Part shown: piece after piece, positions 1 to 64,000 of the stretch
Layout: every line of letters starts with the position of its first letter
Position numbering within the stretch: the stretch's first letter is position 1
NCBI GenBank assembly: GCA_900316935.1
Contig: ONEW01000005.1
Coordinates: 720 to 64,719, forward strand
DNA: 64,000 bases
From: an uncultured Selenomonadales bacterium
Lineage (GTDB): Bacteria > Bacillota > Negativicutes > Acidaminococcales > Acidaminococcaceae
Direction: 5' to 3'
Translations under genes and position numbers: made by a program
Notes under the pieces: model-generated
Seen by the model: the letters and a program-made list of their open reading frames with translations, nothing else
The model's database searches: none
Told to the model about the DNA's origin: nothing

Positions 1-1
1 A

Positions 2-166
2 GACGGGAAGATTCTGTACGGCCGCAGGGTCTTCACGAGTGAGAAAGAACTCAAGGAGCAAGTTGCCAAGCACGAAAAGCGCTATAACGGCACAGCTAAG
101 ACATCCCTCGCATTCAAAAGCCCGAACCAAGTTGTAACAGAGTATTTCTCAAATTCTGGTGTGTAA
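2..166 (+). pseudogene. Transposase C-terminal fragment (DDE integrase-core type), cut by the window edge
   Basis: An open frame runs in from the left edge and stops at TAA, giving the last 54 residues of a transposase. The ending (KHEKRYNGTAKTSLAFKSPN, then QVVTEYF) is typical of the C-terminus of IS481/IS3-like integrase-core transposases, where a target-wrapping 'YN..RPH..L.FKSP' segment closes the protein. The catalytic DDE part lies outside the window, so whether the gene is intact cannot be judged. The bases right after the stop (TAACATATGTCTTGACAA) may belong to the right terminal repeat, but the element boundary cannot be placed without the left end. The following thioesterase promoter may lie in or beside the element end. 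Confidence 0.6.
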
Positions 167-280
167 CATATGTCTTGACAACCAAGACTTTTTTATACGG
201 CCTGTATGGTGCCCATTGAAAAATCCCCCCTCGTCCGATACAATGAAAGTATCGCATCTGCTCAGAAAAGAGGTATCCCT

Positions 281-772
281 ATGGACGACCCTTCCAGAAT
301 CCGGAAAGACCCTGACACCGGACTGTACGTCAATATTCCTGCCCGCATCCGCGAAATCTTCCGGCGGAACCGGTTCTTCCGCTTCATGGACATCCGCCTG
401 GATGATGTCTCGTGCGGCCATTGCCGGATCCACATGGATACGGTCCATGACCGCCACGCCAACCACCGCAACGTAGTCCACGGCGGCGTCATCACGGCCG
501 TCTCGAACGCCGTGTTGGCCCTGACCGCCGTCACGGTGGGCCTGAGGGCGCGCACTCTGTCCTCCAACGTCGTCTTCATCCGCAACATCGACTTCGACAG
601 CACCATCTACGCCGAAGGGTTTGTCGAAAACATCGGCACCAAGACCGTAACCGTATCGGCCCACGTTTCGGACCCCGCCGGCAGGCTGGTGGCCACGGTC
701 GAAGCCACCCTGGAAATCCTTTGGGCCTTCGAAGGCATTCCTGAAATGTGGACCACGCCGGAATTCAACTGA
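281..772 (+). CDS. PaaI-type hotdog-fold thioesterase
   Basis: A 163-residue protein of the PaaI/hotdog acyl-CoA thioesterase family, which hydrolyses small acyl-CoA esters in the cytoplasm. The diagnostic central segment NVVHGGVITAVSNAVL carries the HGG motif followed by the long hotdog helix, and the C-terminal half (VGLRARTLSSNVVFIRNID, then VTVSAHVSDPAGRLVATVEAT) has the alternating pattern of the hotdog beta-sheet. The reading frame is open further upstream to about 206, but the ATG used here is preceded by AAGAGG at good spacing and the extra residues do not resemble the family. It stands alone between the transposase fragment and a strong convergent terminator. The substrate is unknown; acyl-CoA genes nearby suggest short or branched acyl-CoA. 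Confidence 0.82.
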   Translation: MDDPSRIRKDPDTGLYVNIPARIREIFRRNRFFRFMDIRLDDVSCGHCRIHMDTVHDRHANHRNVVHGGVITAVSNAVLALTAVTVGLRARTLSSNVVFIRNIDFDSTIYAEGFVENIGTKTVTVSAHVSDPAGRLVATVEATLEILWAFEGIPEMWTTPEFN

Positions 773-782
773 ACAAAACGAC

Positions 783-824
783 AAAATACCACCGGTCGGA
801 TCAAAATCCGACCGGTGGTATTTT
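783..824. terminator. Bidirectional intrinsic terminator
   Basis: A perfect 19-bp inverted repeat (arms 783-801 and 806-824, 4-base loop) flanked by A and T runs lies between the convergent thioesterase and CoA-transferase genes and can stop transcription from both sides. Confidence 0.9.
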
Positions 825-865
825 ACTGTCTCCCTATCCTTTTTCCGGCACGGCAGCAGGCGACA

Positions 866-2020
866 CTATTTGTCTTCCCTGCCTTCCGCACCTTTTGCCT
901 GCAGGCTGCCGAGCACTTCTTCCGTGTCCTGCCCCAGTTCCGGCGCCGGCCGGTACAAGGCACAGGGCGTGGCGGAAAACTTCGGCACAAAGCCCATCTG
1001 CCGGTATGTGCCGCCCCGTGGATCCCGGACCTCGAGCACCATTTCGTCCGCCTGGGTCTGCGCGAGGGCGACAGCCTCGTCATAGTTGAGGACCGGCTCC
1101 ATGCAGCTGTCGTGCCCTTCCGTGGCCTGCGTCCATTCCGCCATGGTCTTTGTCCGGATGACCCGGGCGATTTCCTTCGTCAGGTCTGCATAATGGGCCT
1201 CGTCCTCCAGGGCAGGAATCAGGTCAGGCCGCCGCAGGACCGTACAGAACTCTTTCCAGAACTTTTCCTCCAGGCAGCCGACAGACATATACCGTCCATC
1301 TTTCGTTTCGTACACATTGTAATTGGGAAAACTGCCGCCCAGCCAGTTGTTGCCACGCATATTGACGAAGCCGTTCCCGAAATAGGTAGCACTCACGCCG
1401 GGCACCAGGGCGAGGCAGATGTCGAAGAGGTTGAGCTTGACCTGCTGCCCTGTCCCGGTCTCCCGTGCGTAGTGCAAGGCGGCCAGAATGGCCATGCCGG
1501 CCATGGCCGACGCCTGCATGTCGGCTACGAGGGCACCGGGAATGGCAGGCGGTCCGTCTTTCTCGCCGCTCATGGAGACCAGGCCCGCCAGACTCTGATA
1601 CCCGATGTCATGATCCGCCCGGTGCGCAAAGGGGCCCGTCTCACCGAACCCGGCAATGGAACAGTACACAATTTTCGGGTTGACCCGGCGCGCGGCTTCG
1701 AAGTCGACGCCCAGTTTCTGCAGGACGCCGGGCCGGAAGCTTTCGACGACGATATCCGCCGTCTTCACTAGTTCCAGAAAGGCCTCTTTCTGCTGCGTGT
1801 CCTTCAAGTCGAGGGCCACGCTTCTTTTATTGCGGTTCACTTCCATGAACCAGCAGGACATGCTGCCGCGCCGTGGTTCGAAACCACGGGAATAATCCCC
1901 GCGCAACGGTTCCTCTATCTTGATCACATCGGCGCCCATGTCGGCCATCATGCGGGTGCAGAACGGGCCGGGCAGCAGGCGCGAAAGGTCAAGGACACGT
2001 ACATCAGCCAACGGTCCCAT
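866..2020 (-). CDS. Family III CoA-transferase / alpha-methylacyl-CoA racemase-like (CaiB/BaiF)
   Basis: A 384-residue cytoplasmic enzyme of the CaiB/BaiF family. It opens with the typical LADVRVLDLSRLLPGPFCT and the nucleotide-proximal VIKIEEPLRGDYSRG. The catalytic segment RADHDIGYQSLAGLVS resembles the GHDINY motif of alpha-methylacyl-CoA racemases, which use a His/Asp pair, as well as the Asp of family III CoA-transferases, so either CoA transfer or 2-methylacyl-CoA epimerisation is possible. The start was chosen at the ATG preceded by AGGAGG; a longer frame upstream runs into the LysR gene and is not needed. It ends at the shared terminator and lies just downstream of the LysR gene on the same strand (56-bp gap), beside an acyl-CoA mutase cluster, where a racemase for 2-methyl-branched acyl-CoA would make sense. 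Confidence 0.85.
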   Translation of the reverse strand: MGPLADVRVLDLSRLLPGPFCTRMMADMGADVIKIEEPLRGDYSRGFEPRRGSMSCWFMEVNRNKRSVALDLKDTQQKEAFLELVKTADIVVESFRPGVLQKLGVDFEAARRVNPKIVYCSIAGFGETGPFAHRADHDIGYQSLAGLVSMSGEKDGPPAIPGALVADMQASAMAGMAILAALHYARETGTGQQVKLNLFDICLALVPGVSATYFGNGFVNMRGNNWLGGSFPNYNVYETKDGRYMSVGCLEEKFWKEFCTVLRRPDLIPALEDEAHYADLTKEIARVIRTKTMAEWTQATEGHDSCMEPVLNYDEAVALAQTQADEMVLEVRDPRGGTYRQMGFVPKFSATPCALYRPAPELGQDTEEVLGSLQAKGAEGREDK

Positions 2021-2075
2021 AGGGAGTCCCTCCTTTTCCGTCATTTCTTCCGTTTCCATTTCCTCCGGTCTTCCG

Positions 2076-2975
2076 TCAGTCCCCCAGCGTTTCCGCCTCT
2101 TCTTTAAAAAAGCGGTAGAAGGTCTTGCCGACCGTGGACAACGGACGTCCTTTGACGATGCAGAGCGTTTTGCGCTGGAACATGCGCTCATCCACAATGG
2201 TTTTGCGGATCAGGCCTTCCGGCACTTCGTCCTCCAGTTCGGACGGCACGACGACAATGCCTGCATCGGCCTTGGCCCAGGCCATGGCGGACAGTTTCGT
2301 CGTGGAAATGCAGAGGATGCGCGGATGAATCTTCGAGTCGTAGCATACATTCATGAAATAGGTGCCCGTGCCGCGGGACAGGCAGATCGGCATGCCGTCC
2401 AGTTCCTCCAGGGCCATGTTCGGATTGCTGTCGTGCAAAAAGACGCTGTCTTTCTTGTAGAAGGCCATGAGGCGCTCGCGGCGGCTGTACAGCGTCTGGA
2501 AATGATAGGACTGCATCAGGGCGCCACCGTTCGTGACGCCGAATTCCGTTTTGCCGGAAAGAAGCTGTTCCGCCTGTTCCGTCATGGTACATTCATATAA
2601 TTCGTAGTTCACGTCGGGATATTGTTTGGAGAACTTGCACAGGTAACGCGATACGAACCATATGGACATGGACGGGGAAAGGCTGACGCGCAGCGTCCCC
2701 GAAAAACCAGCCCGGCAGTCGGCGATTTCCTTGGCTGCCTCCGATTCCTCGTCCACCATGGCGCGGGCCTTTTTCAGGAGTACCCTGCCCGCGTCGGTCA
2801 GTTCCATGCTGTGCCCGCCACGCTTTACGTTGATGAGGGTCGTGTCGTAATAGCGCTGCATCTGCTTCAGCTGGTTGCTCAGCGCCGGCTGCGCGATGGA
2901 CAGCTTTTTCGCTGCGGCGGAAATACTGCCCGCCTCCACAATGGCGATATAGTTGCGGTAATATTCCAGATCCAT
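2076..2975 (-). CDS. LysR-family transcriptional regulator
   Basis: A 299-residue LysR-type regulator. The N-terminal winged helix (YRNYIAIVEAGSISAAAKKL, then SIAQPALSNQLKQMQ) is the classical LysR HTH. The rest is a periplasmic-binding-like effector domain starting near GTLRVSLSPSMSIWFVS. The ATG used follows GGAGG at 8 bases; a GTG three codons upstream overlaps that ribosome site and is less likely. It is divergent from the CoA-transferase/mutase/PrpD genes and upstream of the CaiB-like gene, so it probably controls one or both in response to a carboxylate or acyl-CoA. The effector is unknown. Confidence 0.9.
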   Translation of the reverse strand: MDLEYYRNYIAIVEAGSISAAAKKLSIAQPALSNQLKQMQRYYDTTLINVKRGGHSMELTDAGRVLLKKARAMVDEESEAAKEIADCRAGFSGTLRVSLSPSMSIWFVSRYLCKFSKQYPDVNYELYECTMTEQAEQLLSGKTEFGVTNGGALMQSYHFQTLYSRRERLMAFYKKDSVFLHDSNPNMALEELDGMPICLSRGTGTYFMNVCYDSKIHPRILCISTTKLSAMAWAKADAGIVVVPSELEDEVPEGLIRKTIVDERMFQRKTLCIVKGRPLSTVGKTFYRFFKEEAETLGD

Positions 2976-3412
2976 GCCAGACACCTCCGGTAGTCCTGTA
3001 GCCAGACAGATGGTTTGATATCAGGGAATTCGACAGGAACGCTCCGTTCTGCTGCGTTTCTTTCATTATAACCCATATGTTGGGGGAATGGTACCCATGG
3101 TATCAGTCATTTTTCTATTTTTACGCCAGTCTTATATTGTTTTTAAATATGTAATATAATTCTTTTCGATAATAAAATTATCTGTAAATTACAGTTTATG
3201 CATTTATTTCCAATATATCTTCCCGTATTGTTACAAAATTGCCATCCTGTCTGTTTGCTTATAGAATTTTTATATACGAGATGTGATTTTTTAATATTTT
3301 ACGTTATACCCTTTTTGCACTATGCTAAAGGCGAAAGGAAAACCGGGCCCCGTCCGATACCTGGACAGATACAGTCCGTTTGAAACAGAAGCGGAAAAAG
3401 GAGGAATGGGAA
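2976..3412. promoter_or_regulatory. Divergent AT-rich promoter region with perfect palindrome
   Basis: This 437-base spacer between the LysR gene and the CoA-transferase gene is much richer in AT than the surrounding DNA and holds no convincing gene. At 3168-3182 lies a perfect palindrome GATAAT-AAA-ATTATC, a candidate LysR operator. A plausible promoter for the + strand operon is TTTACG (3298-3303), 17-bp spacer, TATGCT (3321-3326), about 85 bases before the chosen start. The LysR promoter on the other strand was not pinned down. Confidence 0.5.
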
Positions 3413-4927
3413 ATGTTGGATAGTGACAGATTACGGAACCCCGCATTGTTTGACAAGATTGTGAGCCCTGAAAAGGCACAGGAGCTGATCCAGGACGGTA
3501 TGAACGTCGGATTCAGCGGATTCACCCCGTCCGGCTACCCGAAAAAGACCACCCTGGCCCTGGCCGATGCTATCCGGAACGGGAAGAAGTGCCGCATCGC
3601 CGTATGGACAGGTGCTTCCGTCGGACCGGAAATTGAGCAGGCCCTGGCCGAAGTCAACGGTATCGCCAGCCGCGCCCCTTATTACGCCGCTTCCAACAAG
3701 GCCCTCCGCAAAGGCATCAACGACGGCACGATACGGTATGTGGACGCCCACCTGAGCCACTTCGGGCCCCAGGTCGATTTCGGGTTCCTGGGCGATGTGG
3801 ATGCAGCGGTCGTGGAAGCGGCCGCCATCACGGAAGATGGCGACCTGATCCTCGGCAGCGGCGTCGGCAATACTCCGGTTTTCGTGAAACACGCGAAGAA
3901 GATCATCATCGAGGTCAACACCTCGATTCCCCTGAGCCTGGAAGGCATGCACGACATCTACTTATGCAACAAACCGCCGTATCGGCGGGAAATCCCTATC
4001 TACCACGCGGCGGACCGCATCGGGTCCCCTTACGTGAAATGCGGGTTCGACCGGATTGACGCCATCGTGGAGTCGGACATCCCGGACCACGTCAGGGCCC
4101 TCACCCCTCCGGACGAGGACAGCCGGAAGATTGCCCGCAACCTGGTCGATTTCCTGAAGAACGAACAGAAGCACGGACGTATCCCCGAACAGATGCTTCC
4201 CATCCAGTCCGGCGTAGGCAGCATCGCGAACGCTGTCCTGGGCGGCCTGAAGGAATCGGATCTGGAAAACCTGAGCATGTATTCTGAAATCCTGCAGGAT
4301 TCCGTATTCGACCTGATCAAGATGGGAAAGGTCACCGCTGCATCAGGCTGCGCCTTCACCCCGTCACCCCGGGTCTGGGAGATGTATAAAAAGGAACCGG
4401 AACTCTACAAGAAGGCCCTGGTCCTGCGGCCCCTGGACGTGAGCAACAACCCGGGCGTCATCCGGCGCCTCGGTGTCATCGCCCTCAACACGCCGATTGA
4501 GTTCGATATCTACGGACAAGCGAACTCGACGCACATCATGGGGGACAACATGATGAACGGCATCGGCGGCAGCGGCGACTACATGCGCAACGGGTACCTG
4601 ACCTTCTTCTGTACCCCGTCGACAGCCAAGGGGGGGAAGATTTCCAAGGTCGTTCCCATGGTAACCCACGCGGACCACACGGAACATGACACGATGGTCT
4701 TCATCACCGAACAAGGCGTAGCGGATCTGCGGGGACTGAGCCCCGTAGAACGGGCCCGCTGCATCATCCGGAACTGCGCCCACCCTGATTACCGGGGGCA
4801 GCTCACGGAATACCTGGAACGCTCGATGCTGACCGGCGGACACGAACCGGTCGACCTGGCACACTGCTTCGACATGGAGCTGCACTTCCGCAAATACGGC
4901 ACCATGAAGCTGGATGAACAGGCATAG
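3413..4927 (+). CDS. Acyl-CoA:carboxylate CoA-transferase (acetyl-CoA hydrolase/transferase, Cat1/YgfH type)
   Basis: A 504-residue enzyme of the acetyl-CoA hydrolase/transferase family (succinyl-CoA:acetate or propionyl-CoA:succinate CoA-transferases). Family marks are SGFTPSGYPKKTTLALADA near the N-terminus, the CoA-binding GSGVGNTPVF region, and MYSEILQDSVFDLI, whose Glu matches the catalytic glutamate that forms the glutamyl-CoA thioester. The C-terminal domain has IGGSGDYMRNGYLTFF and EQGVADLRGLSP. Length is normal. The start is the ATG behind GGAGG; a frame opening 11 codons earlier would bury that site. It leads an operon with the acyl-CoA mutase and MmgE/PrpD genes, so it probably charges an incoming carboxylate with CoA taken from succinyl-, acetyl- or propionyl-CoA. 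The exact donor and acceptor cannot be read from sequence. Confidence 0.9.
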   Translation: MLDSDRLRNPALFDKIVSPEKAQELIQDGMNVGFSGFTPSGYPKKTTLALADAIRNGKKCRIAVWTGASVGPEIEQALAEVNGIASRAPYYAASNKALRKGINDGTIRYVDAHLSHFGPQVDFGFLGDVDAAVVEAAAITEDGDLILGSGVGNTPVFVKHAKKIIIEVNTSIPLSLEGMHDIYLCNKPPYRREIPIYHAADRIGSPYVKCGFDRIDAIVESDIPDHVRALTPPDEDSRKIARNLVDFLKNEQKHGRIPEQMLPIQSGVGSIANAVLGGLKESDLENLSMYSEILQDSVFDLIKMGKVTAASGCAFTPSPRVWEMYKKEPELYKKALVLRPLDVSNNPGVIRRLGVIALNTPIEFDIYGQANSTHIMGDNMMNGIGGSGDYMRNGYLTFFCTPSTAKGGKISKVVPMVTHADHTEHDTMVFITEQGVADLRGLSPVERARCIIRNCAHPDYRGQLTEYLERSMLTGGHEPVDLAHCFDMELHFRKYGTMKLDEQA

Positions 4928-4966
4928 ACGACATAAAGATTTGGAAGGTATAAAGGAGGAAACATC

Positions 4967-6685
4967 ATGGCAAACGTAACGTTTGAAAAAGGGTTACTGG
5001 ATTATGAAGCGAAAGTAGCGAAATCGACGGCCCGGTTCCCGGAACGGCCCCATCTGCCGGAAAAGCGGCTCTATACCCCGCTGGATACAGCAGGTGCCGA
5101 TTATATGGAAAAGAGCGGGTTCCCCGGCATGTACCCCTTCACCCGCGGCGTACAGCCCACCATGTACCGCGGCCGCCTGTGGACCATGCGTGCCTATGCC
5201 GGCTTCGCGACGGCCGAAGAAACGAACACCCGCTACAAATACCTGCTCCAGGCTGGCCAGACGGGTTTGTCCGTAGCCATGGACCTGCCCACCCAGATTG
5301 GCTTGGACTCCGATGCAGAACTGTCCCACGGGGAAGTCGGCAAGGTCGGTGTCGCCATCGACTCCCTGGCCGATATGGAACGCCTCTTCGAAGGCATCCC
5401 CCTGGACAAGGTTTCCACCTCCATGACGATCAACGGTCCGGCAGCGGTGCTGCTGGCCATGTATGTGGCCGTAGCGGAAAAACAGGGGGTCAGGCCCGAA
5501 GTACTGCGCGGCACCATCCAGAACGATATCCTGAAGGAATACATCGCCCGCGGCACGTACATCTTCCCGCCGCGTCCGTCCATGCGCCTCATTACAGATA
5601 CATTCGCATACTGCTCCAGGAACATCCCCAAGTGGAACACCATCAGCGTCGGCGCCTACCATATCCGGGAAGCCGGTGCTTCCCCGGTACAGGAAATCGC
5701 CTTTGCATTTGCCAATGCCATGGCCTACATCGACGCTGCCATCAAGGCCGGCCAGAAAGTCGATGATTTCGCACCTGGCATCAGTTGGATCTTCACGGCC
5801 GGTCTCGACTTCTTCGCAGAAATCGCCAAATTCCGCGCTGCCCGCCGTCTGTGGGCCCGCATCATGAAGGAACGCTACGGCGCGACCGTGCCGAAGGCCA
5901 TGATGCTCCGCGTCCATGTCCACACGGCTGGTTCCGTCCTGACGGCCCAGCAGCCGTTGTGCAATGTGCCGCGCATCACCTGGCAGGCAATGGCCGCCGT
6001 ATTAGGCGGAATCCAGTCCATGGCCTGCTGCGCCTACGACGAAGCCCTGTCCCTGCCGACGGAAGAATCGGCCACCCTGGCCCTGCGCACGCAGCAGCTG
6101 CTGGCCTATGAAAGCGGCGTAGCCGACACCATCGACCCCTTGGCTGGTTCCTACTATGTGGAATCCCTGACCGACCGGATTGAAAAAGAAGCGACGGAAT
6201 ACCTTGCCAAGATTGATAAGATGGGCGGTGCCGTAGCGGCCATCGAACAAGGTTACATGCAGAAAGAGATGGCCCTGCACGCCTACGAATACCAGAAAGC
6301 CATTGAAACGGGCAGGCAGACCGTCATCGGCGTCAACAAATACATGGACAACAAGCCGGTCGAGCAGAACGAAGTCCTGAAGGCCGACCTGAGTGTTGGG
6401 GAACGCCAGGTCAAACGCGTCAACGAAATGAAGGCAAGACGCGACAACGACGCCGTCAAAGCCTCCCTGACCCGCCTGAAGGAAGCTTGCAAGGGCACGG
6501 ATAACCTGATGCCGTACCTGATCGATGCCGTCAAGACCTACGCGACCCTCGGCGAAATCTGCGGCGTCATGCGCGAAGTCTTCGGCGAATACCGGCAGGA
6601 TGGATCCACCCTGTTCGATCATGACCCGGACGGCAAGCGTCATGTCGGCCCCGCACCGAAACGGGACAAACAGAAGGAATCCTGA
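4967..6685 (+). CDS. Methylmalonyl-CoA-mutase-family catalytic subunit (adenosylcobalamin-dependent, no B12 domain)
   Basis: A 572-residue large-subunit-only member of the methylmalonyl-CoA mutase family: the substrate-binding TIM barrel without the roughly 130-residue cobalamin-binding domain (no DxHxxG motif). Typical family segments are [74 protein letters not shown] and [19 protein letters not shown]. Departures from the usual enzyme: the pocket segment normally reading SLHTNSxDEA is [18 protein letters not shown] is FAPGISWI, and SGYHxxEAG is [10 protein letters not shown]. This suggests a substrate other than methylmalonyl-CoA. A separately encoded B12 subunit must lie outside the window. 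It has a strong AGGAGG site, lies 39 bases after the CoA-transferase gene, and is followed by MmgE/PrpD. Confidence 0.85.
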
Positions 6686-6726
6686 TCCGCCTTCCTTCGC
6701 TACGGTTCATCCAAAGGAGCAACATC

Positions 6727-8151
6727 ATGACAACGAGAAAACTGGCATCTTTCACATCCCATCTGACCTACAGCCGTTTGTCAGCCCACTCCCGCGAGAT
6801 GGCGAAACGCTGCATGCTTGACTGGCTGGGCGTCGCCATCCGCGGGTCCCAGGAAAAGCCGGCCGCCATCATCCGCCAGGTCCTGAATGACCCCGGCCCG
6901 GGCGAAGCCACGGTCTTTTCCGGCGGCACCCTGAAGGACAATGTCCTCAATGCCGCATTCTGCAATGGGTCTGCCTCCCATTCCCTCGACTTTGACGACC
7001 TGCACAACCCGTCCATCATCCATCTGGCCTGCGTCGTCGTCCCCGGGGTCTTCTCCATCGCCGAGAAGGAGCATGCGTCAGGCAAGGAAATGATTGCCGC
7101 GGTCTGCGCCGGTTATGAAGCCGGTGCCCGTGTGGGGGAATCGGTCATTCCCGAATCGTACTTCTTCTGGCATACGACAGGCACGGCCGGCACCTTCGGG
7201 GCCGCCGCAGCCGCCGCCAACCTGCTCCACCTCGATACCGAAAAGACCGTGCAGTGTTACGGTTCAGCCGGCACCCAGGCCGCCGGCCTGTGGGAATTCC
7301 TGAAAGAAGGAGCCATGAGCAAATCCCTTCACGCCGGCAAGAGTTCCTATGCCGGCGTCCTCTCCGCGTACCTGGCACGGGCCGGCTTCACTGGCGCTTC
7401 CCGGATTCTGGAAGGGGAAAAGGGCTTCTGCCGCGCCATGGTCAAAGAACCGCACCTCGAAAAGCTGACGGAAGGCCTGGGCCTGGGACGCCTCAAGATT
7501 GATGACAACTCTTTCAAGCCCTACGCCTGCTGCAAGCATTCCCACGCCGCCCTGTACGCCATCCAGACCTTGCGCGCCGAAAACGGCCTGGTCCCGGATG
7601 ACATCGACGGCATCGAGCTCCATGTCAACGATATCACGAATTACCTGATCAACAACGGGGCGCCTAAGAACCCCTACGGCTGTAAGTTCAGCATCCAGTA
7701 CTGCTGCGCCGCCATGATGAAGGACGGTGCCGCCGGGATTGAACAGTTCGCGCCGAAGGCCATCAATGACCCTGTGACCCGCGCCCTCATGAAGAAGATT
7801 ACCGTCGTCCCCGATGCGGAAATTGAAAAAGTCCATGTGGAAAACCCGGCCAAACTGGCTTCCAAAGTAATCATCCGCCTGAAAGACGGCCGCGTCCTGG
7901 AGCGCCAGGTCGACTTTCCGAAAGGCGATCCGGACAATCCGCTCTCGTGGGAGGAGGCCAAAGACAAATTCATGCACCTGGCCGTCCCGGTCTACGGGGA
8001 AGTCAAGAGCCGTAAGCTCTGCGAACTCATCCTCCATCTGGAAAAAGCCGAAGACTTCGCTGCCTGCCTGGCCGGATGCCTCAGCGACGAACCAGCCGCC
8101 AAGGCAAAAAAACGTCCTGCCGGTAAGACGGCACGCCGTACGACGGCCTGA
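6727..8151 (+). CDS. MmgE/PrpD family protein
   Basis: A 474-residue member of the MmgE/PrpD family, which includes 2-methylcitrate dehydratase and cis-aconitate decarboxylase. Family marks are CMLDWLGVAIRGS at the N-terminus, SHSLDFDDLHNPSIIHL (the active-site-lining Asp/His segment), GYEAGARVGESV, HTTGTAGTFGAAAAAANLL and FKPYACCKHSHAALYAIQ. It acts on a small di- or tricarboxylate or its thioester. An AAGGAG site precedes the ATG, and the gene follows the mutase by 41 bases in the same operon. The last 20 residues are rich in Lys, Arg and Ala (AKAKKRPAGKTARRTTA), an unusual tail for the family. Because the fold serves dehydratases, decarboxylases and isomerases, the reaction cannot be named; context implies processing of the same acid handled by the CoA-transferase and mutase. 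Confidence 0.88.
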   Translation: MTTRKLASFTSHLTYSRLSAHSREMAKRCMLDWLGVAIRGSQEKPAAIIRQVLNDPGPGEATVFSGGTLKDNVLNAAFCNGSASHSLDFDDLHNPSIIHLACVVVPGVFSIAEKEHASGKEMIAAVCAGYEAGARVGESVIPESYFFWHTTGTAGTFGAAAAAANLLHLDTEKTVQCYGSAGTQAAGLWEFLKEGAMSKSLHAGKSSYAGVLSAYLARAGFTGASRILEGEKGFCRAMVKEPHLEKLTEGLGLGRLKIDDNSFKPYACCKHSHAALYAIQTLRAENGLVPDDIDGIELHVNDITNYLINNGAPKNPYGCKFSIQYCCAAMMKDGAAGIEQFAPKAINDPVTRALMKKITVVPDAEIEKVHVENPAKLASKVIIRLKDGRVLERQVDFPKGDPDNPLSWEEAKDKFMHLAVPVYGEVKSRKLCELILHLEKAEDFAACLAGCLSDEPAAKAKKRPAGKTARRTTA

Positions 8152-8175
8152 TAGTCAAGCAAGGCCCCGTAAAGT

Positions 8176-8184
8176 GTGTTATAA
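8176..8184 (+). promoter_or_regulatory. Extended -10 promoter for the YbaK-like gene
   Basis: TGTTATAAT is a perfect extended -10 (TG-N-TATAAT) about 90 bases before the deacylase start. No good -35 is visible, as is common with extended -10 promoters. It suggests the YbaK gene is transcribed separately from the operon before it. Confidence 0.5.
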
Positions 8185-8275
8185 TCGGACATAGACTAAC
8201 CCAAGCCATACCATTCCGGGCGGCGGAACGCCGGGAATCACCCGGGAAGGATTACAGGAAACGAAGGTGGAACAT

Positions 8276-8755
8276 ATGTCCGTAGAACGCGCCAGAAAGT
8301 ACCTTGCGAAATTTGGCCTGGAAGACCGCATCATCACATTCAGGACTTCCAGCGCCACCGTGGAACTGGCGGCCCAGGCCGCCGGAACAGAACCCTGCCG
8401 GATTGCCAAGTCCATGTCCTTCCAAAGCAAGGAAGGTCCCGTCCTGATCATCACGGCCGGTGACACAAAGATTGACAATGCCAAATTCAAGCATTTCTTC
8501 AGCGTCAAGCCGAAAATGCTGCCCTTCGAAGATGTCGAACCCCTCATAGGCCACGCAGTGGGAGGCGTGTGTCCGTTCGGCGTCAACCCGGGTGTCCGTG
8601 TATATCTGGACATTTCCATGAAACGGTTCGAAACCGTGTTTCCCGCAGCCGGAGAAGAAAATAATGCCATTGAACTGACCCCGGAAGAATTGGAAAAATA
8701 CACGGAGAACGAGGGATGGGTCGATCTGTGCAAGGGCTGGCAGCCGCAGGAATGA
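8276..8755 (+). CDS. YbaK/EbsC-type aminoacyl-tRNA deacylase
   Basis: A 159-residue YbaK/ProX-like protein of the trans-editing family that hydrolyses mischarged aminoacyl-tRNAs (such as Cys- or Ala-tRNA-Pro). Characteristic segments are TSSATVELAAQAAGTEPCRI, AKSMSFQ with the conserved Lys, GDTKIDNAKFKHFF, and GHAVGGVCPFGVNPGVRVYLD, which carries the GGVCPFG motif typical of the YbaK subgroup. It is translated from the ATG behind AGGTGG; an in-frame GTG three codons upstream is inside that site. It follows the carboxylate operon but seems to have its own promoter and ends before a strong terminator. Its link to carboxylate metabolism is probably positional only. Confidence 0.85.
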   Translation: MSVERARKYLAKFGLEDRIITFRTSSATVELAAQAAGTEPCRIAKSMSFQSKEGPVLIITAGDTKIDNAKFKHFFSVKPKMLPFEDVEPLIGHAVGGVCPFGVNPGVRVYLDISMKRFETVFPAAGEENNAIELTPEELEKYTENEGWVDLCKGWQPQE

Positions 8756-8903
8756 TGTTTGCAGCGCCCTGATTGCCGTGGGCTTGGCGATGACGGCAAG
8801 AATCCGCCTCTTTGCATTCCACGGCAATCACCATAAAGCTGACAAAAAGGCCCTGAAAATCCGCTCTGTCAACACAATCAGCTACGACAGGGACAGGATA
8901 AAC

Positions 8904-8943
8904 AAACGGCTTGCACCTTCCTGGATGGAAGGGCAAGCCGTTT
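8904..8943. terminator. Bidirectional intrinsic terminator
   Basis: A hairpin with 11-bp outer arms (8904-8914 and 8933-8943), additional inner pairing and T-rich flanks lies between the convergent deacylase and PepSY genes. Confidence 0.85.
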
Positions 8944-8958
8944 TCCTTTTTAACCTGT

Positions 8959-9576
8959 TCACCTGTGACGACGGTGGTGTCCTGCGCGGGGACCGCCGTG
9001 CCGGTCTCCATGGTGTCCGTCGTAATCATAGGCGTATTTGACGACTTCGCCGCTGACGGCGTCCACATCGACCTTGTATTTCACCGCGTCCTTGTAGAAT
9101 CGGCATTCGTATTCCATTTTCCCGTGTTCCGTGTCCAGTTCCATCTTATGGAAAGTGACATCGGTAACGCGGAACCCGAACTGGCGGGCGGCAATCTCCT
9201 GGGCGCGCTGCCGGCCGATCAGGTTCGAGGGCGTCGCCTCTGTGTGGTGCTGTCTGTAGTTCAGCAGGTGGACGCTCTTTTCGCGGATGACGCCGGTGGC
9301 AGCGTCAATTTCGTATTGATAACGGTGCGTATCTGTGTGGAACTTGATTTCGTAGACCGTCGTGCCCTCTTCCGTATCGGTTTCCGATTTCGTATACGTG
9401 ACGGACGAGGCCGGCACGCCGGCTTCGGCAACGGCATAGTCCCGGGCCTGGTCAATGCTCAGGGGCGCCGGGGCGGCACTTGCCATGCCACCGCCCAGAC
9501 TCAGCAGCAGGGCCAGTGCACAGGCCGCCCGTGCCAGGGATCTTTTCGTCGTGGCAGTCATCTTTTTCGTTTCCAT
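8959..9576 (-). CDS. Secreted PepSY-domain protein with His-rich tail
   Basis: A 205-residue exported protein with a signal peptide (positive n-region, then AACALALLLSLGGG, cleavage near AxA at residues 32-35). Two PepSY domains follow: DQARDYAVAEAGV to YEIDAATGVI, and RAQEIAARQFGF to VDAVSGEV. PepSY domains are small extracytoplasmic modules, often protease-inhibitory or ligand-binding. The last 20 residues are rich in His, Arg and Gly (DGHHGDRHGG, then AGHHRRHR), which may bind metal or the envelope. A GGAGGGAAAGGA site precedes the ATG. It lies downstream of tctCBA on the same strand with a gap of about 95 bases and no clear terminator. The role is unknown. Confidence 0.8.
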   Translation of the reverse strand: METKKMTATTKRSLARAACALALLLSLGGGMASAAPAPLSIDQARDYAVAEAGVPASSVTYTKSETDTEEGTTVYEIKFHTDTHRYQYEIDAATGVIREKSVHLLNYRQHHTEATPSNLIGRQRAQEIAARQFGFRVTDVTFHKMELDTEHGKMEYECRFYKDAVKYKVDVDAVSGEVVKYAYDYDGHHGDRHGGPRAGHHRRHR

Positions 9577-9670
9577 AATCCTTTCCCTCCATTTCTGTCA
9601 TTCCGGTTTCGGGTGATCATTGCCTAGTCTGATTATGGCACGGTTTGATTAAGGGAACATTAAAATCCGC

Positions 9671-11161
9671 TCACAACGCCTTCTTCTTTTTCTTTCCGAA
9701 ATTGATGAGCGGCGTAATCAACATGATGACGGCCGCGATGAGGAAGAACAGGCACAGGGGCCGCGTCACGAAGATGTTCAGGCTGCCGTCGCTCATAATC
9801 AGCGAACCGACGAAGTTCTGTTCCGCCATAGCCCCCAGGATGATGCCGATGATGAGGGAACTCATGGAGAATTCGAGCTTGTTGAGGAAATATCCGATCA
9901 TTCCGCTGACGACCATGACGCAGACATCGTTCAGGGAATTGTTGTAGCTGTAAGTGCCGACGAAGGTCATGACCAGAATCAGGGGCAGCAGGACCACGTG
10001 GGGTACCTGGGTGACTTTGGCGAAGAGCCGGATCAGGGAATAGCCCATGAGGCACATGACGATGTTGGCGAAGAACAGGCCCAGGAAGATGGCGTACACA
10101 TACGGTGCCTTGTCGACGAAAAGCATGGGACCGGGCTGGATGCCCTGCACCATGAGGGCCCCCATCATGATGGCCGTGGCTCCGTCGCCGGGAATGCCCA
10201 GCGTGAGCACGGGGATGAAGGCACCGCCGCTGACGGCGTTGTTGCCTGCTTCCGGTGCGGCCACGCCTTCGGGCACGCCGGTACCGAAGTCTTCACTATG
10301 GCTGCTCCAGCGCTTGGCCTGGTCATAAGCCACGAAACTGGCAATGTCGCCGCCCGTGCCGGGGATGCAGCCGATAAAGGTGCCGATGGCACTGCTCCGG
10401 ATAAGGGTGACGAAGACGCGCTTCATATCGGCCAGGCGTGGCAGCGTGCGGTCAATGGCCAGGCGCGTGGTCTGCCGGACCTCATTCCAGTGGTCCTCGA
10501 TGCTCTGCAGTACCTGGGCCAGGGCGAAGACACCAATCAGGATCGGAATGAAGCTGACGCCGCCCATCAGATAGTTTGTGCCGAAGGTGAAACGGATGGC
10601 GCCGCTCATGGCGTCGATGCCGATGGTCGCCAGGAAGAGTCCGGCCAAGCCGCCCATGACGCCTTTGATGACGTTGCCGCTGGACACGCTCGTAATGATG
10701 GAAAGGCCGAACACGGCCAGGGCGAAATATTCCGGCTTGGAGAACTGCAGGGCGACTTTTGCCAAAAGGGGCGCCATGATGATGAGGCATGCCGTGCTGA
10801 AGATTCCGCCGAACGTGCTGGCCATGGTCGAAATGCCCAGAGCCCGCCCTGGCTGGTGAAGCTTCGTGGCCATGGGATAGCCGTCGAGGGTCGTGGCCAC
10901 GCTGGCCGGTGTGCCCGGCGTCTTCAGCAGGATGGCGCTGATGCTGCCGCCGTAAATGGCGCCGCAGTAAATGCCGAGCAGCATAAGGATGCCGGAGATG
11001 CCCTTGAAGGCGAAGGCCAGGGGCAGCAGCAGGGCCAGGCCCATGTTGACGCTCAGGCCCGGCATGGCGCCGAACAGGATGCCGATCCACACCCCGAAGA
11101 CGAGGCAGCCCAGGCTGAACGGTTCGGCAACCATACCGAAAGCGGAAATGATATCGCTCAT
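9671..11161 (-). CDS. tctA: Tripartite tricarboxylate transporter large permease TctA
   Basis: A 496-residue, about 12-TM inner-membrane permease of the tripartite tricarboxylate transporter family. It carries the family signatures AMPGLSVNMGLALLLPLAF, LLKTPGTPASVATTLDGYP and GCIPGTGGDIASFVAYDQAK, plus the second-half repeat NNAVSGGAFIPVLTLGIPGD, reflecting internal duplication. It forms the transport channel with the TctB-type protein encoded 13 bases upstream and receives substrate from the TctC-type lipoprotein. Transport is probably driven by an ion gradient. The substrate could be a di- or tricarboxylate, probably the acid processed by the neighbouring CoA-transferase, mutase and PrpD genes. 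The C-terminus is Lys-rich (GKKKKKAL). Confidence 0.93.
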   Translation of the reverse strand: MSDIISAFGMVAEPFSLGCLVFGVWIGILFGAMPGLSVNMGLALLLPLAFAFKGISGILMLLGIYCGAIYGGSISAILLKTPGTPASVATTLDGYPMATKLHQPGRALGISTMASTFGGIFSTACLIIMAPLLAKVALQFSKPEYFALAVFGLSIITSVSSGNVIKGVMGGLAGLFLATIGIDAMSGAIRFTFGTNYLMGGVSFIPILIGVFALAQVLQSIEDHWNEVRQTTRLAIDRTLPRLADMKRVFVTLIRSSAIGTFIGCIPGTGGDIASFVAYDQAKRWSSHSEDFGTGVPEGVAAPEAGNNAVSGGAFIPVLTLGIPGDGATAIMMGALMVQGIQPGPMLFVDKAPYVYAIFLGLFFANIVMCLMGYSLIRLFAKVTQVPHVVLLPLILVMTFVGTYSYNNSLNDVCVMVVSGMIGYFLNKLEFSMSSLIIGIILGAMAEQNFVGSLIMSDGSLNIFVTRPLCLFFLIAAVIMLITPLINFGKKKKKAL

Positions 11162-11174
11162 GAAGGCAGCCTCC

Positions 11175-11645
11175 TTATGCTAAAAAGATGGATACAGGGA
11201 ACTGGGTGTTCAGTATCCAGCCGAACACGACGTAGACGAATACGAGGACTCCCGCCGTCGTCGCCACCATCCATTTGATGTTGCGGCACTTCAGGAGATA
11301 CATCAGCGCAGGGACGAAGAGCACCATAGCCGGAAAGAAGCCCAGGAGCACGATGGCCGCGCAAAACAGGACCAGCAGCACCATGGCTTTGTAGACCGGC
11401 CGGTTCGCCTCTTCCGTCAGGGCGACCTGCTTCATCGCCAGGTCCTCGCGACGGGCCAGGGAAAAGGTAAAGAGGCCGACGGACGCCAGGGCCAGGCCGG
11501 CTCCCAGCAGGAACGGCCAGAATCCGGGACCGGGGCCCTGTTCAGTCATGGCCATGGGGAACGCGGCCGCACCGTACATCATACCCCCGGCGAGGAGCAG
11601 GAACACGGCGGCCACGACATAATTGCAGATCAGCATGGAAAACAT
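11175..11645 (-). CDS. tctB: Tripartite tricarboxylate transporter small subunit TctB
   Basis: A 156-residue membrane protein with four predicted TM segments (about residues 5-25, 43-62, 86-106 and 126-148), the usual layout of TctB. GPGPGFWPFLLGAGLALASV is a family-typical stretch. It lies between tctC and tctA on the - strand. An internal Met at residue 4 is an alternative start. It probably scaffolds or activates TctA. The tctC-tctB gap contains a terminator-like hairpin that would lower tctBA expression relative to tctC. Confidence 0.88.
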   Translation of the reverse strand: MFSMLICNYVVAAVFLLLAGGMMYGAAAFPMAMTEQGPGPGFWPFLLGAGLALASVGLFTFSLARREDLAMKQVALTEEANRPVYKAMVLLVLFCAAIVLLGFFPAMVLFVPALMYLLKCRNIKWMVATTAGVLVFVYVVFGWILNTQFPVSIFLA

Positions 11646-11662
11646 GATGGAGACCCTTTCTT

Positions 11663-11697
11663 AAAAAAGTAAGGTGGCAGGCCGGACCTGCCACCTT
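11663..11697 (-). terminator. Hairpin with T-tract between tctC and tctB (partial terminator)
   Basis: Perfect 11-bp arms (11671-11681 and 11687-11697), loop CCGGA, followed on the - strand by six T. It sits inside the operon after tctC, so it probably acts as a leaky terminator giving more binding protein than permease. Confidence 0.75.
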
Positions 11698-11732
11698 GTT
11701 ACTATACCATACTTGAAGTTTCCGTGCAGAAA

Positions 11733-12689
11733 TTATTTTTTCAGGAACTTCGCGTACATGGCGTCGTCATCGGCCAGCATCTTGTCGGCAGCGTCGCCGA
11801 TGATGGCAGTCGGGTCAATGCCCTGTTTCTTGAAGTAATCCTTGAATTCCTTGCTGTTGCAGACTTTTTCCGCAGCGTTGCGCAGTACATCGACCTTATC
11901 CTTCGGCGTTCCTTTCGGTGCCACCAGGGCAGCCCAGGCACGGATTGTCAGCGGATGGCCCAGTTCCTTGAAGGTCGGGACGTTCGGATAGAGTTCGCTG
12001 CGGGTATCGGCCATGACGGCGAGGATCTTCAGCTTGCCGGCGTCGACCTGGCTCTTGAACACGCTCGGGTCGGCCAGGGTCGCTTCAATGTGCTTGCCGG
12101 CCAGTGCTGCCGCGATGTCGGCACTTCCCTTCGGGTACGGTACGTGCTTGAACTGCACGCCGAATTCCTTTTCAAAGTTCAGGGCCGCAATATGCCAGAT
12201 GGCGCCCGTGCCGGAGTTTCCCATCTGGATTTTGCCGGGGTTCGCCTTGGCATATTTCACGAACTCATCGAGGGTATTGTACGGAGCGTCTTTCGGGACG
12301 ATGAGGGCCGCTGGTGCCGCAATAGGGGCGCAGATGGCGATATAGTCCTTGTTCGTGACCGTCGCCTTGCCCTGGTGCGGGAACATGGCCAGTTCCACGG
12401 TCACCATGCCCAGCGTATGGCCGTCCGGTTTGGCTTTTGCCAGGTCGACCATGCCGGTGATGCCGCCGCCGTCCGGTTTGTTGACCGGTACGAACTTGCT
12501 GCCCGGCAGTTCCTTCTGCAGGAACTGGATCAGGCCGCGGGCACTCGTGTCCGTGCCGCCGCCCGGCGCTTTCGGAATGATGACGGTGATGTCCCCGTCC
12601 GCCGGATACGCTGCCTTCTTCTGTCCGCCGCAGCCTGCCAGTGCCACAGTCAATAAGACCAGCATACAAAGTGCTAAGAGTTTCTTCAT
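11733..12689 (-). CDS. tctC: Tripartite tricarboxylate transporter substrate-binding lipoprotein TctC
   Basis: A 318-residue extracytoplasmic binding protein. A lipoprotein signal ends in LAGC with Cys20 as lipid anchor. The Bug/TctC fold follows: ITVIIPKAPGGGTDTSARGL contains the family's first substrate-loop motif, GKIQMGNSGTGAIWHIAALN the second, and PNVPTFKELGHPLTIRAWAA the C-terminal signature. It captures a carboxylate outside the inner membrane and delivers it to TctAB. First gene of the - strand operon. No specific ligand can be read from the loops. Confidence 0.93.
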   Translation of the reverse strand: MKKLLALCMLVLLTVALAGCGGQKKAAYPADGDITVIIPKAPGGGTDTSARGLIQFLQKELPGSKFVPVNKPDGGGITGMVDLAKAKPDGHTLGMVTVELAMFPHQGKATVTNKDYIAICAPIAAPAALIVPKDAPYNTLDEFVKYAKANPGKIQMGNSGTGAIWHIAALNFEKEFGVQFKHVPYPKGSADIAAALAGKHIEATLADPSVFKSQVDAGKLKILAVMADTRSELYPNVPTFKELGHPLTIRAWAALVAPKGTPKDKVDVLRNAAEKVCNSKEFKDYFKKQGIDPTAIIGDAADKMLADDDAMYAKFLKK

Positions 12690-12871
12690 GGATCTGCTTC
12701 CTTTCTCCCTGTATTGGCATAAGCTCTTTTTGCGGAACGGAACCGCTTATGCCTCCCCCGTTTCCGTGCTTGCCAGATGCATTCATTTTACCATATCCGC
12801 CATACGGTTACCACCAATTTTTAGGGAATTTTGAACACTGTTGCATAAACAGTGTATACCAATCGGGGCGG

Positions 12872-13978
12872 TCAGCTGATGCGGAATTTCCGGCACCGGG
12901 CAATCTCCTTCCACGTAATGAAACACAACGCAATGCTTTCCCGGTTGTACGTATAGGAGCACCACAGGCCCTGGAAGGTATAGGCGAGGGACGGATAGCT
13001 GAACTCACCCTTGCCGGACTGCACGCGCAGGAATACTTCCCAGCCGCTGCCGTCCTCCCGTCCCAAGAACAGGGACAGGGGCGTGCGGGCCCCCCAGTTC
13101 CCTTTGACGGGGTTGCAGGCCAGGAACAGGCTGCCGCCGGGCGTACGGATCAGGTCGAAGCCGCTGTTGTTGTTGAACAGCGGCGTGGCCACGGGATCCG
13201 TCCAGGTACGGCCGTCGTCTTCGGACACGCTTTCAAACAGGTACCCTTCCGTACTGCGCATGTACATGTGCAGGCGGCCGTTCATTTCCTGCCAGATGAC
13301 GGGCTGGATGATGCCGCGCCCGTTGAAGCTCTGCGGACTCAGGGGCGGCAGTTCGTCCGGCAGCGGCACCTGGGCATCGGCAGACACCTTTGCGGCGTTG
13401 CCCGTCAGCAGGTTGAGGCCGAGCATGGCGCTCTTCGTCCAGGTCTGCCCGTAGTCGTCGCTGAAATCACAGAACGACTGCCACTCGCCCCGTTCGACAC
13501 TGCCGCCGGCGCAGATGCGGCCGGAGATCAGGATGATTGGCTTGGTCCGGACCGGGCCGCGGCCGCCGCCCGCATCCCCCGGAACCAGGGGGCGCGCTTC
13601 CCCCCAGTACAGGGTGTCCGTGCGGGCCACCATGACCTTCGTCTGCCAGTCGGCGATGCGGTCGCCCGTCTTATAGAACAGATACACATATTCGTGATAC
13701 ACAAGCAGGACCGGGTTCCAGCAGGCTTCCGGCTCACGGGTCAGGCAGACCGGCGCGTCCCAGTCGCAGCGCATGCCGCTTTCATCCTCTCCCGCTGCGG
13801 GCAAGGGGAGGCGCGCCCGTACGGCATGGCCTACGGAAAAGTAGATTTCCGTATCGGCCGCCCCCTCCCGGCTGCCGCCGAACCAGGCACACAGCAGGCG
13901 TCCGTCAGGCAGGGCCGCCAGGCAGCTGGCGTGGACCATACGGCCCGGTTCCGCTTTATAGATGAACTGCTTCAGCAC
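12872..13978 (-). CDS. BNR-repeat sialidase-like protein, cytoplasmic
   Basis: A 368-residue protein of the BNR_2/sialidase-like beta-propeller family. At least two Asp-box motifs are visible, SDDYGQTWT and SEDDGRTWTDP, together with the family-typical GRMVHASCLAALPDGRLLCA, AWFGGSREGAADTEI and YPSLAYTFQGLWCSYTYNR (a propeller blade carrying an Arg). No signal peptide is present, so it probably acts in the cytoplasm on small sugars rather than as a secreted sialidase. It starts at GTG behind GAGGAGGAG. It is last in a - strand operon after DUF1015 and serC, 12 bases after the serC stop. The reason for that pairing is unknown. Confidence 0.75.
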   Translation of the reverse strand: MLKQFIYKAEPGRMVHASCLAALPDGRLLCAWFGGSREGAADTEIYFSVGHAVRARLPLPAAGEDESGMRCDWDAPVCLTREPEACWNPVLLVYHEYVYLFYKTGDRIADWQTKVMVARTDTLYWGEARPLVPGDAGGGRGPVRTKPIILISGRICAGGSVERGEWQSFCDFSDDYGQTWTKSAMLGLNLLTGNAAKVSADAQVPLPDELPPLSPQSFNGRGIIQPVIWQEMNGRLHMYMRSTEGYLFESVSEDDGRTWTDPVATPLFNNNSGFDLIRTPGGSLFLACNPVKGNWGARTPLSLFLGREDGSGWEVFLRVQSGKGEFSYPSLAYTFQGLWCSYTYNRESIALCFITWKEIARCRKFRIS

Positions 13979-13990
13979 GGCTACTCCTCC

Positions 13991-15076
13991 TCAGCGATTC
14001 TTTTTCCAGAAATCTTCCATAAAGTCAGCCAGGGTCTGGCAGCCCTCCACCGGCATGGCGTTGTAGATGGAGGCACGGATGCCGCCGACACTGCGGTGCC
14101 CTTTGAGACCGCCCATATTGTACTTCTTCGCCGCTTCCACAAAGGCTGCTTCCAGCTCCTTCGTAGGCAGATTGAAGGTGACGTTCATGAGGGACCGGCT
14201 GTCCCGGGCGGCCTTGCCCCGGTAAAATTCCGGATGGGCGTCCAGGGCATCATACACAAGTTCCGCCTTGGCCCGGTTGACCTTTTCCCTTTCCACCAGG
14301 CCGCCGTGTTCCTTAAGCCAGCGGACGACTTTGCCGACGATGTAGATGGCGAACACCGGCGGCGTGTTGTAGGTGGAATCCTTCTTCATGATGGTTTCGT
14401 AATTCATCATGACAGGGATCTTGTCGCTGCGGCCTTCCAGAAAGTCCTTTTTGGCGATGACCAGGACGGCGCCGGCCGGGCCGATGTTCTTCTGGACGCC
14501 GGCGTAAATCAGGGAGAACTTCTCCACCGGAAACGGGCGGGAGAGGATATCCGAGGACATGTCCGCAATCAGGGGCACGGAGCCCGTTTCGGGATAGACG
14601 GAATACTCCGTTCCTTCAATCGTGTTGTTGCCCGTAATATGCAGGTAGGCGCAGCGCTCCGGCAGGCGGATCTCGTCCGGCCGGGGCACGCGGTCATAGC
14701 CGCTTTCCTTGGAAGAGTAGACAACTGCTGTCTCCCCTACCTTTTCGGCTTCCGCCAGGGCCTTGTCCGAGAAGCTGCCCGTGACGGCGTAGGCGCCGAC
14801 CGTGCCGGGGAGCAGGAAGTTCCAGGGCACGCAGCTGAACTGGAGCGTACCGCCGCCGGCCATGAAGCAGATGCCGTAGTCAGCGGGCAGGTGCAGCAGT
14901 TCCGCAATGTCCGCCTTGGTGTCGTCCAGCACAGCCTGGAATTCCTTGCTGCGGTGGCTGATTTCGAGGATGGACATGCCGCTGCCGCGGAAATCGAGCA
15001 GCTCCGCCTGCACTTCCTGTAAGACATCCAGCGGCAGGATTGCCGGTCCGGCATTGAAGTTATAGATGCGATTCAT
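13991..15076 (-). CDS. serC: Phosphoserine aminotransferase SerC
   Basis: A 361-residue PLP enzyme converting 3-phosphohydroxypyruvate and glutamate to O-phosphoserine. It opens with the classic MNRIYNFNAGPAILPLDVLQ, then GSGMSILEISHRSKEF and the PLP-lysine region FSLIYAGVQKNIGPAG, and ends with LKGHRSVGGIRASIYNAMP. The start at the ATG behind AAAGGAAG removes an N-terminal extension that would overlap the DUF1015 gene. It lies 26 bases after the DUF1015 gene; a serA dehydrogenase, its usual partner, is not in the window. Serine synthesis supplies glycine and one-carbon units. Confidence 0.95.
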   Translation of the reverse strand: MNRIYNFNAGPAILPLDVLQEVQAELLDFRGSGMSILEISHRSKEFQAVLDDTKADIAELLHLPADYGICFMAGGGTLQFSCVPWNFLLPGTVGAYAVTGSFSDKALAEAEKVGETAVVYSSKESGYDRVPRPDEIRLPERCAYLHITGNNTIEGTEYSVYPETGSVPLIADMSSDILSRPFPVEKFSLIYAGVQKNIGPAGAVLVIAKKDFLEGRSDKIPVMMNYETIMKKDSTYNTPPVFAIYIVGKVVRWLKEHGGLVEREKVNRAKAELVYDALDAHPEFYRGKAARDSRSLMNVTFNLPTKELEAAFVEAAKKYNMGGLKGHRSVGGIRASIYNAMPVEGCQTLADFMEDFWKKNR

Positions 15077-15102
15077 ATTCAAGACTTCCTTTCCCGTCCA
15101 TA

Positions 15103-16353
15103 TTACAGCAGATGTACCACCAGACCGTCGCGCAGTTTCGGCTCGAACCACGTCGACTTGGGCGGCATGATTTTGCCTGCGTCCGCCACGGCCATGACTT
15201 CGTCCATGGAAGTCGGATACAGCGAAAAGGCTACAGCCCAGCCGTCATCGTCCACCCGGCTGACCAGTTCCTGGAGTCCGCGGATGCCGCCGACGAAATC
15301 GATGCGCTGGTCGGAGCGCGGATCCCCGATCTGCAGGACCGGTTCCAGCAGGTTTTTCTGCAGGATGGAGACATCGAGGGATCCAATCAGGTCCCCGCCG
15401 TCCAGGGAGTTTTCGCGGGCCGTCAGCAGGTACCACTGTCCTTCGAGATACATGCCGAAGGTGTGTTTCTGCCGCGGCTGGACCGGCTGGTCCTGCGGCA
15501 CGACATCGAAATTTTCCCCCACCGCCTGCAGGAACTGTTCCGGTGTCCGGCCGGCCAGGTCCTTCACCAGGCGGTTGTAGTCGATGATGTGCATCATGCG
15601 GTCCGGAAAAATGACGGCCTGCACATATTCATATTCCGGCATTTCGTCAATCATGTAGACGCCCGTGTCAGTCCGCTCCCGTTCCTTCGCCACGCGGGCC
15701 GCGCCGGCACAGCGGTGGTGCCCGTCAGCGATGTAGAAGGCCGGGACCTGGCGGAAGAGGTACGTCAGCTCCCGCACCTCCAGCGGGTTGTCGATTACGT
15801 AGAGCATATTGCTCACGCCATCGCCGGCACGGAAATGATAGACCGGCTTATGGTTGCTCATCAGATGCAGCACGTAGGAGTCAATTTCCGGCCGGCCGCG
15901 GTACGTAAGGAACACAGGGCCCGTCTGGGCCTGCGTCGCCAGGATGTGGTTCACGCGGTCCTGCTCCTTTTCCGCCCGCGTCAATTCGTGCCGCTTGATG
16001 ATGCCGGCGTTGTATTCCGCCACAGGCACGCAGGCCGTGATGCCGATCTGGATGTTGCCGTCCATCATCTGGCGGTAAATGTAATAACAAGGTGCCGGGT
16101 CCTGCTTCATCTGACCCTTCGCCACGTAGGCATCCAGGTTTTCCTTCGCTTTTTCATATACGGCTTCACTATAGGGATCCGTACCTTCTGGCAGGGTCGC
16201 CTCGGATTTGGTGACCGTCAGGAAGCTCAGGGGGTGTTTCTCGATTTCTTTGCGCGCCTCCTCCGTATTCATGACATCATACGGAAGGGAAGCGATTTCC
16301 GCCGCCAGCTCCGGAACGGGGCGCAGGCCGCGGAACGGTTGGATAGTGGCCAT
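15103..16353 (-). CDS. DUF1015 family protein with ParB-like DGHHR motif
   Basis: A 416-residue DUF1015 protein, first gene of the operon with serC. The start is the ATG behind AGGAGG. It contains FYIADGHHRCAGAARV; this DGHHR motif is also the phosphate/nucleotide motif of ParB/sulfiredoxin-fold proteins such as the free-serine kinases SerK and SbnI. Other conserved stretches are QPFRGLRPVPELAAEIASLP, YDVMNTEEAR, IIKRHELTRAEKEQDRVNHI and the C-terminal MPPKSTWFEPKLRDGL. The enzyme activity is not established. Its tight pairing with serC suggests a role around phosphoserine or serine. Confidence 0.88.
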   Translation of the reverse strand: MATIQPFRGLRPVPELAAEIASLPYDVMNTEEARKEIEKHPLSFLTVTKSEATLPEGTDPYSEAVYEKAKENLDAYVAKGQMKQDPAPCYYIYRQMMDGNIQIGITACVPVAEYNAGIIKRHELTRAEKEQDRVNHILATQAQTGPVFLTYRGRPEIDSYVLHLMSNHKPVYHFRAGDGVSNMLYVIDNPLEVRELTYLFRQVPAFYIADGHHRCAGAARVAKERERTDTGVYMIDEMPEYEYVQAVIFPDRMMHIIDYNRLVKDLAGRTPEQFLQAVGENFDVVPQDQPVQPRQKHTFGMYLEGQWYLLTARENSLDGGDLIGSLDVSILQKNLLEPVLQIGDPRSDQRIDFVGGIRGLQELVSRVDDDGWAVAFSLYPTSMDEVMAVADAGKIMPPKSTWFEPKLRDGLVVHLL

Positions 16354-16494
16354 GGCTGATACCTCCTGTCTTAATATGGTCTGTCTATATCTTAACAAAA
16401 CCGGACAAAAAAGGAAACAGCCTGTCGGGCAAGATGCCCCCCTCCGGCTTCCGCAAATTTCTCCGCGCCCCTTTCGTCCCTACCGTAAGCGCGT

Positions 16495-16500
16495 TATAAT
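16495..16500 (+). promoter_or_regulatory. -10 element for the serine hydrolase gene
   Basis: A consensus TATAAT lies about 50 bases before the start codon. The best -35 at 17-bp spacing is TTTCGT (16472-16477), a weak match. The rest of the 197-base gap to the DUF1015 gene shows nothing else. Confidence 0.4.
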
Positions 16501-16550
16501 GGAACGGGCGGCCTCCGTGCGGTACCGCCTTATCTGCAAAGGAGGATTCC

Positions 16551-18005
16551 ATGATTTTTCTTCATCAAAAGCAACGCATCCTGACCCTCGCCCTGGTGTT
16601 TTCCCTGCTGCTGGGGACCGGGTCCGTCCTCCTGTCCCTGCCGCAAAGCGCTGCCGCCGCTCCGGCTGCAAACACAGCAGCCGCGGCACCGGCACGGCGC
16701 GTCGTGACGCCGGGACACCCCTTCTCCATCCAGGACAAGGCAGAAAACTGCCACTCCGCCCTGGACGCCGCGGCCACAAAGGCCCTGAACACGGCCTTGG
16801 CCAGACGCATCGGCGGCTACGGCGATGCAGTGCCGGGTCTGTCGGTCCTCATATACCGGGACGGGAAGGAAGTCTACCGCAACAGCATGGGCAACGCCTT
16901 CCTGAGTCCCGGCAATGCCAAATGGAACCTGCCTGTCACCGCTGCCACACGGTTCCGCGTCGCGTCTTTGTCGAAAATCGTTACCGCCGTCGGCATCATG
17001 CAGCTGGCGGAACAGGGGAAGCTGGATCTGGACGGCGATGCCGGCTCCTATCTGGGGTTCCGGCTGCGCAATCCCCATTATCCGTCCACCGTCATCACAC
17101 CGCGCATGCTCCTGTCCCACACGTCATCCCTGCGCGACAACGGGAACAACTACATTCCCGCTTCCGTCAGCCTGCGTTCCTTCTTCGCGTCAGGCCGGGG
17201 ATTTGCCGGCGCAGGCCAGGCTCCCGGCGCCTATTTCAGCTACTGTAATTCGAACTACATCCTGCTCGGCACCATGCTGGAACGCCTTTCGGGCGAACGG
17301 TTCGACCGCTACATGACGAACCACGTGCTGGCGCCGCTGGAAATCCACGGCAGTTTCAACATGAACGACTTTTCCCCTGCCGACCTGGCGAAACTGGGCG
17401 CGAACTACCGCAAACCCAACGGTGTCCACCAACCCTACGTCGCCGCCGTCGACGGCCGTCCCATCCAGCTCCAGCCGCCAGCTCAGCGGATCAGCACCTA
17501 CCAGATCGGCACCAATGCTGCCCTGTTCGGACCCCAGGGCAACCTGCGCGTATCCGCCGTGGAACTCTCCCACCTGCTGCAGATGCTCATGAACAATGGC
17601 ACCTACAACGGGAAGCGGATCCTGCAACCTGCGTCCGTCGCCGCCATGACCACCCCCGTCTGGACGTACAACCCGGCCGTGCCGAACGGTACGATTGATG
17701 AAGACAACATCGAAAAATACGGCCTGGCGATGCAGTACATGGACGGCAAGGGGACGACGAAACCCGCCCCGGACAGGCCCGACTTCGACCTCGTCGGACA
17801 CTTCGGCGAAGCCTACGGCTTCATCGGCGGTCTTTTCTGGCAGCCCGGCACGAAGAACGGCTTCGTGTTCCTCCAGAACGGCTGCGCTACACCGGAAGAA
17901 GACAATCCAGGCCGCTACAGCCGCAGTTACCGCTACGAGGAAGATATGCTGCAGCCCATTATCGAGAACGCCTTCCCTGCCGTGCCGTCCCGGAAGGGAA
18001 AATGA
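16551..18005 (+). CDS. Exported serine beta-lactamase-like hydrolase (class C / PBP4* family)
   Basis: A 484-residue secreted protein of the beta-lactamase/esterase/D-aminopeptidase superfamily. An N-terminal signal (RILTLALVFSLLLGTGSVLL, then an Ala-rich cleavage region near residue 37) precedes the catalytic domain. The nucleophile motif is Ser-Leu-Ser-Lys at residues 139-142 (VASLSKIVTAVGIMQ), the second motif is YCN within AYFSYCNSNYILLG, and a KTG-like HxG motif appears as GHFGEAYGFIGG. It may trim cell-wall peptides or act as an esterase; true beta-lactamase activity is not implied. Monocistronic: own -10 upstream and an intrinsic terminator behind it. Confidence 0.85.
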   Translation: MIFLHQKQRILTLALVFSLLLGTGSVLLSLPQSAAAAPAANTAAAAPARRVVTPGHPFSIQDKAENCHSALDAAATKALNTALARRIGGYGDAVPGLSVLIYRDGKEVYRNSMGNAFLSPGNAKWNLPVTAATRFRVASLSKIVTAVGIMQLAEQGKLDLDGDAGSYLGFRLRNPHYPSTVITPRMLLSHTSSLRDNGNNYIPASVSLRSFFASGRGFAGAGQAPGAYFSYCNSNYILLGTMLERLSGERFDRYMTNHVLAPLEIHGSFNMNDFSPADLAKLGANYRKPNGVHQPYVAAVDGRPIQLQPPAQRISTYQIGTNAALFGPQGNLRVSAVELSHLLQMLMNNGTYNGKRILQPASVAAMTTPVWTYNPAVPNGTIDEDNIEKYGLAMQYMDGKGTTKPAPDRPDFDLVGHFGEAYGFIGGLFWQPGTKNGFVFLQNGCATPEEDNPGRYSRSYRYEEDMLQPIIENAFPAVPSRKGK

Positions 18006-18031
18006 TGTTGGCAGCCGCCCCCAAGCAAACG

Positions 18032-18064
18032 AAAATCTCCGGAACCGCTTCCGGAGATTTTTTA
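18032..18064. terminator. Bidirectional intrinsic terminator
   Basis: Perfect 13-bp arms (18032-18044 and 18049-18061), 4-base loop, with T-run on the + side and A-run on the other, between the convergent hydrolase and P-type-ATPase-like genes. Confidence 0.88.
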
Positions 18065-18091
18065 TAACCTTGTGTTTTCCGGCTGCCCCTG

Positions 18092-19855
18092 TCAGCGGGC
18101 ACGGCGGAATCGTCCGTACTGCACGGACAGGTAGAGCAGGGAGACCAGCGTTGCAACGGCGAGCATCCCCGGCGTCAGCATGGTGCCGCCGAACAAGGTC
18201 AGGATGCCGCAGGCGGCAGGCACGAGCACGATGTTGCAGGCACTGGCGATCCATGCGTCGCGCCAGGCGCAGCGGGCGCAACGGCGGCTCAGGCGCAGCA
18301 GGCGGGGAATGTTGCGCAAATCGTCGTCGAGCAGCACAATCTGGGACGCCTGCCAGGCCTCTTTGTCGCCGCTGCCGATGGTGATTCCCGTATCAGCGCA
18401 GGCCAGGGCCGGCGCGTCATAGGAGTCGTTTCCCACAGCGGCGATATCATCACCGCCGGCCTGGAAAGCCCGCACCAGGTCCGCCTTGTGCTCCGGCTTC
18501 AGCTCGGCTGCCACACGGTCTGCGCCGGACATTTTGCCCAGATACTGGGCAGCCCGCTTATTATCCCCGGTCATGACGGCTGTGCGGATATGCTGCTTCT
18601 TTAAAAGCTGCATGACATCCACCGCTTCGTCGCGCAGGATGTCCGAAAACCCGAAAACGGCGTAGAGCCGGCGCCCTACCGTCAAATACCAGACCGTCTT
18701 GCCTTCGCCGGTCAGGCGGTCTGCGTAAGTGTCAGCCTCAAGGGGCAGCAGGACGGTGCGGGATACATATTCCTTCGGTCCCAGGCGCACATGTTCATGA
18801 AAGCAGAGCGTCTCGAACCCGCCTTCCGGCGCCGCTTCCAGTTCCGAACAGGGCGGCAGGGCACATCCTTCCGCCGCTTCCCGGATGGCGGCAGCCTCCC
18901 GGCTTCCGCCGCGCTGCACCATGGCCGCGGCCAGACTCAGGAGTCCCGTTTCCGGCCCGTTGTGGAACGTGAAGATGTCCGTCAGTTTGACCTGGCCCTT
19001 CGTCAGGGTGCCTGTCTTGTCGAACACGACCATGGTCGTCCGGTAGAAATCCCCCAGGACGGCGCCGTCCCGCAGCAGGATCCTGCATGCCGCCACTTTT
19101 CCCGCCGCGGCAAAGGCCGGCAGCGAAGTGGCCAGGAAGAGGCCCGCCGGGCAGGCGACGATCAACAGGGAAGCCACAATCTGCCACAGGGGAAAGCCGT
19201 GGCGTCCCGTGAAGAAGAAGCTCAGGAAGGCGACAATGGACAGCAGGATGGCCCCGCTGAGCATGCCCAGGGCCGGACGGTCGCGGAAGGACGGCAGGGA
19301 GACTTTGCCCCACCGGTCCAGGGCGTTGGCGCCGAGGGCGGCCGTCAGACAGACGCCGCTGTATAAGAAGAACAAAGGCGGCAGCACTTCGTACGGAATG
19401 CCGCGCATCAGCTGCACGGCCGTGTAAAGGCCCATGAAGAGGGACGCCGCCGTACTCACCGTAAGCAGTACCTCCGGCGAGGGAATCCGCTGCAGGATAT
19501 CCTTTTTGGCAAAGCCGTAGAACTCGCGGCCCGCTGCCACGATGGGCAGGAACAGGACCAGCTGCACCAGACCCCAGATATTGCAGCGGTCATAAGGGAC
19601 CGGCAGGGTGAAGAACGGGACGGCAACGCCCCGGGCCAGCAGCAGACCGGCCACTTCCGTCCAGACCGCCGCCACGCACAAAGGGATCAGGAACCGCAGG
19701 GCCCGCTGGAAACGTCCCAGTTCGCCGATTCTGGCGCGGCTTTTTTTGCGGTCCCGCGGACGCGGCTTCGGCGCCGGCTGCGCTGTTCCGGGCTGCTCTT
19801 TAGCGGCCGGCGCCGCCGCGGGGGACATCGTTCCCTGTTTCGGTGAATCCGTCAT
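18092..19855 (-). CDS. P1B-type ATPase-like membrane protein lacking the actuator domain
   Basis: A 587-residue relative of heavy-metal P1B ATPases that looks degenerate. Present: a Pro/Ala/Lys-rich N-terminus, several TM segments, the phosphorylation motif DKTGTLT (Asp279), and MTGDN (428-432). Altered: the membrane metal motif is ACPAGL (Cys235) instead of CPC; only about 60 residues separate the TM pair at about 160-175 from it, so the roughly 100-residue actuator domain with its TGE loop is missing; the N-domain HP motif is not visible; the hinge motif GDGxND reads GNDSYD. Without the actuator it should not complete the normal transport cycle, so a regulatory, phosphatase-like or decaying protein is likely. 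No frameshift is seen. The chosen ATG avoids a longer frame crossing an upstream hairpin. Confidence 0.7.
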   Translation of the reverse strand: MTDSPKQGTMSPAAAPAAKEQPGTAQPAPKPRPRDRKKSRARIGELGRFQRALRFLIPLCVAAVWTEVAGLLLARGVAVPFFTLPVPYDRCNIWGLVQLVLFLPIVAAGREFYGFAKKDILQRIPSPEVLLTVSTAASLFMGLYTAVQLMRGIPYEVLPPLFFLYSGVCLTAALGANALDRWGKVSLPSFRDRPALGMLSGAILLSIVAFLSFFFTGRHGFPLWQIVASLLIVACPAGLFLATSLPAFAAAGKVAACRILLRDGAVLGDFYRTTMVVFDKTGTLTKGQVKLTDIFTFHNGPETGLLSLAAAMVQRGGSREAAAIREAAEGCALPPCSELEAAPEGGFETLCFHEHVRLGPKEYVSRTVLLPLEADTYADRLTGEGKTVWYLTVGRRLYAVFGFSDILRDEAVDVMQLLKKQHIRTAVMTGDNKRAAQYLGKMSGADRVAAELKPEHKADLVRAFQAGGDDIAAVGNDSYDAPALACADTGITIGSGDKEAWQASQIVLLDDDLRNIPRLLRLSRRCARCAWRDAWIASACNIVLVPAACGILTLFGGTMLTPGMLAVATLVSLLYLSVQYGRFRRAR

Positions 19856-19912
19856 ATATATCCATCCAATCCATGTTATGAGACCGGCTGCAACGGCCGG
19901 GAAAATTTCCTG

Positions 19913-19940
19913 AAAAAAGGGCGGCTGCAGAACCCCGCCC
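19913..19940 (-). terminator. Weak hairpin with T-run upstream of the ATPase-like gene
   Basis: Six-base GC arms (19919-19924 and 19935-19940) with six T on the - strand. It lies ahead of the ATPase-like start and behind the divergent + strand promoter, so it may be a leader attenuator or may stop antisense transcription. Weak. Confidence 0.3.
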
Positions 19941-19962
19941 ATTTTAAGTGTATCAACAGGCT

Positions 19963-19991
19963 TTGCCCCTGTCAATTGAACAGGGTATAAT
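19963..19991 (+). promoter_or_regulatory. Sigma-A-type promoter for the AmmeMemoRadiSam genes
   Basis: TTGCCC (19963-19968), 17-bp spacer, TATAAT (19986-19991), about 35 bases before the start codon of the dioxygenase-AMMECR1 fusion gene. Confidence 0.65.
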
Positions 19992-20025
19992 GAAAGGGAA
20001 GAAATTTGGAAGGGAGGTCTTCTCT

Positions 20026-21414
20026 ATGTCCATCGTCGGTGCCGTCATGGTTCCCCATCCGCCCCTTTTGATTCCCGAAGTGGGTCACGGCGAGGAACGG
20101 GGCATCCAGTCAACCATCGATGCCTATCGGGAGGCGATGCGGTTTATCGCGCACCTGAAACCGGATACCGTCATCATTTCGTCTCCGCACAGCATCCTGT
20201 ATAGCGATTATTTCCATATTTCGCCCGGCCAAGGGGCCGAAGGTACCTTCGCCCCGTTCGGCGCACCGCAGGTCCGGATTTCCTGCGTCTATGACACGGA
20301 GTTCGTCAACGCCCTCGCAACCGGGGCAAAGCAGAGCGGTCTGCGGGCCGGCACGCTGGGAGACCGCCAGCCGGAACTGGATCATGCCACCATGATTCCC
20401 CTGTATTTCCTGTACCCCTGTTACAAAGACTTCAAGGTCGTGCGCGTGGGCCTTTCGGGCTATTCCCTGAAGCACCACTACGCCCTGGGCATGCTCGTCC
20501 GGAAGGCGGCCGATGTATTGCACCGGCGCGTGGCCTGGATTGCCAGCGGCGACCTCTCCCACAAACTCAAAAAAAGCGGTCCTTACGGATTCGACCCTGC
20601 GGGACCGCAATACGACGAACGCATCATGGCTGTCATGCGTCATGCCCGTTTCGACGAACTCTTCGCTTTTAAGGACTCCTTCCTGGAAGAGGCTGCCGAG
20701 TGCGGCCACCGGTCCTTTACGGAAATGGCCGGTGCCTTCGACGGTCTGGCGGTTGAAGCGCGGCAGCTTTCTTACGAAGGGCCCTTCGGCGTCGGCTACG
20801 GCGTCTGCACCTTCCAGCCGGCCGGCCCTGATCCATCGCGCCACTACCTGGACCGGTACGATGAAATCCGCGACCAGATGCGCAAGGAGCGCCTGGCCCG
20901 GGAAGATGCCTATGTCAAGCTGGCCCGTGCCACCATCGAACATTACGTGAAGACCGGGAACCTGCAGAAGCTGCCCCCGGACCTGCCGGAGGAGATGCTG
21001 GACCGGAAGGCCGGCGTCTTCGTCTCCCTCAAGGAAAACGGCGTCCTGCGCGGCTGCATCGGCACCATCGGCCCCATGTACGGAAGCGTGGCCGACGAAA
21101 TCCGCCACAACGCCGTGGCGGCTTGCAGCCGGGATCCCCGTTTCACGCCTGTCCAGCCGCAGGAACTGCCGGACCTGGTCTACAGCGTCGACGTCCTCAG
21201 CCCCATGGAGCCGATCGACTCGCCGGCACAGCTCGATGTCAAACGGTACGGCGTCCTTGTGACGAAGGGCAGCCGCAGCGGCCTGCTCCTGCCGAACCTG
21301 GCCGGCATCGACACGGTGGAACAACAGCTCTCCATTGCCAAACAGAAAGCCGGTATCGGCGAAGAGGAAACGGGGTGCTCCCTGGAACGGTTCGAGGTCA
21401 TCCGTCATGAATGA
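20026..21414 (+). CDS. Extradiol-dioxygenase-like (AmrB) - AMMECR1 (AmrA) fusion protein
   Basis: A 462-residue two-domain protein of the AmmeMemoRadiSam system. Residues 1 to about 270 are a class III extradiol-dioxygenase-like (LigB/MEMO-fold) domain: VMVPHPPLLIPEVG, TVIISSPHSILYSDYF, ELDHATMIPLYFL and IASGDLSHKLKKSGPYG carry the conserved His residues. Residues about 290-460 are an AMMECR1 domain: EDAYVKLARATIEHYV, then KAGVFVSLKENGVLRGCIGT with the characteristic LRGCIG. The ATG follows GGGAGG. The radical SAM partner gene starts 56 bases later. The trio is widespread in anaerobes and archaea but its reaction is not established. Confidence 0.92.
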   Translation: MSIVGAVMVPHPPLLIPEVGHGEERGIQSTIDAYREAMRFIAHLKPDTVIISSPHSILYSDYFHISPGQGAEGTFAPFGAPQVRISCVYDTEFVNALATGAKQSGLRAGTLGDRQPELDHATMIPLYFLYPCYKDFKVVRVGLSGYSLKHHYALGMLVRKAADVLHRRVAWIASGDLSHKLKKSGPYGFDPAGPQYDERIMAVMRHARFDELFAFKDSFLEEAAECGHRSFTEMAGAFDGLAVEARQLSYEGPFGVGYGVCTFQPAGPDPSRHYLDRYDEIRDQMRKERLAREDAYVKLARATIEHYVKTGNLQKLPPDLPEEMLDRKAGVFVSLKENGVLRGCIGTIGPMYGSVADEIRHNAVAACSRDPRFTPVQPQELPDLVYSVDVLSPMEPIDSPAQLDVKRYGVLVTKGSRSGLLLPNLAGIDTVEQQLSIAKQKAGIGEEETGCSLERFEVIRHE

Positions 21415-21470
21415 GGCACCTGTAGCGGAAGTCTTCGCCGCCGCCCGCCGGAGAAAGGACAGGTGATTCC

Positions 21471-22295
21471 ATGCCGATCTGCGATCTTTGCCATCATCAC
21501 TGCCATCTGGAAGAAGGTGCCACAGGGTTCTGCCGCGTCCGCACCGTCCGGGACGGCCGCAACCTTTGCGGCAATTACGGGTTTGTGACATCTCTTGCCC
21601 TGGATCCCGTTGAAAAGAAACCCCTCGCACGCTTCCATCCCGGCAGCACCATTTTGTCCTTCGGCAGCTACGGGTGCAATCTGCGCTGCCCCTTCTGCCA
21701 GAACTTTTCCATCTCCCAGCACGGGCGGGAGGATTTCCGCCCCGTCCTCGTGACGCCGGAACAACTTGCCGCCAAGGCCGTTGAGCTCAAACGGTTCGGC
21801 AACATCGGCCTGGCCTTCACGTACAACGAGCCGCTTTTGAGCTGGGAATTCATCCGCGACACCGGGCGGCTGATCCACGAGGAAGGCTTGTACAACGCCG
21901 TCGTGACGAACGGGAACTTCGACACACGCGTGGCCCGCGCCCTGGCTGCTACGGTCGATGCCTACAACATCGACCTGAAAGGCTTCACGGCGGAGTATTA
22001 CCGGAAGCTCGGCGGCGACCTGGACATGGTCCGGGACTTCATCCGCGAAGCCTGCCGCACGGCCCACGTGGAACTGACGACGCTCGTCGTGCCCGGCGAA
22101 AACGATACGGACGAAGAGATGGACGCCCTGGCCGCCTGGGTCGCCTCCCTGTCCCCGGACATCCCCCTGCACGTGAGCAGATTCTTCCCGCGCTGGAACA
22201 TGGTCGACCGCGACGAAACGCCGGCCTGGAAGGTCCACCACCTGGCCGGTGTGGCGCGCAAACACCTGCGTTACGTGTATACGGGCAACTGCTGA
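21471..22295 (+). CDS. amrS: AmmeMemoRadiSam system radical SAM enzyme AmrS
   Basis: A 274-residue radical SAM enzyme related to pyruvate formate-lyase activases. An N-terminal Cys cluster (C4, C7, C11, C21 in CDLCHHHCHLEEGATGFC) is typical of AmrS. The SAM-binding 4Fe-4S motif is C69-x3-C73-x2-C76 (SYGCNLRCPFCQNF). Further family segments are LAFTYNEPLLSWEF, VTNGNFD and NIDLKGFTAEYYRKLGGDLD, and HVSRFFPRWNM near the end. It is shorter than the common form of about 330 residues. Co-transcribed with the AmrB-AmrA fusion gene, it presumably modifies a small molecule or protein shared with that partner. Confidence 0.92.
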   Translation: MPICDLCHHHCHLEEGATGFCRVRTVRDGRNLCGNYGFVTSLALDPVEKKPLARFHPGSTILSFGSYGCNLRCPFCQNFSISQHGREDFRPVLVTPEQLAAKAVELKRFGNIGLAFTYNEPLLSWEFIRDTGRLIHEEGLYNAVVTNGNFDTRVARALAATVDAYNIDLKGFTAEYYRKLGGDLDMVRDFIREACRTAHVELTTLVVPGENDTDEEMDALAAWVASLSPDIPLHVSRFFPRWNMVDRDETPAWKVHHLAGVARKHLRYVYTGNC

Positions 22296-22334
22296 GGTGC
22301 GGGGCACCCCTTTGCAACCCGATAAGCATGCGAA

Positions 22335-22380
22335 AAGGACTGTCGGAACCCTTCCGGGTTCGGACAGCCCTTGTTTTTTT
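22335..22380 (+). terminator. Intrinsic terminator after amrS
   Basis: A long imperfect hairpin (arms 22335-22351 and 22356-22372) followed by TTGTTTTTTT. Confidence 0.8.
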
Positions 22381-22418
22381 GGTTGAAGCCTTCCGCGGCA
22401 CCCCGCCTCGTGACCGGC

Positions 22419-23237
22419 TCACTTAAAGGCCGTCTGGCGGAAGATGGACGCCACGCGCGTGTTCCATTTGAAGACGCCGTAGCGGTTGATGTTGAACAGG
22501 GTCTGGGGATGATGGGGATCGATGCTGGCGATGAAGGCGAAATCATAATATTTTTTGGCTTCCTTCATGACCTCGTCGTTGGCGAACCCGCAGGGATAGG
22601 CGATGCAGTAGACCTTGATCCCGAGCAGTTTCTGCAGTTCGTCCCGCGACGTCTTGAACTCATAGTCGAGCTGTTTGTCGCTCATACTGGTCAGTGGTTC
22701 ATGATTCACCGTATGGGACCCGATCTTGAATCCCGCTGCCACCATTTCCTTCAGGTCGCTTACGGTCATGCGGTTCTCCGCGCCAATGGAATGGCTCACC
22801 ACGAAGAAGGACGCCTTGGCGTGCTCTTCCTTCAAAATCGGGAAGGCGTAGGTGTAATTATCCTTGTAACCGTCGTCGAAGGCGATCAGCACGGGTTTCT
22901 CCGGCAGGGGTTTGTTGTGTTTCACATACTCCTCGATATCCTGCAGGTCGATGAAGTTGCAGCCCTGTTCGCGGAACTGGCGGATATGGCTGCGGAACTG
23001 GTCCGGCGGCACGTTAAAGATGTCCTTCGGCCGCGCCGGCGTCACTTCGTGGTAGCAAAGCGCCGTGATATGAGGCACTTCCTTCGTCTCATTGCCGATG
23101 GGGAGCGAACGGATCCGGTCGTCGAAATAGTCCGTCGCCAGGACGCCTCCGACCGCCGCAAGCACCACCAGCAGCAGGCATACGAGAATATTGCGTTTTT
23201 TGGTAGACAAGACGAACAAGACTCTTTCCTGGAACAT
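22419..23237 (-). CDS. Membrane-anchored polysaccharide deacetylase (NodB domain)
   Basis: A 272-residue protein with one N-terminal TM anchor (NILVCLLLVVLAAVGGVLA) and an extracytoplasmic NodB-type deacetylase domain similar to PgaB/IcaB. Catalytic motifs: LIAFDDGYKDNYTYAFPIL (motif 1, Asp pair), KIGSHTVNHEPLTSM (motif 2, metal-binding His pair), and YCIAYPCGFANDEVM (motif 3). It removes N-acetyl groups from an envelope or exopolysaccharide amino sugar. No good ribosome site precedes the ATG; TTG codons at residues 7 or 10, behind AGGAAAGAG, are possible true starts. It lies downstream of fbp on the same strand. Confidence 0.85.
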   Translation of the reverse strand: MFQERVLFVLSTKKRNILVCLLLVVLAAVGGVLATDYFDDRIRSLPIGNETKEVPHITALCYHEVTPARPKDIFNVPPDQFRSHIRQFREQGCNFIDLQDIEEYVKHNKPLPEKPVLIAFDDGYKDNYTYAFPILKEEHAKASFFVVSHSIGAENRMTVSDLKEMVAAGFKIGSHTVNHEPLTSMSDKQLDYEFKTSRDELQKLLGIKVYCIAYPCGFANDEVMKEAKKYYDFAFIASIDPHHPQTLFNINRYGVFKWNTRVASIFRQTAFK

Positions 23238-23375
23238 GTATTAGCATAGCAAAAGCGTGTTTCTGGATTTCAGAAATGCCTTATTTGTATATAGTGCCAT
23301 GCTTTCCTGTTATAGTATAACAGTTTTTGCCACGATGTAAACCGGTTGTTGCCGGAAATTCCCCTGCCGTCCCGC

Positions 23376-25295
23376 TTATTTTTTCACCTGCTTTTCCAGC
23401 ACCCAGCCGTTCCGGTAGGCATAGAGCAGCAGTTCCAGTCCGTCTATCTGCTGCTGCAGGCGGCGGCCGTTGTCCGTGTCGGCAATCATGATCCGTTTCG
23501 GTTCCTGTTCGACCTGGGTCGTAATGGAGTCGATGTCGGCATTACTTGTCAGCACATGCTCGATGTCCTGGAAGGGATAGTGGGCCTTGATACGCAGTCC
23601 GTGGGAATTGAAGATGAGCGTGTAGCCTGCGATGCCCGTCGACTTCTGGTAGGCCTTGCAGAACCCCCCGTCGATGCAGATTTCCTTGCCCTCGGCGCGG
23701 ACCGGCGTGTCGCCCTGGGCGACCTTGACCGGTGTGTGGCCGTTGATGATGTGGGCCTGTTCCGAATCCAAGCCGAATTCGCGGAGCACCTTGACGCAGA
23801 TGTCCTTGCGCCGGTGCAGTTTATAATACGGGTCCTGCGGCTCGGGCCACGTGGACTCATCATCAATCACGCTGCGCTCGAAGGTCTTGATGGTACGGCC
23901 CGTGACCGGCGAATCAGGATGGATCCACAGGAAGAAGAAGAAGTCCTGGTCGTCCTGATTGCGGCGCACAAAGGCCTGGCGGGCCAGATGGTCCACCCAG
24001 TCCATGTAGGCCCGGCCCTTCAGGGTCCTGCCCCACAACGTCACGGGGCGGAAATTGCCTTCCTCGTCCAGCGGGACGCCGCCGTGGAACATGAGGTTGT
24101 TGTTCATGACGCGGTACAGCGACCCGTGGCTGAAGAAGAAGCGCATATGGCGCTGAAGCCGTTCGCTGTTGCGGAAATCGCGCTGCCACTCCTGCAGGAT
24201 TTCCGCTTCCTCCGGCGACAGTTCGTACGGACGGGCCGGATTGCAGGTCGGAAAATCGACCGTATTCAGGGCATAGGTGCCCGACGGCAGGGCCGCCGTC
24301 CCCTTCACGGGATCGATCTTGTCGAACAGGAGGCGGTCCTCCATGTGCCACTCCGGATGGCGCAGCACAGCCTGCCCCTCCAGCTTGAAGAGCATCACGT
24401 TGATGGCCTTCACCAGCGGTTCCTTGCTCTCCGTATAGGTATAGTTCTTGTCGGCGAACATGGCGAAATGGCGCAGGCTGATGCCGTAGCCATTCTCCAG
24501 GATTTCCCAGTTATGGTAACGCACATTGTTGCGGATGACGTTGACGATGCAGGCCGCACTGCCGGCCGCCGCGCCCATCCAGAGGACATCATGGTTGCCC
24601 CACTGCAGGTCCATGGAATGGTGTTTCATCAATTCGTCCATGATTTTGTCCGCATGGGGGCCGCGGTCGTAAATGTCGCCGACGATGTGCAGGTGGTCCA
24701 CGGCGAGCCGCTTGATCAGGTATGACAAGGCGTCCACGAACAGACGGAAGCTGCCCGTCTCCCAAATGGTGTCGAGGATGCGGGCGTGGTAGGCGTACTG
24801 GTTCTGGTCTTCGTCCGGCGCGGCATGCATCAATTCATCGATGACATACCGGAACCCTTCGGGCATGGCTTTACGCACTTTGGACCGGGTATACTTGGAC
24901 GACAGCATCTTCGCCAGGCGCACCAGGCGGCGCAGCGTCGTTTTCCCCCACGTTTCCGACAGGGGCTTTTCCCGCTCCATCAGATCCATTTTTTCCTTCG
25001 GGTAATAAATCAGCGTCAGCAGGTCCTTCTGCTCCTTCTCCGACAGCGTGTTGCCGAAGAGCTGTTCCACCTTCTCGCGGATGACGCCGGAGCAATTGTT
25101 CAAAATATGCAGGAACGCGTCATACTCGCCGTGCAGGTCGCTCATGAAATGCTCCGTCCCCTTCGGCAGGTTGAGGATGGCCTGCAGGTTGATGATTTCC
25201 GTGAAGACCGCCGCCTGGTTGGGGAACTGGCGGGACAATACATCGAAATACTGCAGCTGTTCGTCCGTAAGCTTGCCTTGTTCCATGTGGTTCAT
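23376..25295 (-). CDS. fbp: Class III fructose-1,6-bisphosphatase
   Basis: A 639-residue Firmicute-type (class III) fructose-1,6-bisphosphatase, the gluconeogenic enzyme with a metallophosphatase fold. Visible motifs are FMSDLHGEYDAFLHIL (DxH), HIVGDIYDRGPHADKIMDEL (GDxxDRG), DLQWGNHDVLWMGAA (GNHD) and HIINGHTPVKVAQGDTP (GHTP). Length matches the family. Start choice: the only AGGAGG (25318-25323) lies 22 bases before the ATG used, and a perfect 7-bp hairpin fills the gap; an ATG further upstream contains the ribosome site itself and is unlikely. An internal ATG three codons later is an alternative. Anaerobes growing on organic acids need this step for sugar synthesis. Confidence 0.93.
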   Translation of the reverse strand: MNHMEQGKLTDEQLQYFDVLSRQFPNQAAVFTEIINLQAILNLPKGTEHFMSDLHGEYDAFLHILNNCSGVIREKVEQLFGNTLSEKEQKDLLTLIYYPKEKMDLMEREKPLSETWGKTTLRRLVRLAKMLSSKYTRSKVRKAMPEGFRYVIDELMHAAPDEDQNQYAYHARILDTIWETGSFRLFVDALSYLIKRLAVDHLHIVGDIYDRGPHADKIMDELMKHHSMDLQWGNHDVLWMGAAAGSAACIVNVIRNNVRYHNWEILENGYGISLRHFAMFADKNYTYTESKEPLVKAINVMLFKLEGQAVLRHPEWHMEDRLLFDKIDPVKGTAALPSGTYALNTVDFPTCNPARPYELSPEEAEILQEWQRDFRNSERLQRHMRFFFSHGSLYRVMNNNLMFHGGVPLDEEGNFRPVTLWGRTLKGRAYMDWVDHLARQAFVRRNQDDQDFFFFLWIHPDSPVTGRTIKTFERSVIDDESTWPEPQDPYYKLHRRKDICVKVLREFGLDSEQAHIINGHTPVKVAQGDTPVRAEGKEICIDGGFCKAYQKSTGIAGYTLIFNSHGLRIKAHYPFQDIEHVLTSNADIDSITTQVEQEPKRIMIADTDNGRRLQQQIDGLELLLYAYRNGWVLEKQVKK

Positions 25296-25296
25296 C

Positions 25297-25315
25297 GTGG
25301 CGCACGCGGCGCCAC
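25297..25315 (-). promoter_or_regulatory. Hairpin between ribosome site and start codon of fbp
   Basis: Perfect arms GTGGCGC and GCGCCAC (25309-25315 and 25297-25303 read on the - strand) with a 5-base loop, placed between AGGAGG (25318-25323) and the ATG at 25295. Folded, it would bring the ribosome site to normal distance; unfolded, spacing is too long. It may tune translation of fbp. Confidence 0.5.
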
Positions 25316-25424
25316 TGCCTCCTTTCATTTGTTTCCGTATATGTTATTTGTAATTATTGTACACCAATCAGGCGGAGACTGCAATTTCAGAATCATCCAT
25401 TCCGTTTTGCCACTGCCCGGACAA

Positions 25425-25456
25425 CAAAAAACCTGCCCGCAGCAAGCGGACAGGTT
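25425..25456 (-). terminator. Intrinsic terminator after the LysR gene
   Basis: Arms 25446-25456 and 25430-25440 pair with one bulge; six T follow on the - strand, 27 bases after the LysR stop codon. Confidence 0.8.
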
Positions 25457-25482
25457 TCGCAGTGCCTGCGGCACCCCTATCG

Positions 25483-26418
25483 TCATATTTTACTTTCCTG
25501 CTCCAGTTTCCGCATGTCGCACAGGCATTGGGAATCGCTGTTTTCCTGATAGAACTGCAGGAACTTGAAGGCTAACGGAGAAAGCGGCCGGTTCCGCACC
25601 TTGACGACTGATTTGTACAGGTCGGCCTGGACATCCAGCAATTTCTTGACGCGAAATTCCTCTCCCAGGTTTTCCCCGGCCTCTATGGGAGCAATGGCGA
25701 CACCGGCATCGGCCATTGCCCATTGCAGCGTAGTATAGCGCGAAGTATTGATGCTGAGGATGAAAGGCACGAACCCCACGTCGTTACAGCTTTGTTTCAA
25801 TATTTCGTGGCACCCCGTGGAAATACAGAGGGGTATCTTATGCAGATCCGCGAGCTGCATCCCCTTTCGTTCCGGATGCTTCAGCCACTTGGAATTTTTA
25901 TTGAAAATGACGGCCAGATATTCATAACGACGGAACAGTTCCTCAAAATCATCTTCCGACTGCACAGGCGTACTCAGGACCCCGATTTCCGTAATGCCGT
26001 TCAGGAGCTGCTGGCTCTGTTCATAAAACCCGGTTTCATGAATTTCGAAACTGACATCCGGATAGAGGGCGCTGAATTTTTTCAGGATGCGGTGGATGAG
26101 CGGTGCCGAGCGGGAATTGGACACACTGAAACGCAAAATTCCGGCCGCTCCCTTGCGGGTTTCTAAGATTTCTTCCTTGGCAAGATCTTCCAGGGAACAG
26201 ATATATTTGGCTTTCTGGTACAGGATGCGCCCCGCCTCCGTCAAAACAATCCGCCGGCTGCCCCGTTCCGTCAGAATCAGTTTGGCACCCATGAAGTTTT
26301 CCAGCATCTTCAATTGTTTGCTCAAGGCAGGCTGGGCGATATGTACGAATTCGGAAGCACCGGTGATGCTTCCGTTTTCAACGACAGCCAGAAAATTGCG
26401 ATAATTGTCCAGATCCAT
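25483..26418 (-). CDS. LysR-family transcriptional regulator
   Basis: A 311-residue LysR regulator: HTH at residues 5-40 (YRNFLAVVENGSITGASEFV, then HIAQPALSKQLKMLE), then the effector domain (AAGILRFSVSNSRSAPLIHR, and a second lobe with IPLCISTGCHEI). The ATG follows GAGAGGAG. It resembles the LysR protein near the left end in its layout but is clearly diverged. It is divergent from an 80-residue gene and the DASS carboxylate transporter gene, so it probably regulates carboxylate uptake. The inducer is unknown. Confidence 0.9.
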   Translation of the reverse strand: MDLDNYRNFLAVVENGSITGASEFVHIAQPALSKQLKMLENFMGAKLILTERGSRRIVLTEAGRILYQKAKYICSLEDLAKEEILETRKGAAGILRFSVSNSRSAPLIHRILKKFSALYPDVSFEIHETGFYEQSQQLLNGITEIGVLSTPVQSEDDFEELFRRYEYLAVIFNKNSKWLKHPERKGMQLADLHKIPLCISTGCHEILKQSCNDVGFVPFILSINTSRYTTLQWAMADAGVAIAPIEAGENLGEEFRVKKLLDVQADLYKSVVKVRNRPLSPLAFKFLQFYQENSDSQCLCDMRKLEQESKI

Positions 26419-26774
26419 TGCTTCTCCTCTCTACAAATGTTTGATACAGCATTCCTGCACTGCCCGGACAGGCAGGTCTTTGCAGAAACATTAATAGTAT
26501 CTTATTCTTAATTATATAAATTATCATTAGGTATGTCAAACAAGCCAAATTATAGTCGTTCGGCATAACTAATAGAACGACTGGGAATATACGGGCTTCC
26601 GCAAACGCTGAAAACCCTGTACCAGAGCGGATTTCCCAATCGATGGTCCCCCGTTTCCGTGCGTTGCAATTTTTCTTGTCACCAAGCCCCCCGGTCGTTA
26701 TAATGGAAAACAGGCAAGCATCATGATTGAGCCGGAATCATTTTACGGACAGAATTATCTTCCAGGAGGCAATT
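26419..26774. promoter_or_regulatory. LysR / small-protein intergenic region with promoter and inverted repeat
   Basis: A 356-base gap without a convincing gene. It contains an AT-rich stretch (about 26490-26550), an inverted repeat GTCGTTC/GAACGAC (26555-26561 and 26575-26581), and a near-consensus + strand promoter TTGTCA (26676-26681), 17-bp spacer, TATAAT (26699-26704), leading to the 80-residue gene. Confidence 0.6.
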
Positions 26775-27017
26775 ATGAGCGATGTAAAAATTTTTGACGA
26801 AAACCAGCTCTTCGATATGTATGACTATCTGCTGCAAAAAGAAAAGGAGCTGCAATCGGCCAAACTGAAATCTTCTCCGGAAGGCCTGAACCTCGGCCAC
26901 GAAGAAGAACAATTGAAAATGCTGAAGGAACTCTTACGGTCGGAAATCAAGGACCTCATCAGCAAGGAAACCCTGACCGGCAAAGAATTGGGCAAACGGG
27001 AGAAGATCCTCAAATGA
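26775..27017 (+). CDS. Small helical cytoplasmic protein, unknown function
   Basis: An 80-residue, highly charged protein predicted to be mostly helical (FDMYDYLLQKEKELQSAKL, then EEEQLKMLKELLRSEIKDL), without signal peptide or TM segment. A strong AGGAGG and a near-consensus promoter precede it, and a clean terminator follows, so it is a real, separately transcribed gene. A heptad-like Leu pattern suggests a coiled coil. Function not recognised. Confidence 0.7.
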   Translation: MSDVKIFDENQLFDMYDYLLQKEKELQSAKLKSSPEGLNLGHEEEQLKMLKELLRSEIKDLISKETLTGKELGKREKILK

Positions 27018-27053
27018 AGAGATTTTCCACCGTGTCCGTCCTGTAATTTCCCT

Positions 27054-27083
27054 ATCCCGATGGAAACCATCGGGATTTTTTAT
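27054..27083 (+). terminator. Intrinsic terminator
   Basis: Perfect 10-bp arms (27054-27063 and 27067-27076), AAA loop, then T-rich tail, just after the 80-residue gene. The remaining bases up to about 27270 are AT-rich with nothing else recognised. Confidence 0.88.
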
Positions 27084-27288
27084 TTTCATTTTTTATTTGA
27101 GAATATATTTCATTTATCATATATTCCTAATTATTCCTTTTGGACATATAAGTATTGCCAGACCGGTATTTTTTATTTGCCGGCCAGGAGGATATACTTG
27201 ATTTGTCCGTAAAAATCCTCTCAATCCTGTCAAGCCTTGTCTCCTTCATCTGACAAACAGCAGGAACATTTCAACAGGAGGTCTGAAT

Positions 27289-27537
27289 TTGGAAGAGGCA
27301 GTCATCATGGTTTATCACAAGAAAACAGCTGATTCCGCAGTTGCGCGTAAAGAGAAAATCCATTTGCTGAAGTATTTCCGGAGTCTTGATACGCACCGCT
27401 ATTATCGAATTTTGGACAGCGCGCAAAACACGCCGTTCTATCTGGATCCTGCGAAAATGTTCACGATGCGCGAGCTTTCTGCCATCTCCCAATCCGAGAT
27501 GCAGAAATTGAAAGAGGAAGGTAGTAAAAAGAAATGA
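27289..27537 (+). CDS. Small basic protein upstream of the DASS transporter
   Basis: An 82-residue protein (76 if the internal ATG at 27307 is used). Both starts have ribosome sites: AGGAGG at 7 bases before the TTG, and AAGAGG at 8 bases before the ATG. It is rich in Lys and Tyr (KYFRSLDTHRYYRILDSAQN) with no TM segment and ends in GSKKK. The stop lies only 34 bases before the transporter start, so they are probably co-transcribed. Function not recognised; possibly an accessory factor of the transporter. Confidence 0.6.
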   Translation: MEEAVIMVYHKKTADSAVARKEKIHLLKYFRSLDTHRYYRILDSAQNTPFYLDPAKMFTMRELSAISQSEMQKLKEEGSKKK

Positions 27538-27571
27538 TTCAATGAATGAACCAATGGGAGGTTTTAAGAAA

Positions 27572-28855
27572 ATGTCACCTGCAGTAAAATGCCTGTTGCT
27601 GCTCTTGGTAGTAGCCATTTTATTCATTACGGAAATCATCCCCCTGGCCGTAACCGCCATGGGAGCCTCCGTAGCATGCTGGATTCTCGGCCTGATTCCG
27701 GAAAAACAGATTTTCCTGGGACTGGCGGATTCCACCGTTGTCCTTTTTGCCGGTATGTTCGTCGTCGGTGCCGCCATGTTCCACACCGGCGTCGCCCAGA
27801 AAATCGGCGCCAAAGTCGTCCGCGTCTGCGGCACGAGTGAAAACCGGCTGATGCTTGGTTTGATGCTCGTTGCAGCCGTCATGTCCGCCTTCTTGTCGAA
27901 CACCGGCACCACGGCGTGCCTGATTCCGGTCGTCATGAGTATCTGTGCGACCGCCAAAATCTCTCCGTCGCGCCAGTTGATGCCGCTGGCATTTGCCGCT
28001 GCGCTGGGCGGTACCTGCACACTGATCGGCACGCCGCCGAACATGCTGGCCAATGTCGCCCTGAAGGCCGCCGGCATGCCGGAGCTGCAATTCGGATTTT
28101 TTGAATACGCCTATATCGGCATTCCGATTACGGTCGCCGGTATCCTTTACATGATGCTGATTGGCAAACACCTGCTGCCGAACAATCTTGCCACCGATGT
28201 GGACGAGCTGGAATTTGCCGAAGATGACGCAGCCGCCATCTCCCACAAAGCAAGCCGTCAGATTATTTGCGGCATCATCCTGGTCGGCGTCATCGTCTGC
28301 ATGGGTCTCGATGTGGTTCCCCTGCATATCGTTTCCGTCATCGGCGCCCTGCTGTGCGTCCTGACCGGCTGCCTGACTGAAAAGCAGGCCTATGATTCCA
28401 TCGACTGGATTACGATTTTCCTGTTCGCCGGCATGATTCCTGTAGCGGAAGCCATGAATACGAGCGGGGCCGGCAAGCTGCTTGCCGCCGAAACCATCAA
28501 GTTCATGGGCGGCAGCCCCTCTCCCTACCTTGTGACGGCCGTCCTCTTCATTCTGGCCGCCGTGCTGACGCAGTTCATGTCCAACACGGCATCCAAAGCA
28601 TTACTCTGCCCGGTCGGCATCGCACTGGCCCAGCAGCTGGGAGCTTCGCCCCGTGCCGTTTTGATGGCAATCCTGATTGCTTCGTCCTGCGCTTTCGCTT
28701 CGCCTGTAGGCACGCCGCCGAACACGTTGGTACTGGGCCCCGGCCATTACCGCTTCCTTGATTACATCAAATGCGGTTTCGGCCTGATTGTGGTATGCCT
28801 GATTGTTTCCATTATCGTCATTCCTATCGTCTGGCCTTTCTTCCCTGGAAAATAA
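27572..28855 (+). CDS. DASS/SLC13-family sodium:carboxylate symporter
   Basis: A 427-residue inner-membrane transporter of the divalent anion:sodium symporter family. Both inverted-repeat halves keep the substrate/sodium SNT motif: AFLSNTGTTACLIPVVM and QFMSNTASKALLCPVG. Each is followed by a GTPPN motif (LIGTPPNMLANV and PVGTPPNTLVLG). It would import a dicarboxylate such as succinate, fumarate or malate. The start is the ATG behind GGGAGG; an in-frame ATG 10 codons upstream lacks a ribosome site. It probably belongs with the small gene before it and the divergent LysR gene. Confidence 0.92.
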   Translation: MSPAVKCLLLLLVVAILFITEIIPLAVTAMGASVACWILGLIPEKQIFLGLADSTVVLFAGMFVVGAAMFHTGVAQKIGAKVVRVCGTSENRLMLGLMLVAAVMSAFLSNTGTTACLIPVVMSICATAKISPSRQLMPLAFAAALGGTCTLIGTPPNMLANVALKAAGMPELQFGFFEYAYIGIPITVAGILYMMLIGKHLLPNNLATDVDELEFAEDDAAAISHKASRQIICGIILVGVIVCMGLDVVPLHIVSVIGALLCVLTGCLTEKQAYDSIDWITIFLFAGMIPVAEAMNTSGAGKLLAAETIKFMGGSPSPYLVTAVLFILAAVLTQFMSNTASKALLCPVGIALAQQLGASPRAVLMAILIASSCAFASPVGTPPNTLVLGPGHYRFLDYIKCGFGLIVVCLIVSIIVIPIVWPFFPGK

Positions 28856-29244
28856 GGAGTCGGTAACTTATTTCCCGGAGGAAGGTTCACCATACAACCG
28901 CGGATGCCTGGACACCATCCGCTGGACACCTTCTCCTTATATACTGCCGGCACGTTTGAGCATATCGCGCCGGCAAACGTAAACAAGACGCCCGTCTGGA
29001 TATCATTACCAGGCGGGCGTCATCATCTGTCTGTGTCAGGACATATCTTAACCGGCCTGTTGATGCGGGTTAGCGCAATTTTTAATGCCGTAATTGCATA
29101 TTTCATATGCCGCATGGATATTATACATTCCAGCATTTTAGGAATATAATCCAGTTAAGAAAGGTTCCTGATATACAGGCCTTTGAATACAACAAACTTC
29201 ATTCCAATCCCCTCCACCTAATGATTCTGAAAGGAGCTATCATC
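28856..29244. other. Intergenic region with hairpin
   Basis: A 389-base gap. A GC-rich hairpin at 28987-29021 (GACGCCCG pairing with CGGGCGTC) lacks a strong T-tail but is the only terminator candidate for the transporter gene. The second half is AT-rich and probably holds the promoter of the next small gene. No gene recognised. Confidence 0.4.
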
Positions 29245-29478
29245 ATGGCAGAAAACAAGACCGTCGACATCTCTAAAATCATGGACCGCATTTCCTATCT
29301 GGAAACGGAAGACTTCAAGGGCAAACCGGAATTCAGCAAGGTTCATGTCCTGGACAAGCTGGAAAGATGCGCTGAAGAAAAGAACGCGCAGTACCGCAGC
29401 ATCGCAAACCACCGCTTCAATAAGGTAAGCCGTTACCAGGGCGTTCCGATTCATCTGGGAGGCAGACGCGATTCCTGA
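29245..29478 (+). CDS. Small conserved-looking protein, unknown function
   Basis: A 77-residue soluble protein behind AAAGGAG. It is charged and helical in the first half (DISKIMDRISYLETEDFKGK) and basic in the second (NAQYRSIANHRFNKVSRYQG), ending in GGRRDS. No TM segment or Cys motif. Preceded by AT-rich promoter-like DNA and followed by a strong terminator, so probably a genuine monocistronic gene. Function not recognised. Confidence 0.6.
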   Translation: MAENKTVDISKIMDRISYLETEDFKGKPEFSKVHVLDKLERCAEEKNAQYRSIANHRFNKVSRYQGVPIHLGGRRDS

Positions 29479-29563
29479 GGCACAAGGCGTTAAGCCTTCC
29501 AGAAACAACGAACCTCCTCCTCTCCGGCTGCAGACGTGACCGCCACTGTGTCGCGTCAAGCCG

Positions 29564-29629
29564 GGCCCTGCCCACCGTGCGGGTTTCCTGTTCAGGGGAC
29601 CGCACAGGGGGCAGGGCCTTATTTTTTTA
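29564..29629 (+). terminator. Long-stem intrinsic terminator
   Basis: A GC-rich stem (outer arms about 29564-29573 and 29609-29618, inner CGTGCGG pairing with CCGCAC) ends in a run of seven T, separating the 77-residue gene from the two-component operon. Confidence 0.8.
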
Positions 29630-29725
29630 ATGTTCCCTTCATCAAATTCTGCTATACTTTAGGCACAAAAGTGGGATATCATAGGTACAAGATGCATTCA
29701 TTCCAACGAATAGAGGTTCTGAATT

Positions 29726-30424
29726 ATGAAAGTTCTGGTTGTGGAAGACGAAGAGACCTTGAACAAGGTCATCACGAAACGGCTGAAAAAGGAAAATTAC
29801 AGCGTGGACAGCGCCTTGGACGGTCAGGACGCCCTGGAGCTGCTCGCCGTGGCGCAGTACGATGTTCTCGTCGTCGATGTCATGATGCCGAAGATCGACG
29901 GCTTCACCCTCGTCAAGCGCCTGCGCGCCAAGGGCGACGCGACGCCGGTCCTCTTCCTGACGGCGCGGGATTCCCTCGACGACAAGGTCACCGGCCTGGA
30001 TGCCGGCGGGGACGACTACGTCGTCAAGCCCTTTGAGTTTCCGGAGCTGCTGGCGCGGCTGCGCGCCCTGCTGCGCCGCAACCACAAGGAGGCGTCGAAC
30101 GTGATCGGCATCGCCGACCTGACCATGGACACGGCGACACGCCGCGTCTGCCGGGCCGGCCAGGATATCGAGCTGACCGCCAAGGAATACGCCATCCTGG
30201 AATGCCTGCTCCGCAACGCCGGCAGCGTCCTGTCCCGCGGCCAGATTCAGGAGCACGTATGGGATTTTTCCTACGAAGGGGCCTCCAATATGATCGACGT
30301 CTACATCAACAGCCTGCGCCGCAAGATCGACAAAGGCCACGATGTGAAACTCATCCAGACGGTCCGCGGCATGGGCTACACCATCCGCGAAGAAGAAGGA
30401 CCGTCCGGAAATCACCAGAAATAA
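29726..30424 (+). CDS. OmpR/PhoB-family response regulator
   Basis: A 232-residue response regulator: receiver domain with acidic pocket VVEDEE, phosphoacceptor Asp51 (VLVVDVMMPKIDGF), switch Thr in FLTARD and Lys in VVKPFEF; then a winged-helix DNA-binding domain (LTAKEYAILECLLRNAGSVL, YINSLRRKIDKG, VRGMGYTIR). It is co-transcribed with the sensor kinase 16 bases downstream. Given the Met-rich sensor and nearby PepSY gene, it may control an envelope or metal-stress response, an inference from context. Confidence 0.94.
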   Translation: MKVLVVEDEETLNKVITKRLKKENYSVDSALDGQDALELLAVAQYDVLVVDVMMPKIDGFTLVKRLRAKGDATPVLFLTARDSLDDKVTGLDAGGDDYVVKPFEFPELLARLRALLRRNHKEASNVIGIADLTMDTATRRVCRAGQDIELTAKEYAILECLLRNAGSVLSRGQIQEHVWDFSYEGASNMIDVYINSLRRKIDKGHDVKLIQTVRGMGYTIREEEGPSGNHQK

Positions 30425-30440
30425 GGATCGGGAGTACAAC

Positions 30441-31961
30441 ATGTTGAAACAATGGTTCCGTAACATCCCCATCGCCGTGCGGGTCACTGCCTGGTACACC
30501 ATCCTGCTGTGCCTGCTCTTCGTGCTGCTCGGCGGCGCCATGGTGAAGATGAACGACACCCTCCGCATCAGCCTTATGCAGGACACGGTGCACCACCAGC
30601 TGGGCAAGGCCGTCAAGACGCCCGACCGGTTCGACGCCTTCGACGACGGCGTCTACACCATCCTGTACGACAACGAAGGCAACGTCATCCGCGGCCAGCT
30701 GCCCCAGGGCATGCCTGACGCCGCCAAGCTTCCCTATAAAGGCGAGGGCCCGCGGGAATTCTCGGCGAACGGAAAGACATACCATTACGAGGACCGGCCC
30801 GTGGAACCCCGTTACCTGCCCCGGCGCATGGGTCCCGGCATGATGAACGGCAGGAATGGCATGGGCGGCATGGGCATGGGCCGTGGCATGGGTCCCATGG
30901 GACCCGGCATGATGGGCGGTATGCACGACGAACACCACGACGTGCCCGCTGCATCCGGCCAGTCCGGCCAGTCCAGCCCCTATGGTTCGGCCGGTAAAAC
31001 CTACTGGATCCGCAGTGTCACGGCGGAAAGCGACTCGGCCAAGCAGGCAGCCCTGCTGGTCCGCAGCTTCCTGATCCTGATGCCGTTCTTCATCCTGCTG
31101 GCCGCTGTCGGCGGCTACCGCATCATCAAGCGCGGGTTCCGGCCCGTGGAGGTCATCAGCGCCACGGCACGCCAAATCGGCGAGGAACAGGACCTGTCCC
31201 GCCGCATCGAACTGGCTCCCGGCAAAGACGAGCTGCACCAGATGGCGGGCACCTTCAACACCATGCTGGACCGCCTCGAAGAATCCATGCAGCGGGAAAA
31301 GCAGTTCTCGTCCGATGTGTCCCACGAGCTGCGCACGCCCGTTTCCGCCATCATGGCGGAAAGCGAATATGCCGGCAGTTACGCCGAATCCCTCGACGAG
31401 GCAAAGGAAAGTTTCCGGACCATCCATGCCCAAAGCAAAAAAATGTCCGTCATGATCAACGAACTGTTGGAACTGACACGCATGGAAAAACCCGATGCCG
31501 TGCGCCTCGAACCGCTGGATCTGACACAGCTCCTGCGGGATACCCTGCAGGATTACCGCCTGCTGGCGAGCCAGCAGGATATCCGGCTGACAGCCGACCT
31601 GCCGGACCATGCGACTCCCATCCGAGGCCATGCCATCCTGCTCCAGCGGGCTGTCGGCAACCTGTTGGACAACGCCCTCAAATTCACGCGCAGCACCATT
31701 CTCCTTTCCCTGCAGGAAAAACAGGATTCCTACGTAATTTCCGTGCAGGATGACGGACAGGGAATGGCACCGGATGCCGTGAACAAAGTCTGGGAGCGCT
31801 TTTATCAGGCTGACGCTTCCCGCAACCGCAAGACGAACAAAGGCCTTGGCCTGGGCCTCTCCTTCGTCGCCCAGGTGTTGAAAATCCACCACGGCAAGTA
31901 TCACGCCGCCTCCACCCCGGGCAAAGGCAGCACCTTCTCCCTGGAGCTGCCAAAAAGCTGA
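30441..31961 (+). CDS. Sensor histidine kinase with Met/Gly-rich extracytoplasmic segment
   Basis: A 506-residue two-TM sensor kinase (TM about 13-33 and 208-226), then HAMP, HisKA with FSSDVSHELRTPVSAIM (phospho-His near residue 295) and an HATPase domain (NLLDNALKF, DDGQGM, GLGLGLSF). The roughly 175-residue sensor loop contains residues 130-166 made almost entirely of Met, Gly and Pro with three His: 11 Met, in repeats such as GMGGMGMGRGMGPMGPGMM, then MHDEHHD. Such Met/His-rich stretches are typical of Cu(I)/Ag(I)-binding proteins, suggesting metal sensing. Partner of the preceding response regulator. A terminator follows. Confidence 0.93.
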   Translation: MLKQWFRNIPIAVRVTAWYTILLCLLFVLLGGAMVKMNDTLRISLMQDTVHHQLGKAVKTPDRFDAFDDGVYTILYDNEGNVIRGQLPQGMPDAAKLPYKGEGPREFSANGKTYHYEDRPVEPRYLPRRMGPGMMNGRNGMGGMGMGRGMGPMGPGMMGGMHDEHHDVPAASGQSGQSSPYGSAGKTYWIRSVTAESDSAKQAALLVRSFLILMPFFILLAAVGGYRIIKRGFRPVEVISATARQIGEEQDLSRRIELAPGKDELHQMAGTFNTMLDRLEESMQREKQFSSDVSHELRTPVSAIMAESEYAGSYAESLDEAKESFRTIHAQSKKMSVMINELLELTRMEKPDAVRLEPLDLTQLLRDTLQDYRLLASQQDIRLTADLPDHATPIRGHAILLQRAVGNLLDNALKFTRSTILLSLQEKQDSYVISVQDDGQGMAPDAVNKVWERFYQADASRNRKTNKGLGLGLSFVAQVLKIHHGKYHAASTPGKGSTFSLELPKS

Positions 31962-31988
31962 CGCAGCAAAACCTTGAACAGAAAAACC

Positions 31989-32028
31989 AAACCGCAGACA
32001 ACCGGTTTTACCGGTGCCTGCGGTTTTT
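31989..32028 (+). terminator. Intrinsic terminator after the two-component operon
   Basis: A two-part stem (AAACCGCAG pairing with CTGCGGTTT, inner CCGG pair) followed by TTTTT. Confidence 0.82.
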
Positions 32029-32160
32029 GTATGTTTCTTTTGTTTACTTCATCTGTTCCTGAACAGACGCCTCTCCCGTTTAATATTCTTAAGGAAATGT
32101 TTAGGCTTCGTTTCTGCCTTCTTTCATATTTTTTGAGAAACTGAAAGCGAAGAAAGGGAG

Positions 32161-32229
32161 GTGTACTTTTTGCTGGGCGGTGCCCTGCTGGCCATCCTGA
32201 ACCGGTTCAAGCAGCTGATGTCGGCCTGA
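32161..32229 (+). CDS. Putative hydrophobic micropeptide
   Basis: A very short frame right after AAAGGGAGG. Starting at TTG (32170), with ideal 8-base spacing, it encodes 19 residues, MLGGALLAILNRFKQLMSA; a GTG at 32161 would overlap the ribosome site. The peptide is a short amphipathic or membrane-inserting helix followed by basic residues. It lies between the kinase terminator and the PepSY gene in otherwise non-coding DNA. Could be a real small membrane protein or a leader peptide; could also be chance. Confidence 0.3.
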   Translation: MYFLLGGALLAILNRFKQLMSA

Positions 32230-32359
32230 TGCAGAAAAACAAAAAATTTTCTCCGTATTAATTTTCGTTTAATCTTCCTCCCCTATGATACAGGTAAAGG
32301 CAAGGAAAAAAGAAACCAACCCTGCTGCTGAACCTGCTAATAAAAAGGAGGAACATAAA

Positions 32360-33328
32360 ATGGATGAAAACCTGAATGAAAACAAAGAGACGCTCAATAC
32401 CCCGGAAGAAGAAAAGGAAACCCGCTGGTCCCGGATCCGCCACGTCATTACGCCGAAACGGATGAAACAGGCCGGTGCCGCCGTCGTACTGCTGGCCGTA
32501 CTGGGTGTCGGCGGAAGCGCCTACACGCATTACCAGCACGGCATCGCCCGCGCGCAGGCCATGGAAACCCGCAGCAACATCCTCTCCAACCTCGCCGCCA
32601 AGGAAAACATTCAGCTGATTTCGGCGGACCAGGCACGCCAGGTTGTGGCAGAAGCCCTGGGCACGGATGCCGCTTCCCTGAAGATCGACTCTGTCATGCT
32701 GGACACGCCGGGGTTCGGCCAGGACAAACGTTTCAAGAAGGATAAGGACAACGGCGGCCGCAAAGAGTTCCGGGAAAAAGCCGGAGCCCGTTTTGATAAC
32801 GGCCGCCGGGAAGGCCGGCCGGTACAGTTCGCCAAGGAACGCCGCGGTGACGGCCCGCGGGCCATGGAATGGGAACGCGGCCGGGATAACGACAACGAAG
32901 AAGCTTACTGCGGCGGCTGGGGTCCCGGCTACGGCAGACGCGGTGACGGATACGGTCCGTGCGGCGGTCCCTGGGGCGATGGCTATCATCGCGGCTACGA
33001 AGGCCGGCGCTACCGTGACGACGACCGGCAGGAAGAAGCCGCCCCCATGCCCGGCAATTTGAAACAGGCACCGGAACAGGCCGGCCCGTCCGCCCAGGCA
33101 CCCGGTTCCACCCAGGCGCCGGCTCCCAAACAAGGCCTTGCTTCCCCGGACGCTCCGAAAGGCGTCACGATGGCTGACCGCCAGAGCCTGGCCAACCGGC
33201 CCTTGTTCTACAAAGTACGCTGCAACACCGGCAATTCCGAGGCCTCGTTCCTCGTGGACGCCCGCAGCGGCAAAATCCTGAACACGGCCGTACGGCCGCA
33301 GAAATCCGCTCTGGCCAAACTCTTCTGA
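32360..33328 (+). CDS. Membrane-anchored PepSY protein split by a low-complexity insertion
   Basis: A 322-residue protein: acidic cytoplasmic N-terminus, one TM segment (about residues 38-54, AGAAVVLLAVLGVGGSAY), then an extracytoplasmic PepSY domain in two parts. The first half (ISADQARQVVAEALGTDAA, then LKIDSVML) ends near residue 115; the second (RPLFYKVRCNTGNSEASFLV, then DARSGKILNT) resumes near 285. Between them are about 170 residues rich in Gly, Arg, Asp, Tyr and Pro (for example GGWGPGYGRRGDGYGPCGG), presumably disordered. The ATG follows AGGAGG. It lies downstream of the two-component genes and may be their target or signal protein. Confidence 0.8.
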   Translation: MDENLNENKETLNTPEEEKETRWSRIRHVITPKRMKQAGAAVVLLAVLGVGGSAYTHYQHGIARAQAMETRSNILSNLAAKENIQLISADQARQVVAEALGTDAASLKIDSVMLDTPGFGQDKRFKKDKDNGGRKEFREKAGARFDNGRREGRPVQFAKERRGDGPRAMEWERGRDNDNEEAYCGGWGPGYGRRGDGYGPCGGPWGDGYHRGYEGRRYRDDDRQEEAAPMPGNLKQAPEQAGPSAQAPGSTQAPAPKQGLASPDAPKGVTMADRQSLANRPLFYKVRCNTGNSEASFLVDARSGKILNTAVRPQKSALAKLF

Positions 33329-33414
33329 CGCTTACGGCTGGAAGCAATTCCTTATGCACAAACAGAAAACAAACAGACACTGAGACATAAATCCCCCCTC
33401 TGAATCCTCTCCTC

Positions 33415-33473
33415 AAAAAGGCGCCCTGCCCGGCCTCGTTTCTCCCCCTGAGACCGGCGCAAGGCGCCTTTCC
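33415..33473. terminator. Bidirectional intrinsic terminator
   Basis: AAAGGCGCC (33417-33425) pairs with GGCGCCTTT (33463-33471), with further inner pairing, between the convergent PepSY and HIRAN genes. Confidence 0.78.
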
Positions 33474-33521
33474 GTCTGCTTCCTTTTTACTTTTTCCCCG
33501 CCGTGTTCCCCTGCAGGTCCG

Positions 33522-33941
33522 TCACTTTTCCAGGTAAAGCACCTGGGGCGGATCGCCGCCATCCCCGCGGCGGCTGCCCTGCCGGTCGTAGCGTTCTTTG
33601 ACCTCCGGCGTGGCCGGCAGCAGGCGGGCTACCATGGTTCCGTGAAACAGGAACAGCACTTCCACAAAGAACGTGTTGTCCACTTTATCGTAAACACGCC
33701 CGGCCGACCATGTCCCCCGCACGGTCGTCGACCAGGCATTGGCCAGGTAGCCGATTTTTCCAGAAGCCGGGGCCATTACGAAAATGGCCTCGCTATCCAC
33801 CGGGTTGTCCGGTTCCTTCACGCAGCACAGCACGTCGCCGCAGAAAAAGTTCCCGTGGTCATAGTGCTTTGTCCCTGTCACCGTCACGTACACCGGCGCT
33901 TCCTGTTCTTCGTTTTTCCGTTCTTCCGTCCCGGACATCAT
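33522..33941 (-). CDS. Stand-alone HIRAN-domain protein
   Basis: A 139-residue protein consisting mostly of a HIRAN domain (VTGTKHYDHGNFFCGDVLCC, VKEPDNPVDSEAIFV, GKIGYLANAWSTTVRGTWS), a module that in other proteins recognises DNA ends or stalled forks and is usually fused to helicases. Here it stands alone. The ATG follows AAGGAGG. The C-terminal 20 residues are charged and low in complexity. It might act in DNA repair; the context gives no hint. Confidence 0.75.
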   Translation of the reverse strand: MMSGTEERKNEEQEAPVYVTVTGTKHYDHGNFFCGDVLCCVKEPDNPVDSEAIFVMAPASGKIGYLANAWSTTVRGTWSAGRVYDKVDNTFFVEVLFLFHGTMVARLLPATPEVKERYDRQGSRRGDGGDPPQVLYLEK

Positions 33942-34084
33942 AACCGTTTCCTCCTTCCGTTTTCTACATCATACAGCCTGGCCCGGACACATAATGTCGC
34001 ATGCAAAATAAGCGGAGAAAATTTATTTTTCCGCTATTCGTGCTATACTATAAGAAGAGTTCCAAACAAGGAGGTATTTCAATT

Positions 34085-34441
34085 ATGAAGAAAATCGCCA
34101 TCATCCGCTGCCACGATGTCAGCATGCGCTGCGGCGCCACGGGCTGCCTGCGGGCGTTCAATGAAAAAGACAAGGCCTTTGCGCCGTACGGTGACGAAGA
34201 GCTGCGGCTCGTCAGCCTCATGACGTGCAACGGCTGCGGCCAGACCGTGGAAAACGATCCGGGCCTGAAAAAGAAGCTGGACCGCCTGATTGAAAAACAG
34301 GTCGATGTGGTTCATCTGAGCCACTGCACGAGCAAAAAGGACAAGGACAATCCCGACAACCGTCATACTTGTCCGTGGATCGTCAAAATCGCCGATTACC
34401 TGAAACAGAACGGCATCCAGGTCGTGGAAGGCACCCACTGA
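34085..34441 (+). CDS. CGGC-domain (predicted metal-binding) protein
   Basis: A 118-residue protein of the CGGC family, named for its Cys-Gly-Gly-Cys-like motif. Here the motif reads TCNGCGQ, with further conserved Cys in MRCGATGCLRAF, LSHCTSKKDK and HTCPWI, giving a probable metal or Fe-S site. It has the family N-terminus KKIAIIRCHD. The ATG follows AGGAGG, and a -10 TATACT is at 34044-34049. It lies immediately before the CobN-like module 1 but behind its own terminator. A redox or metal-handling role is plausible but unproven. Confidence 0.82.
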   Translation: MKKIAIIRCHDVSMRCGATGCLRAFNEKDKAFAPYGDEELRLVSLMTCNGCGQTVENDPGLKKKLDRLIEKQVDVVHLSHCTSKKDKDNPDNRHTCPWIVKIADYLKQNGIQVVEGTH

Positions 34442-34463
34442 GGGCCTGTCCCGAACCACCGGA

Positions 34464-34515
34464 GGAGGGCTGCGCGGAATACAGTTGATACTGCATTCCG
34501 TGACAGTCCTTTTTT
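34464..34515 (+). terminator. Intrinsic terminator after the CGGC gene
   Basis: A hairpin with central arms CGGAAT/ATTCCG and outer partial pairing, then TCCTTTTTTG. Confidence 0.7.
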
Positions 34516-34594
34516 GTGTGCCCGAAACCGGCTGCGGAACAAAAAAATTTTGTATTCTGCCCTTCCATTGCTTAAAATTTATTCCTAAAAGTAT

Positions 34595-34637
34595 TATAAT
34601 ATTAAAGGTATTATAATCTTATTGATATAGAATATCA
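34595..34637 (+). promoter_or_regulatory. Promoter region with Fur-like palindrome upstream of CobN module 1
   Basis: An AT-rich stretch with two TATAAT boxes (34595-34600 and 34612-34617) and, at 34623-34637, TGATATAGAATATCA. This 15-mer matches the Fur-family 7-1-7 consensus TGATAATnATTATCA at 12 of 14 defined positions and is nearly palindromic. It sits about 50 bases before the CobN-like start, where a bound repressor would block transcription. No clear -35. Confidence 0.5.
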
Positions 34638-34686
34638 TTAATAGCCGGGCGGCATCCGGGCGGAGCCGTCGGGAAAGGAGATTTCC

Positions 34687-37600
34687 ATGGAGCTGAAAAT
34701 TATTTACATGACCAACCACGACCGGCGCTACGCCGCCATGCGCAAGGCATGCGGCGAGCTGCAGGAAGAGGGGCGGATATCCGACCTTTGCATCCCGGTC
34801 CTGGCAGAACGCTCCAGCGACTGGAATGCTTCGTGGGAACGCAAGTTCACCGGTGCGTCCCTGGTCATGATCCATTTTATGAAGAATGCCTCGAAGAGTC
34901 CATTCTGGAAGGCCTGCCGGAGCTTTTTGGAGGCTCACGGCATTCCGTACTTCCTGGATTCCGTCGAGGGAGACGCGGCAGAGCACAGTACTGCCATCGA
35001 AACCAGTGTCCTGCATCAGTTCCGCCTGTATTTCCTCTATGGCGGCAACACCAATTACCGGAACGTCTGGCTCTATGCCACGGCCCTCTGCGCCCCCGGG
35101 ACGGCGCAGCCGGAAGCACCGAAGCCTTTTGCCTGGGCCGGCATTTACGACCCGGAGCAGGAAGAGCGCTACACCACTGACGCCGAAGCCTACCGGGCAG
35201 CGCACTGCGCCGCGGACAAACCGGTCGTGGGGCTGCTTTTCTACCGCGACGAATGGATCTGGGGCGATCTGTCGTACCAGGATGCCTTGATCCGGGCCCT
35301 GCAGGCACGGGGCTGCCAGGTCCTGCCTGTTTTTGCCAACAGTTTTCTCGATACATCGGCCGGGATGCCTTCCTTATCCGACGTGTTCGACCAATACTTT
35401 TTCCATAAGGGCAAACCGGTACCGGATGTCCTGATCAATACCATGAAATTTTCCCTCACGGGCAGCGGCCGCATGAACCCGGCGAAGCTCCAGGAGCTCG
35501 GCGTGCCCGTCCTGGATGCGTACACGCTGCTCGTCCCGGAGCAGGATTGGCGGAAGAACCCCGAAGGCCTCAATGCCGTCGAGGAGTCCATTGCCGTAGC
35601 CATGCCGGAACTGGACGGCGTGATTCACGGCGTTCCTGTCGCCGGCAGGGTGCGGGAAGCCGACGGGGCGGTCCACTTTACGCCCTTGCCCGAACGTATC
35701 GAACGGATGGCGGCCAAAGCGGCCAAGTGGGCCCGCCTGCACCGCCTGCCCAACAAAGACAAGAAAATCGCCCTGATTTTCCATAACTATCCTGCCAAAA
35801 ACTCCAATATCGGCAGCGCCTCCGGCCTGGACACGATGGAGAGCGCCATCCGCCTCCTGCGGCGCATGAAGGAAACAGGCTACACGGTGGACTTCATCCC
35901 GCCCGACACGGAAGACCTTGTCCGCCTCATGACTTCCCACGCCACGAACGATATATCGTCCCTGACGGAAGAACAGGCCGAAGCCTGCCAGAAACTGAAA
36001 GCGTCGGATTACCGCGCCTTTTTCGAGAGCCTGGCGCCGGAAGCGCAGGCCAAAATGACGAAACAATGGGGCGAAGCACCGGGCGATGTCATGCTGTCCG
36101 AAGCCGGGGACATCCTCGTACCGGGGACCATGGACGGCAACCTGTTCCTGAGCGTACAGCCGTCGCGCCAGTACGGCATGGACCCTGCCAAAGCGTACCA
36201 TGATCCGTATATTGCGCCGACCCACCAGTACCTGGCCTTCTATTACTGGCTGCGCGAAGTCTGGAAGGCCGACGCCGTCATCCATTTCGGCACCCACGGC
36301 AACCTGGAATGGCTGCCCGGCAAGAGCACGGGCCTGGACGAAGCCAGCTATCCCGACATTGCCCTGGGCGATTTACCGAACATCTACCCGTACCATATGA
36401 CGATCACCGGCGAAGGCATGATTGCCAAGCGCCGCGCCGCAGCCTGCCTGATCGGCTATCTGCCGGCGCCCCTTACGGATGCCGGTGCCTACGACGAAAT
36501 TGCGGAACTGGAAAAGACGCTGGACGAATATGTCCGGCTGAAAGAAGCGGGCAGCGACGTGTCCGACATGAATCAGTCCATCCTGGACCTGGTGCGGAAA
36601 GCCAAACTGGAGCAGGATGTCCCCTACGACGCTTCCCGGCCCTTTGAAGAGTATACGGCCTCGCTCCATGACTATATCGAGGAATTGAAAGACAGCGAAG
36701 TCCACGCCGGACTGCATATCCTGGGCCAGCCTCCCGAAGGGACCCTGCTCACGGACAGCATCCTGCAGCTGCTGCGCCTTTCCAACGGCGACGTGGATTC
36801 CATTTACGAATTGTGGGCTGCCAAATACGGCACCACGCCGGACTGGATTCAGAGCCACGCGGCGGAAATCATGCCCTGCGGGATGACCGGCGGCGCCCTG
36901 ATGGACCAGATCCGCCGCGAAACGCGGAAAGTCATTGCCACCTTGCAGGAAGGCGGCTTTACGGAAGAAGCCCTCGCAACAGCCCTCGCCCTGCCGGAGC
37001 TGCAGGCGGCCGACCCCGTGTCCGCCCCGCTGCCGGATGGCTGGACCGCCAAAGCCGAAGCCTTGCTGCGCTTTGTGAACACCGAAGTATACCCGCGTCT
37101 GGCGCGTACGACCGAGGAAATGGACCACACGCTGGACGCCCTCTCCGGACGCTTCGTGCCGCCCGGACCTTCGGGTTCCCCCAACGCCGGCGGGGTCCGT
37201 CTCCTGCCGTCGGGGCGCAATTTCTACGGGGTCGATCCCCGCGCCCTGCCCTCGCCGACAGGCTGGAAACTGGGTGTCCGCCTGGCGGACAAGATGGTGG
37301 AAAAGTTCATCGCCACCCAGGGCCAGTATCCGGAAAACATCGGCATGGTCCTCTGGTCCGGCCCGAATATGCGCTCCTCCGGCCAGGACATCGCCGAATT
37401 CCTGTACCTGCTCGGCGTGCGTCCGGTCTGGCAGAAAGGCAGTCTCCATGTGCGCGGCCTGGAAATCATTCCCCTGTCGGAGCTGAAACGTCCCCGCATC
37501 GACGTGACAGGCCGTATCAGCGGCCTCTTCCGGGATACGCTGCCCCAGCTGGCCGAGCTGATGGACAAGGCCGTCCTGCTGGCAGCCTCGCAGGAAGAGG

Positions 37601-38430
37601 CACCGGAAGACAATTTCGTCCGCAAACATATCCAGGAAGACACACAGCTGCTGGAAGACAAAGGCGTGTCGGCAGACGACGCCTGGCGGAGCGCGGCCTA
37701 CCGGATTTTCGGCAACGCACCCGGTACCTACGGCGCCGGCGTCAATACCGTCCTCGATTCCCACAACTGGGAAACCCAGGACGACCTGGCGAAGGTCTAT
37801 GTCCGCTGGGGCGGCCATGTCTTCGGCGGCGGAACCCGCGGGGAATTCCATCCGGAACTGTTCCAGCGCCGTCTGGCCCAGCTGGACCTGACCATCAAAA
37901 ACGAAGAAAACCATGAAAGCAACATTCTGAGTTCCGATGACTACAACGCATTTCACGGCGGCATGATTTCCGCCGTCAAGAGCCTGGGCGGCAAAACGCC
38001 GCAGTCCTACGTAGGCGACAGCAGCAACCGCTCGGCCGTCGGCGTCCGGACCGTGCAGGAGGAAATGCGCCGTGTCTTCCACGCGGAATCCATGAACCCG
38101 AAATATATCGAAGGCCTCATGAAACACGGCTACAAGGGTGCGACGGATCTGGCCAACCGCCTCTCCATCAGCTTCCAGTGGGATGCGACAAGCGATGTCA
38201 TGGACGATTCCATGTACGAGCAGTACGCCCAGAAATACGCCCTGGATCCGAAGATGCAGCAATGGATGAAGAAAGTCAATCCCTGGGCACTGCAGAGCAT
38301 TGCCGAAACACTGTTGGAGGCCGACCAGCGCCAGATGTGGAACGCCAATGACGAAACGAAAGACGAGCTGCAGCAATTGTATCTGTCCGTAGAAGGAGAA
38401 TTGGAAGATGACGGCGATGACGACGAATAA
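34687..38430 (+). CDS. CobN/BchH-family chelatase large subunit, copy 1
   Basis: A 1247-residue member of the CobN/ChlH/BchH family: the large tetrapyrrole-binding subunit of ATP-dependent metal chelatases. Family segments include KIALIFHNYPAKNSNIGSAS, VIHFGTHGNLEWLPGKSTG (the conserved GTHG..E..PGK with its His, near residue 530), PLPEG-like YHDPYIAPTHQYLAFYYWLR, FYGVDPRALPSPTGWKLG and the C-terminal FQWDATSDVMDDSMYEQY. Full CobN length. It starts at ATG behind AAGGAG and overlaps the radical SAM gene by 23 bases. Canonical CobN inserts cobalt; the related Bacteroidetes HmuS has been reported to remove iron from heme. The Fur-like site upstream favours an iron/heme role for this copy, by inference. 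Confidence 0.9.
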   Translation: MELKIIYMTNHDRRYAAMRKACGELQEEGRISDLCIPVLAERSSDWNASWERKFTGASLVMIHFMKNASKSPFWKACRSFLEAHGIPYFLDSVEGDAAEHSTAIETSVLHQFRLYFLYGGNTNYRNVWLYATALCAPGTAQPEAPKPFAWAGIYDPEQEERYTTDAEAYRAAHCAADKPVVGLLFYRDEWIWGDLSYQDALIRALQARGCQVLPVFANSFLDTSAGMPSLSDVFDQYFFHKGKPVPDVLINTMKFSLTGSGRMNPAKLQELGVPVLDAYTLLVPEQDWRKNPEGLNAVEESIAVAMPELDGVIHGVPVAGRVREADGAVHFTPLPERIERMAAKAAKWARLHRLPNKDKKIALIFHNYPAKNSNIGSASGLDTMESAIRLLRRMKETGYTVDFIPPDTEDLVRLMTSHATNDISSLTEEQAEACQKLKASDYRAFFESLAPEAQAKMTKQWGEAPGDVMLSEAGDILVPGTMDGNLFLSVQPSRQYGMDPAKAYHDPYIAPTHQYLAFYYWLREVWKADAVIHFGTHGNLEWLPGKSTGLDEASYPDIALGDLPNIYPYHMTITGEGMIAKRRAAACLIGYLPAPLTDAGAYDEIAELEKTLDEYVRLKEAGSDVSDMNQSILDLVRKAKLEQDVPYDASRPFEEYTASLHDYIEELKDSEVHAGLHILGQPPEGTLLTDSILQLLRLSNGDVDSIYELWAAKYGTTPDWIQSHAAEIMPCGMTGGALMDQIRRETRKVIATLQEGGFTEEALATALALPELQAADPVSAPLPDGWTAKAEALLRFVNTEVYPRLARTTEEMDHTLDALSGRFVPPGPSGSPNAGGVRLLPSGRNFYGVDPRALPSPTGWKLGVRLADKMVEKFIATQGQYPENIGMVLWSGPNMRSSGQDIAEFLYLLGVRPVWQKGSLHVRGLEIIPLSELKRPRIDVTGRISGLFRDTLPQLAELMDKAVLLAASQEEAPEDNFVRKHIQEDTQLLEDKGVSADDAWRSAAYRIFGNAPGTYGAGVNTVLDSHNWETQDDLAKVYVRWGGHVFGGGTRGEFHPELFQRRLAQLDLTIKNEENHESNILSSDDYNAFHGGMISAVKSLGGKTPQSYVGDSSNRSAVGVRTVQEEMRRVFHAESMNPKYIEGLMKHGYKGATDLANRLSISFQWDATSDVMDDSMYEQYAQKYALDPKMQQWMKKVNPWALQSIAETLLEADQRQMWNANDETKDELQQLYLSVEGELEDDGDDDE

Positions 38431-39508
38431 ACCGCCGCTGCAGGAAACAGGCCTGCCCCCTGTCCGCATGCTGGTCCTGACCCTGACGGGCCGCTGCAAT
38501 TTCGCCTGCCGGTATTGCTACGCCGCCTCCGTGGCTGCCGAAGACATGGACGAGGACACGGCGGTGGCCGCCGTCCACCTGGCCGGACGCGGGAGAAAGC
38601 GTTTCCTGCTGCAGTTTTCCGGAGGAGAACCGCTGCTGTGCTTCCCCTTGATTCAGAAGCTGATCCGCGTCGTGGAAGAAAATCACTACGACGCCCAAAT
38701 GCAGCTGCAGACCAACGGGTCCCTGCTTACTCCGGAAATCGGACGTTATCTGTTTGACCACCAGGTCGGCCTCGGCCTTTCCTGCGACGGGCGCCCCGCC
38801 CTCATGGACCGCATGCGCGCGGCCAGGGACGGCTCTTCTTCGTCCCGCCTGACGGCCGCCGCGGCGCGGAACCTGGCCGCCCAGGGTATCGGCACGGGGC
38901 TGACCTGCGTTGTGACGGCAGACTCCGTCGAAGAGCTGCCGGGCATTGCGGACATGGCCCACTTTTACGGGAATGTGCATCAGGTCGGCTTCGACATCCT
39001 GCGGGAACAAGGCCGGGGCGCCGGCATGAAGGCGCCGACGGCGGAAGCCATGACGCGGGCCCTGGAAAAGACCTATGCCCGCATGGAAGCACTGGAAAAG
39101 GCAACAGGCCGAAAGGTTCATTTTACGCAGGAAGACCGGGTGCGCCGGCTGGCGCAGACGGGACAGCACGACTTTCCCCAGTGTTACGCCATGCACGGCG
39201 AAGCGGCCTTCGTCGACGTTCACGGCGACATCTACGCCTGTTCGTCCCTGGTCGGGCGTCCGGAATACCGCCTCGGCAATGTACGGACCGGACGGGAGCC
39301 GGAAAAAGTACGGGCCGTGGCGCGGCGGATTCAGGAGGCCATGGCGGAGTGCCGCCACTGTCCTTACTTTCCCCTCTGCGGCGGCGGATGTTTTTCCCGC
39401 TGGCTCCGAAAGGACGGCGTTGTACGCCGGGTTGACGCAGAATGCGCCATGAAACAGTTCTTCATTAAAAAATATAAAGAGCATCACAAGGAGGAATTTT
39501 CCAAATGA
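38408..39508 (+). CDS. SPASM-domain radical SAM enzyme in chelatase module 1
   Basis: A 366-residue radical SAM protein. The SAM cluster motif is C30-x3-C34-x2-C37 ([15 protein letters not shown]), followed by FSGGEPLL. The C-terminal SPASM domain has a complete ligand set for auxiliary 4Fe-4S clusters: C259, C278, C315-x2-C318-x5-C324-x3-C328 and C346. SPASM enzymes usually modify peptides or proteins but some act on small molecules. Translation is coupled on both sides: it overlaps the CobN-like gene by 23 bases and the ChlI-like gene by ATGA. It has no counterpart in module 2. It may modify the tetrapyrrole or a chelatase subunit; the reaction is unknown. Confidence 0.9.
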
Positions 39509-40533
39509 AAAGACAAGGTACCTTTCCCTTCACGGCCATTATCGGCCAGGACACGATGAAAAAAGCCCTGGTGCTGAACGTCGTCAATCCGAAACTCGGC
39601 GGCGTCCTGATCCAGGGGGAAAAAGGAACCGCAAAATCGACGGCCGTCCGCGCCCTGGCAGATCTGCTGCCGCCGCGCAGATGCATCAAGGGCTGCCGGT
39701 TCCATTGCGACCCCGATGACAGAGCAAACTGGTGTGACGAATGCCAGGAAAAATACGCGACGGAAGAACCGCCGGTGGAACTGCTGCCCATGAAAGTGGT
39801 CGAACTGCCCGTCAGCGCCACGGAAGACCGCGTCGTCGGAACCCTGGACATCGAAACCGCCATCCGCGAAGGCAAACGTTCCTTCGAAACGGGTATTCTG
39901 GCTGACGCCAACCGCAACATCCTTTACGTAGATGAAATCAATCTGCTCGACGACCATGTGGTCGATGTCCTGCTCGACTCCGCCGCCATGGGCATCAACA
40001 CGGTGGAACGCGAAGGCATTTCCTACTCCCATCCGGCGCGCTTCTCCCTGGTCGGCACCATGAACCCGGAAGAAGGGGACATCCGCCCGCAGCTTCTCGA
40101 CCGCTTTGCCTTGTCCGTCAAGGTCGCCGGCGAACAGGATCCGGAACGGCGCGCGGAAATCATCAAACGCCGCCTCGCCTATGAAGCAGATCCGGAACCG
40201 TTCCTGGAAAGCTGGAAGGACGAACAGGCCAAGGAAGTCCGCCGCATCGAACGGGCCCGGAAACTGCTCTCCGAAGTGACCTGCTCCAACGATATGCTCC
40301 TGCTGGCCGCGAAAATTTCCATCACCCTGGGCGTCGACGGACACCGTGCCGACATCACCCTGATCAAGACGGCCGAAACCATCGCCGCCGTTGCCGGCCA
40401 CACGGAAGTCACGAAAGAGGATATCCGGGAAGCCTCCAGACTGGCATTGCCGCACCGTATGAGACGCCGTCCGTTCGAAGAACAGAATCTGGACTGGACG
40501 GAAGTCGACGAGGTCATTGACGATGAAGCGTAA
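39505..40533 (+). CDS. ChlI/BchI-like AAA+ chelatase subunit, copy 1
   Basis: A 342-residue AAA+ ATPase of the magnesium/cobalt-chelatase small-subunit family. Walker A is [14 protein letters not shown] (about 38-51), Walker B is [13 protein letters not shown], sensor region [18 protein letters not shown], and the C-terminal lid ends [15 protein letters not shown] Cys cluster [11 protein letters not shown]...WCDEC between Walker A and B is characteristic of ChlI proteins that work with CobN-like partners and may bind metal. It forms a ring with the ChlD-like protein and powers the CobN-like subunit. It overlaps both neighbours, indicating translational coupling. About 340-residue paralog in module 2. 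Confidence 0.93.
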
Positions 40534-42448
40534 TCTCTTCCCCTTTGCCGCTGTCTGTGGCATGGAAAAGCCCAAAGAAGCCATTCTCCTGACACTGGTC
40601 AATCCTTTTGCCGGCGGCCTGCTGCTGTCCGGTGAAAAAGGGACCGGCAAATCGACCCTCGTCCGCAGCGCCCGCGAACTGCTCGCCGACGCGCCGTGGA
40701 TCGAAGTCCCCATCAGTATCACGGAAGACCGGCTCTTTGGTTCCATCGACACAGAAGAGGCGATCCGCAGCGGACACAAGAAACTCCTTCCCGGATTGAT
40801 TGACGAGGCAGATCAGGGGCTGCTTTATATGGACGATGTGAATTTACTGCGCGACGACCTTCTCTCGGCGGTGCTGAACATTCGGGAAGCCGGCGGGTAC
40901 CGGCTGGAGCGGGACGGCCTCTCGGAACAGCGGGATGCTTCCTTTACGGTCCTGGCCGTCATGAATCCCGACAGCGGCACCCTGCCGGCCTCTTCCCTGG
41001 ACCGGTTCGGCCTGTTCGCCCAGACAGAAGCCGCGCAGGACGATGCGACCCGCCTGGAAATCATCCGCCGCGTCCTCGCCTTTGAAAAAGACGGCCTGGC
41101 CTTCCGGTTCCAATGGGCCGGAGAAACGGCGAAACTGCAGGCACAGGTGCAGCAGGCACGGCGCGTGCTGCCTACGGTCACCGTCTCCCCTGCCATGATG
41201 CAGCTGGCTGCCGTCTATACCTTGAAAGCCCACGTGGCCGGTCACCGGGCCGATATTTACCTGATTGAGGCGGCCCGGGCGGAAGCGGCCCTCGCCGGCC
41301 GTTCTTACGTGCTGCCCAAGGACCTGGAAAAGGCGGCGGAATTCGTGCTGCCCCACCGTATGCGGAAAGCCGAAGAACAGCCGCCCCAACCGGAGGAACA
41401 GCCGCAGGAAGAACCGCCGGAAAACCAGGAGCAGGACCGGCAGACTCCGGACAACCAGCAAGAGTCTCCCGACGACAATGACTTTGCCCGCCCGCCGCAG
41501 GAAGAACCGCCGCAAATCGACACGGAAGACCACGAAGGAAACGACAGCACGGATGCGGACCACTCCGGCATGGCGAACCCCCAGGGTGCCAGCCGGGAGC
41601 GCATCGACGCTGCCGACCTGCGCGTGCATATGCCGCCCATGTGGATCGAACCCGCCAAAACCCGTAAACCGAAAAAAGGCAGCGGCAAACGCAGCCTGAC
41701 GATTACGGACCTGTCCCAGGGCCGCTACGTGCGGGCAGAAATTCCAAAAGCCAAAACCACGGACATCGCCTTCGACGCCACGCTGCGCGCTGCCGCACCC
41801 TACCAGAAAGCCCGGCCTTCCAACGGCTGTGCCGTCGTAATCCGCAAAGAGGACGTGCGCGGCAAGATCCGCGAAAAACGGACCGGCAACATTTTCCTCT
41901 TCGTCGTCGACGCCAGCGGCTCCATGGGGGCCCGCGAACGGATGAAGACCGTCAAGGGCGTCATCTTCAAAATCCTGCTCGACGCCTACCAGAAACGGGA
42001 CCGCGTCGGCATGATCGCGTTCCGGAAAAACCGGGCCGAAGTCCTGCTGCCGGTTACGCGCAGTGTCGACTTTGCCCAGAAAAAGCTGGCCGCCATGCCG
42101 ACAGGCGGCAAAACGCCCCTGGCCAAAGGCCTGCTCAAAACGGAAGATCTGCTCGACATGCTCTACCGCCAGGACCCGAACCAGGATCCCGTCGTCATTT
42201 TGATTACGGACGGACGGGCCACGCGTCCTTTGAACAAGGATACCGACCCGGTCCGTGACGCGATGGAGGAAGCGAAACGCATCGGCCGCCGGAAACTGCC
42301 CGTGGCGGTCATCGACACGGAATCGGGCTTCGTAAAGCTCGGCCTCGCGAAAAAGATGGCGAAGGCCATGGGCGCCTCCTACTACCGCGTCGACAAAATT
42401 TCCGAAGACCAGCTCCTCCACATCTGGAGGACCACGGCCGGCGAATAA
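40523..42448 (+). CDS. ChlD/BchD-like AAA+ and VWA chelatase subunit, copy 1
   Basis: A 641-residue chelatase subunit with an AAA+ domain (Walker [10 protein letters not shown] near residue 36; intact, unlike many ChlD proteins), a Pro/Glu/Gln/Asp-rich linker at about 282-345, a ChlD-type middle part ([18 protein letters not shown]) and a C-terminal VWA domain with the MIDAS motif [12 protein letters not shown] near residue 460. The chosen ATG is behind GAGG and overlaps the ChlI-like gene by 11 bases. ChlD bridges the ATPase ring to the large chelatase subunit through its VWA domain. Last gene of module 1. Confidence 0.92.
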
Positions 42449-42467
42449 GAAAAAAGGCAAAAATTAT

Positions 42468-42510
42468 ATCCTCTTTGCCGGGTTTGACCCGGTAAGGAGG
42501 ATTTTTTTCG
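42468..42510. terminator. Terminator between the two convergent chelatase operons
   Basis: A hairpin with outer TATCCTC/GGAGGAT and inner GCCGGGT/ACCCGGT arms and a T-run on the + side. It separates the tail of module 1 from the ABC exporter gene at the tail of module 2. Confidence 0.8.
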
Positions 42511-42531
42511 TGCGCTATCCGGTTGCTGGAA

Positions 42532-44250
42532 CTATCTTCCTTCCCCTTTCCGGTACAGCCGGAAATAAGGCCCGTGCCGGGCCAGCAGGTTTTCGTGTGT
42601 ACCCTCTTCGACAATCCGGCCGTTTTCCAGCACAATGATGCGGTCGGCATTCCGGATGGTGGACAGGCGGTGGGCAATGACAATCATCGTACGGTCTTCG
42701 GACAAGCGCTCCAGAGACGCCTGTATTTCCGTTTCCGTCTCATTGTCCAGGGACGAGGTCGCTTCGTCCAGCACCACGATAGGAGGATTTTTCAAGAACA
42801 CGCGGGCAATGGCGATACGCTGCCGCTGCCCGCCGGATAGGCGCACGCCCCGTTCCCCGATTTCCGTATCCAGGCCCCGGGGCAGCCGGTCAATGAATGC
42901 CAGCGCCGATGCCTCTTCCGCCGCACTGCGAATTTCCATCTCCGTTGCCCCGGGCCGCCCGAATTCGATGTTGTGGCGCACCGAATCCGAAAAAAGGAAC
43001 ACATCCTGCTGAACCAACCCTATCTGGGAACGCAGCGAATCCCGCCGGTACAGGCGGATATCTTTCCCGTCCAGCAGGATCCGCCCTTTCTGCGGCTCGT
43101 AAAACCGCAGCAGCAGGCTGGCAATCGTCGTTTTACCGGCTCCCGTCGCTCCCACGATGGCCACGGTCTCCCCGGCCCGGACAGAAAAGGACAGGTCCTG
43201 TAAGATGTCCCGGCCCGGTATGTAGGCAAATGTCACACGGTCGAAAACAATATCGCCCCTGGCCTTGCCGCGCATCCGGACGGCAGCGTAATCCTGTTCC
43301 TCCGGCAGTTGAATGATTTCGTAAAACCGCCGGAACCCGGCCATGCCCCGCTGGTACATTTCGGTAAAGACCGTGAGACGCAGCAGCGGCCGCATAAACA
43401 GGTTGACATAGAGCAGAAAAGCGACGAAATCGCTCACGCCGATTTCCCCGTCGGAAACCATGACGCCGCCAAGGGCCAGGACCGCCAAATTCGCAAAGTT
43501 CGTAAAAAAGTTGATGCTCGCGGAAAAATAGCCAAGAATTTTGAACGAAGCCTGACGCGTCGCCATTACTTCCGCGTTTTTCCGCATAATTCGGGTCAAA
43601 TCCAGTTTTTCATTGGAAAAGGCTTTCGTCAGCCGGATGCCGCTCAGGCTTTCCGTCGCCTGGGCCGTCAACTCCCCGTTCTTGACACGGCTGGCAGAAA
43701 AAGCCCGTTTCATGCGGTGATTCACCACAACGGTATGCACCGTCTTAAAGACCAGCAGAAAGGCAACCAGCAGCCCGAGTTTCAGGTTCATGCGGAACAG
43801 AATGACGATGGTGCCTGCCATCGTGATAAGGCAGACAATGACATCGTTCGGCCCCTTAAAGGTGAGTTCGCTGACTTCCGCCAAATCTGCGGTAAACCGT
43901 GATAACAGCTGCCCCACTTTGTTGTTGTCAAAAAAGGAGACTGGCATGGCCTCGAGGTGGGAAAACAGCTCCTGCCGCATGTCGCGTTCCACGCGGATGC
44001 TCATGATATGCCCGTAGTAGTTGATGGCAAACAGCAACCCGCTGTTCACCACGTAGAGCGCGAACAGCAGGGCGGACCAGCGCAGAATGGCACGTACATG
44101 GTGCGCCGGCAGTTCCGTGTTCAGAATATAGCGGACCACGGAAGGAAATATCAGGTCCAGTCCCGATGTCACGATGGATCCCGTCACGACAAATAGGACG
44201 ATTTTCCAATAAGGACGGTAATAACTTAGAAATTTTCGGAGCATCTTCAT
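42532..44250 (-). CDS. ABC exporter (fused permease-ATPase, MsbA/LmrA type)
   Basis: A 572-residue half-transporter: six TM segments (about residues 15-320), then an ABC ATPase domain with Walker A VGATGAGKTTIASLL, Q-loop LVQQDVFLFSDS, signature LSGGQRQRIAIARVF, Walker B PPIVVLDEATSSLD and H-loop VIAHRLSTI. It works as a homodimer exporting a lipid-like or hydrophobic compound. It is the last gene of the MerR-controlled module 2 operon, about 39 bases after the ChlD-like gene with no terminator between, so it may export a tetrapyrrole product or toxic intermediate; this is inferred from position. ATG chosen; a TTG three codons upstream is possible. Confidence 0.92.
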   Translation of the reverse strand: MKMLRKFLSYYRPYWKIVLFVVTGSIVTSGLDLIFPSVVRYILNTELPAHHVRAILRWSALLFALYVVNSGLLFAINYYGHIMSIRVERDMRQELFSHLEAMPVSFFDNNKVGQLLSRFTADLAEVSELTFKGPNDVIVCLITMAGTIVILFRMNLKLGLLVAFLLVFKTVHTVVVNHRMKRAFSASRVKNGELTAQATESLSGIRLTKAFSNEKLDLTRIMRKNAEVMATRQASFKILGYFSASINFFTNFANLAVLALGGVMVSDGEIGVSDFVAFLLYVNLFMRPLLRLTVFTEMYQRGMAGFRRFYEIIQLPEEQDYAAVRMRGKARGDIVFDRVTFAYIPGRDILQDLSFSVRAGETVAIVGATGAGKTTIASLLLRFYEPQKGRILLDGKDIRLYRRDSLRSQIGLVQQDVFLFSDSVRHNIEFGRPGATEMEIRSAAEEASALAFIDRLPRGLDTEIGERGVRLSGGQRQRIAIARVFLKNPPIVVLDEATSSLDNETETEIQASLERLSEDRTMIVIAHRLSTIRNADRIIVLENGRIVEEGTHENLLARHGPYFRLYRKGEGR

Positions 44251-44289
44251 ATCATACAAGTTCCTTCCGGCATTTCGCCATTCTATAAT

Positions 44290-46242
44290 TCACCGGTTCC
44301 GCACGACCCGGATGATTTTCTCCTGGGTCAGGCCTTTCAACGTATAATAGGCCGCCCCCATGGCGGCGGCCAGTTCCCGGGCGATTCCCAGTTTGACGAA
44401 ATCCTGTTCCGTGTCAATGACGACGGACGGGATACGGGCCTGTCTGATTTTTGCGCCCAGTGCCAGGGCTTCTGCCACTGGATCACCGTCTTTTCCGGCG
44501 CGGTTCGTCCGGCCGTCCGTCACCAGGATCAGGACAGCATCGAGATGCTTGTCCTTGCGCCGCTCCAGCTCCAGCGTCATCAGGGCTTTTTCCAGTGCCT
44601 GCGGCAAGGGCGTCCTGCCGCCTGTCGGCAGTGTTTCCAGGCACTTTTTCGCCAATTCGATACTGCGCGTGACGGGCAGCAGCAGGTCCGCCTTGTCCCG
44701 GCGAAAGGCAATCATTCCGACCCGGTCCCGTTTCTGGTACGCCTCTTCCAGTAACTGGAAAATGGCGCCCTTGACGGCCGTCATCCGTTCCCTGGCGCCC
44801 ATGGAGCCGCTGGCATCGACATCGAAAAGAAAGGTTGTCCCGATGCGCTTTTCCCGTACTTTCTGCCGGATATCCTCCACATAAATGGATAGCGCCTTCC
44901 CGTCTTTTTTCCTGAAACGCTGATACGGGGCGGCCGCGCGCAATGTCGCATCGAAGGCGATATCATCGGTTTTACCGGAAACAAGGGCCGCGCGCACGTA
45001 CCGTCCCTGTTTCAGATCCGTACGGGTTAGGCTGCGTTTTCCGCTGCCCCGGCGGATCAGATGGTCCGCCCAGGCTTCCAGCTCCAGAGCAGGCATGGGA
45101 AAATTCCGGCCAATCCCGCTGATTCGTTCTTCCGGTGCCATTCCGTCACCTTCCGACGGGGGCTGTGGTGTTTCAGAGGTACCATTCGTTTGCTCCTCGC
45201 CATTTTCCGCACCTTCCGGAGATTCCGCCATCCCCGGCGTGTCCGCGCCGTCATGCGGCTGCTCCTCGCCCGGGGAATCCGGACTTTCGTCCTCCTCTTG
45301 CGGCTGCTCCTGTTCCTTCCCGTTTTCCTCTTCTGCCGAAGTCTCATTTTCCGGAGGCGGTTCTTCCGACTCCCGGGGAACTTTAGGAGGCAGCTGGCGC
45401 ATCCGGTGCGGCAAAACGAAGACAGCAGCCTCCTCCACATCCTTCGGCAGCACATAGTTCCGCCCGGCCAGTGCGGCCAGGGAACGTGCCGCCTCAAGCA
45501 GGTACAGATCCGCCCGGTGGCCCGCACACAACGCCCGCCCGCACATTTCAGCCGACAGGGCCATCATCGTTTCGCTGACCTGTACCGACGGCAGCAGCGC
45601 CCGCGCCTGCTGCACCTGCCGCCGCAATGTCTCCGTGGCCCCGGCATACGCGGCGCGGAACGCCGCCTTGTCCTGCTCATACGCCAGGCAGCGGTGCATG
45701 ATTTCAACCCGCCCGCTCCGTTCCGTTACGTTCTGCACATCCACATACAGGCCGAAACGGTCCAATATATGCTGCGGCAGGGTCCCTTCTTCCGGATTCA
45801 TCGTTGCCAGCAGGACGAAGTCCGTTGCATGGGTATATGAAAATCCGTCGCGTTCCACATGGTTACAGCCGTTCAGGCGCGCATCGAGCACGCTTGTCAG
45901 GAGTTCCTGGCGCAGCAGGTTCGCCTCGTCGATATAGAGTATATTCCCGTCACAGCGGGCCAGCAGGCCCGGTTCAAAACGGCGTTTGCCCTCCTGCACG
46001 GCATATTCCAGATCGATTGTCCCGAAGAGCATGTCTTCCGTCACATTCAAAGGCACATTGACCAGCCGGCAGGGAGCGGCCAGTTCGGCTGCACCACGGA
46101 CGAGGGTCGTCTTCGCCGTTCCCTTGCATCCGCTGACGAGCAGTCCGCCGGCTTCCGGGTTCACCAGGGCAATCAAAACGGCCCGTTTCGCCTCATCCTG
46201 TCCGACTATGGCCGCAAAAGGATACCCATTCCAATGTTCCAT
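44290..46242 (-). CDS. ChlD/BchD-like AAA+ and VWA chelatase subunit, copy 2
   Basis: A 650-residue paralog of the module 1 ChlD-like protein: AAA+ domain with Walker A GCKGTAKTTLVRGA and Walker B GNILYIDEANLL, an acidic Glu/Pro-rich linker (for example PPENETSAEEENGKEQEQPQ), KRSLTRTDLKQGRYVRAALV, and the VWA MIDAS motif [14 protein letters not shown]. It starts 10 bases after the ChlI-like gene. It would couple ATP hydrolysis to the module 2 CobN-like subunit. The linker and N-terminal domain are clearly diverged from copy 1, so the two copies probably do not exchange freely. Confidence 0.92.
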   Translation of the reverse strand: MEHWNGYPFAAIVGQDEAKRAVLIALVNPEAGGLLVSGCKGTAKTTLVRGAAELAAPCRLVNVPLNVTEDMLFGTIDLEYAVQEGKRRFEPGLLARCDGNILYIDEANLLRQELLTSVLDARLNGCNHVERDGFSYTHATDFVLLATMNPEEGTLPQHILDRFGLYVDVQNVTERSGRVEIMHRCLAYEQDKAAFRAAYAGATETLRRQVQQARALLPSVQVSETMMALSAEMCGRALCAGHRADLYLLEAARSLAALAGRNYVLPKDVEEAAVFVLPHRMRQLPPKVPRESEEPPPENETSAEEENGKEQEQPQEEDESPDSPGEEQPHDGADTPGMAESPEGAENGEEQTNGTSETPQPPSEGDGMAPEERISGIGRNFPMPALELEAWADHLIRRGSGKRSLTRTDLKQGRYVRAALVSGKTDDIAFDATLRAAAPYQRFRKKDGKALSIYVEDIRQKVREKRIGTTFLFDVDASGSMGARERMTAVKGAIFQLLEEAYQKRDRVGMIAFRRDKADLLLPVTRSIELAKKCLETLPTGGRTPLPQALEKALMTLELERRKDKHLDAVLILVTDGRTNRAGKDGDPVAEALALGAKIRQARIPSVVIDTEQDFVKLGIARELAAAMGAAYYTLKGLTQEKIIRVVRNR

Positions 46243-46252
46243 GTCCCACTCC

Positions 46253-47275
46253 TTACGCCAGGATTTCCGTCACTTTGTCCCAATCCAGCGTTCCTTCTTC
46301 AAACGGACGGCGGCGCATGCGGTGCGGCAGGGCCAGTTTCGCCGCCTTCAGCAGGTCTTCCTGGTCCACCCGCGTATGCCCGCGGAACGCCGCATTCGTC
46401 AAGGCGGTCTTGATGACCGTAATGTCCGCTCTGTGCCCGTCCACGCCCAACGCCAGGGACAAGTCGGCCACCTTGCCCAGGTACTCGTCGTCAATCGCCA
46501 CCCGGGGTAAAAGCTCTTTGGCCGCCAGGATACGGTCCGCCAGTTCCTTCTGCGTCCCGCTGTACCGTGCCAGGAAGGCATCGGGATCGCTTTCGTAGGC
46601 AAGCCGCCGCTTGATGACCTCGATGCGGTTGTCCCGCTCATGTTCGCCCGTCACAGTCACGGACAGGCCGAAACGGTCCAGCAGCTGCGGCCGGATATCG
46701 CCCTCTTCGGGATTCATGGTGCCCACCAGCACGAAGCGCGCCGGATGGGAATAGGAAACACCTTCGCGTTCCACCGTGTTGACGCCCATGGCGGCAGCGT
46801 CGAGTAAGATGTCGACTACATGGTCATCCAGCAAATTGACTTCATCCACATAAAGGATGTTCCGGTTCGCATCGGCAAGAATGCCGGCTTCGAACTTTTT
46901 CTGCCCGTGCCGGATGGCGTACTCTATGTCCAGCGTACCCGCAACGCGGTCCTCCGTCGCATTGACAGGCAGTTCCACCACGCGCATCTTCCGTTGTTCC
47001 ACCGGCAGGGAACCTTCTTTTTCCTGTTTCGCGCGGCAATCGTCGCACCAGTCATTCGGATTTTCAGGATTGCAGTGGAACCGGCAGCCATGTACGCATT
47101 CCATGGCCGGCAGCAGTTCCGCCAGGGCACGGACCGCCGTCGACTTGGCCGTTCCTTTCTCCCCTTTGATCAGCACCCCGCCAAGAAGCGGGTTGATGAC
47201 GTTCAAAATCAACGACAACTTCATTTCTTCCTGCCCTACGATGGCAGTAAAAGGATACTGGGCAACCCGTTCCAC
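46253..47275 (-). CDS. ChlI/BchI-like AAA+ chelatase subunit, copy 2
   Basis: A 340-residue AAA+ ATPase paralogous to the module 1 ChlI-like protein and closely similar along its length: [20 protein letters not shown], Walker [15 protein letters not shown], Cys cluster [11 protein letters not shown]...WCDDC, Walker [34 protein letters not shown], and C-terminal [15 protein letters not shown]. It starts at GTG, 7 bases after AGGAGG. It lies between cbiZ and the ChlD-like gene in the MerR-controlled operon. Confidence 0.93.
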
Positions 47276-47308
47276 TTCTATACCTCCTCCATGAATGCGA
47301 GAACGACA

Positions 47309-48412
47309 TCATTCCGCCGTTCCTTCAGACAAATCAAGCCGTTTCCTGACAATACCCGTAAAGAGGCGGCACCAGGCGTCCGTCATCGCTTCCGGGCAAA
47401 CATCGGCCAGAGCCGGAGCCGTCACGCCGTACCGCTCCGCCAGGGACAGAAGGATACGTTCCGCCGGTCCCAGTACATCTTCCCTTGTCAAAAGTCCCCA
47501 CAGAAACTGGTCAAGCAGATGGATGTAAAGGGAAGTTTCGGTGAGCAGGGCGGACTCCCGGGCCAGCGGTTCCGCGACTTCCAGGAAATCCGGTTTCAGG
47601 ACCGCAGCAGGCGGCTCCTCCTGAAACAGCTGCCAGACCCGCATGGGAGTGACGCCGAACCGTTGCAGGCGGCGGAAAGCGTCGTGTTGTCTAGCCGGGT
47701 TCAGGTCCGACTGCTTTGAAAGGGCCCGTTTGACCGCCTTCAGGACGACGCGTCCGATGAGTTCCCCCATCTTGGAATGTTTGCCGGCTCCTTCCAGGTA
47801 TAACGGGGAATCGGCATTTGCCACAATCATGGTCTGGTCCGTACCGGAACCCGTAGCAAGTCCCGTCGAATAATGACTGCCCGCCATAAGTTCCTGGATG
47901 GCCGCCGTTTTCGCCTCCGTGCAGGTTACCAGGGCGCGGGCCAGTGTGCCCGGCGGCATATCGGTATCCAGCACGAGGATGATGTTGATGGTCCCGGGCC
48001 GGCCCGGTTTTTCCCGGGGTTCGTAATAATCCGCCGGATCGCCTGCCCGTCCGCCGTTGGTTTCGATGCCGCCGGTGACAATGGCCGTAACGGTCAATTC
48101 CTTGAACGACAGGGTTTCGATGGCTGCATTCTCCATATCGGCGGCAGTCCCCATGCCCGTCACCTTGTCGGGATCCAGGCCGATCCGGCGGGAAATGAGG
48201 CGCATGTGCTCCGTATAGGTGTCGGCCAGCATTTCGCACGGCATACCGGGAGCGGTTTTGGCGTCATGGTTGTAGACCGCCGTATAGTCTTCATGATACC
48301 CGCCGTTATAGACCGACGTGCTCAACACTTTCCGACGTCCCTTGAAAAAGACGACGATGCTCTTGTCGTACCGGTAGACAGGATCTCCCGTCGACAGTTC
48401 GTACAGTTTCAC
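47309..48412 (-). CDS. cbiZ: Adenosylcobinamide amidohydrolase CbiZ with C-terminal extension
   Basis: A 367-residue protein. The first roughly 240 residues are CbiZ, the corrinoid-salvage amidohydrolase that cuts the aminopropanol side chain to yield cobyric acid: YNGGYHEDYTAVYNHDA, VTGMGTAADMENAAIETLSF, VTAIVTGGIETNGGRAGDPA, GTINIILVLDTDMPPGTLAR, and HYSTGLATGSGTDQTMIVAN are the family hallmarks. About 125 further C-terminal residues, mainly helical, are not part of the minimal CbiZ and have no recognised fold. Start: GTG at 7 bases from AGGAGG; the ATG two codons upstream is only 1 base from that site. Its presence in a chelatase operon points to a corrinoid-like substrate. Confidence 0.9.
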   Translation of the reverse strand: MKLYELSTGDPVYRYDKSIVVFFKGRRKVLSTSVYNGGYHEDYTAVYNHDAKTAPGMPCEMLADTYTEHMRLISRRIGLDPDKVTGMGTAADMENAAIETLSFKELTVTAIVTGGIETNGGRAGDPADYYEPREKPGRPGTINIILVLDTDMPPGTLARALVTCTEAKTAAIQELMAGSHYSTGLATGSGTDQTMIVANADSPLYLEGAGKHSKMGELIGRVVLKAVKRALSKQSDLNPARQHDAFRRLQRFGVTPMRVWQLFQEEPPAAVLKPDFLEVAEPLARESALLTETSLYIHLLDQFLWGLLTREDVLGPAERILLSLAERYGVTAPALADVCPEAMTDAWCRLFTGIVRKRLDLSEGTAE

Positions 48413-48425
48413 TTGCATTCCTCCT

Positions 48426-51400
48426 TCAGTCACGGTAATCCGCCCTTTCTTCCAAATCACCCTCCAGGTCGAGGCACAAATCCCGCAATTCCTTCAATGT
48501 TTCGTCTTTTGCATTCCACATGCCGCGCTGCTGCGCTTCGAGCAGCTCTTCGGCAATCCGGTGCAGCGCCCAGGGATTGACATCCTTCATCCATTCTTGG
48601 ACCTTGCGGTCGAAGGCATATTTCTCTGCATATTTTTCATACATCCAGTCTTCCATGACCTCGCTCGTCGCATCCCACTGGAAGCTGTGAGCCACGTAGT
48701 TCGCCAGGTCGGCGGCTCCCTTATATCCGTGTTTCATCATTCCGGCAATGAATTTGGGATTCACGGCCTCGCTCCGGAAGAGCCGCTTAGTCTGTTCCTG
48801 GACGCTGTACATCGCAACCCTGCTGCGGTCCGTGCTGTCACCGCAATACGATCTGGGTGCTTTGCCGCTGATACTGCGCACGGCAGCAATCATACCGCCG
48901 TGATACGCATTGTAGTCGTCGCTGGACAACATGTTTGTCTCGTGGTTGTCTTCGTTCTTGATGGTCAGATCCAGACTGCCCAGACGTTTCCGGAACTGCT
49001 GCGGCAGGAACTGTCCTTTTGCCTTGCCGCCGTACGCGTAAGCTCCCCAGCGCACATAAACATCGGCCAGGTCATCCACGGTTTCCCAGTTTTTCGCTTC
49101 CAGCAGGGCGGCCACGCCGGCACCGTACGTTCCCTGTTCGTCGCCAAAGATACGGAACGCCGCCTGCCGCCAGGCTTCCTCTTTCGGCAAACCTTCCTTC
49201 TCCAGCTCTGCGCTGTCCTCCAGAATATGTTTGCGGACGTAGTTCTGCTCTACATCTTCGTCCAGGCTGCCGGCCAGAAGGACCGCCTTGTCCAGCCATT
49301 CCGACGGAGCCGGCATGGTGTCCCGGAACAAACCGCTGATGCGGGCCGTCACGTCAATGCGCGGACGTTTGAGTTCCGCCAAAGGAATCGGCTCCAGGCC
49401 GCAGACCCGCATACTGCCGCTCTGCCAGACCGGTTTGATGCCCAGCAGATACAGGAATTCGGCAATGCACTGTCCGTGGCTGCGCATATTGGCCCCGGAC
49501 CAGAGAATGATGCCCACATTTTCCGGATAGCGCCCTTCTTCCGCAATAAAGCGCCGGATTGCCTGATCCCCCAGTTCCTTGCCCAGTTTCCACGCCGCCG
49601 GCGTCGGCAGGGCGCGGGGATCGATGCCGTAGAAATTCCTGCCCGTGGGCAGCAGATCCGCCCCGCCGCTGGACGGTGCGCCGGACGGACCGGGCTCAAT
49701 GTAGCGTCCTTCGAACGCGTCCAGCATATTCGTCAATTCATCCGTCGTACGCATCAGGTTCGGGTATACGCTCCGGCACACGTAAGTGCACACGGCACGC
49801 AGCTTTTCCCGGAACGCCTCGCCGCCGTGCTGCACCCACGCCTCTTCCAGCACCTTGCTGCAGCCTTCCTCCGAGAAATGCGATGCAGCCAGCGTTTCCA
49901 GAATCTGCCGTCCCTGATCCGCAATCCGGTCTATCAGGGCCCCGTACGTAATCTGCAAAGGCTTGTACACATGGCTGCTGTTTTCAGCCAGCTGGTAATA
50001 GTCGAATCCGTAATACGAGGCCAGTGCCTGGTTCAGGCTCGGCACGCTGCCGTTATCCAGCCGGGTAAGGAGCAGCAGGGTTTCCCGCAGCTCTTCCCCT
50101 TCCGGCGGCTGTCCGAGAATGTGGAGACCCGTATGGACCTGCATGTTCTTCAGGTCCGTAATATAGTTGTGTAGCGCCGCCACGTAATCCCCGAACGGTT
50201 TGCTTTCGTCGCGGGGGACTTCGTCCGTCAGATTCGCCTGCGCCGCCTTTTCCTTCACCATGGCTTCGAGGGCCGGCAGATTTTCCGGCTGGGTCCGTTG
50301 GAAATGGACATACTCGTCCATCACCTTTTCCAATTCCTCCAGCTCATCGTACACGCCCGCCTGGGTCTGCGGTGCCGGCAGATGCTCAATGAGGCACGCG
50401 CTGCCGCGCCGTTTCGCCTGGATTCCTTCCCCCGTGATGGAAATCAGGTACGGGTAAATGTCGGGCAGGTCCCCCAGCGCCAGATCGGGATAACAGGAAG
50501 GCCCCAGACCCGCATTCTTGCCCGGCAGCCATTCCAGAGAGCCGTGCGTCCCGATATGGGCGACGGCATCCGCCTGCCACACATCGCGCACCCAGTGATA
50601 GAACGCCAGATAATGATGCGTCGGTGCCACAAAGAGGTCGTGGTAGATCTTTTCCGGATCTTCCCCGAATCCGCGGGGCGGCTGTACCGTAATGAACACA
50701 TTGCCGTCCATAGTACCCGGCACCAGCAGGTTTCCGTCGTACTCCATCACCGTTCCCGGTGCCTGTCCCCAGTCCTTTTCCATCTGTTTCCGCACGGGCG
50801 TTTCGAAGGACGCGAAGAAGTCCCGGTAATCCCGTCCGGAAACTTTACGGGCCTCGGCAATCTGCTGTTCCGTCAGCAGCGAGCGGTCATTCGTCGCATG
50901 CGCCGTGAGCAGGCCGATGAACTCCTTGCCGTCCTGCGGGATGAAGTCCACCTTGTAGCCCCGTTCCTGCAGAGCGGCGAGCACCCGGCGCACACTTTCG
51001 ATGGTGTCGAGCGCCACGGCGCTTCCGATGTTCGAGTTCTTCGGCGGATAGTTGTGGAAGACGATGGCGATCTTCTTTTCCCCGTTTTTCTTGCGCCGCA
51101 GCCGGGCCCATTTTCCCGCCTTCCGGATCATGCGCGTCACCCGTTCGTCTATGGGGAGATACCGGATATCCCCGTTCGGCAGCTGACGGCGGTATCCCAC
51201 AGGCACGCCGTGCACCACGCCGTCAAATTCCGGCAGGGCGGCACTGATGGACACTTCCATGGCATTCATGCCTTCGAAACTGTCGCGCCACTCCTCATAG
51301 GGCGTCATAATGGTGTAAGCCGCCAGAACGGGCACGCCTTGTTCCCGTAAAAACGGAACCGTCAAGGAACCGCTGCTTGTCAGGGAAAACTTCAGCGTGT

Positions 51401-52148
51401 TCAGCAGCACATCGATGACGGGCAGCCCGTCCCGCTGAAAATACCGGCGGAACACTTCCTTCAGGCTGGGCATGCCGGCCTCTTCCGAAGGCATGCCGTT
51501 CGAAAAGACGCAGATGACATTCAGTCCCTGTTTTTCCGCTTCGCGGATCAAGGCCGTCTGATAGGCCAGGTCTTTCCACACCCACTCGTCACGGTAAAAC
51601 AGAATGCCGACAGTCGGGCGTCCGGCCACACAATGCGCTGCTTCGTAGGCCTCCAGTTCCGTAAACGGTTCGGCGTCATCCGGATGGAAAATGCCACACC
51701 AAAGCAGCTGCCGTGCCGGTATAACGTGTGTCGTATCCCCGTTCAGCAAGCCATCGGCGTACTGCCACAAATGACGGTAGTTTTCCTGTCCCCCGTACAG
51801 GAAATAGTGCCGGATGTCCTGTACCGCTTTTCCGCGAAGGAATTGAAAAAGTTCCGGCTGATCCGCCCCGGCCGCGTCAATGTAATAGGGAACCTTGTAT
51901 TGTTTCAACCAGGCCAGCAGCTGATTCAGAAAGGGCGTGTCGAGTCCCGTCCCCATCCATTTCACCAGAACCAGCCCGCACCCGCGCAACTCCAGCGGCC
52001 ACGTCGCATCCCAAGCCGTATTGTCCGTAATCCAGCGGCAGACAGCCGGACTATGCATATTTCCCGGTTCGCTCTGCAATGCAGCAAGAGTATCCTGCAT
52101 CATCGCCATCCGGCGGACGACATTCGTCATAAACAAAATCTTGCTCAC
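48426..52148 (-). CDS. CobN/BchH-family chelatase large subunit, copy 2
   Basis: A 1240-residue CobN/BchH-family protein, paralogous to the module 1 copy throughout: KIAIVFHNYPPKNSNIGSAV, VAHIGTHGSLEWLPGKNAG with the conserved GTHG..E..PGK, FYGIDPRALPTPAAWKLG, MLSSDDYNAYHGGMIAAVRS and FQWDATSEVMEDWMYEKYAE. Start: GTG behind GGAG, aligned with the start of copy 1 (SKILFMTNVVRR against KIIYMTNHDRR); a longer frame would overlap the upstream gene. Expected to bind a tetrapyrrole and insert or remove its metal, powered by the ChlI/ChlD pair encoded in the same operon. The MerR operator and CbiZ in the same operon suggest a different substrate from copy 1. Confidence 0.9.
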   Translation of the reverse strand: MSKILFMTNVVRRMAMMQDTLAALQSEPGNMHSPAVCRWITDNTAWDATWPLELRGCGLVLVKWMGTGLDTPFLNQLLAWLKQYKVPYYIDAAGADQPELFQFLRGKAVQDIRHYFLYGGQENYRHLWQYADGLLNGDTTHVIPARQLLWCGIFHPDDAEPFTELEAYEAAHCVAGRPTVGILFYRDEWVWKDLAYQTALIREAEKQGLNVICVFSNGMPSEEAGMPSLKEVFRRYFQRDGLPVIDVLLNTLKFSLTSSGSLTVPFLREQGVPVLAAYTIMTPYEEWRDSFEGMNAMEVSISAALPEFDGVVHGVPVGYRRQLPNGDIRYLPIDERVTRMIRKAGKWARLRRKKNGEKKIAIVFHNYPPKNSNIGSAVALDTIESVRRVLAALQERGYKVDFIPQDGKEFIGLLTAHATNDRSLLTEQQIAEARKVSGRDYRDFFASFETPVRKQMEKDWGQAPGTVMEYDGNLLVPGTMDGNVFITVQPPRGFGEDPEKIYHDLFVAPTHHYLAFYHWVRDVWQADAVAHIGTHGSLEWLPGKNAGLGPSCYPDLALGDLPDIYPYLISITGEGIQAKRRGSACLIEHLPAPQTQAGVYDELEELEKVMDEYVHFQRTQPENLPALEAMVKEKAAQANLTDEVPRDESKPFGDYVAALHNYITDLKNMQVHTGLHILGQPPEGEELRETLLLLTRLDNGSVPSLNQALASYYGFDYYQLAENSSHVYKPLQITYGALIDRIADQGRQILETLAASHFSEEGCSKVLEEAWVQHGGEAFREKLRAVCTYVCRSVYPNLMRTTDELTNMLDAFEGRYIEPGPSGAPSSGGADLLPTGRNFYGIDPRALPTPAAWKLGKELGDQAIRRFIAEEGRYPENVGIILWSGANMRSHGQCIAEFLYLLGIKPVWQSGSMRVCGLEPIPLAELKRPRIDVTARISGLFRDTMPAPSEWLDKAVLLAGSLDEDVEQNYVRKHILEDSAELEKEGLPKEEAWRQAAFRIFGDEQGTYGAGVAALLEAKNWETVDDLADVYVRWGAYAYGGKAKGQFLPQQFRKRLGSLDLTIKNEDNHETNMLSSDDYNAYHGGMIAAVRSISGKAPRSYCGDSTDRSRVAMYSVQEQTKRLFRSEAVNPKFIAGMMKHGYKGAADLANYVAHSFQWDATSEVMEDWMYEKYAEKYAFDRKVQEWMKDVNPWALHRIAEELLEAQQRGMWNAKDETLKELRDLCLDLEGDLEERADYRD

Positions 52149-52165
52149 GGTCTTCACTCCATTCG

Positions 52166-53470
52166 CTATATTGAACCGCAGGTTCCGTCCTGCCGCAGTA
52201 TGCCCTGTATGTAGGCATTCCAAATCCTTTGCGCCATATGCCGGGCTCCCTGCAGGCCGCAGAACGGCACCGATACCAGGAGTGCCTCATCCTTGACGGG
52301 GAAGGCAATGTTGCAGACAGCGATACGATTCCGCCGCCGGTCCGTCAGGGCGCTCTCATTACTACTGCCCAGCAGCAGGGCATTGTCCAGATACCGGAAC
52401 ATCTGTGCCGCCCGTGCATCGTCCCGGCCGGCAATCAGTTCGGTATCGGCCTGGCTGCTGTGAAGGCCGTACAAAGTGACGTCATTTTGACACTGAACGA
52501 CCAGTTTCCCTGTATCCAGCCATTCCATACGGACGGTGTCGGCCAGACAGACTGCTGTCGTCCCGGGTGCGGAAACAACGACTGACTCGAACCACGGAGA
52601 ACCCCAGTTCAGGCTCAGTTCATTGGACCAGTCCGTCAGCCAGGCCAGGGTTTCGCGGGCTTCCCGCAGTGGTTCGTCCATGGTGCACGGTAATGCGTTG
52701 CGGATTTTCTGTAGCCAGGCCAGCGTCCCTTCGATGCCGTACGGCGCACCGGCGCACAGATACGGTGTCCCGAAGCGGTCTTGCAGAGCCCTTGCCAGGG
52801 GCATCCCCAGTTCGGCATGAATCACCACGTTCAATTCTGCCCGGGACAGTTCCTTCAGCGATGCAGCACCGCTTCCGCAGCCCGGTACGGCATTGACCTG
52901 ATAGCCGCAGTCGGCAAGCAGGCGGAGGATTTCCTTTGCGTCAGCCTGCCCGTTATAGTAAAAGGGTGTCAGGCCAAGCACATTGATGCAGCCGCGGCGG
53001 ACCGGCAGTTTTTCGAGATGGCTTTGTTCCAGCAGGGCCAGCGATGCTTTAGCGTACCCTTCGGCAAAACCGCCGCCCAGGCCGCCTGAATCCATGGTTA
53101 CGACGGGAAAGGGCAGTGCCGCTTTCTGGATGATGCCCTGTAAATCGTCGCCAATCAGGCTCATGGAACAGCTGTTTTCCACCAGCAGCAGATCCGGATG
53201 GAAGCCATCCTGCTGCATCTGCCTCAGCGTTTCCAGCAGGAACTTTTCGGCACCGAACACAACGGCATTGTTATCCGGCTGGGACACGGACATCCGCTGC
53301 GGCATGGCCATGTCGGCATGTTCCAGATAGCGGAGGGCATAATAATAACACCACACGGGCCCGTTCACGAGCACCCCCGCACCGGGAATCCCCCCGAAGA
53401 AGGCGGCAGCCCCGGTCAGGCCGCAGGTATCATTGCGGCTGCATATATCATTCCAGACGAAATCAGACAT
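52166..53470 (-). CDS. Nitrogenase component 1-like protein, subunit B
   Basis: A 434-residue protein of the NifD/NifK/BchN/BchB superfamily. It retains three Cys at the positions that bind the [4Fe-4S] or P-cluster in this family: C16 (DTCGLTGA), C41 (NGPVWCYYYAL) and C101 (ENSCSMSLIGDD), the last in the typical C...IGDD context. It is clearly not a nitrogenase subunit: no FeMo-cofactor pocket is recognisable and it is short. The start overlaps the stop of the preceding nitrogenase-like gene by 8 bases, so the two are translated together and probably form a heterodimer. The close precedent is ring reduction of tetrapyrroles (DPOR, COR, CfbCD). Confidence 0.85.
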   Translation of the reverse strand: MSDFVWNDICSRNDTCGLTGAAAFFGGIPGAGVLVNGPVWCYYYALRYLEHADMAMPQRMSVSQPDNNAVVFGAEKFLLETLRQMQQDGFHPDLLLVENSCSMSLIGDDLQGIIQKAALPFPVVTMDSGGLGGGFAEGYAKASLALLEQSHLEKLPVRRGCINVLGLTPFYYNGQADAKEILRLLADCGYQVNAVPGCGSGAASLKELSRAELNVVIHAELGMPLARALQDRFGTPYLCAGAPYGIEGTLAWLQKIRNALPCTMDEPLREARETLAWLTDWSNELSLNWGSPWFESVVVSAPGTTAVCLADTVRMEWLDTGKLVVQCQNDVTLYGLHSSQADTELIAGRDDARAAQMFRYLDNALLLGSSNESALTDRRRNRIAVCNIAFPVKDEALLVSVPFCGLQGARHMAQRIWNAYIQGILRQDGTCGSI

Positions 53471-54755
53471 AGCGCATTCCCCCGTGTTTCTGACGGCTGC
53501 ACAAAGCGCGGTAAACGGCTTCCATCATGGCGATGGCGGCCGTAGTCCCCGCCTGCGGCAGCATGGGCAGGAAAATCTGATGCAGGTCCTCCCCCTGCAG
53601 TTCATGGGTCGTCAAGACCACTTCGGCGCTGCGGACCAGCTCCGCGCCGGATTTTTGATCCACGATAGGCAGACCGGTGCAAGTGCGGACGGCTTTCTCC
53701 ATTTTCTCCCGTTCCGCCGGCGTGTATCCGTCCAGCAGGATGACGGCCGGTATCCGCAGCTGGAGCTGCCGGACGATTTCCCAGATAGAATCGGGCCGGA
53801 AATAACGGAGCCAGCGCCCGATACACAAAGCCGCCCGTTTTCCCCGTGTCACGGGCAGATAACGGATGACGGCCTCGTCCAGGCGGTCCTGCTCTTCCGC
53901 TATCAGGGCTTCCGCGGCCTTTTCCCGGTGGAAGAGCCGCCCGACGGCCGCAATCCAGCGCATGGTCTGCGCCGTACCAATGGGGTACAGTCCCGGCACG
54001 GTTCCCATCTGATACGTTTCGTGCAGAAAGGCAGCCATTTCCTGTAGTCCGTCCATCGGCTTGCGGTTTCCGCCCAGCACCACAACGGCCTCGGCGCGGG
54101 ACAGGCGCGGCCATTCATGAAAGGGCATGAATCCTGGGAACTGGCCGATGATCCGGATGCCCATCTTTTCCAACAGCCGTTCCACCTCTTTGGCATAGCT
54201 GCCCCACGGACCTCCGCTGTCCCCCAGCAGCAGCACCGTATCCCGCTCTTTGCGGCAGGGTCGGAAGAAGCGTCTCATCAGCTTGGTTGCCGTCTCGATA
54301 TACCCATCGTAATATTCGCCATCCAGAAAGCCGAACGTGCTCACCGTTACGACAGGGATGCCATACTGTTTTTCCGTTTCCGCCGCTGCGCTTTCTACAT
54401 CGTCCCCAATCACACCGGACACGCAGGAATTGGCAATGACGATGCACTCGGGATGATAGTTCTTCACAGCATAGGAAAGGCACTGCTGCAGCCGTTCCAC
54501 CCCGCCGAAGATGGATTCCCGTTCCCCCAGCTGGTCCGAAATCAGCGGTACCGGTTTGTGCGATCCGTCCCGCCCTTCGGCCAGATTCGAATAGCAGCTG
54601 TTCACGTCCATCGTCCGGGCGATATGGGCACAGGCGCGGGGACTGTGGAACACTGCGACGACTCCGTCGCAGTAGGTGACGGCCCGCCATACGCCCGTCA
54701 TGCTGCAGCTGCAGCTCCGGGCTTTCCCGATGAAACGTTTCATTTTAAGGGACAT
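53463..54755 (-). CDS. Nitrogenase component 1-like protein, subunit A
   Basis: A 430-residue partner of the next gene in the same superfamily. Cluster-ligand candidates are C15/C17 (SCSCSMTG), C42 (HSPRACAHIA, matching the HGPxGC site) and C111 (ANSCVSGVIGDDVE). LISDQLGERESIFGGVERL matches the NifD/NifE 'FGG' region. First gene of the MerR-controlled operon; the 5' leader is about 70 bases. The ribosome site is weak. A NifH/BchL-type ATP-dependent reductase, needed by all known relatives, is not encoded in this window, so it must come from elsewhere. Confidence 0.85.
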   Translation of the reverse strand: MSLKMKRFIGKARSCSCSMTGVWRAVTYCDGVVAVFHSPRACAHIARTMDVNSCYSNLAEGRDGSHKPVPLISDQLGERESIFGGVERLQQCLSYAVKNYHPECIVIANSCVSGVIGDDVESAAAETEKQYGIPVVTVSTFGFLDGEYYDGYIETATKLMRRFFRPCRKERDTVLLLGDSGGPWGSYAKEVERLLEKMGIRIIGQFPGFMPFHEWPRLSRAEAVVVLGGNRKPMDGLQEMAAFLHETYQMGTVPGLYPIGTAQTMRWIAAVGRLFHREKAAEALIAEEQDRLDEAVIRYLPVTRGKRAALCIGRWLRYFRPDSIWEIVRQLQLRIPAVILLDGYTPAEREKMEKAVRTCTGLPIVDQKSGAELVRSAEVVLTTHELQGEDLHQIFLPMLPQAGTTAAIAMMEAVYRALCSRQKHGGMRYV

Positions 54756-54830
54756 TGGGGAATCACCACTCTTTCAACTTCTTCTTTTTATGATATAATT
54801 ACTAAATAGCACAAATTCACATCAATATTA

Positions 54831-54861
54831 ATGATAAACCATATAACAGGTATATCGTCAA
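54831..54861 (-). promoter_or_regulatory. MerR-type promoter/operator 1 (nitrogenase-like/chelatase operon)
   Basis: Read on the - strand: -35 TTGACG (54861-54856), spacer of exactly 19 bp, -10 TATCAT (54836-54831). The spacer contains ATATACC...TATATGGT, shared with two other promoters in the window. The over-long 19-bp spacer with an operator inside it is the classic architecture activated by MerR proteins. It lies between the nitrogenase-like gene and the divergent merR-type gene. Confidence 0.8.
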
Positions 54862-54879
54862 GCAGATTGGGGCATATTC

Positions 54880-55788
54880 ATGAGGGAAACAACAGATAAC
54901 TTTTTCACCATCGGAGAGCTGGCCGATATGTTCGGTATCTCAAAACAGACCCTGCAGTACTACGACCGCATCGGCCTGCTTTCTCCGGAATTTATCAGTG
55001 AAAACGGATACCGCCATTATTCCATACACCAGTATCTGGAACTGGATGTCATTACGCGGCTGCGGAAGCTGCACATGTCCATTCCCCATATCCGGGCTTA
55101 TCTGGAACAACGGAACGAGTCCTCGCTGGAACAGATACTGCTGGACAAAGAACAGGAATGCCGGGCTGTTATCGCCGAAAATGAACAGCTTCTGCGCAAG
55201 CTGCAGTTCATTCAGGAGTCCCTGAAGGAGTGCCGGCATGAAATATGCGGAACCATCACGCTCCGCCATTATCCGGAGCATTTCCTTTCCGTCACGGATA
55301 TTCCCGAAACGGAAGATGGCAAAGGACGCATCATGTTTTACGCCGAACACGCCCTGGGTACGACAAGTGCCAATCCGCCCCTGGGCCGTACGACCGGCTG
55401 GATCGTCCGCAGCGGGGAATTCCTGCATGCGCGGCAGGTACCCGTGACAAGGGCCTATTTTTCCTTTTTGCCTGAACCTAAAGACAAGGAAGCACCGCCT
55501 TCCTCTGTCACGGCAGCAAAAAAGCGCTCCCGCAGACAGGGCGCCGCCCTGCCGGAATCCCGGCGGGCGATTTTCCCCGCAGGCCTGTATCTGAGCCTGA
55601 ACTTTCAAGGCGTCTTTTTTACACGGTATGCCGACCTGGCCGCATCCATCAGGGATTTTCTCGTCCAACATCACTTGCAGGAGGCCGGTGACCTGTATGT
55701 ACTGCCCCTCAAAAATCACTGGCTTACCCGGAATACAGCGGCATACGTCACCAAACTCCTGCTGCCCGTCCAACACATTGCGCCCTGA
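54880..55788 (+). CDS. MerR-family regulator with BmrR/GyrI-like effector domain
   Basis: A 302-residue MerR regulator. The N-terminal winged helix (FTIGELADMFGISKQTLQYY, DRIGLLSPEFISENGYRHYS) is followed by a coiled-coil dimer helix (about residues 85-118, LLDKEQECRAVIAENEQLLR) and a roughly 180-residue C-terminal domain resembling the GyrI-like effector domains of BmrR-type activators. This implies a small, possibly aromatic or tetrapyrrole ligand rather than a metal ion held by Cys. A basic, Pro-rich insert lies near residues 200-230 (EPKDKEAPPSSVTAAKKRSR). It is divergent from promoter 1 and is the obvious regulator of the three matching promoters in the window. Confidence 0.9.
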   Translation: MRETTDNFFTIGELADMFGISKQTLQYYDRIGLLSPEFISENGYRHYSIHQYLELDVITRLRKLHMSIPHIRAYLEQRNESSLEQILLDKEQECRAVIAENEQLLRKLQFIQESLKECRHEICGTITLRHYPEHFLSVTDIPETEDGKGRIMFYAEHALGTTSANPPLGRTTGWIVRSGEFLHARQVPVTRAYFSFLPEPKDKEAPPSSVTAAKKRSRRQGAALPESRRAIFPAGLYLSLNFQGVFFTRYADLAASIRDFLVQHHLQEAGDLYVLPLKNHWLTRNTAAYVTKLLLPVQHIAP

Positions 55789-55810
55789 CGCAGCCTGTCC
55801 CGGATGAACA

Positions 55811-55847
55811 AAAAACCGATTCTCCAAACAAGGGAGAATCGGTTTTT
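55811..55847. terminator. Bidirectional intrinsic terminator
   Basis: Perfect 15-bp arms (55811-55825 and 55833-55847) with A and T ends, between the convergent merR-type gene and the 109-residue gene. Confidence 0.92.
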
Positions 55848-55888
55848 CAGTTTCAGACGCGGCTGCCCCGTATTCATACGGAAGGCGC

Positions 55889-56218
55889 TCACTCCTTATG
55901 TCCGCAATGTCCGGATGTTTCCCCATTCATGATCTTTTTGAAAATGGTATGGGCCTCGTCAGCAGACTTGCCGTTCTGCAGCGCTTTCTGCATGTGGAGC
56001 ATGGCCGTGCGGTACTTGGCATGGGCTTCGTCCTTCGGAATCGAATCGATATCGGACGGATCGAACTCCATGACTTTTTGGAAGACCGCATGGATTTCTT
56101 CCGTGGATTTACCCGCTTTTTTTGCCGCTTCCACATGTTTCATGGCGCTTTCGTAACGCAGTTTGCCGTGAGGATCGGTCGGTACCTGGAATTCCGGATG
56201 TTTACTGGTACAGGTCAT
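55889..56218 (-). CDS. MerR-regulated tandem-repeat helical protein, unknown function
   Basis: A 109-residue protein with two similar helical repeats of about 35 residues: KLRYESAMKHVEAAKKAGKS, TEEIHAVFQKVMEF, and AKYRTAMLHMQKALQNGKSA, DEAHTIFKKIMNG. Met and His recur at matching positions (AMKH/AMLHM, IHAVF/AHTIF). A Cys/His pair occurs at each end (TCTSKH and SGHCGHKE), suggesting metal or cofactor binding. No signal peptide. The ATG follows GGAGG. Its promoter is one of three matching MerR-type sites, so it belongs to the chelatase/importer regulon and might be a carrier or sequestering protein for the imported compound. Family not recognised. Confidence 0.75.
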   Translation of the reverse strand: MTCTSKHPEFQVPTDPHGKLRYESAMKHVEAAKKAGKSTEEIHAVFQKVMEFDPSDIDSIPKDEAHAKYRTAMLHMQKALQNGKSADEAHTIFKKIMNGETSGHCGHKE

Positions 56219-56248
56219 CGCTAACACCTCCTTACGATTGCTGTGTTC

Positions 56249-56279
56249 AGTTTAAACCATATAGCTGGTATACGGTCAA
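56249..56279 (-). promoter_or_regulatory. MerR-type promoter/operator 2 (109-residue protein)
   Basis: On the - strand: TTGACC (56279-56274), 19-bp spacer, TAAACT (56254-56249). The spacer carries GTATACC...TATATGGT as in promoters 1 and 3. It begins six bases after the rpsI terminator and gives a very short leader. Confidence 0.78.
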
Positions 56280-56284
56280 GGCAT

Positions 56285-56318
56285 AAAAAAAATCCGGAAC
56301 CGAAGTTCCGGATTTTTT
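56285..56318 (-). terminator. Intrinsic terminator of rplM-rpsI
   Basis: Perfect 10-bp arms (56291-56300 and 56305-56314), loop CGAA, T-run on the - strand. It insulates the ribosomal genes from the MerR-type promoter directly downstream. Confidence 0.9.
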
Positions 56319-56341
56319 GTTGTTTCTGTATTCGGCACCAA

Positions 56342-56734
56342 TCAGCGCTTGCTGTACTGGGAAGCCTTGCGGGCTTTCTTCAAGCCGTATTTGCGACGTT
56401 CCTTTTCGCGCGGGTCGCGGGTCATGAGGCCGGCCTTCTTCAGAACCGGACGGAATTCCTCGTCAACCTTTACGAGGGCACGGCTGATGCCGTGACGGAT
56501 GGCACCGGCCTGGCCGGAGATGCCGCCGCCGATGACGTTGACCAGCACATCGTACTTGTCCTTGGTCTTGGTCAGTTCCAGAGGCTGGTTGACAACCAGT
56601 TTCAGGGTTTCCAGACCAAAATAATCGTTCATTTCACGGCCGTTGATGATGACTTTGCCTTCACCCGGTACCAGGCGGACACGGGCAACGGAAGATTTGC
56701 GACGGCCGGTCGCACTGTAAACTACTTCTGCCAT
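56342..56734 (-). CDS. rpsI: 30S ribosomal protein S9
   Basis: A complete 130-residue S9: [20 protein letters not shown] at the N-terminus, [19 protein letters not shown] in the middle, [19 protein letters not shown] and the invariant C-terminal QYSKR that reaches the P-site tRNA. AGGAGG ribosome site, 18 bases after rplM. A standard housekeeping pair, interrupting the MerR regulon. Confidence 0.99.
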
Positions 56735-56752
56735 AATCTTATCTCCTCCTGA

Positions 56753-57190
56753 TTACCGTACGTTGATTTCCAAAACTTCAGGCTTCTGTGCCGCATGCGG
56801 ATGATCCGGGCCGGCATATACATGAAGTTTGCTGTAAATCTGGTCGCCCAGACGGTTCTTCGGAATCATGCCGCGGACAGCCATTTCAACCATTCTGACA
56901 GGGTTGTTGGCCAGCATATCCTTGGCTACGACATAACGGTCGCCGCCCAGATAGCCGGTGTGATGGAAGTAAACCTTCTGCGTCAGCTTTTTGCCGGTCA
57001 GAACTACTTTGTCAGCATTGACGATGATCACATTGTCGCCGGTGTCCACATGCGGGGTGAAGGTCGGTTTGTTCTTGCCGCGCAGGACTTTGGCAACTTC
57101 TGCGGCCAGACGGCCCAGAGTTTTATCGGTCGCGTCCACAACGTACCATTTACGTTCAACAGTGGACGGATTTGCCATGAAAGATTTCAT
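56753..57190 (-). CDS. rplM: 50S ribosomal protein L13
   Basis: A complete 145-residue L13: [50 protein letters not shown] and [20 protein letters not shown], ending [16 protein letters not shown]. The ATG lies 10 bases after GGGAGG; a TTG two codons upstream is too close to that site. Co-transcribed with rpsI. The roughly 200 bases upstream are AT-richer and probably carry the promoter; no leader structure was assigned. Confidence 0.99.
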
Positions 57191-57390
57191 ACTCAATGTC
57201 CCTCCCAGGATTGATTCGGTTTAAGTTACTGATTCCATTGCGCATCTGCATTGAAGCGGTGCAAATGCCTCAAAACGTGAAGTGATGATGAGTGTTGCAC
57301 TTTTGCATCGGGGCTAATCGAATTCAAAGCGCAAAATCACGTAAATATATTTTACTCACTTTGCCGCTGGTTGTCAACCGGAAAACCTCT

Positions 57391-58245
57391 TTACAGCGGA
57401 GAATTTTCGTATTCTTTCCAACCGACGGCCTGAAGCAGCAGCTGCTTCCGCCGTTCCCTATCCTTTCCCGGCCGGGTGGAAATTTCCAGATTCCCGTTGA
57501 CAGGATTCCGCACAATGGCTACATCGGCCTCGTAGGCGCGGCTCAGCAACGGCTCCGTCAAAACCTGTTCCGGCACGCCGTCCGCCAGCATGCGGTTTTC
57601 ACCCAGAAGCCAGATGCGGCTGCAATACCGGGCAGCCATGTTCAATTCGTGGACGACCATGAGGACCGACTTGCCCAGCTGGGCCAGCTCCCGGGCGAAC
57701 CGGAAGATTTCTTCATTATATACCATATCGAGGCCTGTCGTCGGCTCGTCGAGAAACAATACCGGCGTCCGCTGGGCCAATACCTTGGCCAGCAGAATGC
57801 GTTGTTTCTGTCCGCCAGACACCTGGTTCAGCGGCCGGCCGGCCAGTTCTTCCGTCCCGGTATAGCGCATGCAGGCAAGGGCAATGTCCCTGTCCCGGTC
57901 CGATTCGCCCTCCCACCAGCGCAGATAGGGATAGCGCCCGGCCAGGACCACCTCCAGGCCTGTATAGGAAAACGGGACTTCCATATGCTGATCCAGGTAG
58001 GCCACAATCCGGGCCATTTCCTGTTCCGTATAGCCGGACAGCTCCCGCCCGTCATACAGGATATCCCCTCCGAGGCGCGGCAAAAACCCGCGGATGGTTT
58101 TCAAGAGGGTACTTTTGCCGGCCCCGTTCCGGCCGACAATGCCGATGAACTCGCCAGCGTGCACCGCCGCGTCCATTCCCTGCAGGACCCGGGTTCTGCC
58201 ATACCCGGCCGCGAGATTACGCAGTGTAATTGTTCTTTCTTCCAC
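57391..58245 (-). CDS. ABC importer ATPase (BtuD/FecE type)
   Basis: A 284-residue ATPase of the cobalamin/siderophore/heme uptake group: Walker A GIVGRNGAGKSTLLKTI, Q-loop VAYLDQHMEVPFSYT, the GRYPYLRWW signature common to this subfamily, LNQVSGGQKQRILLAKVLAQ, Walker B TPVLFLDEPTTGLD and VVHELNMAARYC. It starts at GTG behind GGGGAG, overlapping the nitrilase gene by 29 bases. Last gene of the MerR-controlled importer operon. It energises the permease encoded at 60141. Confidence 0.94.
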   Translation of the reverse strand: MEERTITLRNLAAGYGRTRVLQGMDAAVHAGEFIGIVGRNGAGKSTLLKTIRGFLPRLGGDILYDGRELSGYTEQEMARIVAYLDQHMEVPFSYTGLEVVLAGRYPYLRWWEGESDRDRDIALACMRYTGTEELAGRPLNQVSGGQKQRILLAKVLAQRTPVLFLDEPTTGLDMVYNEEIFRFARELAQLGKSVLMVVHELNMAARYCSRIWLLGENRMLADGVPEQVLTEPLLSRAYEADVAIVRNPVNGNLEISTRPGKDRERRKQLLLQAVGWKEYENSPL

Positions 58246-59056
58246 GTTGACAATCTCCCCTCTTTGACACTTCTTCCGTTTCGGGAAACGGGATTACCTC
58301 AAACTGCCGGGATACCACCATCCCATTGCCCTCGTTCCAGTCAAATAACAGGACCGCCGGCTTTCCCTGGTACAGCAGACGGGCGCTTCCGCCGCTGATG
58401 ACGGCGCTTTGTGCCTGCGTCAGGTCCATGCGCGGGCTGACCCCCGTCTGGTTGCAGACGAAAACCGGCAGGCCTGTCGCTGCCGAGCAACGTTCCCAGG
58501 CAGGCAGCGGATTGCCGCACAGACGGGTCGCCGTCCAGGCTGCCAAGTCCGTCAGCACCCGCGCACCCTGTTGCTGCAGACGGCGGGCATATTCCACGTA
58601 CCAGGCGTCGGCGCAGACGAGAAGGCCCGCAGGGACCGTCCCGCAGGTCACGGGGACCAGGGTGTCACCGCTTCCCCGTGCAGCCCAGGCTTCGGCGCCG
58701 AAATGATGGGTCGTCATCTTCCGGTGTCGTCCGCAGAGCCGGCCGTCGGGGCCGAAGACCAGGCAGGAATTGTAATTTTGCTGCCGCTGCGGATCCCGTT
58801 CCCCGCACCCCAAAAACAGGTACATCCGGCCCGCGCGGACAATATCCAGCAGCCGTCGGAGCTCCGGTGCAGGCTGCGGCACCATAACCTGATTCTGTCC
58901 CAGATAGAGGAAATGATACCCCTGTACAGCCATTTCCGGCGTCAAGACCCATTGCGCTCCCTGCTGCGCTGCCATCCGTATGGCCTGTTCCAGCTGGCAC
59001 AGATTGACCGTCTGGGGTCCGCAGATCACATTCAGGTGACACAAGGCGACTCTCAT
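58217..59056 (-). CDS. Nitrilase-superfamily amidohydrolase in importer operon
   Basis: A 279-residue carbon-nitrogen hydrolase with an intact catalytic triad: Glu41 (LTPEMAVQGYHF), Lys113 (HRKMTTHHFGAE) and Cys148 (AGLLVCADAWY). Cytoplasmic. It hydrolyses an amide or nitrile, or transfers the acyl group, but the branch of the family is not identifiable. It overlaps both neighbours (ATGA with the binding-protein gene, 29 bases with the ATPase gene), an unusual place for such an enzyme and a strong sign that it acts on the imported compound. Corrinoids carry several amide side chains, so side-chain trimming is a fair hypothesis. Confidence 0.88.
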   Translation of the reverse strand: MRVALCHLNVICGPQTVNLCQLEQAIRMAAQQGAQWVLTPEMAVQGYHFLYLGQNQVMVPQPAPELRRLLDIVRAGRMYLFLGCGERDPQRQQNYNSCLVFGPDGRLCGRHRKMTTHHFGAEAWAARGSGDTLVPVTCGTVPAGLLVCADAWYVEYARRLQQQGARVLTDLAAWTATRLCGNPLPAWERCSAATGLPVFVCNQTGVSPRMDLTQAQSAVISGGSARLLYQGKPAVLLFDWNEGNGMVVSRQFEVIPFPETEEVSKRGDCQRGRKNNYTA

Positions 59057-60108
59057 GCTGTTCCTCCTTTGCCGAAGCGGTCCGGATAAAGGGCCCGGGC
59101 CAGATCTTCCACGGCATCCACAATGTACTGGGACAAAGACAGGACGTGGGCCGCAGGAATCTTTACGACCGCCTTGTCCCGGACGGCCTTCGTTTCCTTG
59201 TAAGCCGGGTTGGCCAGCAGTTCCCGTGCCATCATGTCCGGATCGTGGTTCCCGTCATAGTTCCAGGCGGGAACCATGAAGACATCGGGATTGAGGTGAA
59301 CCAGAACCTCCTGCGGCAGAACACCCGGTTTGTCATATACCAGACCTTCCGTCACATCAATGCCGCCGGCTTTCCGGCAGATGTCCTGAAACGAGGACTT
59401 CGGCATATAATAAAAACCGCCGGAACCGTAATACGCGATGCGTTTCCGCTTTGACTCCGGCAGCGGCCCCACCTGCCGCTGTACCGTCTGCAGACGCTGC
59501 TCCATGGATTGGATAAGGCGTTCTGCCTTCTCCCGCTCCTGTACGACCGTGCCGAGCGCCCGGACGGTGTCTTCCACTTCGCGGATATTCACGGCCGTAT
59601 GGTAAATATACAACGGAATGCCCATCTCCCGGAAGGTTTTGATCATTTCCGGCTTCCCGTAATCCGCCGCCACAATCAGGTCCGGATTTAGTGCGAGCAG
59701 CGCTTCCGGTGTAACAGTACGGACGCGCCCTGCAACAGGTTTTGCCAGCTCCGTCACGTTCGAAATGCCCGGATCGTCAGCCAGATAAGTGACAGCGGCA
59801 ACCCGGGAAGCAGGGACAAGGGCCAGCAGGATCTCATCAGTACTGATGGACGTGGAAACAATCCGCTGCGGCGGGCCGGGCAGGTGCAGCACCGTCCCTG
59901 TCGCATCGGTTACCGTATAAGCCGCGTGTTCCGCCGCCGGACGGTTTCCGGTACTGTTGCCGCAGCCTGCAGCAAGAATCAGCCAGCAAAGACAGAGCAC
60001 GGCCGGCAGCAGGAGACTGCGCTTCGCCGAACCCGGAATCAGGCGGGCCCTTTGCAGAGGAAGAAGTGCACGGCGGACGCTATTCAGGAAAAACAAGACT
60101 CTGTTCAT
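59053..60108 (-). CDS. ABC importer substrate-binding lipoprotein, second copy
   Basis: A 351-residue BtuF/FhuD-like periplasmic binding protein. Lipoprotein signal with LAAGC (Cys49) after an unusually long, basic n-region; a later non-ATG start is possible. Family marks: GPPQRIVSTSISTDEILLAL, ALLALNPDLIVAADYG and EVLVHLNPDVFMVPAWNYDG. It shares the architecture and the PDVF...NYD segment with the first-gene lipoprotein, so the operon encodes two related but diverged receptors. Between the permease and nitrilase genes. Confidence 0.9.
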   Translation of the reverse strand: MNRVLFFLNSVRRALLPLQRARLIPGSAKRSLLLPAVLCLCWLILAAGCGNSTGNRPAAEHAAYTVTDATGTVLHLPGPPQRIVSTSISTDEILLALVPASRVAAVTYLADDPGISNVTELAKPVAGRVRTVTPEALLALNPDLIVAADYGKPEMIKTFREMGIPLYIYHTAVNIREVEDTVRALGTVVQEREKAERLIQSMEQRLQTVQRQVGPLPESKRKRIAYYGSGGFYYMPKSSFQDICRKAGGIDVTEGLVYDKPGVLPQEVLVHLNPDVFMVPAWNYDGNHDPDMMARELLANPAYKETKAVRDKAVVKIPAAHVLSLSQYIVDAVEDLARALYPDRFGKGGTA

Positions 60109-60140
60109 TTCACATCATCCTTCACGAACCGTTTCTCCGG

Positions 60141-61178
60141 TCACAAGGAATCCTGCCGCCGCATCCGCCGCAGCAGGAACAGGAAATAGGGTGTGCCGAT
60201 TAAAGCCGTCATGACACCGACGCGGAGTTCAGCCGGCGGCATCACGACGCGGCCCAGCACATCGCACAACACCAGGAAGGAGGCGCCACCCAGGGCGCTG
60301 GCCGGCAGCAGGATCCGGTGGTCCGGTCCGACGAGAAGGCGCATCATATGGGGCATTACCAGGCCCACGAAGCCGATATTGCCGCTGACACAGACGGAAT
60401 TAGCCGTCGTCAGGGACGCCAGCAGAAGCAGGCCCATCCGCAGCGGAAGGACCCGCATTCCCACAGCCCGTGCTTCCTGTTCTCCCAAAGCGAGGATATT
60501 CAACTGCCGCGCCAGAAGAATCATGACCAGCGACCCGGCCAGGACCGGCCCGGCCGCCATATACACGTGTTCCCAGCGGCGGTAATCCAGGCCGCCGACG
60601 ATCCAAAACAGGTATTCCTGTACTTTCTGCTCATTCATAAACGTCAGCAGCCCCGATGTCACGGCACCAAGAAACATGCCGACGGCCACGCCGGCCAGAA
60701 GCAGGGTCATGACAGGAACCTTGCCGCGCCGCAGCGCCAGAAAGATGGTCAGGCCCACAGCCAGAAGGCTTCCGCCGAAGGCAAAGGCCGGCATCACGAA
60801 AATACCGGCCGTCGACAAACCGAGGGCGATGCACAAGACTGCTCCGGCCGAAGCACCGGCTGATACGCCGATTATTCCCGGATCCGCCAAAGGGTTCGCA
60901 AAGACCCCCTGCATCACGGCGCCGGAAATTCCCAGCGCCGCCCCGACAAGCAGTCCGACCAGGGTACGGGGCATACGGATTTGCCAAATCACGGCCTCCT
61001 GAACCGCTGTTACCGAAGAAGGCAGCGTCACAGGAAGCCCAATGCGACGGGCGGTAATGGCCAGTACATCCGGGACGGGGACGGCAATCTGGCCGATGGT
61101 CAGGGACAATGATGCCACCACAAGCAACACGGCTAGAAAAAAGAGGACTGCCGCCATCCGCCTGGCTTTCCAATTCAT
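60141..61178 (-). CDS. ABC importer permease (BtuC/FecCD type)
   Basis: A 345-residue permease with about ten TM segments of the BtuC/FecCD family: IWQIRMPRTLVGLLVGAALG, ISGAVMQGVFANPLADPGII (the GxxxQxxxxNPLAxPxxxG motif), GNIGFVGLVMPHMMRLLVGP (coupling region) and PAELRVGVMTALIGTPYFLF. Works as a homodimer with the ATPase encoded in the same operon; transports a metal chelate, corrinoid or heme. ATGA overlap with the upstream lipoprotein gene. Confidence 0.95.
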   Translation of the reverse strand: MNWKARRMAAVLFFLAVLLVVASLSLTIGQIAVPVPDVLAITARRIGLPVTLPSSVTAVQEAVIWQIRMPRTLVGLLVGAALGISGAVMQGVFANPLADPGIIGVSAGASAGAVLCIALGLSTAGIFVMPAFAFGGSLLAVGLTIFLALRRGKVPVMTLLLAGVAVGMFLGAVTSGLLTFMNEQKVQEYLFWIVGGLDYRRWEHVYMAAGPVLAGSLVMILLARQLNILALGEQEARAVGMRVLPLRMGLLLLASLTTANSVCVSGNIGFVGLVMPHMMRLLVGPDHRILLPASALGGASFLVLCDVLGRVVMPPAELRVGVMTALIGTPYFLFLLRRMRRQDSL

Positions 61179-62161
61179 TGTTTCCCCTCCTGTTCAAACA
61201 ATTCCGGATACACGGCCCGGGCAAAGGCCTCCACTGCCCAGGGCATATATTGCGAGGCAACATAGCGGTACCGGTCTGCTACAAAAAGCAGGCGATGCTG
61301 CTGCACGGCCTTGACAGTCCGGTACGCTGGATCCGCGGCTATCCTCGCCGCATAGGCCTCGCTGTCCTGTTTCTTGTCATAATTCCACGTGGGCAGCAGG
61401 AAGACATCGGGATTGACAGCCACCACCTGCTCCTTGGACAATACCTGCCCTCTTACGCTGAGGCCGCCCAGAACCGCACCATTGCGGATATGGGCCAGCT
61501 GCATCATATGGTCGATCAGTCCGCCGCGGTACCCCATGGCGCCGGTGAAACTGAAAGCGACAGCCGTCCGCTCCCGATTCTTCGGAAGCTTTGCCAGGCG
61601 CTGTTCCAGCGCCTTCATATCCCGGTCCATACGGTCCGTCACAGCCTTTCCCTGCTCCGGTTCGCCTACGGCGGCGGCCACTCCTGCGACCTTGGCCTTC
61701 ATTTCATCGTACGTGTCCGGCGAACCGGCAAGGTAGACGGGAATCCCCATTTCTTCCAATGTTTTTACCAGTTCCGGAGCCGTCGCCACCGAAGCGACAA
61801 TCAAATCGGGGTGGTGCCGTAAAATCTCTTCCGTGCTGTGCGTCTGTAATTTTCCGATGCGTGCCGCCTCATCCTTTGTGATAAAGGTAATGCCCGGGTC
61901 CCCGGCCCAGCGGCTGAAAGCAGCAATCCGTTTCCCGCCGGCTACAGCCAACAGGATTTCGTCGGTTCCGTATGTAAGGGATACAATGTGCCGCGGTTTG
62001 CCGGAAAGACGGACCGTCCGGCCCCGGGCGTCCGTGACAGTATAACCGGCACTCCCGGGAGAGGCCGTGCCTTTCCCCCCTCCCTGTCCGCAGGCAGCCA
62101 TCACCAGGGAAAGCAGCACGACCAGAACGGCCGCAAGCAGCGTCCATCTCTTGTACATCAT
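61175..62161 (-). CDS. ABC importer substrate-binding lipoprotein, first copy
   Basis: A 328-residue BtuF/FhuD-like binding protein with lipobox MAAC (Cys24). Family marks are GKPRHIVSLTYGTDEILLAV, HSTEEILRHHPDLIVASVAT, MGIPVYLAGSPD and VVAVNPDVFLLPTWNYDKKQ. First gene of the importer operon and the one closest to MerR-type promoter 3. Delivers the ligand passed through the TonB receptor to the permease. The ligand cannot be read from sequence. Confidence 0.92.
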   Translation of the reverse strand: MMYKRWTLLAAVLVVLLSLVMAACGQGGGKGTASPGSAGYTVTDARGRTVRLSGKPRHIVSLTYGTDEILLAVAGGKRIAAFSRWAGDPGITFITKDEAARIGKLQTHSTEEILRHHPDLIVASVATAPELVKTLEEMGIPVYLAGSPDTYDEMKAKVAGVAAAVGEPEQGKAVTDRMDRDMKALEQRLAKLPKNRERTAVAFSFTGAMGYRGGLIDHMMQLAHIRNGAVLGGLSVRGQVLSKEQVVAVNPDVFLLPTWNYDKKQDSEAYAARIAADPAYRTVKAVQQHRLLFVADRYRYVASQYMPWAVEAFARAVYPELFEQEGKQ

Positions 62162-62220
62162 CGAATCGCCACCAGTTTATAACACGCATTCCTAAATAGG
62201 TTTGTATCGCAATCATAATA

Positions 62221-62251
62221 ACAATACACCATATACTTGGTATATCGTCAA
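62221..62251 (-). promoter_or_regulatory. MerR-type promoter/operator 3 (ABC importer operon)
   Basis: On the - strand: TTGACG (62251-62246), 19-bp spacer, TATTGT (62226-62221). The spacer holds the clearest dyad of the three, ATATAC-N3-GTATAT, within the shared motif. It drives the importer operon starting 60 bases downstream. Confidence 0.82.
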
Positions 62252-62275
62252 GTTTTTTGAAGGAAAGCAAGGCAG

Positions 62276-62317
62276 AAAAAACCGGTTCCCTGACGGCGCA
62301 TTGCGTCCGGAAACCGG
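62276..62317 (-). terminator. Intrinsic terminator after the TIM-barrel gene
   Basis: Arms CCGGTT and AACCGG with partial inner pairing, followed by six T on the - strand, just ahead of MerR-type promoter 3. Confidence 0.72.
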
Positions 62318-62331
62318 ATGGTCCATCTCCG

Positions 62332-63330
62332 TCAGGCCTTGTCACCCCGACCCAGGGGACTGCCCCACAAGCTTTGCTGCTGCCGCGACAACTTGTGTTC
62401 CCATTCCGGGAAAGACTGCATGACAAATTCGTGAGTCAAAAAACGGGGATTGATTGTCTCCACCAGGCGGCGTACCGCCTCTGTTTGGAAGGGTTCGTGG
62501 CGGTCCACACCGGTAATGTAGCGATAGCACGCCAGCCAGTCGAAACCGCCCTCCTCCTGCTGCGGCGGATGACGCTGTACCGCAGCGGCGTACTCTCCCG
62601 ACAGGGACCGGTGCAGATGCATGCCGTACACGCGCTGCCGCAGTTCACCCAGTCCGGCGTACCGGCGCAGCACGTAATCCACGGCTTCCTCCTCGTTCCG
62701 GAGAGACCAGTCCGTGGACATCAGGTGTCCGGAATCCATCATAAAACCCGTCTTTTCATGCGGGGTATCCTCCAGCAGCCGGGCTGCCAGATCGGGCCGG
62801 CAAAAGTTCAAGCCGGGCCACCACAGGTTTTCATACAGCAGCAGGCAGTCGTCGGGCAAAGCCGATACAATCTCCCGGCTCACCTCAATCTGGGCCGCAA
62901 TCACTTCGTCATCGCCATAGCGATGCTTCCGCGTATAAATCTCCTGCATCCGGGCGTTGGCCACATGATAGACGACATATTTCGCCCTCAGGGCGCCGGC
63001 AGCACGCATATTCTCCCGCTGTTTTTCCAGCCATTCGTCCCGGCTGCGTCCAAAAGTCTGCAGGACTGTCTCCTTGTCGCCAAAAGACGCCAGTACCGCC
63101 TCATTGTCCCCTTTCCAAAAATCAACCCAATTGGGGAAAAAATGCAGATGAACACCCTGAAGCAGGGACACAGGAAAAAAGTCCCGGTCCAGCTCCGGTC
63201 CCAGGAACAGTTCATATCCGTCCAAGTGATGCCGTTTCAAAAAATTCGGCAGTGTTTTGGAGCTTCCCTGCAGGACATTTCCCATATCCCAGGAATAATT
63301 GGATATATTGACCGATTCAAGCAATTTCAT
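62332..63330 (-). CDS. TIM-barrel sugar isomerase/AP-endonuclease 2-like protein
   Basis: A 332-residue protein of the xylose isomerase-like TIM-barrel (AP endonuclease 2) superfamily. Metal-ligand positions are visible: Glu in LLLYENLWWPG, Asp/His in GFMMDSGHLMSTDW, His in VYGMHLHRSLSGE and Glu in LTHEFVMQS. Start: the ATG behind AAAGGA, at MKLLESVNISNYSW; an upstream extension would run through a terminator into the TonB gene. It lies between the TonB receptor gene and importer operon, each separated by a terminator. Members catalyse isomerisation, epimerisation or hydrolysis; the substrate here is unknown but may be linked to the imported compound. Confidence 0.82.
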   Translation of the reverse strand: MKLLESVNISNYSWDMGNVLQGSSKTLPNFLKRHHLDGYELFLGPELDRDFFPVSLLQGVHLHFFPNWVDFWKGDNEAVLASFGDKETVLQTFGRSRDEWLEKQRENMRAAGALRAKYVVYHVANARMQEIYTRKHRYGDDEVIAAQIEVSREIVSALPDDCLLLYENLWWPGLNFCRPDLAARLLEDTPHEKTGFMMDSGHLMSTDWSLRNEEEAVDYVLRRYAGLGELRQRVYGMHLHRSLSGEYAAAVQRHPPQQEEGGFDWLACYRYITGVDRHEPFQTEAVRRLVETINPRFLTHEFVMQSFPEWEHKLSRQQQSLWGSPLGRGDKA

Positions 63331-63341
63331 GAATTCCTTTC

Positions 63342-63377
63342 TAAAAAACGCCCCGGAGCGGAATGGTTCCGGGGCGT
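63342..63377 (-). terminator. Intrinsic terminator between the TonB receptor and TIM-barrel genes
   Basis: Perfect 10-bp arms (63348-63357 and 63368-63377) and six T on the - strand, immediately before the TIM-barrel ribosome site. Confidence 0.82.
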
Positions 63378-63434
63378 CTGCACGAAGGCAGGACAACATC
63401 CTGTTTGCGAACAGGCAGGGAACCTTGGCATGCG

Positions 63435-64000
63435 TCAGAACTTGTACTGCATGCCGAGTGTTATGGTCCGGCCGGGCTGGGAGTACCAGGATCCCGGAAC
63501 GCCGTTCCAAATGACGTCGGTGTGCTCTGCCCACAGTTTATCGAAGATATTATCCACTTTCAAATAGAATTTCATCTGCTTCGTCGGCGCGTAATCCATA
63601 CTCAGATTATAGACGCCGTATTTGTTGGACGGCCAGCCGCGTACGTCGGAGTTGGCCGGGTTGGTACGGCGGATGAAGTAGAAGCCGTCCAAGGCCGCAC
63701 CAAACTTGTCCTTGTTATAGCCGATGAGGAACGTCGCCATATCCTTCGGATAGTACCCGAGGGAGAAGGTATCGCCGGCGCCCTCGTTGGCAAACAGGTG
63801 GGCCCAGCCAAGGCGGAAGTTCCAATTGTCATTGATCTGTTTCGTGTACTGCGCGTTCCAGCCTCTGCTGATACCGTTCTGGAAGTTCTGGTACTGTCCG
63901 GCCGAGGAATAGCCGATGCTGCGATCGCTTTTCGTTTCGAACCAGTTGACGGTCAGCAAATCATCCTCCCCAAACTTGCGGGTATACCCGATTGTCGTCG
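63435..64000 (-). CDS. TonB-dependent outer-membrane receptor, C-terminal part
   Basis: The frame is open from the right edge of the window and gives the last 188 residues of a TonB-dependent receptor barrel. Alternating beta-strands with aromatic girdles (NWNFRLGWAHLFANEG, YGVYNLSMDYAPTKQMKFYL) lead to the typical KVDNIFDKLW segment and a C-terminal GRTITLGMQYKF ending in Phe, the outer-membrane insertion signal. The plug domain and signal peptide are outside the window. It shows that the organism has an outer membrane. Position next to the BtuFCD-type operon suggests that it imports the same ligand. Confidence 0.92.
   Translation of the reverse strand, partial: TTIGYTRKFGEDDLLTVNWFETKSDRSIGYSSAGQYQNFQNGISRGWNAQYTKQINDNWNFRLGWAHLFANEGAGDTFSLGYYPKDMATFLIGYNKDKFGAALDGFYFIRRTNPANSDVRGWPSNKYGVYNLSMDYAPTKQMKFYLKVDNIFDKLWAEHTDVIWNGVPGSWYSQPGRTITLGMQYKF

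Follow-up and report, generated by a model that had tools for sequence, protein, structure and literature searches.

The window, as we call the whole stretch of 64,000 nucleotides analysed here, is part of an 80-kb contig (C27) from an assembly of 1.95 Mb that comprises 46 contigs and is 92.5% complete; its genus-mates, Succiniclasticum ruminis and further genomes of rumen type among them, place this gut- or rumen-type anaerobe in the Acidaminococcaceae. On the reverse strand lie two adjoining genes, alpha (53463..54755), which encodes a NifD/MarD-like nitrogenase component-1 subunit of 430 amino acids, and beta (52166..53470), which encodes a NifK/BchB-like component-1 subunit of 434 amino acids. 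Their open reading frames share an 8-bp overlap, and both assignments draw on Pfam, cysteine columns, a phylogenetic tree and Foldseek. The same strand carries the genes for CobN_B, the large subunit of a CobN-type chelatase (48426..52223), recognized by homologues in the operons of relatives and by profile and structure matches; a CbiZ-family adenosylcobinamide amidohydrolase (47309..48460; PF01955, E=1e-59); and, from profile matches, a ChlI-like AAA+ chelatase subunit (46253..47275) and a ChlD-like AAA+/VWA chelatase subunit (44290..46242). The start codon of CobN_B is uncertain, as relatives align from about residue 26.

Directly before alpha, on the reverse strand, is a MerR-type promoter (54831..54861) in which TTGACG and TATCAT are separated by a 19-bp spacer with a dyad, as read from an alignment of eight species. 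A MerR-family regulator, identified by Pfam and by synteny with relatives, is encoded divergently on the forward strand (54880..55788). Only 5 nt before the start codon of alpha stand 24 nt, GAAGAAGTTGAAAGAGTGGTGATT (54761..54784, reverse strand), which are probably a remnant of the 3′ end of nifH. A protein of 112 amino acids without a Pfam match is encoded further on (55889..56227, reverse strand); it is 56-75% identical to proteins in many relatives, where it stands beside their MerR gene or operon, and may belong to the system. Beyond two ribosomal protein genes, on the other side of the operon from the chelatase genes, the reverse strand holds the genes of a BtuD/BtuF/BtuC-type ABC importer (57391-58245, 59053-60108, 60141-61178 and 61175-62161, within the region 57391..62161) and, amid them, a nitrilase-family CN_hydrolase (58217-59056), all recognized by profile matches.

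A second chelatase cluster, comprising CobN_A, a radical SAM protein, ChlI_A and ChlD_A (34687..42448, forward strand), is complete, runs in the opposite orientation and lies 2 kb from the first chelatase cluster. A cluster of this type follows NifH-alpha-beta in Veillonellaceae DNF00626 (L104). CobN_A and CobN_B are the only two CobN genes of the window genome, which also contains two genes for HemB, porphobilinogen synthase (G000:C24:35552-36502 and G000:C31:133-1083).

The alpha-beta pair within the nitrogenase superfamily

Both subunits match the Oxidored_nitro family (PF00148) over their full length, with E values near 1e-51 and scores of 175 and 179 bits against a Pfam cut-off of 28.6; together with the gene coordinates, these matches bear out the nitrogenase-like heterodimer proposed in the preliminary description. 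The AlphaFold models are confident (pLDDT 87.6 and 91.5 for the two subunits), and the top Foldseek ranks go to NifD and MarD for alpha and to BchB/ChlB of the dark-operative protochlorophyllide reductase (DPOR) for beta. Among the NCBIfam models, every named family stays far below its cut-off: the best for alpha is nifE, at 100 of the 505 bits needed, and the best for beta is BchB, at 92 of 490. Among the plasmid matches listed, the only relatives were classical nif/vnf-type genes at about 22-27% identity.

The three putative cluster-ligand cysteines that had been pointed out in each protein (C17, C42 and C111 in alpha; C16, C41 and C101 in beta) proved to be invariant in 20 homologues and likewise across alignments of 40 alphas and 35 betas, and further cysteines are conserved at C15 and C92 of alpha and at C10 of beta. 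In alignment, these columns coincide with the P-cluster ligand columns of MarD and with the matching columns of NifD, NifK, NifE and NifN; a profile alignment pairs Cys66, Cys91 and Cys158 of the MarD P-cluster with C17, C42 and C111 of alpha. Three plus three cysteines are common to NifDK, VnfDK, Mar and the NifEN of Nitratidesulfovibrio, but not to BchNB or BchYZ, and such a set permits a P-cluster, as judged from the aligned columns, without proving one. The lack of a FeMo-cofactor site, also noted at the outset, holds as well: the cofactor cysteine column (Cys270 of MarD) is occupied by Gly228 in the window alpha and by residues other than cysteine in its relatives too.

In a maximum-likelihood tree, the alphas form one clade and the betas another (both 100/100), and both stand apart from the BchN, BchB, BchY, BchZ, Nif and Vnf subunits. 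Membership of a known nitrogenase or tetrapyrrole-reductase clade, which by the terms of the preliminary description would have refuted its reading, was therefore not found among the clades sampled. MarD is a weak sister of the alpha clade (90/76); deep placement in the tree is uncertain because several reference branches are long, MarD and MarK were entered as fragments read from HMMER alignments, and CfbD was left out. The pair thus appears to belong to a Negativicutes clade separate from BchNB/BchYZ, NifEN and the nitrogenases, with MarD as the nearest relative of alpha.

Comparison with characterized systems brings out a mixture of shared and divergent traits. The methylthio-alkane reductase MarHDK (PDB 9FMG, 9D9U; PMC12552129) contains the best solved homologue of alpha (profile E=1e-45), and it resembles the present system in its six P-cluster-type cysteines spread over two subunits and in the NifH-type partner that the pair has in its relatives. 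Unlike MarD, however, the window alpha is shorter, lacks the cofactor cysteine and sits in a corrinoid-type operon; of the two MarD ligands of the Mar [Fe8S9C] cluster, Cys270 corresponds to Gly228, and the region of His429 lies outside the alignment. Nif, Vnf and Anf differ in the same cofactor column, with a profile match that leaves their C-terminal histidine region uncovered, and also in having a NifEN maturase: this pair is the only set of PF00148 genes in the window genome, which consequently has no NifEN pair. An enzyme of the nitrogenase or methylthio-alkane-reductase type with a large Fe-S catalytic cofactor would suit the closeness of alpha to MarD, and three cysteines per subunit would fit its P-cluster. 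With glycine at the cofactor position, proteins of only about 430 amino acids, a single pair and hence no NifEN, and a corrinoid-type operon, we regard such an enzyme as scarcely credible here. NifEN itself shares a similar short architecture and supplies the top NCBIfam model of alpha, but the score is far under its cut-off and the window genome has no other component-1 genes.

The tetrapyrrole reductases offer other parallels. BchLNB, the DPOR, provides the best structural match of beta, has no FeMoco site, and likewise combines a NifH-like protein and a heterodimer with an adjoining CobN/BchH-type chelatase with I and D motors. However, BchB has aspartate at the second ligand column, where beta has cysteine (the DPOR set being three cysteines and one aspartate), the new subunits form their own fully supported clades, and no phototrophy genes were noted in the window genome. 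The chlorophyllide reductase BchXYZ is also a three-component tetrapyrrole reductase of the superfamily, but BchZ lacks two of the three cysteine columns and lies on a long-separated branch of the tree. CfbCD is a nitrogenase-like enzyme whose tetrapyrrole substrate carries a metal and is chemically close to the precursors of corrin; CfbD, though, is a single gene where two are present here, and the subunits score only 35-39 bits against the CfbD model, whose cut-off is 268.

NifH in the family and its absence from the window genome

The preliminary description held that no Fe protein is encoded near the pair. This is confirmed, for neither the window (tblastn, best match E=0.4) nor its 92.5%-complete assembly (profile searches with PF00142 and TIGR01287) contains a NifH. 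A degraded nifH elsewhere in the window was considered and rejected, there being no tblastn match below E=0.4. The suggested search of the genome for an orphan NifH or BchL returned a single match, a MinD/ParA-like protein on contig C37 that scores 59.6 bits where the nifH cut-off is 394, and a distant NifH/BchL gene in this assembly was rejected as well.

The absence of NifH is a trait of the window genome and not of the family. Component-1 genes occur in 32 of 59 Acidaminococcaceae genomes, and 30 of those 32 also encode a NifH-like protein that clearly outscores the MinD/ParA background, the exceptions being the window genome and G056. In a scan of named genomes, 44 of 50 Negativicutes loci have a NifH-like gene directly upstream of alpha, often overlapping the alpha start. 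The NifH-like proteins of these loci share 54-57% identity with a true NifH and 37-40% with BchL. The idea that the pair as a rule works without a NifH/BchL partner, or serves as a scaffold, was therefore not sustained. As for a distant gene supplying NifH, the window assembly contains no such gene, but the genus offers precedent for supply in trans, since in some of its species nifH stands alone or beside another pair. Stand-alone nifH genes without an adjoining component-1 gene were seen in two Succiniclasticum-type genomes (L036, G046:C6; L037, G054:C14). In S. ruminis (L180), nifH lies beside another alpha-beta pair. Detached pairs occur too: four loci of Succiniclasticum relatives (L103, L111, L113 and L118) have no adjacent nifH, as has a Phascolarctobacterium locus (L101), and at L094, where nifH is likewise not adjacent, a SelR-domain gene precedes alpha. 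G056, a genus member that is 96% complete, has component-1 genes at two loci (L103 on C2, and C55) and no NifH in its assembly. The alpha-beta-NifH set at L180 (10854-17095) mentioned above, which is the second of S. ruminis, is accompanied by a binding protein and a pair of CN_hydrolase (nitrilase) genes and is much diverged from the main clade in the tree.

The junction upstream of alpha suggests how the gene may have disappeared. In the closest relative, G050, whose alpha and beta are 68% and 65% identical to those of the window, the divergent MerR gene faces a nifH-alpha-beta operon across a gap of 127 bp; in the window, the gap between MerR and alpha is 124 bp. The MerR-type promoter (TTGAC, with the dyad-bearing 19-bp spacer) stands before nifH in seven of the eight aligned species and before alpha in the window. 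Moreover, GAAGAAGTTGAAAGAGTGGTGATT resembles the conserved 3′ end of nifH, which encodes EELExLV. The score of this match was equalled by 3 of 5000 shuffles and by 0.12% of window positions, and the sequences that precede 21 other genes of the window score below it; as the spacing is one nucleotide longer and the match had been noticed before it was put to the test, we call the remnant probable. Since a conserved promoter and a probable nifH remnant abut alpha, nifH was either deleted in place or lost in assembly.

Which of the two occurred must be judged from one assembly of 46 contigs and 92.5% completeness, on which the loss rests, and we infer that it is biological. In relative-rate counts with three outgroups, the window alpha and beta show no significant excess of changes over the NifH-bearing sister, and relaxed selection on the orphan pair was rejected on this basis; dN/dS is weak evidence, as dS exceeds 1. 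The lack of a rate excess means that the loss is recent, that the function persists, or that NifH is missing from the assembly only. If the gap were an artefact of assembly or completeness, the pair would belong to an ordinary NifH-alpha-beta system of the clade, with nifH at the locus or in the unassembled part. The fragmentation of the assembly, the stand-alone nifH genes of the two genus members and the unrelaxed evolution of alpha and beta all fit such an artefact, yet the gap falls inside an 80-kb contig, the junction makes a plausible deletion scar that keeps the promoter and the 3′ end, and G056 also has pairs without NifH, so that we hold an artefact, although the chief rival account of the absent nifH, to be possible but unlikely.

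An alpha-beta pair that is truly NifH-free here would instead use another electron donor, or act as a corrinoid carrier or scaffold. NifH is absent from both the window genome and G056, the window genes are open with all cluster cysteines in place, and their substitution rates match those of the sister. However, nearly all pair-bearing genomes of the family keep NifH, no candidate emerged for a reductase to take its place, and recent loss explains intact genes equally well; the chance that the pair works in this way seems to us very small.

Corrinoid regulation and a proposed function

The window alpha and beta are orthologous to the clade and share its operon with CobN, ChlI/ChlD and CbiZ genes. 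In relatives, CobN, CbiZ, ChlI/ChlD and BtuCF-type genes and a radical SAM protein are found in one operon with NifH-alpha-beta, and among the 50 Negativicutes loci, most of the larger ones contain CobN, ChlI/ChlD, CbiZ or BtuCF-type genes. Homologues of the importer permease and binding proteins of the window sit within NifH-alpha-beta operons of relatives.

Further indications come from regulation. A cobalamin riboswitch (RF00174, 50-118 bits) precedes nifH by 120-200 nt, on the same strand, in six relatives: Sporomusa ovata, Phascolarctobacterium faecium, Anaerospora hongkongensis, a Negativicutes MAG, G020 and G021. This position directly upstream of nifH would place the system in the corrinoid regulon, and the riboswitches are the strongest evidence for a corrinoid role. 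The window itself has no cobalamin riboswitch at the gathering score, and none was found upstream of nifH at the tested Selenomonas-type loci or at MerR-controlled loci; the window genome and its nearest kin have the MerR-type promoter instead. The A. hongkongensis locus (L122) has five cobalamin riboswitches within 21 kb around NifH-alpha-beta.

The window genome encodes CbiK and an anaerobic cbi cluster that includes CbiJ and is under its own riboswitch, and it lacks CbiX. With CbiK and the cbi set present, CobN-ChlID is unnecessary for de novo cobalt insertion, and a role for CobN as the cobalt-inserting enzyme otherwise missing from de novo B12 synthesis was rejected. Because this genome makes corrin de novo, the module is best read as one for corrinoid salvage or remodelling. 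Demand for corrinoids is plausible, given a methylmalonyl-CoA mutase-like protein, a B12-dependent enzyme type, read from sequence alone at 4967-6685.

On balance, we lean towards the reading that the pair is the catalytic alpha-beta part of a Negativicutes-specific, three-component NifH-alpha-beta reductase for cobalamin-regulated corrinoid salvage or remodelling, from which nifH has been removed in place. The BtuCF-type importer would bring in a corrinoid or related tetrapyrrole, CbiZ would trim its nucleotide loop, and CobN-ChlI-ChlD would handle the central metal. NifH-alpha-beta would then pass ATP-gated, low-potential electrons through a cluster that bridges alpha and beta on the six cysteines, and these electrons would reduce a tetrapyrrole, seated in the place that FeMoco has in nitrogenase, at its ring or at its cobalt, or perhaps a metal-free corrin. 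Substrate and reaction are read from the neighbouring genes, and the cluster type and chemistry are likewise what we infer. In the window genome, the first gene of the operon, nifH, would have been removed in place and its promoter left before alpha, so that the pair probably stands idle, lost its partner only recently, or depends on a NifH that the assembly lacks.

The CobN/ChlID and radical SAM genes would also fit metal acquisition from heme or chlorophyll. In gut Bacteroidota, the CobN-superfamily protein HmuS takes the iron out of heme anaerobically (PMC12583661), and in a comparable heme or chlorophyll module the CobN-like protein would de-metallate imported porphyrin as HmuS does, with NifH-alpha-beta reducing the porphyrin or donating the electrons for iron release. 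Besides this precedent, the relatives are organisms of gut, rumen and mouth, the ABC binding proteins look like siderophore, heme and B12 types in equal measure, and de novo B12 synthesis has no need of the two CobNs. CobN_B, however, shares the chelatase superfamily with HmuS but is nearer to CobN (7c6o, E=8e-219) than to HmuS (E=2e-111), and the HmuS motif LSLDHxxEFMGG reads LSSDDYNAYHGG in its place. The motors here are of the ChlI/ChlD type, and coupling to a nitrogenase-like enzyme is described for neither HmuS nor CobN in the sources consulted. An HmuS-type heme de-chelatase identity for CobN_B was rejected on the absent motif, and since the cobalamin riboswitches and CbiZ point to corrinoids, we consider a heme or chlorophyll module improbable.

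The nitrogenase-like tetrapyrrole enzymes known so far serve the synthesis of chlorophylls or F430, whereas many Negativicutes of gut, mouth and sediment carry a nitrogenase-like enzyme beside a metal chelatase, several of them under vitamin-B12 control; such operons point to a reductive step, as yet undescribed, in the handling of corrinoids. In a full-text literature search, with many subscription journals outside its scope, no nitrogenase-like system was found tied to CobN, chelatase and NifH or to a cobalamin riboswitch. Tentatively, and at somewhat less than even chances, we propose that the nitrogenase superfamily has a third branch acting on tetrapyrroles, beside those for chlorophyll (BchLNB/XYZ) and F430 (CfbCD): a cobalamin-regulated, six-cysteine NifH-alpha-beta that would reduce a corrinoid, at its ring or its cobalt, in the course of salvage. 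An ATP-driven CobN-ChlID chelatase or de-chelatase would be coupled to it, and one lineage or more would have kept the enzyme after losing the Fe protein. The preferred reading, a corrinoid reductase that has lost nifH in this one genome, would also provide a ready natural test of whether the catalytic pair retains any function without an Fe protein.

The same family hints at what some “nifH” and “nifD” genes do, among those that make nitrogen fixers hard to count correctly. Phascolarctobacterium faecium and Selenomonas have been named as carrying nifD without nifK (PMC8597730). P. faecium holds a NifH-alpha-beta operon, and the cases named there are probably this family seen from outside.
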